A DNA stretch of 64,000 nt, from the NCBI RefSeq assembly GCF_026151205.1, contig NC_087073.1:11997578-12061577 (forward strand), read 5' to 3'. Below, one piece after another: positions 1 to 64,000 of the stretch. The position numbers and the translations under genes were made by a program. Under the pieces are notes generated by a model that did no database searches, was not told where the DNA came from, and saw only the letters and a list, made by a program, of their open reading frames with translations. The first letter of the stretch is position 1. Every line of letters starts with the position of its first letter. The DNA comes from Bolinopsis microptera (Eukaryota > Ctenophora > Tentaculata > Lobata > Bolinopsidae).

Positions 1-1008
1 TGAAACAATAGGGATAACCCCACAATAATATAGATGACGCATGCGAATTTATCAATATCAATCGAAAATAGGAGACATTTCTGTTGCCGCCCTAGAGTCC
101 TGTTTCTCAGGGCGCCGTCCTAGAACCTCATGCCCTAGAGTCGAAGTCCCGATTCAAATACTTCCCAAGATCGCTTATCCAGTGGGCCTGTAACTTGAAG
201 GATTTCTATCATCGTCATTCACATTGAAAAGATAAGAGTTTTCATTGATTAGTTTGGTAAGAAGTGAACCAATAATATGAATTTAATTTCCGTATGCACA
301 CTTTAAATACACTTAAATATACTTTCTTTAAATTATCATAACATAAAAGTTTGGGACGATTTCCAGGTAAACAGTCATATTCAAATAGCAAAATAGATGA
401 ACTAAATACATTTTACTTTAATCAGAATACGGTGGCCCAGGGTATGACTCCAAAGTGTAGTTAAAAGTAACAAACCTGAATTTGGTGAAGAAGAACATTG
501 AGTTCTTGGTACTGATTTTTACCACCATGATCTGGCCTGTTCTTTATTTTCCGTCCCATGTCGCTGGGCCGAAACTCCGGCTTCTGCTACAGCATCTAAC
601 TTTTCATAAATCTAGTCTAATTTTCTAGTTAGGCAAATATCTGGAGAGTATTATTGATTGACCATGAATTACTATAATTTGTATCTTGTAAGAGCGTGTC
701 TAAACGCATTATTTTCTTTAGTATTTCAAGTTTAAACAGTCAAACAAAGCATATTCTAAGAACATCGAGTCAAGTTTAAGGTTATTGAAGTACAAGTGCA
801 AAGATATATATCACCGTTTATAGCCCAGGCAAGTGGTAATATTTGGAGTAAACAGTGACCTAGATTTTAGTATAAGTCAATGCCTTCAAATCTTAGGAGT
901 TACAATAATGTGATTTTGTAAGAAACGTGACGCACATATAACGAAATGTTCGCATGATGTGCAGCTCTGAATATACCATATTATACAGCTAAATTTACAG
1001 AATTTAAA
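1..1008. other. Downstream of RBM42, no gene seen
   Basis: I see no coding region on either strand. The stretch is AT-rich and should hold the RBM42 3' UTR next to the stop at 1009. A short direct repeat, gccctagagtc, occurs twice between 88 and 145. Nothing else stands out. Confidence 0.5.
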
Positions 1009-4000
1009 TTATATCTTCAGTCCTAGCTTCTGTTTTTCGTTATTCTTCTTTCGTACAGTTGTAAGTTGTCTATCTTTCCAGGAACTCTTTCGCAGTTTGC
1101 AGGGACGGTTTCCGATGTATTTTCCTGGAATTAAAGATTGTTCAAATTTAATCGAAATTTTGAATTAACAATATAACTAAAAGACGTTAAAATTAGTAAT
1201 CATAGAAGACGAATTACACTTGAATTGGATTGGGACTCCTATAGTCTATAAACAGTAGTGATGCCTCCCACTTTACTTTACCAAGCATTCCTAATATCTA
1301 TTATCTAGAAGATGCAACCAATTTCAAACTAGCAGCCGCAGTAAACATTTTTAAAATATTCCAAACATTGTACTTTACCATATATTAAAAGCAAAATTAG
1401 GCCATTTAAAGAATAAAACTCACCATTGACTTCTCTCATCGCTTTTACATAGTCTGCCGAGTCCTTGAAGCTCGCAAACCCGTACCCCTTCGTCTTATTG
1501 GACCTCTTGTCTCTGATAACTTTCACTTTGACGAGAGAGGGGTATTTTGAGAATGCACGATACAACATCTCGTCGTTACATTCGTTTCCTATATCTCCAA
1601 CAAATATCCTGCAAATATAATGTTAATCTTTGAGACCATTATTAAATCTAAGGATCCATTTAACTAGAAAATTTAAATGCAATAATCGATTCGAAAGTTC
1701 GTTTAATAAAAAGCAACACTCTGAATGAATTATATAGTTATATACCTGAAATCATTGTCATCCCACTCCATAAGACTAGTGTCTTCCCACACATCTCCAG
1801 CAGCAGTCCTGATCATCTTCCTCTCCCTTTTCTCCCCTTTCTTCTTCCCTTTCTTATTCGCCACCTCTCCCTGGCCCACAGCATCCTCTGGGTTCGGCGT
1901 CTGGTAAGGGAGAACTACATTCATATGGCGAAAGTATACCACAGAATTTGAGCAATCGTAAAGCTAGAAACAGATCAAGGTGCGAAAGTTTTAACCGCCT
2001 TAGAATTTATCTTTGTGTCATAATCTGGGGAAATTTAAATTTCTTACCGAAGTAGGAGGCATGCCCTGGAAGAACATGTTCATCTGGTCAGGTGGCATCA
2101 TTGGTGGCATGGGCTGGCCAGGGTGAGGCCCATGTCCCATGTGGGGCGGAGGGGGTACCATGTGCGGAGGTGGAGGTGGTCGCATGTGAGGTGGTAACGG
2201 TCCCATTGGGGGCGGTGGTGGCGGCATCCCTTGACCTGGAGGTCTCGGACCGGGCAGGGGCGCTCTTCCTTGTCCTTGGCCTTGGTACCTGAGAAAATGA
2301 TACTGGATGAAATGTATAGATGTTTTTAGGAATTTCACTAGCAGCTATTATTAAAGATTATACAGTAAAGAACTAAGAAGCAGAAAATTAAGCAACATTA
2401 TTGGCTATTTTGTGACCAACACAAATTTTAGGTTCGAAATTACAGCTGATATGATATTAAGAGCTATTTTAAGTGAATACAAAAACGAGGGTTAACGTTT
2501 CGGCGCTCGCGCGCGGTGCAAGTGCGCGTATTATAGCTGTCGAACAGTCGTTCTTGGTAAATAAGGATGTCATCGCGTTTGACGCAAACTCGAATAGCAA
2601 CTGTGACCGAGAAGACGTTTGCGGCGTGACAAATGCATGGTTGGGGTTTGGCCAATGGAAGTTCAAGAGGCATTCCAGAGGGCTTACAAACTTGGCATAT
2701 CTGATATCACACAAGTATGTGACGCCCTTCAAGATATGACGAGGAATAAAGTCATAGCAGACGTAAAACAGCGATCGTGTTGCGTGATGCGCAAAGAGAC
2801 ACTCACTGTTGATTACGATGTGATCCACCATGTGGATTGTGGTTCATCTGAGGCTGTGGATATTTCTGACTGTTTGTTGCATTGGCAGCTGCTGTTGCCT
2901 TTGCGATGGCAGCTTTGAGTTCCAAACTTTCAGACTGCTTTTCGTACAGTCTCGGAGTGATTTTGGCTCCTTGAGAGGTTATTGAGTTACAGCTCTGTGG
3001 TCATGTTAAACACAAATAATCATGTTTAAAATTCGTAGGAAAGTTCTAAACTTTCCAAGTTCTGACTTACAGTGGGACGATTTGAAGTTGGCGGTCGAGA
3101 TCGTTAAAAATTGCCTCCTCATCCTCTCCACTGGTTCACGACTGCCGAACTCAAATCGTCCCATTATAAGTCCTAAAACACAGGCAACTAAATTGAAGTA
3201 TGATAAAAATAGAATTTTCTCTTTCCAAAGATCATGCAAAGTATGTGCAGGGGTGCATGAAAACAAAAAGATTTTCACAGTAGCCCGATGCGGGGCTCGA
3301 ACCCGCGACCCCGAGATTAAGAGTCTCGTGCTCTACCGACTGAGCTAACCGGGCTTATTTGAAATGGAAAGTATATGTTCCATAAACCGAGCTATACTAA
3401 CGTTTCTGTTGTGGCTGCTCAGGTTCGAATGTTGGAGGAGGGGCAGGAGTTGGGGGTAAAGGTATTCTAGAGGGATGTATGTTAATGAAGGCTGTGGATC
3501 CAGGAGCTGGTGCAGCTTTGTCCACAGTATTGGCGTTTGAAGCACGTGGTAAAGGAATGTTATCCAAAGATGGGGTTGAATTGACTATATGTGCTGTGTT
3601 CACGATACCTGAAGATAGAATACCTTTGAGTTTTAAATAATTTACACAAGTTTTAATATGGTGAATCTCAGAAAGTGTGATGTAATGTGTATTAAAGTCG
3701 TCCAGCAATATTATCCAAGCTGAAAACTCACTTCTCATGGGAGTTAAGGAAGGTCGGAGTTGCTGAGCAGGAATGCTGGTAACCACAGGTCGAGGTCGAC
3801 TTACAACAGTTGTTACTATGCCAGGAGGCTGCAATCCTGTAACTTGAACTGCTGTGGGACCTCTATATGCTGTAGATGCTATTATTCCTGAAGAATTGTA
3901 TATTATCTTTAAAAAGGCTGTGTTGTTGCATTACAACGAGGGTAAAATAAAATAACGAGCAATGCAACTTGTTCTTACTACCATACCCCACGGTACAGTA

Positions 4001-4206
4001 ACTTTTAGTGTAATTGACTACTTGAATGTAATTTGAAACTAACCAGCAGGTCGGCTAGTGACCACTTGAACAGGATTAGGGCGGTTGATGAACCCCGGAG
4101 CCAGACTAACAAGAGTTTGGGTAGGAACCAGGATACCATTTGTAGGAGCCTGTTCTTGGGAGATCAGCTCCTCAAATAGAGCCATCTGTTGTTCTAACGA
4201 ACCCAT
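1009..4206 (-). CDS. RBM42: RNA-binding protein 42 (RBM42), 8 exons
   Basis: RBM42 is an RRM protein tied to pre-mRNA splicing and translation in the nucleus and cytoplasm (family knowledge). Exons on the minus strand: 4206–4044, 3887–3732, 3608–3402, 2969–2807, 2288–2048, 1900–1746, 1608–1424 and 1124–1009. They join in frame to 461 residues; human RBM42 is about 480. The N-terminal half is Pro/Thr-rich. Exon 4 is Ala/Lys-rich (AKITPRLYEKQ). Exon 5 is a Pro/Met/Gly tract (MPPPPPPMGPLPP). Exon 6 carries the conserved lead-in RKMIRTAAGDVWED. Exons 6–8 make the RRM, with RNP2 IFVGDIG and RNP1 KGYGFASF, then the basic tail KLRKSSWKDRQLTTVRKK typical of the family. The start ATG at 4206 begins MGSLEQQMALFEELI. 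The exon 3/4/5 joins were set by reading phase (C|GA, CA|G). Recognition of the RRM half is firm; the Pro-rich exons are firm by frame and placement. Confidence 0.93.
3282..3354 (-). tRNA. tRNA-Lys (CTT anticodon)
   Basis: Read on the minus strand, 73 nt fold into a canonical cloverleaf. The acceptor stem is GCCCGGT/ATCGGGC, the A-box is like TAGCTCAGTCGGTAGAGC, the anticodon loop is ACTCTTAAT with anticodon CTT, and the B-box is GGTTCGAGCCC. It closely matches metazoan tRNA-Lys(CTT). No CCA is encoded. A T5 run just downstream (3270–3266) would serve as the Pol III terminator. The gene lies in RBM42 intron 3, same strand, about 48 bp from exon 3. Confidence 0.95.
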
Positions 4207-5158
4207 ATTGTTATCCTACAATGTGGAGAGATAAGTCAGATGTTTTAAAGGGGATATAATCATTCGAAAATCTGTAATATTATATATTATAGTTATTTAT
4301 TTTATATAATAGGATTTCTAAGAACACTAATTTCTAAGAACACTAACAAATGAAACCCAGGTTTTCTGAGGTTAGAGAAATACATACCTAGATATAATAT
4401 CTAAATTTTCACACATCTTGCTAGGGGGGGAGCCAAGTGGATGTTTGTAGATATTTGTACCCTATTTGTAGATTAATGTAGAATGGATAATCCACGAAAA
4501 AAGTGGATGACATTCTACAAATTTATACATTTATCTCCAAAAATTCAGTAGAATTTCTGGGCACATATTTGAGATTAAATTTTTTGTAGATAAATGTAGA
4601 TATTTGTAGATTATTGTCAATGGATAATTCACGAAAATTCTACAAATTCTACAAATTTATACATTTATCTCCAAAAATTCAGTAGAATTTCTGGGCACAT
4701 ATTTGAGATATACATTTTTTGTAGATAAATGTAGATATTTGTAGATTATTGTATGGATAATTCACGAAAAAAGTGGATGACATTATCCAAATATCTACAA
4801 ATATCCACTTGGCCCCCCCCCCCCCCCCCCCCCCCCTTGCTATAGCTAATTGTGATGTGTAATGGAAAAAAATAAAACGAAAGTAATTCAAGATATAAAA
4901 ATGTGGAATGAACAGTTCCAGTGCAGCAGAAGACCAATCAAAGTTGATGGTTATTGCAACAAAAATCGTTACCAGTGAGTTCAATTAACGATCTACAGAT
5001 AAATATTAAATCAACAGATCGTAGAATGAATTCCAAGATCAATAAAAAAGAAAGTACAAGTTTCTGATAATTTCCTCCTGGACAATTAGAGTAAACACTA
5101 CATTCTAGGGTGAGCTGTAGTAATAATAAATAACAAATCAAACAAGTTTGCTGGCGTT
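4207..5158. other. Spacer between RBM42 start and KH-gene stop
   Basis: Both genes are on the minus strand, so this should hold the RBM42 promoter/5' UTR (near 4207–4420) and the 3' UTR of the KH gene (below 5159). Apart from the MITE at 4424–4836 I see no coding feature. Confidence 0.5.
4424..4836. mobile_element. MITE with G7/C24 ends and 6-bp TSD
   Basis: The ends are inverted copies. The left begins with G7 then AGCCAAGTGGATGTTTGTAG; the right ends with its near-reverse complement followed by C24. TTGCTA flanks both sides (4418–4423 and 4837–4842), a convincing target duplication. Inside are repeated blocks of 'tgtagataaatgtagatatttgtag' type and a ~120-bp internal tandem copy (agtagaatttctgggcacat occurs twice). 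There is no coding capacity. It sits about 220 bp upstream of the RBM42 start codon. Confidence 0.8.
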
Positions 5159-8100
5159 TCAGACAAGTCCAAGTATCTGCGGTGTATCACGTGGCATCTG
5201 CTGCACTGCTGTAATCAGGTACTCAGCTAGGTGTACATCTCGGGAACTTCCCGTTATCTGGACTGTTCTCTGATCACCGTCCACCTCGCTGTCTTTAGCT
5301 GAGAGAGTGAGAAGTTGGAATATTTCGTAGCTTTAATTGGCGATGATTCATTATAAAATAAACGCTTTAAGTTTCACGTTCTACTACAGAAGAGGAACTG
5401 ATGAACTCGATCTTGCAAATCAGGCACATCGCCGAATTGTGAGCGCTTGGCAAGTTCAAGATTGTCACAGTTTACCTGTTTACTTATACACATAATGTGA
5501 CGGTAATGTACTCATAGCACATAGGGTGCCGGGTAGCTGTTCGATCGTTATTGATCGCGAATAATCGATTCTTAATTAGCTTACGCTTTTTAATCGTAGT
5601 GGACCGATTTTAAACAATTTCTACAAAATTCAAAAAATCCACCACTGATAATGTCCCTTCGTTTGCCTTTTAGGAAATTGTCCGTCTGCAAACAGAAAAT
5701 TAGAAAAATAAACTGCAACTAAACAGTGCACTTGACGTAAATTCAGTTGACTCACCGACATTGATCTTGCAATTGCTGAAGCTTCGGATTTCATTAATGA
5801 TTGAGGCTTTTCTCCCTAAAACCATGCCCGCATTTTTGTTGGGAATCTTAATTTCTTTCGTAGTCCGTTCATCAGAACCCTGAAATGTTTTAGAAATTAG
5901 ACCAGAAAACAATTTTATTGACAAATTGCTGTTCCTGAGAACTGTTGACGTTAAGCAACAAGTTAAGCGGAAGATCCAAGAGCGCAGGATGCGACTAGCA
6001 GGCCATATTCACCGGCACCCAGAAATAGTCGCAAACCGCTTGCTACTTTGGGAACCAACTCATGGGGTGCGGAGTAGAGGAAGACCAGCTATGACCTATG
6101 TTGATAGCCTACGAGCTGACACAGGTCTCAACGACACTGGAGAAATGGGCGGACTTATGGCGGATAGAGTTCTATGGAGACAGCTCATCAATACTCGTAC
6201 GCTGAAGCCGCCTTAAGTCAGTCAGTCAGTCAAGTCAAAGCGGAGTGTCAAATTGCATACTACTATCAGTAGAATTTGGGCAAAAACTTGCACCACATGA
6301 CCGGAAGACAAAGTTGAAAGTTCTGAAGATAATGATGCTTCCCAGCAGAGCTAGAAAAATAACAATTACGCGTTTGTAACCTTTGGCTTGCATTGGACAT
6401 TTTTTGCTCCTCTATCCTAATTTTACATATCATTGAAAATATAAAGTGCATCATATTAATATGTTCAGATCAAAGAAGTTGAGTTTAAGAGTTAAACCTT
6501 CGCCAAAATGGTAATTTAAGATTGAATAAAAGATGGTCATCACTGGCAGATAGAGTTACTTATCTACTCTATAGATGTTTTTAGGGGGTAACCACTAACC
6601 GTTTTCGTTACCATTTTAGTGGTTACACAAATGGTTATATGACACTTCAAATGACATTGTTTCTATTGCAATACAGTATGACTCAACGGTGATTTGAGAG
6701 ATTAAGAATTTGTATGATTAAATTATCATGCGAAACCTGCACTTTTGTAATTGGAGTATCGCTGAAGTCGTAAAATTTTACGGCAAACTAGAAGGTTCAT
6801 CACAAAGCCGTTTTGTATTTCATTCGACGAATTTTGTAGTAACAACTTTCCTCTCTGCCTCAAATTTGTTCCGAGTTGATTTCGTAACCCCGTGACATTA
6901 AATTGTAGACGATATCAGACTAATATTAATGTCTGGCAAGAAACGATGGGTAAGTTTCTGTTTTGATCATATTTTAAACACAACAAAACAAATGTTAGTT
7001 TATTACTTCAAACGATGATCTTAAACCTTCCCATCGTCAAGGTCATGATGATTTCCTGTTTATTTATTTGTTGAATTGCATAGATTGAGCTCAGCTGATA
7101 TAATGGTTGAGATGAGCCCGCTGCCAACGCTAAAAAGTTGGGGTATCCCACAATAAGGTATGAATCATTTCAGATTTTTTTTTCAGAAACGAGGAGTTGG
7201 TAAAGTTCAGTTGATAAAAAGTTTCCAATATGGCACGAACAAGAAAAGCATCAAAACACATCTTTTTGATACCGGAGTTTGCAGCTATAGAAGGGATACA
7301 AATATTTTTCAAATTATAATGCATCCAGAAAAGATAGACACACCAGCAAAACCTGCTCTTTTACTGGCTGCCCCGCCTGTACCTAATGCTCCGCCTGCAC
7401 CTAAAGCACCACCTGCACCTAAAGCACCGCCAGCACCTAAAGCTCCGCCAGCCCCTGATACTCCACATGCACCCAAATCTCCTATACTTCAAATGGCTTC
7501 ATATTTGAAATTTCCAGCTAAACCTCCAAGAATCAAAGATACCAAAAAACTGACAAAAATTCATTGGAAGGAGCTTACCAAGGACAGAAATGCCACATGC
7601 AAGATTAATCAAAGATTCAAGACATTTCCAGTAGGAGTAATGGAGGTTCATGAACAATTTTGGACATCATTGCCTCAAGTTGACATAAAGAAGCATGAGA
7701 CTTTTCTTTCAGCGAGTTTTGCATCTGAACCCACCCGGAATGTCAGCAAGGAAACTGACATTCCTCCTCTTAAGAAGAATGATACCATCACAATTTTAAA
7801 TTCCAATGACCAAACAGCTATAGGCATAATGACAAAAAAAATGGATGATACCACGCCAAAAAAGATACAAGAATGGATATCAAAATGCCCATTAACTAAT
7901 TTTGTTAAGAAAATGGGAGACAAGCTCGAATTGCTTGTACAGATGGTAAAAATTGCAGAGAGTGACACGGAAGGAAGGAACTACATGCCACAGCTACTGG
8001 ACAAAGAACTTGACTCATCTAAATTGAGTTCCGAGGAAGATAGGTATATGTATCAGCTACACCAGATACCTAATTTTACCACATACATGCAGATCGTCAG

Positions 8101-11100
8101 ATTGTACCAAGAACTAGTGATTGAAAAGGAGGAAAAATATGTGACTTATCTCAAAAATGTGGCTACGGCATGTGCAGAAATAAGAAACTCAGATACTTTC
8201 AAAGAGCTTATGTCGTGCATCATGCAAGTGGGCATGTTCCTCAACTCACAGACAGATTTTCTAGGCTTTGACATCAGCCCAACATGTCTTAAATACATAA
8301 TGGATTTCAGAGACAAAACTGAGAAATCTGCATCAATCGGACTACATTCTTTAAATCTACTCCAGCAGGAAAATCCGAGCAAAAACCATGCAAAATTTTT
8401 AAAGTTGGAGATGAAAACAGTATTTGAATTAGGTAAACCAAATACATTAAAAGCAAGTGATGTTCAAAATGATTTGATGAAGTGGAATAGACAAACAAAA
8501 AACATCACGGAAAACATAGGCACTATCGGTATCAACAGTCATTCGGTCATCTCAACGAAAATTCTTAAAAATGCCATTGGTGTCATCGCTAAGACACTGT
8601 CAACCATTCAGGAGACAAGCGAAAAAGTTGCCAATGTTTTCTTTGAGACTATGATCTATATGGGGCTTAACCCAGTCAAATATGAAATTGAAAAACCCGA
8701 AAAACCAAAGTCGCCATCGAGTGACCTCTTTTCGCCAATCAGTGATTTTGTTGAGCACGTTTTAAAGGAGAAAGAAAAACAGGCGAAGGAGCAGAAGAAG
8801 AAAGCGGTAATTGAGAGAAAACTGAAAACTAAACAGAAAATTGTAAAAATAAAGGTTGGTCAAAAGGAAATCAAATCCTTTTTCAAAAGCAGAAAGAGCA
8901 CTGTCAGGCTGCAACCGAAAAAAAACACTTGGAGTTTTAGATGAGGTCGTTTCCTTCAACAAGTTCAATTTACGTCATAGAGGAGAAACAGGAGATGTAG
9001 AAACAGATGGAGGATTAAGTGACTCCCAGGAGAGTAGAAGGAGATACGTGAGGAGAGTCAAGATGATCAAAAAGACAATGCAGTTCACATACTTTAGGGA
9101 AACTGGGTGGGTTAGAATAACAAGGCAATTCTCGTATTACAGAATCCTATTTGGATCAAAGGACTTCCAAGAAGTTAAAGGACTCTAGAGAAATGAAACA
9201 TCAATACGCGATGATGTAAATAATTGTCACACACCCAACCAATAACCATGGGCACAGAGATGAAATTATTTTATGTACAATTATTTTTATGTAATCTTTA
9301 TATTTTGATTGAGTGAACGATGTGAATTATCATTAATTATCAAATTCTGTTTTTGACACTGCACTATTACCTTTTCTATTTCGTTTGTTGTTGTTATGAT
9401 TATGTGAGTGATTAATTTAACCTTTTCTTGTTGTCAAAACTTGGTTATTTTCATTTCCCAAAAAAGTTAATATCAAATTGTACGGGTATATGCCTCACAG
9501 AATGGCTAGCCTCACAGAATGGCCAAATTTGTAAATGTTTTTGTAACTAATTTTTTATATAAGACTGGTAGGTTTTGTGGATACCATATGAAACAAAAGT
9601 CTTCTGGCAACACTTCCTGTGGTGAAATCATTAACTAGGACCACATTTTCTGGCATAAATATGACTGTTTTTGTAGAAATTTTGAGCACTGAAATTTTTT
9701 TTTCAAATTTTTGAACTAAGTTTGCATTTTGGTGAGAACTTCTGGCACCAGTATGACAGAAGATGTTTAAAGAATAGTATTCGTCAAACAAAACGAACAT
9801 TGTTCAATATAAGAAGAAAAAATGCTAAAATGGCTAAACGCCTCACAAAATGGCCAAAATATGCCTCACAAAATGGCCAAAATTTAAAACTCCTTTTATT
9901 TAATGAAACAATAAGTCTAAAGTATTCACAAGCTATTTATCATACAATAACACCCCAGATGGAGTGTTTTTACAGCGAATGAAGGTTATAAATCATGAAA
10001 TCAGGGAATATGAACAACGCCACACAAAATGGCCATTTTTGGTGTAGGAAATCATGCCCTTTTTATTCAGTTCTAAGAAATTTCACCTATATGGGGGTGT
10101 TAACAAGGCATATTTATACCAGCAGCATGCCTGAAACAAGAGCCAAAGGTTTTAGAAAAATAAAATTTTCTCGTTTTCATTTTTTTTGGGCCATTTTGTG
10201 AGGCATTTTTTCTTTTTTGTGAAATAATTTTTCACAGCTCAGTTTTTTCGTGAGTTTTAGGTTATTACCCCATTCCTTAATAGGTTTTCTAACAACGTGT
10301 GGTGATAGAAATTTAAAAAGTACCTCCATCAAAAAATTATAGAAATTCAGATTTTGCCATTCTGTGAGGCATGTTTTTTTGGAGGAAGATTTTCCGGCCA
10401 AATTTTCTCAAAGAAAAAATGGTTATGAGATTAAATCAACCCCCGGGAAGAAATATATGAGTGTCAACTTAGCTTCTTATGAGATAAAAACTGGAATAAA
10501 GTGTGTTTTGTGATTTTGAGAGACCTTCCTTTTTTTGGCCATTCTGTGAGGCATATACCCGTAGTGAATTTAGCAATTTTCTAAATTTACTAAATATAAA
10601 TCATAGCTTTAGCCTAACATTGTTTGTTTTCCTTCGTGTCCAAATACAATATAGATATAGCTATTATCAAGAACTTACATCGGTGCTAGTCTCAAATGGG
10701 ATGAGGTTTTGAGCCATTTCAAATAGTTTGTTACTATTGGGTAGCGGTTGAGGGGCTGACTGCTCTTGTGGTTCCCTCTGTCCACTACTTCGCCTCACTT
10801 CTTCATCTGCATCCTAGGGTACACATAATTTAACGTTCGTTTTCTAAAGCAGGGTACAACTCCAATTAATGGAACTCCTATGAATCAAAAGAATAAAGCA
10901 GAAACTTAATCCAAAGATCATTTTTGTCAAATTAGAAGAAATAAGTAAACATTTTGTGACCATGCACCAGAGGACGTAATAAAATTTACATACCAAAATT
11001 AGACCCTTGACAGCGTTGAAGGCCCACATAACTTCTTTCATAGTTCCAGAAATTGTAATTTTTCTAGTTCCATCCACAACGCTGTTGTCATCGGCTGAAA

Positions 11101-14100
11101 ACACATAAATTATTCATTGATTCATACACAATTCCAGAGCAGTTTCAAAATGGAAGTTCGGCTATCCTCAAAAACTTAGATTGCCTTAAAAAGTGGGTTT
11201 GCTAATTCATTCTAGTACCTATTTTGATGATAGCAGAGGTCTTCTTCCTAACAGAGCTTATTCTTGATCCTCGAGGTCCAATGATAGATGATGTCAGACT
11301 GTCATCAACCTGGATGTCTTTACTAATTTCTTCGTTCATAAAGTCGTCCACTATCATCCTGAATTTTAAAACTTGAATACAAAGTACAAACGTCAAGCAA
11401 TTCAACCTGATCAACTTGGATAAAAAGTATTTGGTCAATACTATTAATTCAAATGAACTTGTATGACTAAGCTGTTTTGAAGCATTAATATCGACCCAAA
11501 TAGGATCAAACAACAGCGAGTCTAACCAATCGAGTAAAGCAAATCATGAAATCAAGGTCACATTAATCCCTCAAAGCCTCAACTTGACTCCATCATATAA
11601 TGCTAGGTAGAAGAACAGCAGTGATATTCTAACCTGGGTGGAGGGGATCTGTCTGCCCTCCTCTCATCCTGTCTGAAGCCAACAGAACGAGGAGGAGACC
11701 TTGCACGTGGTGGTGTATGGCTGCGCGGCGGAGAACGTGTTCGAGGTGGGGAACTGTGTCTAGGAGGAGAGGTGGGGAGGGGCATGCGTCTGTAGTTCTC
11801 CATCTGGGGGAGGGAGCTGTAGCTAGCTGACTGGTCGAGGGTGGGGAGGGTAGGGAGAGGGTTGTGGGTGTACTGACCCATATCACTCATCATCTGATAA
11901 AAGGGATAGTTTAGTCACCTTACTTAATAAATTAACAAAAGTTAAGAGTATCAACTTTAATGTTCAAGGTAATATTCATTGTTGCATTGTACATGTTGCA
12001 AAACTCGCCTGTTTAGCACCAGCATATGTCTGAGCAGCGAAGGGATTGGGAGTGTTGTAACTGTTATCAAATCCAGTATCAGTGCTTTGTCTAGTGAATG
12101 CCGTTATGTCAGTCGAACTACTGTAGTTGTAGCTCATGCTACGGTCCATATCTGCTGCGGAAATTGAATCTACGTCATTATCATTCATTATTATTATTAT
12201 TATAATAATGAATTTAAGTCATCACAGGACTAGACCAATATTGATATTTTATCACAAGATTTGACTAGTTTATTATATTAAACTCGTTAATTGTCGGTTG
12301 AAAACAGACAAAAACCCAAGAACAATTCCACTTTACTACACAAGTTACCGTTTCGGTGTCCAGTAAGCTGTCCATCAGGTCTAACGGTGAGAGCTAGTTT
12401 GCCAGGGTCACCCCCCTTCTCCAAGAAGCCCTTCATGTAACCACCACACTGCACACTGTAGTCCTCATCTTTACACACGTACGGAGTGTATCTGATGTAG
12501 TCGTGTAGAAGAGGTTTCTCTTGTAGAATAGTCAGAACAGCTACCAGGGTCTCTATCATTGCGTCTATCTGGAAGAGACACATTGTTTAAGATTACAACC
12601 AACCAGGTTATAGAGGCGGGGAAACTGACTAATTCTGGCCACCAAAGCTAAAGAGTTTTTTAATCCATTAAATCTGAGAGCATTGAACTTTCAAGTTGGC
12701 AATTTGATTCAGTGATCAGAAAATCAGAAATAATTTCAACTAAATGTTATTATTAACACCCAAAAACAAACACATACTCTGAGTTATGAACACTGTGAGA
12801 TAACAAGTTACCTGATTGTCTCTCCCTGGGATCTCCAGCACTCTCTCGTCGCTGTAGGGTAGCTTATCTTTGTGCATCTTTACTTTACACCCATACTTTT
12901 CTCGGAGGTCCTTCAGAGTTGAGCCTCCTTTTCCCAGAACAGCTCCAGCTATATCAGACGGTACGAGGAGGTTGAACTCGCGCTGAGGCCGTCCTTCTAG
13001 TGCCTGTTAGTGGTATGGAAATTAGTATATGAAATCTAGTCAGTATATATATACTGACAGTTACCATTAAAAAATATATATATATATTTTAATGGTGACT
13101 GTCAATGTAGTACAGTCAAATACGTCCTAATTTAAGCCTTTGTCGGACAAAATTCGCAACAAAGCGATTTTAACGGGAAATGGTCGGAACAGGTCCCAGG
13201 AATCATTCCAGAGAATTCCCAAAATTTCTGACTTGAGCAAAATCCACAATTACCACTTGTTTACCACCTTTTTACCACTTTGGTTTTCCGCGAATAAGTC
13301 ACGTTCTGAATATCCTAGAAGATTCTAGTTGAAAGCAGTGTGTTTAGAAAACAAAGAAGAACAACTTTTTCTTTAACAACTTTTTCAAAAATAAATTATT
13401 TAATTAATTAATTAAATAATTAATTAATTTTCAAATATTTCAAAAATATATTTTGATAAAAAATGTTCACAATTACATTACACGTATAAGGAACTAATTT
13501 TTATAAAACTTTTTTAAATTTTCACTTCCAATATTTTGGACTTTTCGAAATTTGTAAAGAATAACCACTATTTACCACTTTTTACCACATTGAATCTCCG
13601 CTAATAAAACGACTTCTGAATGTCGTAGAAGGTTCTAGATTGAACCAATGTGTTCAAAACATAAAAGAGAACAACTTTTTATCCGACAACCTTTGGATTA
13701 GATAATTAATTAATTCGTTAATAAATTTTTTAACAAATATTCAACAATCATACAAATTATTTTCGATCAAAATATTTTAAAATTACATAACACGAATAAT
13801 TAACAACTCTTCATTAAATTAATCGAGAAATCGAAGCAGTACTTTATATAACCATTATATATACTAGATACGAGTCTTACTTATGAGTCCTCAGCTGGCA
13901 CATTGGTGCAATTGTTCTGACATTTGAGGCAGGTTGATCCACAATGTATTCCTGCTTTTCTGCATAAACAAGCATTGCCACAACCTGCCTTTAAACAGTT
14001 GCAACTGATGTTTTGAATGAGCTTTTTCGGAGCTGTACTCATAAGAGTGGTCACTGGTACATGGCCCCATTGTTCATCTTCCATCCCCAGCTTATCGGAT

Positions 14101-17100
14101 CTAGGTCGTTCTCATCCCACGCCTGCAGCTGATGGTAAACACTATAAGAATGCTGTTCAGCTGCCCCAGATGTTGGCGGGAGCTGTTTGCACTTGATGTC
14201 TGCTGTTGAAGATTGCGACTTCTGTTCAAGAACTGAAAGTCTAGCTTCATCTAGTGATCTCGATTTTGATGAAATCAGCTGCAGCATCAAAAGTTCTTCG
14301 ACATGCTTTATGGTAGCTGGTGTAGAATTTGCCGAATAAAAAACATCTATTACACTTTCATCGATAGATGCGATCGTTCTGAATAGCCGATCCTTACCAA
14401 CTCCGTGGATCCGACTGGTGGTGTCTGATCCAGTGAAAGCGTGACACAGCAGTATCGTGTTTACGTGCCTTCAAGTTTAGGGGGAGTGGGGGTGCCATGA
14501 GTCAATACACATACGTTGAGTCTTATAATAAACATGTACTCGTGTTTGCGAACATGCTGTAAACTGCAACATAACATATTGCAATAGGCCATTACATTCG
14601 GAATATGATCTGATAAGATGGCACGAAACGGATTGAAAATGACGAAGTCATCAAGCAATTTGTTTATCTCGTTAGAGAAATTGATTGGGTTATCAATGAT
14701 TACCTAATCGTTAATCACGTGACAGGGTGCTAGGATACTGTAATTTGGCTTTCTGCACGATTTCTGTGCCACGCTTTCACTGGATCAGACACCACCAGTC
14801 GGATCCACAGAGTTGGTAAGGATCGGCTATTCAGAACGATCGCATCTATCGATGAAAGTGTAATAGATGTTTTTTATTCGGCAAATTCTACACCAGCTAC
14901 CATAAAGCATGTCGAAGAACTTTTGATGCTGCAGCTGATTTCATCAAAATCGAGATCACTAGATGAAGCTAGACTTTCAGTTCTTGAACAGAAGTCGCAA
15001 TCTTCAACAGCAGACATCAAGTACAAACAGCTCCCGCCAACATCTGGGGCAGCTGAACAGCATTCTTATAGTGTTTACCATCAGCTGCAGGCGTGGGATG
15101 AGAACGACCTAGATCCGATAAGCTGGGGATGGAAGATGAACAATGGGGCCATGTACCAGTGACCACTCTTATGAGTACAGCTCCGAAAAAGCTCATTCAA
15201 AACATCAGTTGCAACTGTTTAAAGGCAGGTTGTGGCAATGCTTGTTCATACAGAAAAGCAGGAATACATTGTGGATCAACCTGCCTCAAATGTCAGAACA
15301 ATTGCACCAATGTGCCAGCTGAGGACTCATAAGTAAGACTCTTATCTGGTATATATAATGGTTATATAAAGTACTGCTTCGATTTCTCGATTAATTTAAT
15401 GAAGAGTTGTTAATTATTCGTGTTATGTAATTTTAAAATATTTTGATCGAAAATAATTTGTATGATTGTTGAATATTTGTTAAAAAATTTATTAACGAAT
15501 TAATTAATTATCTAATCCAAAGGTTGTCGGATAAAAAGTTGTTCTCTTTTATGTTTTGAACACATTGGTTCAATCTAGAACCTTCTACGACATTCAGAAG
15601 TCGTTTTATTAGCGGAGATTCAATGTGGTAAAAAGTGGTAAATAGTGGTTATTCTTTACAAATTTCGAAAAGTCCAAAATATTGGAAGTGAAAATTTAAA
15701 AAAGTTTTATAAAAATTAGTTCCTTATACGTGTAATGTAATTGTGAACATTTTTTATCAAAATATATTTTTGAAATATTTGAAAATTAATTAATTATTTA
15801 ATTAATTAATTAAATAATTTATTTTTGAAAAAGTTGTTGAAGAAAAAGTTGTTCTTCTTTGTTTTCTAAACACACTGCTTTCAACTAGAATCTTCTAGGA
15901 TATTCAGAACGTGACTTATTCGCGGAAAACCAAAGTGGTAAAAAGGTGGTAAACAAGTGGTAATTGTGGATTTTGCTCAAGTCAGAAATTTTGGGAATTC
16001 TCTGGAATGATTCCTGGGACCTGTTTCGACCATTTCCCGTTAAAATCGCTTTGTTGCGAATTTTGTCCGACAAAAAGACGTATTTGACTGTACTAATGTT
16101 CTTGAAATCATTATCATTTTAGACATTTGAACTATTTTGGAGGACATCTGCTACGACTTGCAAAGACAATCAGGAGATTTGAAGATCTCCTGAAAGTGAA
16201 GAAGTATGTAGTTAGACTTACATGCCACAAGGAAGGAGCAAGTTTTTCCAGTAATCGCGGCACATCAGTTAGTTCACACGAGACCATCAGAATCCTGAGC
16301 AGGATATTAATTAGTAACTATTAGTAACTATTAGTAACTATTAGTGACTATTAGTAACTATTAGTAACTATTAGTAACTATTAGTAACTATTAGGTATAT
16401 GTATCTACCTAGAGAGCTCTATTAACACTATAAAATACTGCAATTTGAAAGATCTCACATTTTTGATATTATAAGCTTTTCAAGTGATTTTTTAAAAATG
16501 TTATATTTTTAATTCTATTTAAATGTAGAGTTTACCTATCTTTATTGTGGATTGATGAAGGAAATTCTGGAACTCGGAGATGGGCCTTAGAGAAGAAACG
16601 TGATCATAAATAACAGAGGACTCGGGAACAGGAAGGAAAATAAGAGTGGGAGAAAACAATAATATAAATGATGTAAGTCGATGTAAAATTTGGTAAGCTT
16701 GAAATAACGTTTTGGTAATCTTGGTAAACTTTTTCATGATTATCTCTTCATAAGTACAACAGACAGGTAGAACTACTGTAGGTTATCATTATAAACTAAC
16801 CTTGGCAGAAATATCCTGTCTTGCGTGCTTCAAATTCTCCCCATTCCTTCCGATAACTCTACCAACGGACTGGAGATGATACTTGGTATCAGTTATTAAC
16901 CCGGTGAATAATACAGGGAGATAATAAACTTTGCACTTTCATATCACAAAACTATTGATGAATTATAGGAAAATTTCATAAGTTATGCCTTACATCTTGA
17001 TGGAAGAGAAGTCTGAATCGTATGTCATTATACCGCTTCCTTTTGACGCTTCCTGTTTCACCAGATCCACCAGATACTGCCTCAATCCCTCTTTTCTCTG

Positions 17101-17113
17101 TCTCGTTAGACAT
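5159..17113 (-). CDS. hnRNP K-like protein with four KH domains, 13 exons
   Basis: This is a poly-C-binding-type KH protein (hnRNP K/PCBP family) acting in pre-mRNA processing and translation (family knowledge). Exons: 17113–16994, 16869–16801, 16585–16536, 16294–16222, 13003–12812, 12568–12349, 12154–12009, 11893–11634, 11358–11219, 11094–10994, 10813–10679, 5879–5756 and 5298–5159. Together they give 589 residues with unbroken frame. KH1 (exons 1–4): SVGRVIGRNGENL then RILMVSCELTDV, like hnRNP K. KH2 (exons 5–6): AGAVLGKGGSTLKDL. A PP/SR-rich linker follows (SPPRTRSPPRSHTPPRARS, exon 8). KH3 (exons 9–10): SSIIGPRGSRISSV. KH4 (exons 12–13): AGMVLGRKASIINEI, whose GxxG loop reads GRKA. Human hnRNP K has three KH domains. 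Intron 7 appears to be GC–AG (CAG|GCGAGT at 12009), which is the only nearby donor that keeps phase. Introns host an FH2 gene, LINE, MITE and a palindromic transposon. Confidence 0.9.
5926..6240 (+). mobile_element. RTE-type LINE 3' fragment
   Basis: A 96-codon reading frame carries the C-terminal end characteristic of RTE-clade non-LTR retrotransposon proteins: RRMRLAGHIHRHPE, LLLWEPTHGVRSRGRP and MTYVDSLRADTGL. It ends at 6216 and is followed by a (GTCA)n tail, typical for RTE elements. It is a 5'-truncated dead copy within the long intron of the KH gene, just upstream of its exon 12 and on the opposite strand. Confidence 0.85.
6929..8944 (+). CDS. Formin-like FH1–FH2 protein nested in KH-gene intron
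   Basis: Formins nucleate and elongate actin filaments through an FH2 dimer, with profilin–actin fed by a Pro-rich FH1. A seven-codon first exon (6929–6949, ATG…TGG|gtaagt) joins in frame to one large exon 7187–8944 (acceptor tttttttcag), giving 592 residues. FH1 is a short Pro tract of tandem PPAPKA units (7370–7480). FH2 follows: KIHWKELTK lead, PLKKNDTITIL, a post region MQVGMFLNSQTDFLGF where most formins have GNxLNxG…GF, and a basic coiled C-terminus (KEKEKQAKEQKKK). The domain is divergent. With a near-intronless body inside another gene's intron and on the opposite strand, it may be an old retrocopy that gained a 5' exon. A longer C-terminal tail exists in another frame (see findings). 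FH2 identity is fairly sure; its activity is not. Confidence 0.75.
9483..10561. mobile_element. TA-flanked MITE with GCCTCACA(G/A)AATGGCC repeats
   Basis: The left end CGGGTATATGCCTCACAGAA is an exact inverted copy of the right end (10542–10561), and both are flanked by TA, as in Tc1/mariner-type insertions. The motif GCCTCACARAATGGCC recurs in both orientations inside (9500–9520, 9840–9880, 10190–10205, 10355–10372, 10536–10552). There is no coding potential. It is about 540 bp downstream of the FH2 gene stop. Confidence 0.75.
13050..13106. repeat. Short AT-rich hairpin
   Basis: ACTGACAGTTACCATTAAAA and its inverted copy flank an (AT)n core. The structure abuts the palindromic transposon and lies about 50 bp upstream of KH-gene exon 5. 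Confidence 0.7.
13113..16090. mobile_element. 3-kb inverted-duplication DNA transposon
   Basis: Two arms of about 1346 bp (13113–14458 and 14745–16090) are near-perfect inverted copies around a 286-bp spacer. The outer ends read CAGTCAAATACG, flanked by TA on both sides (Tc1/mariner-like end and target). Each arm carries the same degraded reading frame running outward from the centre: CHAFTGSDTTSRIHGVGKDR, then DENDLDPISWGWKM, then a frameshift into a cysteine-rich tail (CNCLKAGCGNACLCRKAGIH). This tail resembles the Tesmin/TSO1-like CXC end of transposon proteins common in cnidarian genomes. The arms differ at few positions, for example CLCRK versus CSYRK, so the event is young. It lies in an intron of the KH gene, between exon 4 and exon 5. 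Confidence 0.85.
14459..14744. repeat. Spacer repeat shared with 50.25–50.60 kb
   Basis: The loop between the palindrome arms matches the region 50246–50604 in the same orientation. Shared blocks include aacatattgcaata, aaatgacgaagt and caatttgtttatctcgtta. It is a dispersed repeat family; I see no coding region in it. Confidence 0.7.
16311..16394. repeat. 10-bp minisatellite, unit ttagtaacta
   Basis: There are eight full tandem units, one of them with an a→g change. On the minus strand, the sense strand of the KH gene, each unit reads TAGTTACTAA. The array ends about 17 bp from the acceptor of exon 4 (16294). Confidence 0.9.
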
Positions 17114-17912
17114 TTCTATATACTAGTGATTAGTCTGTTTAATAAAACAAGTTCTATTTTCAATAACTCTATAAAATAATACTCCTTTATAATAATAACT
17201 ATTTGTGGAATATAGAATGGTGATCATGCAGTCTCCTGGTGTTTACAATTTATTTTATTAACATTTCTGTACACAATGAAATTCCGATAGGACCTTTTTT
17301 GAATCATTGTTAAACCGTATTTAGAATCGTGATTTATGATCTAGTTTTATCTGGTTTAGCACCTAAGTCACCACACTCAAAAAATATTCAGTCTAAAAAA
17401 ACAAATATAACATGATGTAATAAATGCAAAACATTCTAAATAAATTAATTAAAACCTATACAGCCCACAAGCGTCGCGTCGGGATGTTAATCAGTATTTG
17501 AGCCTAAAACCACATCGAAAAGTTAAAGATCCTACTGAATAAAACCCATTATACTTGGAACAGTTAAAACATTTTATAACTGCTAAACTCTTTTAAGTTA
17601 GAAACAATAAGGATGGATTATAATACGGCGATAAAGTCATAATAAGTTTGGAAATTGAAATTATTTTTACATCTTCATGAGTCCAAAATTTTTGGTCACG
17701 AAAAGGGTGAAAAGAACGGAATTCTAACAACTTGAAAATTTGGCCGAAAATAGATTCATGCTGTACTACCACAATATTTCACTTTACTAGAGGTACATAT
17801 ATAAATGCAGATTATTTTTCGATCGAAAAATTAGTCCCATATAAAATAATTACACCCTAGACTCTTAAAGTACAGTCAAAAAATTGAAAAAGAACCCATG
17901 ATGATGATAGTC

Positions 17913-20900
17913 CTAATCGCTGTCAGAATCTGAGTCCACCGCCATGTCTTCTAGTTCCGGCATTGGGAACCTTAACAGTGCAGCTACTCCACTTAATAAA
18001 GCTAACTGAAAATAATCGGGGTTAATTAATGTGATAATGCGGATTAAATTTGTATTATCACTCAATTAAAAATATTAATTGAAAACGTACATTTTATTTA
18101 GATTTCTATTCTTAGTTGCCCCGTGTATTTGTTGAGTGCCACTCACCTTTTCTCCAGATGTATGTAACGAACTGAATATGTGAACGGTGCCACCATATCC
18201 TTTCACATCTTCAACTAGTTTAACATACTTTTTCCTCTCGGCTAAATCTGAAGACCTAAACAAACTATCTGCAAAAGAATTATATTGAGTTTGCATTGAT
18301 TAATCATCAACAAAAACGCAGACCAGAAATAGCAAAATTCACTGACTGATTAACCATAAAATTGCAATAAAGGAAATGATTATCACCAAATATAAAAGAT
18401 TTAGTAACCACACCTGTAACCATAAGAGCATCTATTGCCTCCTGTGCACTTGCTGCTATACACTGTGCTGGACCGTAAAAGGCTCTTGCGGGCTCGTTTT
18501 TTAGCATGGTGTAAAAATCACCGAGAGCTTTGACTTCACCAGCTGCTTTTGTATCAGTGAGTCTTGATGTAATGTTGGGATCTGAGAGAATCTCGGAGAC
18601 TGCGTGTTTGTGGCCAGAGGAGGAGTGACAAAACACAAATATACTTTTATTCTCCTGGAGTGGCTTAAACTCTGATCTTTCCGTTGACAATATATATTCC
18701 ATTAACTTCTCCTGGAAAATAGAAATTTTTTTAACGCTGGAGTCACATTAGGGTAGAATTTGCGAAACAGTCATGAAATCTTACCCTGACAATAATATTA
18801 TATTATATAGAAAATTTATGTTGCTGATTATAATCTTGATTATTATTATTAATATACAATCACCATACTTTTATACTTGCCAGAAGACTAACCTTTACGA
18901 ATCCAGGACTGGCTACTAGAATACATTTAACTATCGAGAAGTCCAGATGGCGCACCATTGAATTTCCAACTGTGTCAAAGAATCTAAGCATGGCCTGAAA
19001 ATTACAAAAATGTGAAACACAATCCTTAATTCTTATAAACCGTCCTTAAAAAATAAATCCAAGACTACATTAATTGAGTGTAGAAAGTGGTACTGCTCAA
19101 TAGAGTCTAAAGTTTGATCTAGCAACAGAGATTTACCTTATCGTGGTTAGTACAACTCCCCCTCCTCTTACGAGGTATTGGAAGTTCAATTTTAGCTTTA
19201 GTTATAGTCATAGATTGTCTGACCAGACATACATGTGCTAATCCTTCCTGTAACACCACAGCTGCTAGGTCTGCTGTTTTCCCTGAAATTTACAATTTCT
19301 ATGTTGCCCCCACTTGCTTATTGGAAACAGCTCAAGTAGAACAAAATTGTTTCATAAAAATCGACAATTTCGAAACGGACAAAATTGTAGAAAGAAAACA
19401 TGACAGTCAGACAAACGACAGAAGTTTTTTTCGGAAAAGAATCATACTGAATATACAACTTCAACAGCAATTAACACAACGAAATTATCTAAAGATACCT
19501 GAATCACATGCTTCATCTACTCGCTCCAATGCTATAGCATCCCAGTATTCTTTTGTCAGTGTAAATTTCCTCTGTAGTTCCAAGTCAAGTGTGTGGTATG
19601 CTCCAAGTTTTACATATTGGTTTTCCTCTATATTTCGGCCCTGGACAAGGCAAAGATATCTAAATAACTAAATAATCTTCACACGACTATGATCATGTTA
19701 CATTTTCAAACGTGTACCAGATAATATCTTAAGGATTCCTGCCACCTAAATCGTAAGCATTTAACTGAAAAACGTATTACCTTGAGGGCAAGAGACATTG
19801 CTTCAACATCGTAAGAAATGTTTTCAACTCGAATGGTAAGATTGGTTTTAATCTTTCTAGCATTTGTAGAACCTGAAACACAGGATATATTGGCTATTGC
19901 TAAATGAATTTCCATAATTATCACAATCCAACCTATTATGTTTGAATCAAAGAACACAATCAGATAAGACGGCCCCAACGTTAATCTGGCTCTTGCTATG
20001 TGTTGGTTCAGCCAAACTAATTATTATTTATTCAAGTTTATTTTTCTAGTTTAGTTAGTTGTCATCCGGCCACACAGCATCCAACTTATATTGCAGTATA
20101 AATAATAATAATAATAAATACAACATTTATAAACCGCCTTATAGCTAAATCATATAACTCGATATAATTTAATCCTGGAGATAAACTCCAGTGCTTTCTA
20201 AAGCGGCTCTTACATTAACTGAGCTTAGTTTAATTGAAAATTAGACATGACAAGTTCATTTTACCTATGTAAATGCAAAATCAATCAAATGCTAGAGAAA
20301 AGAAGTATGTTTTAAGTTTGGTCTTGAAAGATGTAACTGACTCAGCTGATCTTATGTCGTATGGCAAGGTATTAAATACTTTAACTGCACAGTGACTAAA
20401 AGCTTTCTCTGTGTTTACATAGTTAGGAGAGGGCGGAAAACTAAGGTAAAAATAATCATTATCAAGACGTACATTTTTAAAACTTTGCTGCCTAGGAGAT
20501 ATCAACTCTTTTAAGTAAGGAGGAGCTATATTATTTAAACACTTGTAGGCAAGTAGGGCAATCTTGAAATCTATTCTAAATCTAACTGGTAGAAAATGAA
20601 CTTTCTTAAGTAGTGGAGTAGTGTGTGCCTTTCTTCCTCTCCCGAAAATAAATCTTACAGCAGAATTTTGCACCTTCTGTAAACGACTTAAATCATAAGA
20701 GCTCAGTCCAAAATATACACTATTGCAATAATCAATTCTAGAGAGTACTAGAGCATGAACAAGCTGAATCTTAAGGTTAAAAGACAGTTTTGATGCAATA
20801 AACCACAAATTTCTGATCTGAATATTACATGCTTGAACCACTGACGTGATCTGATCACTCATTGAAAGATAACTGTCCAAATACAGCCCAAGACTCTTCA

Positions 20901-23187
20901 CAGTTCCACTAACAACATGTGGCTCTTGATCCTTAACAATCTGTAGAGAGGCTGGAATATTTGTTGAGTCAAATTTAGAGGATATAACGATGACTTCAGT
21001 CTTAGAAGAATTCAGTTGAAGGAAATTGTTTGTCATCCATTTCTTGATATCAGACATACAGTGTTCCATATTGTGCTCTAGCTGTGATGGGTCATCAGAA
21101 TCAAGAGTGAAATACAGCTGGGTGTCATCAGCATACAAATGAATACAGCATCCATGCATACTTGCAATGTTCTCAAGATCTTTGGTGTACAATATGAATA
21201 GCAGGGGGCCAAGGATTGAACCTTGTGGCACACCTATCTCAAGAACAGTTGCTGAGGAAGACGAATCCTTGACTTTGACACAAAATGAACGGTTAGCCAA
21301 GTAGGACCTGATCCATGTAAGAGCAATGCCTGTAATGCCATAAGCAGATCTTAGCTTCTTGATTTATCTTGGGTGATTGACAGTATCAAAGGCAGCACTC
21401 AAATCTAGAAGTAAAAGAACAACTTTAGTTTTCTTGTCAATAGTTATCAAGATGTCGTTATGGATTCTGGTTGTTGCAGTTTCACAGCTATGAAACTTCC
21501 TATAGCCGGACTGAACTTTAGAAAGCAAGTTGTTATCCTCAAGATAACTGGTGAGCTGTATAGATACACACTTCTCAATGATTTTTGACAAGAATGAGAG
21601 ATTGCTAATAGGCCTATAGTTAGATAGAGATTCACCGTCAAGGCCACGTTTCTTCAAACTTGGACGAATGAGAGCCTCCTTAAGTTTTATAGGAAACTCA
21701 CCTTTAACTAATGATTCATTGACTATAAATGAGATCAGAGGAAGGAGTTCTGGGAGACACTTGATGAGAATTTTTGTAGGTATGGGGTCAAGATCACAGA
21801 ATTTGTTAGACATATTCTTTATGATGCTTACTAGTTCTTCATCAGACACATGACGGAATTGTACTATCTTTGGGCTATTAGAAAGAGGAACAAATTCATC
21901 TGAGTTAGGAGAATCTTGGGATTGTTGTTCTAAATAAATGTTGTTGTATATGTTGTCGACCTTTGATTTAAAGAACTGTGCAAAGTTGTTAGCACTCTCA
22001 AGATTCGAAGAGCAAGAAGGTGTAGTAGTACTAACTTTTTCTTTATTGAGCAACTTATTAACGATGGAATAAGTCTTTTTAGCATCACCTGCACTGTCTT
22101 GTAACCTTGTTTTGTAGAAGTGATCTCTTGTGGATACAATGACTGAGGATGCTCTCTCTGATGCTTTCCTGTACAGTCGTTTATAATCTGGGCAATCATG
22201 ATTCTTTTGATACAGTCTCTCAATCTTTCTTCTCATTGCTTTTGCTTGTTGACAGTGTGTAGACCACCATTCAGCGTTATGATCTTTTCTTGGGATGAAA
22301 GTTTTTTCTTTAGCATGCTTGTCCAAAATACTGCTCAACTCAGACTCATAGATATCAACTGCACTATCGAGGTCATTGAAGCAATCAGTGTCACATAGTT
22401 TTGACTTAAGAATGTCCTCAACAAAAGCATCTAGGTCTATGCAAGCAATGTTTCTGTAAGTAATTGGTTCTAGAGTGCCTATGGGTGCTGGAGATACATT
22501 GCAATTGAAAGCAACAAAGTAGTGGTCAGACGATGTGCCAGAATCAGTAATGACAGGATCTAGAACTTCAATGCAATCGTGAGTAAAAGAACCATCCCTG
22601 GTAATTACAAGATCTAATATGCCCCCATCTCTGTGTGTTGCAGCTGAAATTTGTTGCACCCACCCACAAGACCTAAGTAGTGAATTAAACCTTTGTGCAA
22701 CTGAATCATTTTCGTCTTCAATGTGGATATTAAAATCACCCATGATCAAGGGCTTTCCAGGTTTGTCTACTAAATCAACCAAGAGTTGCTCAAAGTCAGT
22801 TAGAAATTGGGGGATGTTAGCACTCTGAGATGTGGAGTACCATTTTTCCATAAGTAATAATATATCAAAATAATATCATTGTAATTTTGCATGCCTGAAA
22901 TGAAACACTTGATTTATGTATATTATAATAATTAATTGAATTTTCAAATTAAAAAAGAAGTAAGTGAACCCATTGATTACTCGGATTAGTTAGAGTCATC
23001 AATCATCATAATGAGACATTATACCTGTTGCACTCTCAGTGACTACTTTTCTCAGAGTAGTGCACCGCACCACATCTCCAGCTGCTATAAGATTGTACAC
23101 GTGCCACAGATCTTCCCCTTCCTCAGGGATGAAGGTCATGCGACCATTTCTGTTTTTGTAATCAATGTACTTATGTAATAACTTCAT
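17913..23187 (-). CDS. PELO: Pelota (ribosome rescue factor, Dom34 family), 8 exons
   Basis: Pelota binds the empty A site of stalled ribosomes with HBS1 and triggers subunit splitting in no-go and non-stop decay. Exons: 23187–23025, 19872–19781, 19640–19499, 19282–19137, 18994–18893, 18711–18414, 18268–18147 and 18005–17913. The joined length is 1158 nt, 385 residues, the same length as human PELO. Matches run through all three eRF1-like domains: N-terminal IPEEGEDLWHVYNLI and TLRKVVTESATG; central GLAHVCLVRQSMT, PRKRRGSC and VKCILVASPGF; C-terminal SRLTDTKAAGEVKAL, RAFYGP and GTVHIFSSLHTSGE. The tail is acidic (DSDSDSD), as in other animals. Intron 1 (3.15 kb) contains the CR1/L2-like LINE on the same strand. 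ATG101 lies 466 bp upstream on the same strand. Confidence 0.97.
20095..22851 (-). mobile_element. CR1/L2-like non-LTR retrotransposon, 5'-truncated
   Basis: An 857-codon frame (22851–20281) carries the end of an AP-type endonuclease (LIMGDFNIHIEDEND, GGILDLVITRDG) and a full reverse transcriptase: NYRPISNLSFLSKIIEK, LLLLDLSAAFDTVNH, GVPQGSILGPLLF and YADDTQLYF. The C-terminus reads HFLPVRFRIDFKIALLAYKC. The only break I see is one in-frame TAA at 21364–21362, right after AFDTVNHPR. The 3' UTR ends with TTTATAAATGTTGTA and a (TTA)n tail at about 20097–20120, typical of the CR1/L2 group. It was inserted in PELO intron 1, sense to PELO. Confidence 0.92.
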
Positions 23188-23652
23188 GAGTTGAACTCCA
23201 CATGTATAGCTATAGAAGTTCTTGTTAGATTTAATAACAACAAATTACATTAAAATTAAAACTGATGTAACGTTATGATTCATCCAAATTCTGAATTTTG
23301 ATCAAAAGAATACTTTTATTGGTAAAATGCTATTTGTATGTTTTCTTATCGTCTATACATTATATTACTGTGATCTAAAGAATATATACGCAGAGATTGA
23401 GGATACAATACAAATGCATAGAATTGCTTGGGGCCAATGAATCCAAATTGTAACAATCTTCCATAACATAACCATGAAATTATTGAACACTTATGACAAA
23501 TATGATGAATTTCAAAACAAATAGAAAATTCTCCATTACTATTCAGACTGGTGAACTACTTACAGACAGATATATCCAGAAAAAAGGAATCAAAAGCTAT
23601 TTTTTGTAAAAGTATTATATAAACAAACAAAATATATATCATTCACTATTAC

Positions 23653-24315
23653 TCAAGTGTAATTAAGGAGTTTTCTAACACTGGTTCCAACTGACTGGTT
23701 AACAGGCGCATCTATCAACCAGTGCTTAATTCTGAATAGGTAAGGGTGAATGTCTTGGTATCTTGTGTGATACACATTCCCAATATCATTGGCAATATCA
23801 GGTGTCTTGGGAACATAGTCTGACTTGTTTATCATTTGAGTAACATAGAAGATTTTCTCTGCAAGCTCTGATCCAATGACTTCTTGACGACGTTGCTGCT
23901 CAGCTGTGCTAGTTGCAGACACCAATTCAACCTTTATTTCCCACCTTTCCCATGTGAAGAATTCAGCTGCAAAGGGCCAACGAGCTTTCTTCTTTTCGTA
24001 AAATTCCAATGCAATGGTACCATTTCTCGTCAGACCTGCATTAACTGAACCACGGAGTTCACTATGAAATTGAGATACCTGCTTTTCAATGTCATTTGCA
24101 AGCTCAGAGGAATTAACTGAACAATATGTGAAGTCAATTCTGCTACAATCATTATCTCTGAAACCAAGAGAACCAATCGAATAGGTGCTTTCCTTTTTGT
24201 AGGAGATTTTCCCAAATGTTCTATGTAACAATATTGTGTGAAATAAACTTGAAACAACTTCTTTCACATGTTGACTTTCTAATGTAAAGTCTAACGTATA
24301 GCAACGGACATTCAT
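23653..24315 (-). CDS. ATG101: Autophagy-related protein 101, single exon
   Basis: ATG101 is the HORMA-fold partner of ATG13 in the ULK1 autophagy-initiation complex. This intact frame encodes 220 residues (human 218). It aligns along its whole length: HTILLHRTFGKISYKKE (human …HTVLLHRSTGKFHYKKE), STYSIGSLG, CSRIDFTYC, FYEKKKARWPF and QDIHPYLFRI. The WPF 'WF finger', used in the family to recruit downstream factors, is present (W113, F115). No introns are seen, unlike vertebrate genes. PELO starts 466 bp downstream on the same strand. Confidence 0.97.
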   Translation of the reverse strand: MNVRCYTLDFTLESQHVKEVVSSLFHTILLHRTFGKISYKKESTYSIGSLGFRDNDCSRIDFTYCSVNSSELANDIEKQVSQFHSELRGSVNAGLTRNGTIALEFYEKKKARWPFAAEFFTWERWEIKVELVSATSTAEQQRRQEVIGSELAEKIFYVTQMINKSDYVPKTPDIANDIGNVYHTRYQDIHPYLFRIKHWLIDAPVNQSVGTSVRKLLNYT

Positions 24316-25538
24316 CTCACATGAGTCTTTTCAGGTATTGAGATGATTCATTCCTCTGCTCAATTGTGCAAATTAATATCACATTCAATTTACATCCCTG
24401 AGAAATGAAGACATGCATTAAAAACTAATATTGATATTGATATGTAATACCTTGGTGCCATTTTTGGGCTACCCCAAAAAAGGCACCAAGTGATTGTTGT
24501 TGATAACTTACAGTTGCTGTAGGGTTTGCATGCAATTCATTCACTAGCTGGCTGCTAGCCTACGCCTTGGTTTTAATGTCTTTCTCTACATTAAACATTA
24601 TTTAAAAACATAACTTATTACTGATACTTGTGATCACTTGTAACAATTCAGTAAAATACTTATATGTGAGTACAGTTAAGTCCTGTTTGACTGTACAGTT
24701 TGAGGATAGAAAACAGTAAAACTTTAGAGTGGGATGTGTGGTAAATTCCGTTTTTGGTTCATGATTCTCAATCGGATCACATGGTTTCTCTTTGCACAGT
24801 AATGATTCCTAATCAAACAGTTAACAAGCACCAGATTAGAGGATATACGAGGAAAGTTAAGTAAAACAAAATTATACTTCTCCAAATTGTTTACTTGTAT
24901 ATAATTGTACATAATCCGGACGAAATGTCAAAGTGGGTATCTATGTAATTTTCATAATGATTTAATGGTTACCTTCATACCCACAGGCCACAGTTGAATG
25001 TTTCAACCCACCATACCATTATACCATACTTTATACTCATTAACTTATTATCTATCATGTACTATATAATGTTTTGAATCTTGGTCCTTAGAAGGGCACT
25101 CTATTATCTGCACAGCAGATCGAAGCATAATTTACTATATTTATTGTATTGCTGTGTAAATTTGATTTTAATTCTAATTATAATTCCAATAGACACCAAG
25201 GTCTAGTTTCTAAGCCATATTATAAGGGCTCAAACTGATTTATTGTTTACATCATAATCAGTTTAAAAAATAAGAATCCCAATTGGCACTCTTGCAGTGG
25301 CATAATGTAAGAGTGCCATCTTCATTTGAATTTTTTTTAAATGAAATTGAGATTCAAACAATATACACATAATATAGCAATGGCCCTATATGAAAATTCT
25401 ATAAAAATGTAAAATTGTAATAATATATAAAATCCACAAATTCACATCACAACAAAAAGCAGTTTAGACCCTCATCCAAAAAGCACTCCTTGACCTTTTA
25501 GGGTTTAGGAGTGTTGATCAGGTTAAGGTCCAAATCAC
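24316..25538. other. Upstream of ATG101, intergenic
   Basis: AT-rich, without recognisable exons. Two hairpins are visible: an 18-bp-arm inverted repeat at 24451–24490 (cttggtgcc…ggcaccaag) and one at 25282–25318 (tggcactctt…aagagtgcca). They may be ends of small elements. Confidence 0.4.
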
Positions 25539-25937
25539 TTATCGCTGTGGGTGGAAGAGTTGAACCTGTATAATCTCTACCTCGTACCCGCTGATAGATA
25601 TTATACAGGTTCTGAGTAGATCAAAACGCAGTCTGCGTCTGACAAATGACATCACATCACAATACTGTTGGCCATTCTTAAGGCTGATCTTTTCAGCGAA
25701 ATGTTTTAGGAACTGTGAAACCTCAGACGCCATTCCTCCTGTAGTACTGAACACCAGTGGCGTGAAGGTAGCCTTTTCTACATTGAGGACTCTGTCATTG
25801 TACTCACGTTTTTTGTTTTTCTCGTGAGATTGGTACATCTGCGAGATGCCCTTGTCACTGTTGGACTGGGCTTGAGGGTGAAGTACCCTTACATCTGTGA
25901 ATGCCCTGTCCAGCGGGGCTTCATTTGAATGTGCCAA
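25539..25937 (-). pseudogene. Retroelement protein C-terminal fragment
   Basis: A 132-codon frame contains ADVRVLHPQA-like spacing (FTDVRVLHPQAQS), HEKNKKREYNDRVLNVE, ATFTPLVFSTTGGM and RRRLRFDLLRTCI. This combination ends many reverse-transcriptase-type proteins in cnidarian and other invertebrate assemblies (recalled pattern, not searched). The rest of the element is missing, so I read it as a truncated relic. Confidence 0.5.
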
Positions 25938-26222
25938 ATCGTCATTTGAACGTGGGATAATTAGGAAAAATTAACTGCAGTACTAGCAAAACTGCACGTT
26001 TTGCTCTAGAAACACACTTATTAAAAGATTGTACCAGTGTATCCTCTATACTAAAACAATCTATTTTGTACAATTTTTCGTTTCTATTTTAAGAGGGGGA
26101 GGGGCGCCAACAGGGTTAACTAGCTTGCTACTTGCTAGTCTATTGCTCAATCTTCTCTCTTCCTGTTCAGGAAGCTTGAAAAGAGCGCCGCGCAAAGGGA
26201 CTGGCGTGCCAGGTAGCAGGGC

Positions 26223-26405
26223 ACAGGAGAAGCAAAGTACAAAGACACTGCCACAAACTGCTACTAACTGCTACCAACTGCTTCAAACTGCTACTAACTG
26301 CCACTAACTGCTACAAACTGGCACTAACTGCCACAAACTGCTACTAACTGCTGCAATCGCGCCCACGCATTCGCCCGCCGTTTGCAGCAGTTTGTAGCAG
26401 TTTGT
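26223..26405. repeat. 10-bp minisatellite CTGCTACAAA/CTGCTACTAA (left half)
   Basis: Tandem variants of ctgctacaaa, ctgctactaa and ctgccactaa run up to the left end of foldback copy 1. Inverted units continue past its right end (36344–36560). The array was therefore a single locus split by the transposon, with a GC-rich core (cgcgcccacgcattcgcccg) on both sides in opposite orientation. Confidence 0.75.
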
Positions 26406-26538
26406 AGCAGTCAGTAGGGCCTGTCGTGATATCATGGATCGCTTAGGTTCCACCAGGATCTGGTAGTCCTCATAATTCTGCGGCCTCTATGTGTCATCTC
26501 GCACAACTCCGAAAAACCGTTGTGAGTTTGGCATGTGA

Positions 26539-27345
26539 TAGCCTCCTATATATAGCCTCCAAATTGTGGAATAGCATACATAAACGGATTCTAAATGAGA
26601 ATGGGGAAATCCTCACTACTTCTGTAGCTTTGGTTAAATTACGCTGTAAAAGTATCATCCTGGGATCTCAATCCATCAACAATAATAACACCTGGACTTA
26701 CCACAACTTTCACATTGCCCCTCACTCAATCACAGACCAAACCATTTCATCACTCACTCACCAAATTGCCGACCCAATATCTATTGAAGTGGCGAAAATT
26801 TTCTAGACAAATGATATTTCGATATTATTGCTGCAGCAGATACAAATACCAACATTATTATATTCCCAAACGTTTGAACCTTTAAATTAACTAGGAAAGT
26901 CAATCCTCAACTTGACTTTTACTGTTTCAAACAGATATGATGATATTAACTTAATTTATTATTATTATTATTATTATTTTTTTTTACATACTCCTTCTTA
27001 GTGTGGTGACTTGGGGTCCATAAATATAACAATACAAGCTGATAAACCAAAAAGAACAACTGGGGTAGGTAGGTAGCCCTGGTGGGTGCGTAAACTTTAC
27101 GGTCTGCTCTCTCCAAGATCAGCCTGCTTCTCCATTTTACCGTGAAGCCTAATTTCTAGTTTTTATAAAATATACAATGCAAGTGCAGGTTTACTAATCT
27201 TAATCTACTTAACTACTCAATAGCCCAAGTCACCATACCCGTAGTATATTCCATGGTAATAGAAGAGCTTTAAAGTTTTTCAAATTGTTGCTATAATTGA
27301 TTTAAATAAAAATTTGTTGTTTTCTTGAAAAATTTGTTGTTTTCT
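26539..27345 (+). mobile_element. LINE 3' fragment inserted in left foldback arm
   Basis: The insertion splits the arm and duplicates TGTGA (26534–26538, 27346–27350). It opens with a coding relic, IASKLWNSIHKRIL…SQSINNNN, running to 26806. This resembles the last residues of LINE reverse transcriptase proteins. It continues with a (TTA)n run at 26956–26980. Assignment to a clade is not possible by eye. Confidence 0.5.
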
Positions 27346-28322
27346 TGTGAAAATTTGCAGCCTTCCAGACATCGATTGGGTTAACGAGTTGTCGTACGTC
27401 ACCTCAAGATCGGGTGACAGGGGGCTGAACAGGCCAGAACCCAATTGATTGGGTCTGAGGTCACGTGATTATGAGCCTGAGGTCACGTGACTATGACGTC
27501 ACCAGAGCTCGTTCTCCGTTTCCCGCTCTTTGGACCAGGTGAGCTTGCATGCATGTGAAAGTGGGTGTAAGTACAGCTGTACTGTAGTTACATCCAATTA
27601 CCCCTAATAGAACGAAGATTTATTTTCTGACAGAAAGCTAGAAATTTACCAAAATATCGACTTTGTTCAAAATTTATTTTGATGACCACTCCTGACCTAA
27701 AATTGCACGAGAAATCGATTAAACTTGGTTTCAGAACTCAACAATGCTTCCTTATGCCTTAAAATCCATGTTTTATCGATACAATAAACATTTTGATCCT
27801 GTGGATTAATTAGTAACAGGTAACAAATGCACAGAAAAAACCATCACACTTACATTGCATTCTTAACGGATCGATTTCGAGTGACCAATAATCGTCGTGA
27901 TGATATTTATACGTCATGCGTTCCTGATCATCATCAGCAATCAAGAGACAGGAGCAGCGGTTGCTTCAAATCAATGGTTTACGTTATTTTTGTGAATTCG
28001 ACCCCTGTTTTAACGGTTATCAGACTTTGTAATTGAATGTATTGAGGATATCTTTACAAATAAGAGGACCAGTAAATAAAATTGCCACAAGTGTTTCTCT
28101 CACTCACTTTCGATAAGACACAATGAAAATTCTTACTTAACCATAAGATTCGGAATTTTTCAACCGTTGAAGAATATCGGAATTTTATAAAATCTAATCA
28201 CACTTATCAACCTTTGAACGGTTAATCGAAAAAGTGTGAATGATACCGCTGCAATTGTCTTATCAGTTATATGTATAAAACCTTGCGTTAGGTGGCAGTT
28301 AAATGAGGAATGAGTTGTTAGA

Positions 28323-28718
28323 ATGACGCGACGGTTATTTCCAATGATATCTTTGTATTGTATTGCAATTTGTGCAATTTCAGTTGGGCAGCTTTTTAAA
28401 GTGTCTGTTTTTTCAATTTTCGTAAACCTACTACCTAGGAATTTTTTGAATTTTAAAATCCGGCAATCCGATCCCCGGATATTATTTGAAGTCTTTTAAA
28501 TTTGATTGAATGATGAATTTCAGCCGATGATGAACAAGATGTGCGGAGGGAGGGTGTGGCCGATTGTCTGAAAATCCTTGACTGGGAGGAGAAGGTACCA
28601 CCCTCCCGACGTGTGAGGGTTTTTTACAAGCCAGATTTGAACATGACCGCAAGGAAGTTCACCGAGCTCCCCATCTATAAGGAGGATTCTTGTGGATGGT
28701 GGTTTAAAACGGGAGTTG
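28323..28718 (+). pseudogene. Exon-like coding segment in the core of foldback copy 1
   Basis: The open segment 28524–28718 is bounded by tttcag and |gtaata and encodes DVRREGVADCLKILDWEE, SRRVRVFYKPDLNMT and YKEDSCGWWFKTGV. Codon use and composition look protein-coding. A separate ATG at 28323 starts a hydrophobic, signal-like stretch (MISLYCIAICAIS). The two do not join in phase by any donor I can find, so the gene is probably broken or the first exon lies elsewhere. I do not recognise the family. It lies between the inverted arms, the position of transposon cargo. Confidence 0.4.
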
Positions 28719-31437
28719 GTAATAATAATTATTTTAAATATACCTTTTTTGCATAATTTATATCATATGTTAACGAGCTTAATCAATCATTTATTCAACA
28801 TATTATACTCGTACTAATGTGTTCGAGTTAAGTTATAGTTGCTTCAGTCTCAGTACATGATTTAAATACAAAATAACACAATTATCCTCAGCAAAGAAGG
28901 AGTATGCTCGGGTAACCCTACCCCCCTTGCTACATGGTCTGACGAGAGCCGCTATCATCTCCTATATAAGAATGCCTCTCAAAACGGTATTTGTCAACAA
29001 CAATTAAGCCGTTGAGAGGCAAGTGGCTCTTATGTCAACCTGTGGTAAGAAAGTGGTAGGGGAGGATAGGAAGTCTGGGCAACAAATTGCTGTCGCAGAG
29101 CACAGACAGGAAACGAAAAAGCAGAAGAACTAACTGCTGATGGAATTTCATACGATTCGTTGATTTTTTGTAAAAATTGAACTAACATTTTATAAAATTC
29201 CGATATTCTTCAACGGTTGAAAAATTCCGAATCTTATGGTTAAGTAAGAATTTTCATTGTGTCTTATCGAAAGTGAGTGAGGGAAACACTTGTGGCAATT
29301 TTATTTACTGGTGCTCTTATTTGTAAAGATATCCTTAATACATTCAATTACAAAGTCTGATAACCGTTAAAACAGGGGTCGAATTCACAAAAATAACGTA
29401 AACCATTGATTTGAAGCAACCGCCGCTCCTGTCTCTTGATTGCTGATGATGATCAGGAACGCATGACGTATAAATATCATCACGACGATTATTGGTCACT
29501 CGAAATCGATCCGTTAAGAATGCAATGTAAGTGCGATGGTTTTTTTTTTGTGCATTTGTTACCTGTTACTAATTAATCCACAGGATCAAAATGTTTATTG
29601 TATCGATAAAACATGGATTTTAAGGCATAAGGAAGCATTGTTGAGTTCTGAAACCAAGTTTAATCGATTTCTCGTGCAATTTTAGGTCAGGAGTGGTCAT
29701 CAAAATAAATTTTGAACAAAGTCGATATTTTGGTAAATTTCTAGCTTTCTGTCACACTGCCGCGCGCAGTGTTGTGACCCCTCTTCGTCGTATTTTACAA
29801 ATATTTGGACGTTGGCAATTTATTCAATTGATAATTTTAAAGTTTTAACATTTTTAATATTAAATTCTTTTTTAATATAGTTCTAAAACAATTAAACTTG
29901 CTTTCTGTGAAAATTTAATGTACTTTCGTAAAATAATTTTGATGTGGCAGCGATTTGAAAAAAAAATTAGTTAAAAATGATACAAAAAAATTGGACATTT
30001 TTTTATATTAAAACATGTATAACTTGGGCTGTGTTGACAGTAGAAAAATAATTTAACCCTTGTCCGAAAGGTTTACAAAAGTTTTACGCGCCGCGCATAA
30101 TTGCCGCGCAATTTCGCGTGTCAAATCCGTCTAAGAGTGAACATAATTGATGAAGGAGCACTTTGACCTTTACACCTCGTGCGTTCACTGTTCGCGTTTT
30201 AATTGCGCCCAGTTCACTGTTGCCTCGCGTTATTCCATCATCCATATTTCTGCTCTTAGTTGCTTTATAATGTGTCATCAGTAATCAGCCCTGCTGTATT
30301 ATATATTGTGCTTGATTGTTGATACCTAATTAATTAACTGTTTACGATGGCAGTTATGGTGGATGATGATTAATCACTCTACAATCGCCTGTCACGTGAC
30401 TTCTTCAACCCGTTCTGTAGATGGCCCTAAACAACTATTCGAAACCCGGAAACCATAACCCTTTAATCAGATCCCAACCCTAACGGCATAACCCTAACCA
30501 AATCCTTTACAAAAGCATATACTGAAACACTATAGAGAAATTAGGCTAACTTCCTTATACGGTCATATCACGTGATCGAGACAGTTTTTCGCCAATATCT
30601 CGTTAGGGGAGAATTTTAATCTTATGTCATGGGGGTAATAGGTAAGTACTTAGTAACCTCTTTGCTTTTATTCGAGCCTTTTATTAAATCGAAGTTACAG
30701 TTCACGAGGTTGATCCTTTGGGAGATATTAAATCCTTTTTTACTATTATTTATAAATTCTAACGTTTAACTTTAATAATAATAAGTAAGTTTGGACGCAG
30801 ACTAGAAACGAGTTTAATCGACTAAGTTTTTGATTTTGTGTACCTTTTTATCATACAACTTTTTAATTTCAGCAAATTTTAGTTAAAGAGTAAACCAAAG
30901 TTAGCAATCATTGAACTCAATAGTTAAAAAGGTGACTGTAAAAATAGAACTAAGATTTCGATACTTTTAAATGAACTTCTAGTTCTAATGATATAATTTT
31001 AAATTATTAGATGTTTAAATTTTCCTGATAGCTGGATCATAGTCATGTAGAAATTAGGTTAAACATTGTCATGCAGAAATTAGGTTGAAATAATTTTGTC
31101 CATAGAAAACACAGTCACGCCTTACATTATTACAAGCTTTAAAGGGCTCGTGAGTCGTGTTAGTGTTACTATTACTTTTGAGCTTGAAAGCAGACAAAAC
31201 TTTGCTTATTTGTTTGTTTATTATTTTGTTTGTTATTAGAGAAAGAAGACAATATTACCTCTCGATTATTTCAGGAGAAGCTAAAAGCGCTGAAAGATCA
31301 AGAAGCATCTCCCGCAGGAGCTGTTGAATCAGCACGCTGAAGAAGTACAGAGACTGGTGAACAAGCTGATAAACTCAGACAGCAGCAAAAACTTCAAGTG
31401 AGCTTCGTGACGTCATTGACATTACCGTCGTTGTGAC

Positions 31438-32356
31438 CAAGGGTCGACCGAGTCCTCGGCCTCGGTTTTACCGAGGAATGGCGATTTTTCCTCGGCCTCG
31501 GTCAGGAGGACAATTCCTCGGTTCGCCTCGGCCTCGGTCAAAAATAGATTCGAAATTCCTCGGCCTCGGCGAAATTTGACGATTTTACCGAGGATTTGAC
31601 CGAGGATTTTTGTTGAAATTTTGGGAATTTTTCTACAGACTTACAGAGGTTAATGTAAACGAATTTGTAAAATTGAAAATAAAACGACCAATTGACCAGG
31701 ACACAAAACTAAAAATATCATAGTCTAAGATTCATCGTCTGATGAAATGACAATATCTGAGCACTCTGAATCAGAATAATCTTCTGTGCACAGCTCTGCA
31801 GAAGGGGGACAGTCCTCTTTATTTGGGGCTTCAAATTCATTTGGACAGGGGCCGAAGTCGTCCCCAAATGTTCCGATGTTCTTTTTGAGAAACAAGCACC
31901 CCTCAAAGTTTGTTGGCTTAAGGCTGAGGCGATTTAACTTCAGGATGTGCCCTGCTGTAGAAAACAATCTCTCTGGTGCTGCTGAGCTCGCCGGCGCAGA
32001 TAGATATTTCCTTGAACACTCAGCAAGGTTCGGATAGCTCTGCTTATTAGCTTTCCAGTAAACTAATGGTTGAAATGATAAATCAACTCGAGAGTCTAAC
32101 GTGTGTACACAGTATAGTACACAGTACAATCTGATTAGGTACAGTGCGCTTTTCCTAATAAACAATGCCCTTTTTCCCAACAATTTTTCTGCCAAAATTC
32201 CTCGGCCTCGGCCTCGGTCAAAATTTGCACTCCTCGGCCTCGGCCTCGGCCTCGGTCAAAAAAAGAAACCTCGGTTGTCCTCGGCCTCGGTCTTAACTAA
32301 CTGTATTTTCCTCGGCCTCGGCCTCGGTCGAAAATCCTGCCCTCGGTCGACCCCTG
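31438..32356 (-). mobile_element. Non-autonomous hAT element with transposase C-terminus
   Basis: The ends CAAGGGTCGACCGAG and (inverted) CAGGGGTCGACCGAG are flanked by a perfect 8-bp duplication GTTGTGAC (31430–31437, 32357–32364), the hAT hallmark. On the minus strand, codons within 32195–31725 encode the hAT dimerisation region: YPNLAECSRKYLSAPASSAA, PERLFSTAGHILKLNRLSL and FLKKNIG. The upstream catalytic part is gone. Subterminal (CCTCGG)n-type repeats occupy both ends (31465–31580, 32197–32345). Confidence 0.9.
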
Positions 32357-33744
32357 GTTGTGACGTCATTTTCGATGTTGATCGAATGAATTTATTTGTA
32401 TTCTAGAGATTCTATTTTAGCATTTGACAAGTTACAACTTTGGCTCTGTTTACTGTGCTGTAATGCACTGAACGACCGGGATTCCCGGCGCCGGGGGAGG
32501 TGTTTATTCCCGGCCCCGGCCAATTTTGAGTTTTTGGCCGGGAATTATAGATTAAAAAGTCAAATAAGAACATAAAAACTACTGTCTTATTTGACCCACA
32601 ATTCATACTTACATTTACAACTTATCTTATATTGGTAAGGGATCAATTAGCCGAAGTTAAAATGGAAAGTGCCAGTTTTACTTTAAAGTCTGAAGCACTG
32701 AGCGTGAAAAGTGATATTAAAATGGACTCTAAAAGTGCCTGTGTCTTCATACTATGGTGTTCCGCCTCACTTCTATACTACTATAATCGAGCACAGGACT
32801 TGACAAGCTCCCACTAAAACAAGTTGTGTAAAAAATACCACCAGTTCACGGCCCAACCACATTGTTTATTTGTACACCCAGTGAATTATTCCTTATATGG
32901 CGCGGAACATTCCTGGCCTAACGTGTGTGCCTTGTTTCTCCGCACTATCAGTTGACTACCATTCATGTAGTTGACTGCCACCATGTACTCGCATTTATGT
33001 GTTACTTTTTTTTACGTGTTTGATTTAAATTGCTCGTGATTAGACACACGTTCGGTGAAAGCGGAGGGGATAGTTTTCACTTTTCAGACAAGGGAAGGGG
33101 CAAGGAAACGTGTGATTACTTGATTATTGATTTTTCACGTTTTAAGTTAATCTCGACACGTGTTCAGTAATTATGTGTTTTATAAATACCCTACCATGTT
33201 TACACTTTTTAAATCCCTTTAAAGCCAACAATATAATCCACAAAACAGACTCCTGGCACTAATTTCAGGATCTAAAATAGGCCCGGGCTTTTTTTAAAGT
33301 TACTGACATGACGCTGGTCCTCACTTTTTGGAGTCTACTCCCTCATTTCCAGGTTAGTGCACTATTAGTGGGGAGGAGGTGTATTAACTTTATCAGTCAC
33401 GTAACCTCATGACACTCCCCATCACGGGTAACTTGTAATGGTAACGTTGTCATGGTAACAGAAATGTGTTTTCAGGCTGAACAGGAAGCTGTACAACAAC
33501 CGGTCTGACAAGTTACAAGTGGTGGACCTACATCATCTAGATGTACAGGTTCGTTCATTTACTGATTGATAGCTATTTTAATGAACTTATTTGTTTAGAT
33601 TTATGACGTGTTTCTCAATTGACAATTTTATACCCTCGAGATAATACAAAATTCTATGAAGGATACATGTTTAATGTTCAATTACATAAATGACAAACTT
33701 AAGTTGACTAAATCGCTGCCTGTATTTGGATTATTTAAAAAAAA

Positions 33745-34275
33745 TCAATTTGGTGTGACCACAGTACCATAAGTCGCACTGAGCATAAAACCTGTGAGCG
33801 AATCACCATACTTAAAGAGTGTGTGCCAGCTCATGTCCGTCTTCATAACCTCTTCCCTCCACTGTCCCCATCTTGACTGCATCTCAAGAGAGCCGCATTG
33901 AACTTCACTTTCATGCTCGAGGTTTCTTTTAACTCTCTGAAGGACCTCAGCTTGTTGTTCCCGGGCGTTCATCTTCTTCCACGGTTTCTTCCATTCTCCA
34001 AAACCAATCCTTGCCCTGCTGTACGGCTGGACCATTCCTCTCACCGCTTCACAGACTAAGTCCCTCTCAGCACAATCTAGTTCCTTGTCTGGTCTCCAAA
34101 CTCTCCCTGACCTGACTTGCGGTTGAATTGCCCTTATCATGTCATCAAAAAACTGCTGGTAGGACTGTTGGAGTCGACATTTCTCCAGCTTCCAAGTATC
34201 GGACAGGCTGCCGATGGGCAAGGCCACACTAGATGTTTGACTAAATAAGCAGATGTTACTCAGTTTGACCCACAT
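33745..34275 (-). pseudogene. LINE protein linker fragment
   Basis: A 176-codon frame reads DTWKLEKCRLQQSYQQFFDD, RSGRVWRPDKELDCAERDL, QSRWGQWREEVMKTDMSWHT and FMLSATYGTVVTPN. This is the style of the segment between the reverse transcriptase and the C-terminal nuclease in LINE-like proteins of marine invertebrates (recalled, unsearched). No catalytic motif remains; it is a fragment within the 6.2-kb TIR element. Confidence 0.5.
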
Positions 34276-34848
34276 GTGAAGGTCGCTAAACTAAATGTAA
34301 TATTTCAGGTACAAATTCTACTAGTACGATTCGATGCAGTGGAAGAGGTTGAAGTTGACGTTTAAGCAGTCACCCTGCCGAACAAGAAATCAGTCAGGCA
34401 AAGAGGCTAGGTTGACCAGAAACTCAATCACTATATCCGTGAAACTTGCTGGAAGCTATGTGAGTTATTTTACCTCCTTATTTCAAATGACCTCCAAACC
34501 AATTACATTGAACTTTGAAGAGGTGAAGAAACCATTAATATTTACTGAATTAAATGCGACTATAAAACCGAAATAGTAATACACTGCTGACTACAAAGAA
34601 ACATCTTACATGGGGCCAGGCTCATATAAGTGTTCATATGTTAGTGTTCATAGCCGTTGAAAATATGGCGGAATGACAGGCTGAATGTGGCCCAGTAGAA
34701 GAAAAAAACATTATAATTCTTTCCGACCATAATAGAAATACAATTAAACTAGAATGAAACAAAGAGTATTAAATTTCTAAATTAGTCGAGTCAACCAAAT
34801 TTCACAGAGAAGCTGGACATTTATACGACAATTTAAACGCAATGTGTA

Positions 34849-34909
34849 TGCGCCGTGATCAATGGTCACGGCGCAGAACCATTGCGCCGTGACCGTTGAT
34901 CACGGCGCA
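34849..34909. repeat. GC-rich hairpin
   Basis: Two 27-nt arms (tgcgccgtgatca…cacggcgca) are inverted copies with one mismatch around a 7-nt loop. This is striking in an AT-rich setting. Confidence 0.85.
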
Positions 34910-36586
34910 TAACCCGTAAGATGCTGCGCACATTTTTGATTTTAAAATGGCGGGAACACATTTCAACTGCCATTGTTATACGATACATTGAAGTGCATAG
35001 TGGAGTGTGTGGTCTGATAGCAGACAGAGGATTTATTTGAAACATTCCCGGTGCCTTCAACTGTTCTTTGCACTGACTATTTGATTGCTTAAACGAGTAG
35101 GCGAGCCTTCAAAAACATTAGTTTTCATAGTTTTATGATGCAAATATGATTTTTCCATTTACTTAACTGATAATACCCCCAATATCTTTTCAGGTGTGGA
35201 GGTCGGACCGAAACTGTAATCAGACACTAAACATTAACGAGGACCAATTATTTTACTCCCTTAATGATGAATAAAGATCGCTGATTGCTTTTACTAATAT
35301 ATAGTGTTAAAATGAAAGAGAAACTGTTGAGACGAAAGAGAAAAACGCACTCATTTATTTATAGTTTTATGTCTTAACAATGTTATTCGAAAGCTAATTT
35401 TAAAAGCTGGCTCTGAATCCTTGCTAAATGATTTGGGAAGGTGTAAGGGCTAAATATGCCTGTAGACATCATTTTCAGTGGGTTTTATGAAGTTTATGAT
35501 TAGGGTATATTTTGGGACTGAAATAAGCGCAAGACCTTCGACGTTTCTATTCCTACTGTTTTTTTAATTTAGCAAATATACAAAAAAAAATTATACTGTC
35601 GTAAAGATAAAATGTTTAGTTATCGGATAGATACTTTAAAATTAAGTATTAAAATAACCGAGCTAAGATATTCAATGTTAAACTCAAAAATGTTCACGCG
35701 TTTATGAAGAAATATCTAATTCTGCGCGTAGTTTTTTGGTCACAACTATGGCAAATTTTTACCAATTTTGTTCATAATTTCAAAATGTTATTTAGTAGAC
35801 AAATTACTTTCGGACTAAATCCTTATTGTTTATTCAAATCTAAAAGAAACAACATTTATTTGACTTCAAAATTGTTCAATCTGAATACGAGCTAATTACG
35901 ACGAAGGGAGGTCACAACACTGCGCGCAGGAGTGTGTCAGAAAATAAATCTTCGTTCTATTAGGGGTAATTGGATGTAACTACAGTACAGCTGTACTTAC
36001 ACCCACTTTCACATGCATGCAAGCTCACCTGGTCCAAAGAGCGGGAAACGGAGAACGAGCTCTGGTGACGTCATAGTCACGTGACCTCAGGCTCATAATC
36101 ACGTGACCTCAGACCCAATCAATTGGGTTCTGGCCTGTTCAGCCCCCTGTCACCCGATCTTGAGGTGACGTACGACAACTCGTTAACCCAATCGATGTCT
36201 GGAAGGCTGCAAATTTTCACATGCCAAACTCACAACGGTTTTTCAGAGTTGTGCGAGATGACGACACATAGAGGCCGCAGAATTATGAGGATTACCAGAT
36301 CCTGGTGGAACCTAAGCGATCCATGATTTCACGACAGGCCCTAAGCAGTCAGTGCCAGTTTGTAGCAGTTAGTGCCAGTTTGTAGCAGTTTGTAGCAGTT
36401 GCGCGCGTGTGTCTTTACTGCGCAACGCAACGCACGCCGCTGTGAACTAACTGCTGCAAACGGCGCGAATGCGTGGGCGCGATTGCAGCAGTTAGTAGCA
36501 GTTTGTGCCAGTTAGTGCCAGTTTGTAGCAGTTAGTAGCAGTTTGTGGCAGTTTCTTTGCACTTTGCTCCTCCTGTGAGGGGCGCC

Positions 36587-37197
36587 AAATTACAACGTTA
36601 TGCCACTGCAAGCTTTTGGGTCGTTCACATATTACGTTATCAATATTTTGCTAAAAAACTATGTTTATGCTGAAAACCGAAGTTTAGTTATAAATATTGC
36701 CATAAATTGGTATAGATTTAAAAAAATGCTTTTGCAAATTTCTTCGAAATAATAATTGCTTCAGGGTAATATAAGTATTGCAGTCACATTAATATTATCT
36801 TCATTAATATTATCTTCAATTGGTGTGTCTATAAAAACAGAGCCTTAAATCCCAAGTAAAATTTTTAAAAGAGAGAAGTATATCTGAAAATTCAAAGAAA
36901 ATAAATATAAGGGATTCAACACAACTGAAAATTTATGTAGCGCTCGATTTTACAGTGCGGCATTAATCAGTCGAAATACAAAATAGGCGCGCGGCGCGTC
37001 AATTAAAATATGCGCGGCGCGTATCAATAAAAACGAAAAACAGTAATCACGCAGAATTATTAAGCTCTTACATCTATAATTCAATAAATTACAATTACAT
37101 ATGATTAAGGGAAAATAAAATACAACTTTTTTCATCGAAAACGTTTTTCATTTCTCATTGATGATTATATAATAAAATCGTGAATCGGTTAAAGTGA

Positions 37198-37230
<33 letters not shown>

Positions 37231-37380
37231 TTTTTTGTCACATGAAAATTAATGTGCTTTTATTGATGCTTTCATTGACGCTTTTATTTCATTAGTGTGG
37301 TGATTGATTCCGGCTCTGAGGATTAAAAGAGTACTTAATTTTTAGTCCTAAAACATGAAACATGAACAGTCCAATGTGCT
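36587..37380. other. AT-rich spacer with C28 tract
   Basis: I find no exons. A run of 28 C residues occupies 37200–37227. A block rich in GCGCG lies near 36985–37025. Confidence 0.4.
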
Positions 37381-37384
37381 TAAA

Positions 37385-40360
37385 ACTTAAACTTTGAACA
37401 CTGTCGACTATGGAAGCGCATGTGTGTCAAAAAAAATAATGATACACATGCGCTTCCTAGGTAGCGTATGTGTGTCAAAACATTTTTTGATACACATGCG
37501 CTAGCAGGTTTATCATGTATATCATTAGGTGGCCCATGTGTGTCATTTTTGTAAAATTGCTGTAAAATCTCTATTTAATATTCTAATCGCTATCTTTATC
37601 TATTTATATATGTATTTTATCCTTATCTCTATTTTATCTTTAAACTCCTCTCCGCTCGCCTCCCGTGTGAAACGAGCGCGCCTGCACGCTGCAGTGGCGC
37701 GAAAGCACATGGTTAGGTTAAAGCGCGTGTACTGTTGCTGCACAGGCTATAATGTTAATTGACGATGTCAATTCATCGCAGCTCGGCGAGGCACAGTAGC
37801 GCATTTCACCGATTTAGCGTTGCAAGAAGCATAATCAATAATTGAATGCGCGGCGCGGCACAGTAACCAGTAACGCATCGTGCTACAAGCTATAATATTT
37901 AAAAACATACTCATTGGAGAATGGAGCTATGGAGGAATGAAGCTGCCTGCTGCGCGTGCGGTAGAATGACAGGCTGAGCGCCGCCAAGTATTGCATATTG
38001 AAGCGTGTACGCCGACGAATGACAGGCGAGCTCCTGTGTCCTGGGATCGTGCGCGAAGATCGAAATGCAATTCATGTATCAAGCCAACTGCCAAGTGCCA
38101 ACAACAATGTGTTTATTGTTATAAATGATAATGGACTAACCCGTTTCGGGATACTTCGTAGCAACTAGCAAGCTTGCCGCGCATCGATCCAATAATGCTT
38201 CTCGTCGTAAGTGGTAAGGCGGCCAATTTGATTTGTTTCAATTGTTCGAATTATAATGCTCCTGCTTAACTGCAGTCGAGCACTCTCTTTGGGAAACCAA
38301 ACAACAACTATTTATTATATAATATATATGTATGTATAGACGCTTTGGCAGTCAATTGTAGCCTACATTTAAGTGTCCGTATATCCAAAAGTATAAATAA
38401 GCTTTATTACAATTCGTAAGCCGTGAATGAATGGGAAAAGCGAGCGACCGATTTCATTCTCGGTTTCAATTTGCATTAGCGGACGGTTCCTCAAATTAAT
38501 ATCATTTCCTTTTGTTTGGAAAAGAGAGACACTGGCAGTGGTACACTCTACCCATGATTATGGGTTTTGGTCAAATTAATATAATGATTTATTTTATAAG
38601 GTTACTTATGAATTTATTCGAGAAATAATCTGGAAGTATTATCGGCATCTTTTCACACATATATGACTACGAGTTACTTCCGCGTAACTATACTTGAACC
38701 CTTTAAGTAATAAGTTGAACTACAGGATCGAGATGTTGATTGTATCGATAAAACATGGATTTTGAGGCATAAGGAAGCATTGTTGAGTTCTGAAACCAAG
38801 TTTAATCGATTTCTCGTGCGATTTTAGGTCAGGAATGGTCATCAAAATAAATTTAAAACAATGACGATATTTTGGTAAATTTCTAACTTTCTGCCAGAAG
38901 ATAAATTTTCGGTTTCTATAGCGGTTTAATTAGGTATAAACTACAGTACAGCTATTCTTACACCCACATTCACATGCATGCAAGCTCACCTGGTCCAATG
39001 AGCGGGAAACGGAGAGGAAGGTCTGGTGACGTCATAGTCACGTGACCTCAGGCTCATAATCACGTGACCTCAGACCCAATCAATTGGGTTCTGGCCTGGT
39101 CAGCCCCCTGTCACCCGATCTTGAGGTGACGTACGACCACTCGTTAACCCAATCAATGTCTGGAAGGCTGCAAATTTTCACATGCCAAATCCACAAGATT
39201 CTTAAAGAGTTGTGCGAGATGACAAAACATAGAGGCCGCAGAATTATGAGGACTACCAGATCCTGGTGGAACCTAAGCGATCCATGATATCACGACAGGC
39301 CCTAGGTAAGGCCACCTTGTTTGTCGTTAGACATAGGCAAAATGCACCCAGCACCCCTGCGGACCTCGCTGAGCTGCTATGCAAAGTGAAAAAGCAACAA
39401 CTCAATGGATGGTTAGTGGTTACCCGTACCGTAATGGGTGCTACATGCCTAGCATGAAATATTTACTTACTTACTTGTGCACTTAATTTGTGTATTATAT
39501 GTTCATAATGATATAAATTCGGCGGAATGACAGGCTTGAGGCTGAGCGCGGCCCAGTAAACTTCGAATCGAAAAAATTAAACGAGTTACATCCGTCAACA
39601 AATAGTTATATGTAATAATTAAAAACAAACTTTGCTTGTTTACCTGAACTTAGAATTTTATACAATTAATGTAAGATTAAAATCGTGTTTTTACCAATTT
39701 CCCTGCACCATCCGGTAAATTTATTACCCTCAGCCCTTAGTTGTGGGCTGCGCGGTCGTATCGCGGCTTTCGCCTCGGTATAGCGGGGGCGAAATGAAAT
39801 ACAAATGAGGATCGCGACGCGTGACTTGTAGGTTTATAATCTACCAGGACGCGCGCCGAGTTGGACTCGTCGACGGTCCTGATTAATATTTGAAGCAAAT
39901 ATTTTACGACTACAAGTATCACCCGTTAAAGAAAGGATTGGAAATTGAACTCGCCGGTACGTCGACGGATGATGCTTGTCTAAATTTGTTCGAAGTAACA
40001 CGAAAAACTTTCTTTTCGAAGCGAAATGTCTGTGTTACACTTACTGGGCGGCGCTCAGCCTGTGCTTTTTCAATGTCATTCCGCAACCATTTATCATTTA
40101 CGAACGAATAAAAACAACGTCAATATTTTACATGTCACAGTTAGCTGGCAGTACGGCCCAGTTAATAAATTGTGCATCGCGCCGATCTAGCAAAAAACAT
40201 TATTTGATGCGCTGATCAGTCTTCTAAGACTAATAATATAAAACATTGTTTCTTTTGTCCGTAATTGCCTGTACTGCGTGAGAATTACAAAATAATTACA
40301 GCAAATTTACAAAATAAGAATAATGAAAAAGTAAACGTGTTTTCTCGGTTATAATTCATA
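37385..40360. repeat. Left arm of large inverted-repeat cluster
   Basis: 37385–37990 is the inverted copy of about 48430–49020. 39310–40320 is the inverted copy of about 47325–48270. Shared landmarks include gcatgtgtgtcaaaa hairpins, GGCGGAATGACAGGCTGAG with GCGGCCCAGTAA, and an AACGGGTGATAC block. 38000–38720 and the partial foldback arm at 38723–39304 are unique to this side. Short frames repeated on both sides (for example 37529–37762 and 48895–48662) are copies of repeat DNA, not supported genes. Confidence 0.75.
38723..39304 (-). mobile_element. Solo foldback arm (copy 3, partial)
   Basis: This matches the right arms of copies 1 and 2, from tattgtatcgataaaacatgg to the terminal GGCCCTA. 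It is more diverged (for example aggaaggtctgg for acgagctctgg). No partner arm with the opposite end is present, so it is a truncated relic. Confidence 0.75.
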
Positions 40361-42239
40361 ATTATTTTAGAATAACGCTTTATTGTTAATGCAATCATAG
40401 TGGTCAGCTTGTGACATGGCTATGACGCCTTTTTCTTATAGGGCCTGTCGTGATATCATGGATCGCTTAGGTTCCACCAGGATCTGGTAGTCCTCATAAT
40501 TCTGCGGCCTCTATGTGTCTTCATCTCGCACAACTCCGAAAAACCGTTGTGAGTTTGGCATGTGAAAATTTGCAGCCCTCCAGACATCGATTGGGTTAAC
40601 GAGTTGTCGTACGTCACCTCAAGATCGGGTGACAGGGGGCTGAACAGGCCAGAACCCAATTGATTGGGTCTGAGGTCACGTGATTATGAGCCTGAGGTCA
40701 CGTGACTATGACGTCACCAGAGCTCGTTCTCCGTTTCCCGCTCTTTGGACCAGGTGAGCTTGCATGCTTGTGAAAGTGGGTGTAAGTACAGCTGTACTGT
40801 AGTTACATCCAATTACCCCTAATAGAATGAAGATTTATTTTCTGACAGAAAGCTAGAAATTCACCAAAATATCGACTTTGTTCAAAATTTATTTTGATGA
40901 TCACTCCTAACCTAAAATTGCACGAGAAATCGATTAAACTTGGTTTCAGAACTCAACAATGCTTCCTTATGCCTTAACTTAGTTTCGAGATAGCAGTCAG
41001 TAAACCAACAAACTAGGACCGGTGACCGAACTTTTGAGGGGGTCCCGGACCCCAACCGCCAAACGGTGCCCGCGGGGCAGCCACGCCCATATTTGGTCCA
41101 AATCAGGCCCAATTAAGCCAAATACCCTTAACATGCCCAAAACCCAAATTTTAGGTGCTCTTTTTGTAGCTAGTGGTCCCTTGAACTCGTATATGAATTT
41201 TCATCAAGATTGGACAAAAAATGACTGAGTTATGAGCCAAAAACCATATGACCATATTTGGGCATACGCACCAAATTTGATCGATTTTGGCCCATAAATT
41301 GGTCAAATATCAATATTTTTGAATGAAACCAACTTTATATGGAAGGTAAGCCTATACTACACATTCTCTATGATTATCAGCTCAATATCTACCTAACTGT
41401 GGATTCTGTGTTCAAATAGTTGCAAAAAATGAACAAAATCGCCCATATATCAGTTCGCGATATTTGCAAAACTGACTTCGCTCAAAACAATAGAACTCAA
41501 TAGGGTTTCAATATTTTTTCATGAAATTTTCAGAATCGACGTAGAATCGCCTCATGACCTTAAGTTTTGTATTAGAATTTTAAGTTAGGCCTTTAACAAA
41601 ATTTGGCGGCCAAATTCTGAAAAATGCCCGATATTCTTCAACGGTTGAAAAATTCCGAATCGTATGGTTAAGTAAGAATTTTCATTGTGTCTTATCGAAA
41701 GTGAATGAGAGAAACACTTGTGACAATTTTATTTACTGGTCCTCTTATTTGTAAAGCTATCCTGAAGCTCTGCGCTCTTTTCCTTCTCTCATCCTGCCAG
41801 CTCTTCTACACAGCAGTTATTGTGAGAATTACGACGTGGCTGCGTTTGTTGTCCAGCAAGTAAGTTTAAAGTTATGGTTGTTAAATATCCTTGAACTTCT
41901 ATGTCCTATGATCTTGCCAAAGGCGTAGATATAGCGCGCATACGCCTACCGTATGGGTCACGAAATCCTCTCCGAACCTCCACGTGGTGTGGCCTGGTTG
42001 GCACTAACGGGTGGTGTGCTCTCTTGTTGAGTACTAAGGTTGGGACTTGCCAACTCAAAGTTCCCATGGGAACCAGGAAGTCAACAATAACAGCTACCAA
42101 GCACCAGGAAATTTCTCTTTCAGATATCAGGTTACAAGATAGTACACACACAAATGACGATACGTTAGACACAGATACCTAGCTCTAAGAGCTATTAAAT
42201 CACCAGGAAATTCTCTTTCAGCTTTCAGGTCCCATCGAA

Positions 42240-42500
42240 GTCACCCACCACAGAGCTAGGGATTCCAATTCGCTCATCCTGACTACAAGGACACACTGAT
42301 AATGAGTAGTCTTGGCACTTCCTCCCTCCAGTAACCACTTTTCAGGTCTTTTCAGTTAAGACAGCTAATGCGTAAGGGCTGACACACGCTAGACACAGGC
42401 TCGTGATAAGACAAAATTAGGAATTTCAACTCTGACTACGAGAACACACTGATAACGAGAATTCCTGGAACTTCTTCCTCCAGTAACCACTTTTCAGGGG
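42240..42500. repeat. Imperfect direct duplication, ~165 bp apart
   Basis: The segment around 42260–42350 (ctgactacaaggacacactg, ccagtaaccacttttcagg) recurs at 42430–42500. It lies in the interior of foldback copy 2 with no recognised coding function. Confidence 0.6.
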
Positions 42501-42959
42501 ACCGGGTTAGCTTTGCCACACTCTTTATTGAAGTGTGACTGGACGCTCTACAATCATCTAGTAGCAGCAGAGTTTGACTGACATCCTTACTGGTTCTATT
42601 CAAGTATTCAGTTTCTACAGCGGAAGTTCTCAACACTCGAATCAGTTCATCTCGGACATCCTGCAGAGATGCTTTATCACAGCCTGCCCCATACACGGGG
42701 AACCCTTAGATCTACAGTACCCTGGTGGACAGCTTAGCTCTTTAAGCATAGTGGACCTCTTTAGTTCTGAGACGCAAAGCTAACCGGACCAGGAATAAAC
42801 ATCAATGCAATGCTTAGGGGATGCAAATAGGACATACAACGTTTAACGATTTACTCGAACTTTTGATTCATTTTTAAGCTCGACGTTACATGGTATCAAT
42901 TCAGGACAGATATTCCTTCTTCAGGTTCATTGAGGAAATCGTACCCGCTATTTGCGTTA

Positions 42960-43600
42960 TACATGGCAAGTTTCTGGACTAATGATAACTTAGGATCTCA
43001 ATCAATCATAAATTCCTCTCAGATTCCCAGGCTGCATTTAAAGCCCTTAACAGCACCAATTTTAACTCCAGGTTCGTTCTGAACATCTCAGACCAACTCA
43101 ACTCGCTAGGTTTTCGCATCGAGTAGAACTTTGTTCCAGGACATGAAGGAGTATACGGTAAAGAACTATAATCAACACCCAAATAAAAGATTACCTCTTC
43201 AATCTCCATATCAAGAAGTATAAACAGGTGGCACTCAGTGATAAAGGAAAAACCCCACTAACATTTTTCCTCAACAAAAACAGGTACAAGAAAATTAACA
43301 TCACAGGCACTCACATCAGATGGCTAACATGGCTACTATCAGGACACAGCCCACTAGCATACTTCCAGACGGTAGCAAACAATTTCGAAACACAAGACTG
43401 TGAACACTGCCCAGGGGAAGCAGAAACATCACAACACTTCCTATGTGAATGCATCCAGCTGATGACAACTAGAATGAGGATATTTGGTAAACCCATCCTA
43501 ACAATTGAGGAACTCATCAATAGTAAACTCGACCACATTATCAAATTCGTGGAACAGTCAACAAGGTTTGACAGAGACGATCTATTTGGATAAGCATCTA
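42960..43600 (+). pseudogene. LINE RNase H and zinc-knuckle C-terminus
   Basis: First comes an RNase H-like strip: SDSQAAFKALNSTN, then NFVPGHEGVYG, with a TAG at 43123–43125 just before the VPGH motif where Trp is usual. From 43228 a second frame gives RYKKINITGTHIRWLTWLLS and a C–x2–C…H–x4–C cluster (CEHCPGEAETSQHFLCEC). This is the usual order at the end of RNase H-bearing LINEs. It is broken by stop and frame change. Nearby frames between 41900 and 42780 are unrecognised. Confidence 0.75.
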
Positions 43601-45510
43601 GGACATACACCAAGGTTCATAAACAATCATACACTAGACCCACACAGGACTATCCCAGATAGTGACACATATTCAGGTGTGGACCATGCTCGGAAGTCCC
43701 TCGCCTGCCCGCCAAAGAAGAACATCTGAAGTGGGTTTGCTCTGAGCAAGGTAGTAACAGCTTCGAGACTCCAGAGGTCTGTTGCGTTGATATCTATTTT
43801 TCTATGTTTTTGTATATACTTAGGGAGTCCTGGAGTGTGGCTAGCAGGAGTCACACTCTGTGGGCACGGCGAGAAGGCCTCCCTCTTCACTAGGAGGCCA
43901 GAAACCGTTGACCAAAACAGAGAGAGAGAGAGACGCCTACCGTATGATCAGCTGATTGTCGAGACCTCAAAAAGAAATAACAGTCAACCAAATCTGACTG
44001 AGAAAAACTCGACTACATAGAGCAACTGCAAGGGTGGTGTCTAATTGGTGCGCGTTGGTAGTAATAAAGTTTTGACACATGTCCCTAAAGCGATTTCATT
44101 TAATGAAGTTTTAATCGAAAGCAAGTCGACCACAAAGAATTACTTAACTCAGGCATGAAGCAATTCGTAACTCAAACTGAGAAATATGCCCGCACGTGCC
44201 ACGTTTGTATACTGACCAGTCCACCACAAATGAACACATAAAAGGTGATCTGAAATTGAAACTAGTTTGATTTGCAATCTCTCGGTTCAACAGAAATGGC
44301 GGTCTCGTGATATAAGTTGTTCCGTGCAAAGCACAATTGAACTGCTTCCCGAATCCAACTATAATGAAGTATTTAAACTTGGTCCGTAGTCTTCGTGGAA
44401 TTTGGATAGATCTTTATAATTCAATTCGTGGTGGTCCCGTGACCTGTCAAAATGGGTTAGACGGGTTCCTGCTAGTAGACTTGAACCTGTCGACCATACG
44501 ATTCGTTGATTTTTTGTAAAAATTGAACTTACATTTTATAAAATGCCGATATTCTTCAAATGTTGAAAAATTCCGAATCTTATGGTTAAGTAAGAATTTA
44601 GAATTTTCATTGTGTCTTATCGAAAGTGAATGAGAGAAACACTTGTGACAATTTTATTTACTGGTCCTCTTATTTGTAAAGCTATCGTCAATACATTCAA
44701 TGACAAAGTGTGATAACCGTTAAAACAGGGGTCGAATTCACAAAAATAACGTAAACCGTTGATTTAAAGCAATCGCCGCTCCTGTCTCTTGATTGCTGAT
44801 GATGATCAGGAACGCATGACGTATAAATATCATCACGACGATTATTGGTCACTCGAAATCGACCCGTTAAGAATGCAATGTAAGTGCGATCGATGGTTTT
44901 TTTGTGCATTTGTTACCTGTTACTAATTAATCCACAGGATCAAAATGTTTATTGTATCGATAAAAATGGAATTTAAGGCATAAGGAAGCATTGTTGAGTT
45001 CTGAAACCAAGTTTAATCGATTTCTCGTGCAATTTTTGGTCAGGAGTGTTCATCAAAATAAATTTTGAACTAAGTCGATATTTTGGTAAATTTCTAGCTT
45101 TCTGTCAGAAAATAAATCTTCATTCTATTAGGGGTAATTGGATGTAACTACAGTACAGCTGTACTTACACCAACTTTCACAAGCATGCAAGCTCACCTGG
45201 TCCAAAGAGCGGGAAACGGAGAACGAGCTCTGGTGACGTCATAGTCACGTGACCTCAGGCTCATAATCACGTGACCTCAGACCCAATCAATTGGGTTCTG
45301 GCCTGTTCAGCCCCCTGTCACCCGATCTTGAGGTGACGTACGACAACTCGTTAACCCAATCGATGTCTGGAAATTTCACATGCCAAACTCACAACGGTTT
45401 TTCGGAGTTGTGCGAGATGACGACACATAGAGGCCGCAGAATTATGAGGACTACCAGATCCTGGTGGAACCTAAGCGATCCATGATATCACGACAGGCCC
45501 TATTTTTCTT

Positions 45511-47118
45511 ACATGGTTATGACATGGTTATGACATGGTTATGACATAGTTATGACATGGTTATGACATGGTTATGACATGGTTATGACATGGTTATGAC
45601 ATGGTTATGACATGGTTATGACATGGTTATGACATGGTTATGACATGGTTATGACATGGTTATGACATGGTTATGACATGGTTATGACATGGTTACAACC
45701 AAAACTCCTTCAGACCAATTTTGAACCATTATGAGCACTTTCAGGATACAATTCATTTCCGTTCATTTCCGTTCATTCTATGAACCTGGGTCATTTGGTG
45801 CGACATTCGATGACCTCTAGGCCTAGCTTATATTATGACACTATCTATCATAGAAAACCGAATTGGGAGTTCCCAGCCCTTACGTAATAAGTCTCAAATT
45901 GAAATGACACACATGCGCCACCTATTGATTTACATGATAAACCTGCTAGCGCATGTGTGTCAAAAACAAAAGTGACAGACATGCGCTAGCAGGTTTATCA
46001 TGTAAATCAATAGGTGGCGCATGTGTGTCATTTCAATTTGAGACTTATTACGTAAGGGCTGGGAACCCCCAATTCGGTTTTCTATGATAGATAGTGTCAT
46101 AAGCTAGGCCTAGAGGTCATTAAAAGTCGCACAAAATGACCCAGGTTCATAGAATGAACGGATATGAACGGAAATGAACGGAAATGAATTGTATCCCAAA
46201 ATTGCTCATAATGGTTCAAAATTGGTTATGACATGGTTATGACATGGTTATGACATGGTTATGACATGGTTATGACATGGTTACAACCAAAACTCCTTCA
46301 GACCAATTTTGAACCATTATGAGCACTTTCAGGATACAATTCATTTCCGTTCATTTCCGTTCATTCTATGAACCTGGGTCATTTTGTGCGACTTTCGATG
46401 ACCTCTAGGCCTAGCTTATGACACTATCTATCATAGAAAACCGAATTGGGGGTTCCCAGCCCTTACGTAATAAGTCTCAAATTAAAATGACACACATGCG
46501 CCACCTATTGATTTACATGATAAACCTGCTAGCGCATGTGTGTCAAAAACAAAAGTGACAGACATGCGCTAGCAGGTTTATCATGTAAATCAATAGGTGG
46601 CGCATGTGTGTCATTTAAATTTGAGACTTATTACGTAAGGGCTGGGAACCCCCAATTCGGTTTTCTATGATAGATAGTGTCATAAGCTAGGCCTAGAGGT
46701 CATCGAAAGTCGCACAAAATGACCCAGGTTCATAGAATGAACGGAATTGAACGGAAATGAATTGTATCCCAAAATTGCTCATAATGGTTCAAAATTGAAT
46801 TATAACCGAGAAAACACGTTTACTTTTTCATTATTCTTATTTTGTAATACAAAATAAGAATAATGAAAAAGTAAACGTGTTTTCTCGGTTATAATTCATA
46901 ATTATTTTAGAATAACGCTTTATTGTTAATGCAATCATAGTGGTCAGCTTGTGACATGGCTATGACGCCTTTTTCTTACATGGTTATGACATGGTTATGA
47001 CATGGTTATGACATGGTTATGACATGGTTATGACATAGTTATGACATGGTTATGACATGGTTATGACATGGTTATGACATGGTTATGACATGGTTATGAC
47101 ATGGTTATGACATGGTTA
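45511..47118. repeat. 11-bp minisatellite and tandem ~0.5-kb palindromes
   Basis: Units of acatggttatg are tandemly repeated at 45511–45694, 46224–46284 and 46978–47118. Between them lie two palindromes (about 45712–46226 and 46301–46800), spaced 588 bp apart. Each has arms of roughly 250 bp that are nearly perfect inverted copies around a short aaaaacaaaag loop. A further perfect hairpin with arms of about 50 nt is at 46797–46905. The set is non-coding. Confidence 0.9.
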
Positions 47119-47324
47119 TCCCTGATGATTGGATATGCTTCAGATTTTTCGGACACCTTCCTTGTAAGTCTTTTAATAATCTTACCAATTTTTGTTGCAA
47201 TCAGAGGTCGGGAAGGATAGTAAATATCTATTTGAATGAAGAAAATTGTGCTGGCCGAAATAAGCGCTAAAAAACCATCTTACAGTCAGTTCGCGCGGCT
47301 CACTGTAGATGGCGCACGACCTAT

Positions 47325-49020
47325 TTGTAAATGTGCTGTAATTATTTTGTAATTCTCACGCAGTACAGGCAATTACGGACAAAAGAAACAATGTTTTATA
47401 TTATTAGTCTTAGAAGATTGATCAGCGCATCAAATAATGTTTTTTGCTAGATCGGCGCGATGCACAATTTATTAACTGGGCCGTACTGCCAGCTAACTGT
47501 GACATGTAAAATATTGACGTTGTTTTTATTTGTTCGTAAATGATAAATGGTTGCGGAATGACATTGAAAAAGCACAGGCTGAGCGCCGCCCAGTAACACA
47601 GACATTTCGCTTCGAAAAGAAAGTTTTTCGTGTTACTTCGAACAAATTTAGACAAGCATCATCCGTCGACGTACCGGCGAGTTCAATTTCCAATCCTTTC
47701 TTTAACGGGTGATACTTGTAGTCGTAAAATATTTGCTTCAAATATTAATCAGGACCGTCGACGAGTCCAACTCGGCGCGCGTCCTGGTAGGTTATAAACC
47801 TACAAGTCACGCGTCGCGATCCTCATTTGTATTTCATTTCGCCCCCGCTATACCGTGGCGAAAGCCACGATACGACCGCCCAGCCCACGACTAAGGGCTG
47901 AGGGTAATAAATTTACCGGATGGTGCAGGGAAATTGGTAAAAACACGACTTTAATCTTACATTAATTGTATAAAATTCTAAGTTCAGGTAAACAAGCAAA
48001 GTTTGTTTTTAATTATTACATATAACTATTTGTTGACGGATGTTACTCGTTTAATTTTTTCGATTCGAAGTTTACTGGGCCGCGCTCAGCCTCAAGCCTG
48101 TCATTCCGCCGAATTTATATCATTATGAACATATAATACACAAATTAAGTGCACAAGTAAGTAAGTAAATATTTCATGCTAGGCATGTAGCACCCATTAC
48201 GGTACGGGTAACCACTAACCATCCATTGAGTTGTTGCTTTTTCACTTTGCATAGCAGCTCAGCGAGGTCCGCATTACCTGAGGACCCCTTGTATCACGTG
48301 GTGACCCCCACGGTCGCTTCACTATAGTGGCCCCCTGTAGAGTCTTCGACGATACAGGGGAGCCGCGCACTTCGTGCGCGGCGGGTCATACAACGTATGA
48401 CAAAGGACCCCAGGCTATTATGTTCATTAACATATATAACGAATAAAGATTTGGCGGAATGACAGGCTGAGCGCGGCCCAGTAACATTCCTCCATAGCTC
48501 CATTCTCCAATGAGTATGTTTTTAAATATTATAGCTTGTAGCACGATGCGTTACTGGTTACTGTGCCGCGCCGCGCATTCAATTATTGATTATGCTTCTT
48601 GCAACGCTAAATCGGTGAAATGCGCTACTGTGCCTCGCCGAGCTGCGATGAATTGACATCGTCAATTAACATTATAGCCTGTGCAGCAACAGTACACGCG
48701 CTTTAACCTAACCATGTGCTTTCGCGCCACTGCAGCGTGCAGGCGCGCTCGTTTCACACGGGAGGCGAGCGGAGAGGAGTTTAAAGATAAAATAGAGATA
48801 AGGATAAAATACATATATAAATAGATAAAGATAGCGATTAGAATATTAAATAGAGATTTTACAGCAATTTTACAAAAATGACACACATGGGCCACCTAAT
48901 GATATACATGATAAAACTGCTAGCGCATGTGTATCAAAAAATGTTTTGACACACATACGCTACCTAGGAAGCGCATGTGTATCATTATTTTTTTTGACAC
49001 ACATGCGCTTCCATAGTCGA
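47325..49020. repeat. Right arm of large inverted-repeat cluster
   Basis: Inverted copy of the left-arm segments 39310–40320 and 37385–37990, joined here by a 160-bp insert (48273–48430). The insert contains a ccgcgcacttcgtgcgcgg hairpin. There is no coding support. Confidence 0.75.
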
Positions 49021-49030
49021 CTCTTTTTTT

Positions 49031-49246
49031 AACGGGTGATACTCGTAAAATATTTGTTCCATATATTGGGCAGGACCGTCGACGAGTCCAACTCGGCGCG
49101 CGTCCTGGTAGGTTGCAAACCTACAACATTTTTTTGTAGGTTTATAACCTACCTAACCAGGACTCGCGCCGAGTTGGACTTGTCGATGAGTTGGACTCGT
49201 CGACGATCCTGAATATTAAAAAAATATTTTCCGAGTATCACCCGTT
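49031..49246. mobile_element. Hairpin MITE with AACGGGTGATAC ends
   Basis: The sequence folds back on itself nearly end to end: AACGGGTGATACTCG at the left, its inverted copy at the right, and gtaggttgcaaacctac / gtaggtttataacctac at the centre. The same module appears inside the inverted-repeat arms at 39830–39970 and 47690–47800. No target duplication is obvious. Confidence 0.7.
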
Positions 49247-49299
49247 AAACTCTTTTGTAAGTGAAATTGTTATTATATATTAATGTTGACCATTGTTAA

Positions 49300-51428
49300 T
49301 GGTCTGGCCCGGCGCGCGCTACTTCGTAGCACTTGCCATCGGAGAAAGCGGCGCGCGCTACTTCGAAGAAATTTAGACGAGTAACATCCGTAAAATATTA
49401 ATGGAATTCCGTCCATTAAGTAAAATTGCACCGTTAATGTCCTTACCCAGCTGATACAACTTTAGGTTATGACAAAGGGTCTTGCGAACATTTCACAGTC
49501 AACAGTCATTTATATCACTATATGAATAAAACAAAATATTATCAGACTATACACACAGCATGAGTAACTGGTGGATAAGCTTTCGGTAAAAACGGATCCG
49601 GAAAAGTCAATGCGGCACTCGGGTTTTTGGTATTGTTGTCGGTATATTGTCCATTATCTACGTTCTGCTTTCTTAGTTTAAACAATAGTGAGTTCTAAAT
49701 ATACAGCTTTAAACCGATTAAGTATGAATGAATGAAATACCTGACAATCCGCACTTTTATGATTCAATAGCATGATTAACTCGTAGTGATGTATGATTTC
49801 TAGAAACTTTAAATGAAATTTGGCGCTCACAGGTCCTCGTGATCATGTGATCGCAGCATGAGGTTTTGTAAATGCGCAGGGCACCTTCAAGCTTAAATTA
49901 GTCACCTTACTGAGGCAGTCAACCAACGCGCGGCTTTATTTTTATGATATGATATGTTTTGATTGTTATTAATAAATACCAAAATTTAAATTTGTTTTCC
50001 TAAAATTTGTTTTCCTACTAGCTTGCCATGTGATCAAAAAATATTTTAAGAAAAAACAACATTTTTACTTACCACAAAACAATCAATGCAATTTATCTTT
50101 AGATAAAGTCAAAGTTGAAAATTCAACCATAGACAAGATGCCCGCCGCGCACACAGCCACACATTGTTGATTAATCATCAGGTGCGGGCGTAAGCTCCGC
50201 ACGCATGGTTTATTTAATTGACATCTTTTAATAACATGTCATAAGTCAGTACCCATACGTTGGGTCTTACACCACCGCCGCGTTTTATATTTGAGAGTTG
50301 TTGCTTTGCAGATGTAATACTGTACCTATACTTGTTCAAGGATTCCGTCACCAAAATTTGAAAATTCGATTTTTGGGGGCCACACCCAATCAACATTGAA
50401 TTGCTTATACTCGTGTTAGAGACTTTGTTGTAACATATTGCAATAGTTCATTTAATCTGGAATATAATCTAAAAAGATGGTGCGAAACGGATTTGAAATG
50501 ACGAAGTTATCAAACAATTTGTTTATCTCGTTATCAAAATTGATTGGGTAATCAATGATTACCCAATTACGACACCGTAATTGGGCTCTCTGCACGATTC
50601 CCATTATGTGGATCTAGCATCAACCCAATCACATGATCACACGCAATGAACAAACTCGTTATTCTTAATATCTCGGTCATCTGAGAAGCTAGAACTCTCA
50701 TTGTTTCAGGACAAACGTAATTCGAATGACCAAACACAATTCAATAAAATTTGGCTCGATCCGACTATCCAAACTATCAAATAAATGCGAAAATAAACCT
50801 TCATTTGAAAAAAATGAACACGAAAATTTTTCGATTTGACAAATTCCTTGAACCAGTGATTGTAGTAAGTCATTCCAGAAAGAATTATTTCAATTGGGCC
50901 GATTCATTCTCAATACGTACCTCCCGTATCGAGAGCTCCCGATTCCGAGCTCGTGCTGCATAGGGGGGCCCGCATTACCGGGGGAAGCCTGGAGTCCAAA
51001 ATTGTGTATTGAAAAGTGGTTGCAGACTTCGAAAATCGAAAAACTATTTTCGGCTGATAATGAACAGGGAAGCATAAAACGTGAACAAAATTAGTTTCCA
51101 GAAAAACTTTGAACAAATTTTGACTTCGAATAAATTTTCGGTCTGAGTCATATCCTTCGATTATCGAAGTATGCACCTACCCCTTTTTCAAAGTTTTTCT
51201 GAAAACCACATTTCTCCACATTTCATGCTACCCTGTTCATTATTAGTCGAAAATAGTGTGTCCAAATCATGTGTGAAAAATTCTCATAATGTTTGTTCGT
51301 TAATGTCGCCAATGTCCTTCCGAGCCCACCAATGTCCGTCAATGTCCGCTAATGTCCTAAAAAACACGTCCGTTGTCTCATAGAACCCAAAAAGGACAGG
51401 ACATTATAGGTGGACATTGGCAGACATG
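49300..51428. other. Non-coding stretch with small repeats
   Basis: No exons seen. GGCGCGCGCTACTTCG occurs twice (49311–49380). 50246–50604 is a copy of the dispersed repeat found in the palindromic transposon loop. An (aatgtcc)-type short tandem array is at 51304–51358. Confidence 0.5.
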
Positions 51429-54400
51429 TTACCCCCTCCAATAATCTGATACTGTGTCGTCGGAGTCAAATTCAATATATGCTATTTCTTTGTTCCAGTC
51501 ATTTTCCCAGCTAGGTTCCGTACAGTGATTGAGTAGCTCCACGTTCCACATTTCTAAGTCATTGTAGTGTATAACTACTCTGATACTTTCGCTTTTGACT
51601 ATGGTTATCTTCCAAATGTTGTCAGTAGTGGTGGGCATAGTAGTTGTAGAAGGTATCATGGGCTGAGTGTAAGTGCAATAGTAGAGAAAAAGACGGGGTA
51701 AAGAATGTTTAAACGTGATACCGATTCCCCCTACATCGTTTCCATAAGGAGAGAGAAAAAACACAGAAACAACATATTCACTATTCAGTTCCACCAGACC
51801 ATTACTGTCTATGTAAAGGGGTATCGTCTCAAGTTGGAAGGGAATCCGCTCCCTACGTATCACTGGTTCCCAGCTCCCTGTAGTCAGTTTACCTGGGGAC
51901 CACAGGCTTTAATGTTCATAAACATAAGAATAAATATGCGGTGGAACAAACTATAACATGTATTATATAATAGACAACATATAACAATGATAATCACCTG
52001 GTACTTGACCTGGTACTGGACAAATATCAGTGTTACAAGTTTCTTTTTCTTCAGAATCTCCCTTGCAGTCTCAGTTGTTTGCTTAGTTTAATAACAGGTA
52101 CTTTCCAAACTAGATCTGAGTTTAGACTCCCTTGGAGACTATGGCCTTGTTGCAAATGCAGGGCTTGTAGGTTGATGACCTCAGACCAAGCACTGATTTC
52201 GAAAGAAAGAAAAATAAACTGATACCTGGACAAAGATCAGTGTTACAAGTTTCTTTTTCTTCAGAATCTCCCTTGCAGTCAGCACCACCATTTGACGGCA
52301 AAGGGTTGGTACAGGATCTGCTCCTAGTTCGACTTCCTCCATTACATTCTACAGAACACGCAGACCAGTCCTCATAGTCGGTCCAACCGCCATCAACTGA
52401 GACTGAGAGAAGAATAAGTAAATTGCTTGTCGGTAATCTTATGAATTTTCAGAATTGCGTTGTCTTAGTGAACAAAGGAGTTTTTCGAATCGAACTGTAG
52501 CTTATTGGCCCTTTTTTAGACGGCTCTTTTATGGGATATTTGACCTTTCTTGTCCACGATTAGGATTTTCAAAGGATGTCCTTAAAGCCGAAAAAGTGAG
52601 GTCAGATCTGGACCAACTTAGTCTCAGGTCACAACAAGCAATTTGGTGCTTAAGTACTGCTAAACTCAAAATCTTAACCTGCTGTATGGCATGTAGGGAT
52701 TTCGCACCAGTCCCAACGTTTGGTAAGTGAGGTTGTGTAACACCATGCTTCAAGTTCGGTGTAATTGTCATCTTCTCCATCTGGGTTCCTACAGTAGTTG
52801 TGGTCACCTATTCCTTTGTCATTAAATTTATCCACAGTGTAAACATGCTCATAAGGTGATTGTTCAGTCCATTTCTGACAGGTGTGACCACCCATAGTCA
52901 CGGACAGAGTTCCTCTATACCCAGATCCCATCGTAAGCGGATTATCTTTGTTCCAACATTCAATATCTGCAACACAACGTTACTTAATACTTTTATACCA
53001 TAAGAGGGTCGTAATTTTCTTTTCAACTCTAACGGCATCAATGGTTAACTAAATCTTGTCTATGTTTTGAGAGATATCTCAGTTGTTTGCTTGGTTTAAT
53101 AACAGGTACTTTCTGAACTAGATCTGAGTTTAGACTCCCTTGGAGACTATGGCCTTGTTTCAAATGCAGGGCTTGTAGGTTGATGACCTCAGACCAAGCA
53201 CTGATTTCGAAAGAAAGAAAAATAAACTGATACCTGGACAAAGATCAGTGTTACAAGTTTCTTTTTCTTCAGAATCTCCCTTGCAGTCAGCACCACCATT
53301 TGACGGCGAAGGGTTGGTACAGGATCTGCTCCTAGTTCGACTTTTTCCATTACATTTTACAGGACATGCAGACCAGTTCTCATAGTCGGTCCAACCGCCA
53401 TCAACTGAGACTGAAAGAAGAATAAGTAAAACCGCCATCAGCTGAGAGATAAGAATAGGAGCCCTTCAAAAGTAAATCGCTTGTCAGTAACCTTATGAAT
53501 TTTTAGAATTGCATTGTCTTAGTGAACGAAGGAGTTTTTCTAATCAAACTGTAGCTTATTGGCCCTTTTTTAGACGGCTCTTTTTTTGGGATACTTGACC
53601 TTTCTTGTCCACGATTAGGATTTTAAAAGACGTCCTTTAAGCCGAAAAAGTGAGGTCAATTTAGTCTCAGGTCACAATAAGAAATTTTGTGCTAAAGTAC
53701 TGCTAAACTCAAAATCTTAACCTGCTGTATGGCATGTAGGGATTTCGCACCAGTCCCAACGTTTGGTAAGTGAGGTTGTGTAACACCATGCTTCAAGTTC
53801 AGTGTAATTGTCATCTTCTCCATCTGGGTTCCTACAGTAGTTGTGGTCACCTATTCCTTTGTCATTAAATTTATCCACAGTGTAAACATGCTCATAAGGT
53901 GATTGTTCAGTCCATTTCTGACAGGTGTGACCACCCATAGTCACGGACAGAGTTCCTCTATACCCAGATCCCATCGTGAGCGGATTATCTTTGTTCCAAC
54001 ATTCAATATCTGCAACACAACGTTACTTAATACTTTTATACCATAAGAGGGTCGTAATTTTCTTTTCAACTCTAACGGCATCAATGGTTAACTAAATCTT
54101 GTCTATGTTTTGAGAGATATCTCAGTTGTTTGCTTGGTTTAATAACAGGTACTTTCTGAACTAGATCTGAGTTTAGACTCCCTTGGAGACTATGGCCTTG
54201 TTGCAAATGCAGGGCTTGTAGGTTGATGACCTCAGACCAAGCACTGATTTCGAAAGAAAGAAAAATAAACTGATACCTGGACAAAGATCAGTGTTACAAG
54301 TTTCTTTTTCTTCAGAATCTCCCTCGCAGTCAGCACCACCATATGATGGGGCAGGGTTGGTACAGGATCTGCTCCTAGTTCGACTTTTTCCATTACATTT

Positions 54401-56075
54401 TACAGAACATGCAGACCAGTTCTCATAGTCGGTCCAACCGCCATCAACTGAGACTGAAAGAAGAATAAGTAAAACCGCCATCAGCTGAGAGATAAGAATA
54501 GGAGCCCTTCAAAAGTAAATCGCTTGTCGGTAACCTTATGATTTTTTAGAATTGCATTGTCTTAGTGAACGAAGGAGTTTTTCTAATCAAACTGTAGCTT
54601 ATTGGCCCTTTTTTAGACGGCTCTTTTTTGGGATACTTGACCTTTCTTGTCCACGATTAGGATTTTAAAAGACGTCCTTTAAGCCGAAAAAGTGAGGTCA
54701 ATTTAATCTCAGGTCACAATAAGAAATTTTGTGCTAAAGTACTGCTGAACTCAAAATCTTAACCTGCTGTATGGCATGTAGGGATTTCGCACCAGTCCCA
54801 ACGTTTGGTAAGTGAGGTTGTGTAACACCATGCTTCAAGTTCGGTGTAATTGTCATCTTCTCCATCTGGGTTCCTACAGTAGTTGTGGTCACCTATTCCT
54901 TTGTCATTAAATTTATCCACAGTGTAAACATGCTCATAAGGTGATTGTTCAGTCCATTTCTGACAGGTGTGACCACCCATAGTCACGGAAAGAGTTCCTC
55001 TATACCCAGATCCCATCGTGAGCGGATTATCTTTGTTCCAACATTCAATATCTGCAACACAACGTTACTTAATACTTTTATACCATAAGAGGGTCGTAAT
55101 TTTCTTTTCAACTCTAACGGCATCAATGGTTAACTAAATCTTGTCTATGTTTTGAGAGATATCTCAGTTGTTTGCTTAGTTTAATAACAGGTACTTTCCG
55201 AACTAGATCTGAGTTTAGACTCCCTTGGAGACTATGGCCTTGTTGCAAATTTAGGGCTTGTAGGTTGATGACCTCAGACCAAGCACTGATTTCGAAAGAA
55301 AGAAAAATAACCTGATACCTGGACAAAGATCAGTGTTACAAGTTTCTTTTTCTTCAGAATCTCCCTTGCAGTCAGCACCACCATATGATGGGGCAGGGTT
55401 GGTACAGGATCTGCTCCTAGTTCGACTTCCTTCGTTACATTCTACAGAACACGCAGACCAGTCCTCATAGTCGTTCCAACCGCCATCAACTGAGACTGAG
55501 AGAAGAATAAGTAAATTGCTTGTCGGTAACTTTAAGTATTTTCAGAAGTGCATTGGTTTATAATTTTGGTTTTTCTATCAGAAGTTATAATGAAGAGATA
55601 AAGGTACTTATTAATATTATGGATAATATGCGTTTAATAAACAAATATGCTCTTTATCAACATACCAAATTTACACTTGGCGGTACAAGAAGCTTTTAGT
55701 AGCTTCTTGAGTGCATTCAGGCATTTTTTCTTTTTCTTTTTACTCAGCTCCTTTTTGTCCCCTACCTTCGGGTTGTTGCAGCTAAACTTTTCATCAGAAG
55801 AGGACCAACCTTTAGAAATTATTGTCATTGTAACGAATTTAACTGTAGAACTAGATTAAACTGCATATGCATTACACATGGCATTATTGAGAGATTCTTA
55901 CTGGAGCTAGTCTAAAAGGAATCTATGATAACTTATATTCACCCTGCTTCTTCTGACACGTTTCCAGTGTATTGTATAATTTTTTCTTGCACCTTTTGTC
56001 TTTTTTCTGACGGGCGCCATGAACGATGTTCAAGGTCAGTGAGAGCACTGATAGTAAGCAGAAGAGGGTTCTCAT
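51429..56075 (-). CDS. Secreted TSP1–kringle repeat protein, 11 exons
   Basis: Exons: 56075–55943, 55809–55666, 55495–55319, 55051–54764, 54453–54277, 54009–53722, 53410–53234, 52966–52679, 52402–52226, 52069–51998 and 51892–51429. They join in frame to 794 residues. The signal peptide is MRTLFCLLSVLSLTLNIVHG. Next is a Lys-rich segment with six Cys (KDKRCKKKLYN…LKASCTAKCKF). Then come TSP1, kringle, TSP1, kringle, TSP1, kringle, TSP1. TSP1 motifs are WSACSVECN, RTRSRSC and CNTDLCPG. Kringle motifs are HTCQKW, NYCRNPDG and WCYTTSL, with RWDWCEIPTC. All introns are phase 1, so each domain is one shuffled exon. Exon 10 is the 3' half of a TSP1 fused to intron sequence. The last exon encodes Thr-rich and β-type sequence (DNIWKITIVKSES, DSDDTVSDYWRG) that I cannot assign. 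Likely extracellular; ligand unknown. Confidence 0.88.
52226..55495 (-). repeat. Three ~1043-bp tandem TSP1+kringle genomic units
   Basis: Units recur at 1043- and 1042-bp spacing (kringle starts 52966, 54009 and 55051; TSP1 starts 53410, 54453 and 55495). The terminal TSP1 copy is 1008 bp from the next. Introns are as similar as exons, including the non-coding strings ctgatttcgaaagaaagaaa and ttaagccgaaaaagtgaggt. The three kringle exons appear to encode identical proteins. Confidence 0.92.
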
Positions 56076-57295
56076 CCTGGAAAATGGAATGTCGTCAAAT
56101 CAAAATGCTGTGATGAGAAAAAAAATCTAAAATGAGCTGATGGCGATGCGTATATAATCTGTCATTTGTTTCTAAAATATAAGTCTTTTCTTGCAAATGC
56201 CTTTATCATTCATTATGAAATGAACTGCTGTTCGACAAAAAAAAGTGTATTATTTAAACTGTTTATAACGATAGTCAGGGGACTGATCTCTTTACTGCTC
56301 ACTAGAGGAATTCAGAAAACTGAAGCTACTCTACACTCGACTATCACGTGCCTCACTTAAACACGTTCTTTGATGGCCATGAGTGACTAATCAAAACTTT
56401 AACCGCCTCTACTCTGACCCCAACCTCAACCCTAACTGAAGCATATATATAATATGCTAAATTCCTAACCCTTTGAACGATAAATTAGACTGACTAATAT
56501 AAGGAAGTCAGTTTAATTTCTCGTTTCCCGATACCCCGCCAACCAAAGGATACACCGCCATCACCAACAACTCACTCTTGGAATGGAATCTACAGAAATA
56601 TTTGAACCAGGAATGATTGGAGAACGTACTAGTTACTGTTGTCCAGAAGCAATCCTGCCAAACCAACGTAAAAAAAAATAATATTAATAATAAGTCATTA
56701 TATGGTCATTTCACGTGATCAAAACAGTTTTTCGCCGATAACTCGCCAGATCAGTAGTATTTTAACACTATTATATCATGAGGGAAAATTCGTAATCACT
56801 ATCAGAGTTTAAAAATAAATCGATTTAAGTCGGTTTCAACTATCGGGGGCTCTTTAAGAAAAATCTCGAAGTTTGAGAATAGAACTAGAAGTAGAGTGAT
56901 TGAGCACATTCATCATCAATGTTAGATACCATTTATTCTGAAGAACGATAACAGTTATAAAAATTAACGTGCATATATCCTGTTAAATGTTAAAGTAAAT
57001 ACAAAATAATCCATCTAAAATCAAATATCGCTGATGTAGTACTAATGCATGTTAAATGTTAATGTATTTTTCGGAATCAGCAACCAAATTTTTGGACAGT
57101 GGACGGCGCCATACTGTCATGACTGGCTTTTACTGATTCGCTCGCCCAAAAATTGTCACGTGACTTTGGTTTTTATAGTTTTGCAGCCGAACAATACGGT
57201 TTTTTTCGATTTTGTGGAGTTCCTCAGTTTTTGTCACCATATTAATCATATAAAATAAATTTATTCACTCTTAAAAATTACCATTATTAGGGAAA

Positions 57296-60200
57296 ATGGC
57301 TACACGAAGAAGAGAGAAGCACACCAAAGAACTGATATGCAACAAAGAGGTTGCTTTTTATACTGTGGTAAGTTCCAAATCGTTTGGTCTTTTGTTTTAT
57401 TCTTCGGGTGAAACAACTAATCTAATTATGGGTTGCAGGTTTTCAGGACATTTTAACTGAAACTGGGTAGAGCAATGATATTGACCCTGTTATAAAAATA
57501 ATAGAAAATACAAATTTCATTTTTGACCTCATTGCTATAATCTTTAATACAGATTTATCTGCCATTTGATACATGAGAGCAGTTCTGCATTAGGCCTTTC
57601 TCTCGATATTGTATCATAAAAAGTTAACAAAAACAACCAAAGTAACAAATTTATGCTTTTGGTGTTTTGGTGATTAATAAATTATTGTATCGTAAAAGTT
57701 GTAAAAGGGAGAAAAATAAAAATCAGATATCTAGCCATCCGCGTAACCGTTATCACAAATTATGTATGGTTAATTTCAGTATATTGGAAGTATAACAGTC
57801 GATAGGTCTATGAGAACACTCCCATATGAGATGAGGACTGCTGTCACCAAGTAAGATACTCTTTTTGTTATAAATCAGTGCACCATCTATGATCTAGATT
57901 TTAAACCTATATCCTACAGTTCTGGAAACTTTCCACCAAAGCAATATTATGTTGATTTAACATTATTTTTAAAATTCACATAATATGAGTTCACACTCTT
58001 TTTTTACAGGGAAGCCATTGTTAAAGTATGTACTGCGGCCCAGTGTATGAAACAAGATATGAAACGTCCCAAGGGCATTAAACAGATCAACAAGATTTTG
58101 ACTCGTAAGTAACTCTTTCCCCTGTCCTGGGCTCGTATCCAACAGTATATTATATAAATTAAATTTTCCCACAAGTTGATAAGTTAGGCTGTTTGCCAAT
58201 TTATTCGCCTTGTGACTGTTCTTACTTTTAGGCTTTCAGGCTGAACTTGGTTAAACTTTTTGCCTAATTTCAGAGCCTCCCGATGTAAACAGGATAGGGG
58301 TTAACTTCACAGTGTCACTGGCCGGTCTCAAAGCTCAAAGAAGTGATAACGGCAAGGTAAATCTTCTGTTTCTTTGGTGAATATTTCAAAACTTGTAACA
58401 TTCCTTTCTCAATCTGCTGCCGATAATGACCAAGTAGATTTCACAGTTTGAAAACTGTACAAAGCTGGTGTTATTTGATGCTTGTGAGAAGTAACACCAC
58501 GCTAATTAGATTAAACATTCCTAGCATTCTATTACACTTCTTCAGAAACACATCAAAAATGTTAGACCGAAAATGAAGTCGGTTTAAGAGTTGAAGGGGC
58601 TCATGAACCCATCAGAAAATTAAAAGCATGTGCTAAAGCTCTCAATTATTACACCATTTGTTTTCAGATACTGATGAATCATTCGATGTCTTCAATATCG
58701 TTCGCCAGCTGTGGGGAAACGGTGAGTGATTGGCTTTAAACACATTTTCTGAAGAAATGATTTAGAATGAGAAATAGTTTAGAATGAGGTACCTTGACTA
58801 AAATACCATTTCTTGATGACGTCATTCTTTTATCAGCCGTTCAAGTCATTTGTGGGTTACGTTGCAAAAGATCCTGCCAGAGGGAGATGTGAGTAATTAC
58901 TAATTATGTAAAATCAATTATAAATGATAGCTATATAACATAAGGATGAATATATTAGAAAATTCGCTTAAAACCCTTATTAACCCGTTCATCTGTGAGT
59001 TTACACAATTTTTAAGCAAATAAAAGAACTGGAAATTTACAAATCTCAAATCATTTTACACACCATTTACAAGTTCCAACTTACATTAACCCTTTTCAGC
59101 ATGTCACGTGTTTAACTGTTTTGGGGACGCCCATGATGTGGTCTCTACAGTGGGGGAGGCGTTCTCCATCAAATACGAGGATGTCCTGAGTAAACATAGC
59201 CAGTGTAACTCGGGATCATTCGAGTTTATAGAGGTTAACACTGGGTTAGTTCAATCTTTTGTTCAACAATCGTTCTAAAATCTAAGGGTAATCTTTTATT
59301 TATTGACAAGGAGTAATTATACTCTGTTGTTGTGTTTGTTTGTTATTTATACTCTTTTATTTGCTTTCATTTTTTGTTCTTGTTTTGTTGCCCCTTCAAT
59401 TTACCAAATCATGGACGATCTTTTACAATTGACAACCTGTGTTTAAATCCTTACCTCGACGATTTATAGATTTATCTCCACTCTGCAGCTAGTTATATAT
59501 AACTATACGGTTTTCAAGATTGGTGTGGAGACAGTAGTACGGTGGCCTTTTCACTTAGTGTAATATCACCTAGCAGTGTAGGATATGACTTAATTTCCAG
59601 GGTTACGTCACTCAATTATAAATACTAGAAAGGAGCCCGGTACCCACTAATAGCAACCTTATAAAAGTGTTGTCGGGTTCTATGACGTGATAAGGTCTCT
59701 CTCAGATGATCTCGCTCATGACATAACTCTCAACTCTTCTCAGGTTCTTCCAGAGTATATTTGAAGAGAGTGAGAACACAGCACAGAATAATCAACTGTC
59801 CGCAGCCAACAAGGTATGATACATCCTCCCCAACTGTTGTTGAGGTGTCACGATATGTTAAACACACCTCACCAACAACTCTCTTGTTAGATACAACTCT
59901 CTGTTATATAACAGTGTACACAAAGTCTCCCGCCTTATAAATCCGTAAGATTACTAATGCCTAGTTTTGTAGCCTTATAGTGACAGTCGACTCATGTGAC
60001 TTTATAAACGGTAAGATAAACTCTTAGAAAGGCAACTTGTTGAGCAGATACAAGATACGATAATAACCTTAGCATAGTTAAACAGGGTGCAGGAATAGAC
60101 ATACAAAACACAACAACACATGATACAGTCACAACACTGCCCGTGATATCACCATCATGACTCCCCAGCTATCAGATATGGGGCAGCTGACCGGAAGTAA

Positions 60201-60393
60201 AAGTGAACAGAACTTACCTCTACTCTACGAGAACTTGCCCCGTAAAGCAGTGGTCAGCACCCCCAAGCTTAGCAACTCCGCCCTGCTCCCCAGAAAGGTG
60301 GAGAACAGCATTTTCTACATTCCTAAGCCGGAGGAGAGTAATTGTTGGCCCCGGACAAACTACTGTCCCTCTCCTCCAAGCAGTCCTGGACTG
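57296..60393 (+). CDS. SHC-like PTB adaptor, 5' nine exons (3' end not found)
   Basis: SHC proteins link activated receptors to Ras through a PTB domain, a CH1 region with GRB2-binding tyrosines, and an SH2 domain. Exons: 57296–57367, 57780–57850, 58010–58104, 58274–58356, 58668–58721, 58837–58888, 59100–59244, 59744–59813 and 60169–60393, giving 289 codons in continuous frame. The PTB reads YIGSITVDRSMRTLPYEMRT, TKEAIVKVCTAAQC, ILMNHSMSSISFASCG, FVGYVAKDPARG, CHVFNCFGDAHDVVSTVGEA and FSIKYEDVL, matching the SHC pattern (MQSISFASGG, YVAYVAKDP, CHILEC, DVISTIGQAF). Exon 9 looks like CH1, with PLLYENLP (a YxN GRB2 SH2 consensus) and a Pro/Ser stretch. The first exon is basic (MATRRREKHTKELI). 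The SH2 exon is not seen before 64000 and is presumably beyond it. Confidence 0.85.
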
Positions 60394-63300
60394 GTGGGTG
60401 CCTATTGTTTTATTTGTTGTGAACTATGATCTGCTGTTCGTACTTACTAAGTTACTACTTATCGCACAATGCTGCATGTTACTTAGGCTAGGGATATAGT
60501 TAAGGTTGGCGGCAGAGATTCGGTCCTCCAATCGTGGCGGTTTATAGTCCAAACTTTCACGGCGGAATTGGTTAACTGCACTTTAGGACCGTTAATATAA
60601 ACCAAAAAGGAAAGATTGTGTATTTTACCTCTGCATACACAGCTACTATGGCTCTATGGAATAAAGCAAATCTAATAGCGTCTCAAATAAGAGGATGAAA
60701 TGGACATTTACCGATTGGTCCGTGGTACATACCTCTGCAAAGTTATCGTTTTACAGTGCTCACTTGCTCACATCTAGGGGTATTCAGGTAATTTGTTAAT
60801 CACCTCACCTCTGGATCGAAATAATTACTTGAATGCCAAACATGGTTTATTTCCATATTAATAGCTTCCACGCCTTGTACATAAACAATAAAGGTTCGCC
60901 CTAAATGAATGAAATTCTGAGCTCCACCTCCTTTATCAAAAATGGGTGTAATATTGTCATAGTGCATATAATAAAGTATAGTCTTACACTTTTCTGTACA
61001 GCCAGATCACTCGTGGCAATTTCAATATACTATTTAAAAGTAGCACGCATACTAAGGTAGTGACACTTCTCACTTCTTCCTAAAACCGGTACATGATCTA
61101 ATATATTCTACATCTTATATCGCTCTGAATGTACCGAAACTGTGTGTAGGTGTAAAATGTACAAACTGGGCCTATAAAACCTACATTCTCAGTTAAAACC
61201 CTAGACTTCTCGTAGTTGACAGATATCCTTACTTTACAGAATCATACAAGGCACTTCTACCACTTCCGCCTCCACCGCGACCACCTCCCTGCCATATTTA
61301 ACTCTCCCAAATTACGTCACAATAATTAACTTATTACACGTTATGTTGAACTGCTATGGGGTGGGAGGTGATGCACATGGATACAGTCGTTACAGATAAA
61401 GAGATAACCTGGGTCACTGTCAAAACAATCGGGTAAATACATCAGCTACCCTTCCATTATAGCAGCTTCTAATACCATACATTAATGGTGAGAACAGTCA
61501 TATTATTTAGCGCTGTTCTCGCTGTGGGATTACTCTGAACTCCAAACCATACCTCCGGAGCGTGACATCAACTTTACAGCGGGTAGAGGTGTGGAGATCT
61601 TCTTTGGTTTGAACACACTCGTTATTTGACATTCTGGGGGTGAAGCCCTACTACCCCGTAAACTACAGCCCGTATGATACATGTTATTTAACTGTAGCGC
61701 GAGGTCATTATTTAGATAATTAACGGGTATTGAAGAGGGGTTTAGAAAGGAGTTCAATTGTACCGTACCCTCCTGAGTCTCAACTATATTGGGTGGTAGT
61801 TAGTGACTATATTGAGTGTTAGTTGAGTCCACTGTTTCAATTGTTATGTCATGGTAAGGTGTTTATGTTTATGCTTTTAACATAATATAATATGTACGTC
61901 AGAAGTAAAAGTCAGGATAAACGCCTCTCTTTTCGCGTACCTAGCACTGGGATGAGATAATTGTTGCCGAGGTAGCCTCTCCAAATTAGGGCTTTTCGTA
62001 GAATCGTCCCTCAAACGTCAACCTGCTACTCTGTTACAAATTAAATCACGTAAAGTGACATGGCAGTATTTGAGAGGGTGATGAGTCTAGGATAACTGAA
62101 GGTACTCAGTTCTCTCTGGGGTCACATTGTTACGTCACGAGCCAGGCTAAAGAGGCAACACCTACTGAAGTAGGGCCGCTAATCTCCCTGTAATTAGTGT
62201 GGAGCTACACCTATTATATTCCACCAGATCTGTTGAATTATTCCGAGTGGGAGATCAGAGCCACTGATCCAGGTCTCAGAGCTGAGAAAACCGGCAAAGT
62301 ACTCGTGTGTGCAGGGCTAATTACCCTAATTAACAGATAATTGGATTGTAATTGATTGTAAACGGTAAGAAGTGCTGTTTGATGTCACTGCAGACAGTGA
62401 TTAAGCGAGAATATCATACCATATCCGCTATGCACAGTGCGTGCACCAGGCAGTGTATCAAATTTTAAAAGATTTTAATGAATTTGATCGACCAGATGGC
62501 GACAAAGATCCCCACCCCATCCGCCTGTTTGACGATTTATTGTTCGATACAGGCCAAATATTTGTCATATTTAACAGATATTATTATAATGGTAAGGTGG
62601 GAGATATTGTAAGTTTAAATGTTACTAAGTTAAACATAAAACAACATTGTGATTAATTGAGTTCCTATCAAACGAGGGCGAGGGTTTGGTCAGATTCCTT
62701 TAAATAACCTGTCACCCGTAAGTTAGATCCGTCTACAAAGGCCTTAGATAGCTTGTTTCCTAGGATTTCTCTAAATCTTGTATGTATGTGGGTGTGACCG
62801 AAGTGTATTTATATTTCCAACGGTTTAGAATCAGAACATATTGACAGGTCCCAGCAATGAAGCACCAAATGTCACTTAAGCTGAATTAGTGAAGCCAGCT
62901 TCGGTATGTTAGCTACCGTACGTGATTCTATGATATAACATTAATAATTATAAGGTACCATACAATATGATACAATATGACCAGTTTAACTATGTTTTCG
63001 TCTCTAAGCAGCGTGCTTATATTCACTTGATTAGTAAAATCATTGTCAAGCAAGATTACCCGGTTAAACTGGCAGACTGACAGTCGTCTGAAATACGTCT
63101 CATCTTTTCGGTAATATCTCGAAACCTGGGTCATTCGTACTATAACGCACGTATACAAGGAGTATGAAGTGACGTTTTGGTTGCAAGATTGCTGACTTTG
63201 TATTTCTAAAGAACAGATCTGTCAATGAGCATGGGCGTATTTTGTTGTTTTCTATTTGTGTTGCTGTCTCGCAAAACATCTTCAGAAACTCGATGTGGTG

Positions 63301-64000
63301 AGGTTTCCCACATTTTCATTGCAGTGAAAAGTTTCTGAAAGTTGTCGTCTTAAGTTACAGTTCACATTACACGGGGAGATAAATCAATGTTCAGGGTGAC
63401 TTGCCGACCACTAATTACACTGCCTCACATTAACTAGAGTCATAAGAGCTGCGAATTAAAGTCAGGTAAGATAAGACGGCCACATGCTCACGTGACTCCT
63501 GCATTTTACCAAATATGGTAATCACGTGACTCCTGCATCCTACCATATTTGGCCTAATTCCTCATCTCTTTCAACTTCCTCCAGCCCCTGTTTTCTGCCT
63601 ACCTTAGTTTATTTACCCTTGGTACGCTGTTTGTTTTATGTAGTACTCAGTAGCCCTGACAGATGACTGTTCTACGAAACTGTTTCAAGGTAAGGACTAA
63701 GATTAGAATTGGCATTCTGCCAAACACACCTCCCCGTAAAATACACCCAATACAATTATGCGGCATATAATCTACCGGTTTAATAAGATAACTTGCACCT
63801 GTATATTGTTATCTTACCCTCTCTTTAAAAGTCAGATTGAGAGTAATTCCCGTATTCCCAGCATTGTTCGGTAACTTGATAACAAGGTCGTCCCTGGAGT
63901 ATCCAAGGAACTAGCCCTCTCTCACTAAATTAGTCCTCACTGAATCGGACCACGATGTGGCCTTTGTCTCTAGATGTGTCGGTTTACTGTTTACCCTGGC
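60394..64000 (+). other. Probable intron of the SHC-like gene, one candidate exon
   Basis: I find no SH2 coding sequence on either strand. One open segment, 62450–62591 (accag| … |gtaaggt), encodes YQILKDFNEFDRPDGD and FDTGQIFVIFNRYYYNG. It starts in phase 0, as exon 9 ends, but the acceptor tract is weak and I do not recognise the sequence. A duplicated 'tcacgtgactcctgcat' occurs at 63488 and 63522. The rest is unremarkable AT-rich DNA. Confidence 0.35.

Follow-up and report, generated by a model that had tools for sequence, protein, structure and literature searches.

What kind of mobile element carries the same ends around different centers? The question arises in the window analyzed here, a whole stretch of 64,000 nt from Bolinopsis microptera (GCF_026151205.1, NC_087073.1 positions 11,997,578-12,061,577, forward strand), which contains elements with the terminal motif TAGGGCC...GGCCCTA.

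Terminal ends and anatomy of the elements

With up to 3 mismatches permitted, the 15-bp end TAGGGCCTGTCGTGA was found five times in the window (26415+, 36343-, 39304-, 40439+, and 45502-), each time exactly, compared with a mean of 0.75 and a largest count of 4 in 100 shuffles. These ends make up two complete elements (copies 1 and 2) and one solo right end (copy 3), and beyond them no further TAGGGCCTGTCGTGA ends occurred in the window. Thus, the two complete insertions with common ends proposed in the initial annotation were recovered, as were its long arms. Its anatomy required amendment in that the left arm of copy 2 is short, a third, solo right end was added, and the size of copy 1 is mostly due to later insertions. 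The features are as follows (strand in parentheses where assigned).

26406-26414 (+), left target duplication of copy 1, AGCAGTCAG
26415-36343, complete copy 1, 9,929 bp at present and about 2.9 kb minus later insertions
26415-26538 (+), left arm of copy 1, outer part
26539-27345, later insertion of 807 bp in the left arm of copy 1, read from the sequence, the other arms being continuous there
27346-28197 (+), left arm of copy 1, inner part, its first 5 bases being the insertion's duplication
28198-29148, center of copy 1, 951 bp
29149-29754 (-), right arm of copy 1, inner part
29755-35934, later insertion of 6,180 bp in the right arm of copy 1, ends CACTG...GAGTG
31438-32356, hAT derivative of 919 bp within the 6,180-bp insertion, with a hAT dimerization domain
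35940-36343 (-), right arm of copy 1, outer part
36344-36352 (+), right target duplication of copy 1, AGCAGTCAG
38722-39304 (-), copy 3, solo right end, 89.8 to 91.6% identical to the other four arms
40430-40438 (+), left target duplication of copy 2, TTTTTCTTA
40439-45502, complete copy 2, 5,064 bp
40439-40977 (+), left arm of copy 2, short, 539 bp
40978-41620, center of copy 2, first part
41621-41766 (-), stray inner right-arm piece within copy 2, oriented like a right arm
41767-44494, center of copy 2, main part, with possible, weakly indicated retrotransposon remnants
44495-45502 (-), right arm of copy 2, 1,008 bp
45503-45511 (+), right target duplication of copy 2, TTTTTCTTA
46848-47119 (+), empty site of copy 2, with a single TTTTTCTTA at 46970-46978

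The 9.9-kb span of copy 1 is explained by two later insertions, which account for 6,987 of its 9,929 bases. The 807-bp insertion is flanked by the 5-bp duplication TGTGA (26534-26538 and 27346-27350). The 6,180-bp insertion has 25-bp inverted repeats with 2 mismatches and a 5-bp duplication, TGTCA (29750-29754 and 35935-35939), and the hAT derivative nested in it is flanked by the 8-bp duplication GTTGTGAC (31430-31437 and 32357-32364). A short exon-like stretch at 33477-33548 had been read as Smr-like; it had no Pfam match and the reading was dropped. Minus the insertions, copy 1 consists of arms near 1 kb flanking the 951-bp center. Long terminal inverted repeats are present in both elements, at about 1 kb for both arms of copy 1 and the right arm of copy 2 and 539 bp for the left arm of copy 2, and they give the architecture of the foldback structural class, in which long inverted arms enclose a middle domain that varies.

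Target duplications and the empty site

Both complete copies (2/2) were flanked by perfect 9-bp target duplications, AGCAGTCAG at copy 1 and TTTTTCTTA at copy 2, just as had been claimed, with different flanks. This length falls within the 8- to 11-bp range of MULEs, and with n = 2 complete insertions the underlying tendency may be to 8 or 10 bp. Two random 9-mers from the window are identical with a probability of 3e-5; for a pair drawn from the two arrays flanking copy 1, the probability is 0.0026. Since array 9-mers agree more often and TTTTTCTTA is not rare in the window (5 observed versus 2.5 expected), a separate test was applied to each copy.

At copy 1, where the tandem-repeat scan found an array with a 10-bp unit, excision of the element and one duplication brings back the register of the surrounding array. 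When the flanks were joined with one duplication, 17/20 bases matched across the junction at lag 20 and 6/10 at lag 10, compared with 1/20 and 0/10 when both duplications were kept and 6/20 and 4/10 when neither was. For copy 2, the nearby empty site reported in the initial annotation was confirmed 1.5 kb from the element: 270 of its 272 bases match the joined flanks, and both mismatches fall in the array, which has an 11-bp unit in the tandem-repeat scan. From this empty site it is evident that the terminal TA is part of the element, and the alternative of a longer duplication with borders at GGGCC...GGCCC was rejected. The 9-bp flank of copy 3, GGTAAGGCC, had no second occurrence in the window.

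Centers and their possible origin

The centers of copies 1 and 2 had been described as completely different. They do share no sequence beyond chance (best E 0.40); however, most of the interior of copy 1 is made up of later insertions and is not a carried center. The 951-bp center of copy 1 had no match elsewhere in the window, and no donor for either center was found within these 64 kb. From the two centers, we infer that the arms mobilize unrelated DNA.

Alternatively, no varied cargo was captured, and the centers diverged from one ancestral center through later insertions and deletions. This is a possibility of some weight, if short of likely: nested insertions abound at this locus (copy 1 received two, one of them holding a third), and the center of copy 2 contains what may be retrotransposon remnants as well as the stray piece of arm, whereas the 951-bp center remaining in copy 1 is unrelated to that of copy 2. 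As for the remnants, one open reading frame (ORF) of the copy 2 center matched zf-RVT at E 0.024, which is under Pfam's cut-off, and the whole-frame search did not list zf-RVT. If the arms do mobilize unrelated DNA, the difference between the centers may come from refilling of the space that the arms enclose, which could take place in break repair or through replication-fork switching, by analogy with the proposal for animal Pack-TIRs.

The center of copy 1 also holds a candidate exon (28524-28718, with AG before and GT after). A Pack-MULE or Pack-TIR interior comes from a host gene whose donor can be identified; the exon had no significant PDB or Pfam match (PDB: CFAP107, E 0.41; FXR1, E 1.2), and a search of the window turned up no relative of it (next best match E 0.35). 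A nearby FXR donor, suggested by a KH-domain stretch at 11205-11543, was dropped: the best PDB likenesses of the stretch were hnRNP K and PCBP, with E values of at least 0.29, which are not significant, and the exon is without a relative in these 64 kb.

Superfamily and transposase

The claim that neither copy has a transposase was supported by six-frame searches of copy 1 and of the copy 2 center: at a threshold of E 0.05, the only domain seen in copy 1 was a hAT domain belonging to the nested element, and the center of copy 2 yielded none. The Mutator-like superfamily, to which the initial annotation had pointed, remains the best fit; the basis is the 9-bp duplication and the arm length, not a transposase, so the assignment is a probable one. 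Long terminal inverted repeats are common in MULEs, if not universal. MULE target duplications measure 8 to 11 bp and the arms are often long (PMC6446971); the arms found here exceed the 14 to 500 bp of the elements analyzed in that source, whose table extends to at least 613 bp. Both copies probably belong to a Mutator-like (MULE) family as non-autonomous foldback transposons that were moved in trans. A MULE-type transposase encoded elsewhere would recognize the TAGGGCC...GGCCCTA ends, excise the element, and join it into a 9-bp staggered break, irrespective of the DNA between the arms.

The usual duplication lengths are 8 bp for hAT, 7 bp for Galileo, and 8 to 9 bp for Merlin, so Merlin is compatible by length. 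It is nevertheless unlikely that the copies are foldbacks of another cut-and-paste superfamily with an 8- to 9-bp duplication (Merlin, an unusual hAT, or a P/Galileo-like element) moved by the transposase of that superfamily. The foldback form does arise in several superfamilies, Galileo being a P element (PMC3169594), and the family transposase was not found in copy 1 or the copy 2 center; however, both duplications are 9 bp, the borders of copy 2 are fixed by its empty site, and the nested hAT at this locus duplicates 8 bp.

A more elaborate form of the Mutator-like reading is quite doubtful. It holds that a new animal MULE foldback family prefers short-unit minisatellites (in them or at their edge, inside other foldback-like repeats), that its arms were homogenized by conversion, and that it took in a spliced piece of a host gene. 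The two complete insertions do lie in or at short-unit arrays. In the middle part of the arms, 428/428 aligned columns are identical between the two arms of copy 1, and either of them is at most 99.0% identical to the arms of copy 2. Against this reading, the arms of copy 2 are no closer to each other than to those of copy 1, and the outermost 120 columns of copy 1 are less alike than the remainder.

Segmental inverted duplication or assembly error in place of transposition is highly improbable: the locus is rich in repeats, with inverted pairs around copy 2 (37403-37939/48485-49021, 99.8%; 39358-40313/47324-48273, 98.3%), but exact 9-bp duplications lie at the same arm ends at two unrelated sites, the element is precisely absent from the empty site, and the array register returns upon removal of copy 1 and one duplication.

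Comparison with known foldback elements

Neither the terminal 28 bp nor a 29-mer from the inner arm nor the 11-bp array had an exact match in viral contigs, and the 29-mer had none in prokaryotic contigs; these scans carry little weight because the collections are viral and prokaryotic. A literature text search with pieces of the terminal sequence returned unrelated papers among the matches listed, and a literature search on mollusc MULEs showed no closer relative among the matches listed.

As described in PMC6446971, Rehavkus has a 9-bp duplication, arms of 26 to 400 bp, a minisatellite before the 3' arm, and a PHD-finger transposase. The 9 bp agrees, but the arms here are longer, and the tandem-repeat scan listed no array adjoining either right arm on its inner side. 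Muta1 and its derivatives in Aedes aegypti resemble the present copies in their common ends, varied interiors, and 8- to 9-bp duplications, but the arms of Muta1 are 145 bp with 12-bp subterminal repeats, its transposase is known, and precise excision was shown in yeast (PMC5225508). Tm1 of Meloidogyne likewise has foldback arms, 9-bp duplications, and heterogeneous interiors, but its arms are composite with ~14-bp motifs and a Phantom-type transposase is known (PMC3169594).

Tetris of Drosophila virilis, reported as three structurally complete copies, is a foldback with 8- to 10-bp duplications and, by that report, no conserved ORFs or autonomous partner; it was assigned to Mutator by duplication length (PMC4079207). 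Its arms carry ~220-bp tandem repeats, whereas the sole tandem repeat that the scan detected in the arms here has a 22-bp unit and 1.9 copies. Drosophila FB4 was assigned to MULEs on 9- to 10-bp duplications and ~700-bp arms, with no known transposase according to that report; FB4 and the Ssk-FB4 Pack-MULE are, like the copies here, non-autonomous (PMC8277862). Ssk-FB4 also has foreign DNA between its arms, a likeness in description, and its cargo donor is known, whereas none was found here within the window (PMC8277862).

In this class of animal Mutator-like foldbacks, the transposase is sometimes unknown (FB4 and Tetris), and the locus supplies two clean insertions, the second accompanied by its empty site. 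If the ends can be tied to an autonomous element, the sufficiency of the arms for moving arbitrary DNA and the refilling of the middle would become testable. With ends that a text search alone left unmatched to named elements, the copies look like a new family of a known type, in the pattern of Drosophila FB4, Tetris, the Muta derivatives, and Tm1.

Insertions of the foldback family and their target sites

The 15-bp end TAGGGCCTGTCGTGA was found five times in the 64-kb window, always exactly, with up to three mismatches permitted in the search, whereas shuffled windows gave an expectation of 0.75 and a maximum of 4 (100 shuffles). Four of the five ends form two pairs, delimiting two complete elements, copy 1 and copy 2, in line with the common ends proposed by the initial annotation. 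The fifth closes a solo right end of the same arm family, which shares 89.8 to 91.6% identity with the other four arms.

Members of the foldback family
26415-36343, copy 1, complete element
40439-45502, copy 2, complete element
38722-39304, solo right end, terminus at 39304

The different 9-bp flanks described initially were recovered, with AGCAGTCAG on both sides of copy 1 and TTTTTCTTA on both sides of copy 2. For a pair of 9-mers drawn at random from the window, the chance of identity is 3e-5. However, the site of copy 1 is an array of 10-bp units, where the chance that 9-mers on the two sides of the element are identical rises to 0.0026, and the window contains five occurrences of TTTTTCTTA (2.5 expected); thus, each site was tested separately. 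When copy 1 was taken out together with one duplication, matches across the junction were 17/20 at lag 20 and 6/10 at lag 10, compared with 1/20 and 0/10 when both duplications were retained and 6/20 and 4/10 when neither was. For copy 2, the nearby empty site (the target without the element) was located at 46848-47119 and is identical to the joined flanks at 270 of 272 bases, both differences falling within the 11-bp array. Because its neighborhood differs on both sides, it looks like a paralogous stretch of the same complex repeat locus and not an allele. Insertion with 9-bp duplications is seen at two sites, together with one empty site; the observation on the foldback family is real and well documented, and its kind is already known.

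Both complete copies suggest that minisatellites are preferred as targets, although two cases prove nothing. The single flank of the solo right end is not a tandem array, and its 9-bp flank had no second occurrence in the window. TA microsatellites are targeted by a plant family of Mutator-like elements (MULEs) (PMC4486113). The flanks of the array hosting copy 1 are inverted (26285-26395 versus 36446-36554, 94%; region 26285-36554), so copy 1 probably sits within another foldback-like repeat.

Arms, centers, and later insertions

Copy 1 received two later insertions, one of which contains a third.

Insertions within copy 1
26539-27345, 807 bp, interrupting the left arm; 5-bp duplication TGTGA
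29755-35934, 6,180 bp, interrupting the right arm; 5-bp duplication TGTCA
31438-32356, hAT derivative of 919 bp within the 6,180-bp insertion; 8-bp duplication GTTGTGAC

The 6,180-bp insertion has CACTG...GAGTG termini (25-bp inverted repeats, 2 mismatches) and yielded no transposase domain of its own in six frames; the combination of these ends with the TGTCA duplication resembles that of Transib or Chapaev elements. The hAT derivative encodes a hAT dimerization domain (Pfam E of 1.6e-18 for the ORF and 6e-17 for the frame). Once both insertions and the associated duplications are subtracted, copy 1 measures about 2.93 kb, comprising a left arm of 971 bp, a right arm of 1,010 bp, and a center of 951 bp. 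The arms of copy 2 measure 539 bp (left) and 1,008 bp (right), and a 146-bp inner right-arm piece lies inside it at 41621-41766 in the orientation of the right arm. The two centers, previously called completely different, showed no similarity above chance (best E, 0.40).

In aligned columns 128-560, the copy 1 arms are identical to each other (288/288 and 140/140), and either is 97.1 to 99.0% identical to the copy 2 arms. In the inner part, the copy 1 arms agree at 415/423 positions with each other and at 404/423 and 439/459 with the copy 2 right arm. In the outer 128 columns, however, the copy 1 arms match at 117/120, while copy 1 left and copy 2 right match at 120/120, which counts against homogenization between arms. 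So does the finding that the copy 2 arms (526/538 overall) are no closer mutually than copy 2 left is to copy 1 left (533/544).

Surrounding repeats

The locus hosting copy 2 (37403-49021) is a large inverted repeat with 11-bp ACATGGTTATG arrays inside it.

Inverted-repeat blocks
37403-37939 and 48485-49021, 99.8%
39358-40313 and 47324-48273, 98.3%

The segment 46796-46898, directly on the left edge of the empty-site duplicate, consists of two 51-bp arms, 100% complementary and 1 bp apart, and looks like a fold-back copying junction. The dispersed motif GGAATGACAGGCTGAGCGCGGCCCAGTAA or a near-match lies at 34671, 37964, 39523, and 48454, two of these four places being close to borders of the inverted-repeat blocks. 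A separate foldback at 13108-16095 has arms of about 1,350 bp (98.3% identity), a spacer of about 300 bp, and CAGTCAAATACGTC ends with TA flanking; no 9-bp duplication was seen there. Such ends and TA would fit a long-armed Tc1/mariner-type element. Direct repeats at 52069-55555 (spacing of about 1.0 kb, 92 to 95%), bearing kringle and thrombospondin type 1 domains, are read as a tandem duplication inside a gene or gene cluster.

Coding content and superfamily assignment

Six frames of copy 1 (stops as X) gave no domain except hAT, and six frames of the copy 2 center gave none at E 0.05, bearing out the reported absence of a transposase from both copies. Scanned alone, ORF 43162-43590 of the copy 2 center matched zf-RVT (E 0.024, under the Pfam cut-off) and is read as a putative retrotransposon remnant. 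In the copy 1 center, the open stretch 28524-28718, with AG in front and GT behind, looks like a candidate captured exon; neither PDB nor Pfam gave a significant match to it, and the window held no donor. Outside these frames, 20 of the 23 ORFs of at least 110 aa were scanned, the remaining three lying in copy 1 and being covered by its frames. Also scanned were 36344-38714 in six frames and 47100-49300 in four of six (together yielding a single under-cut-off match, HepT-like, E 0.028), 13100-16100 and 52000-55600 in three frames each, and, at a loose threshold, ten segments taken from the elements and from the insertions in them. Domains found in the window included kringle, thrombospondin type 1, formin FH2, and ATG101, which point to an animal genome. 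No MULE domain appeared in the scanned ORFs, frames, and segments, which together cover part of the six frames of the window.

A foldback architecture is by itself no guide to the superfamily: Galileo is a P element, and FARE and Tm1 are MULE-type (PMC3169594). The usual basis for a MULE call is a 9-bp duplication plus long arms. MULE duplications span 8 to 11 bp (PMC6446971), FB4 was grouped with MULEs on 9- to 10-bp duplications and arms of about 700 bp (PMC8277862), and Tetris was likewise assigned on 8- to 10-bp duplications (PMC4079207). Of the earlier Mutator-like claim, the 9-bp duplications and long arms stand, and membership of copies 1 and 2 in the MULEs is likely. A MULE transposase supplied in trans would act on the ends and mobilize the element, and the middle may be filled by fork switching or in the course of repair, a route put forward for Pack-TIR interiors (PMC8277862).

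With a length of about 1 kb, the arms here exceed the 14 to 500 bp of the elements analyzed in PMC6446971, whose table, in the part available, extends to 613 bp. The pattern of common ends and varied interiors is that of the mosquito Muta derivatives, about 20% of the Muta1 derivatives aligning to host genes (PMC5225508).
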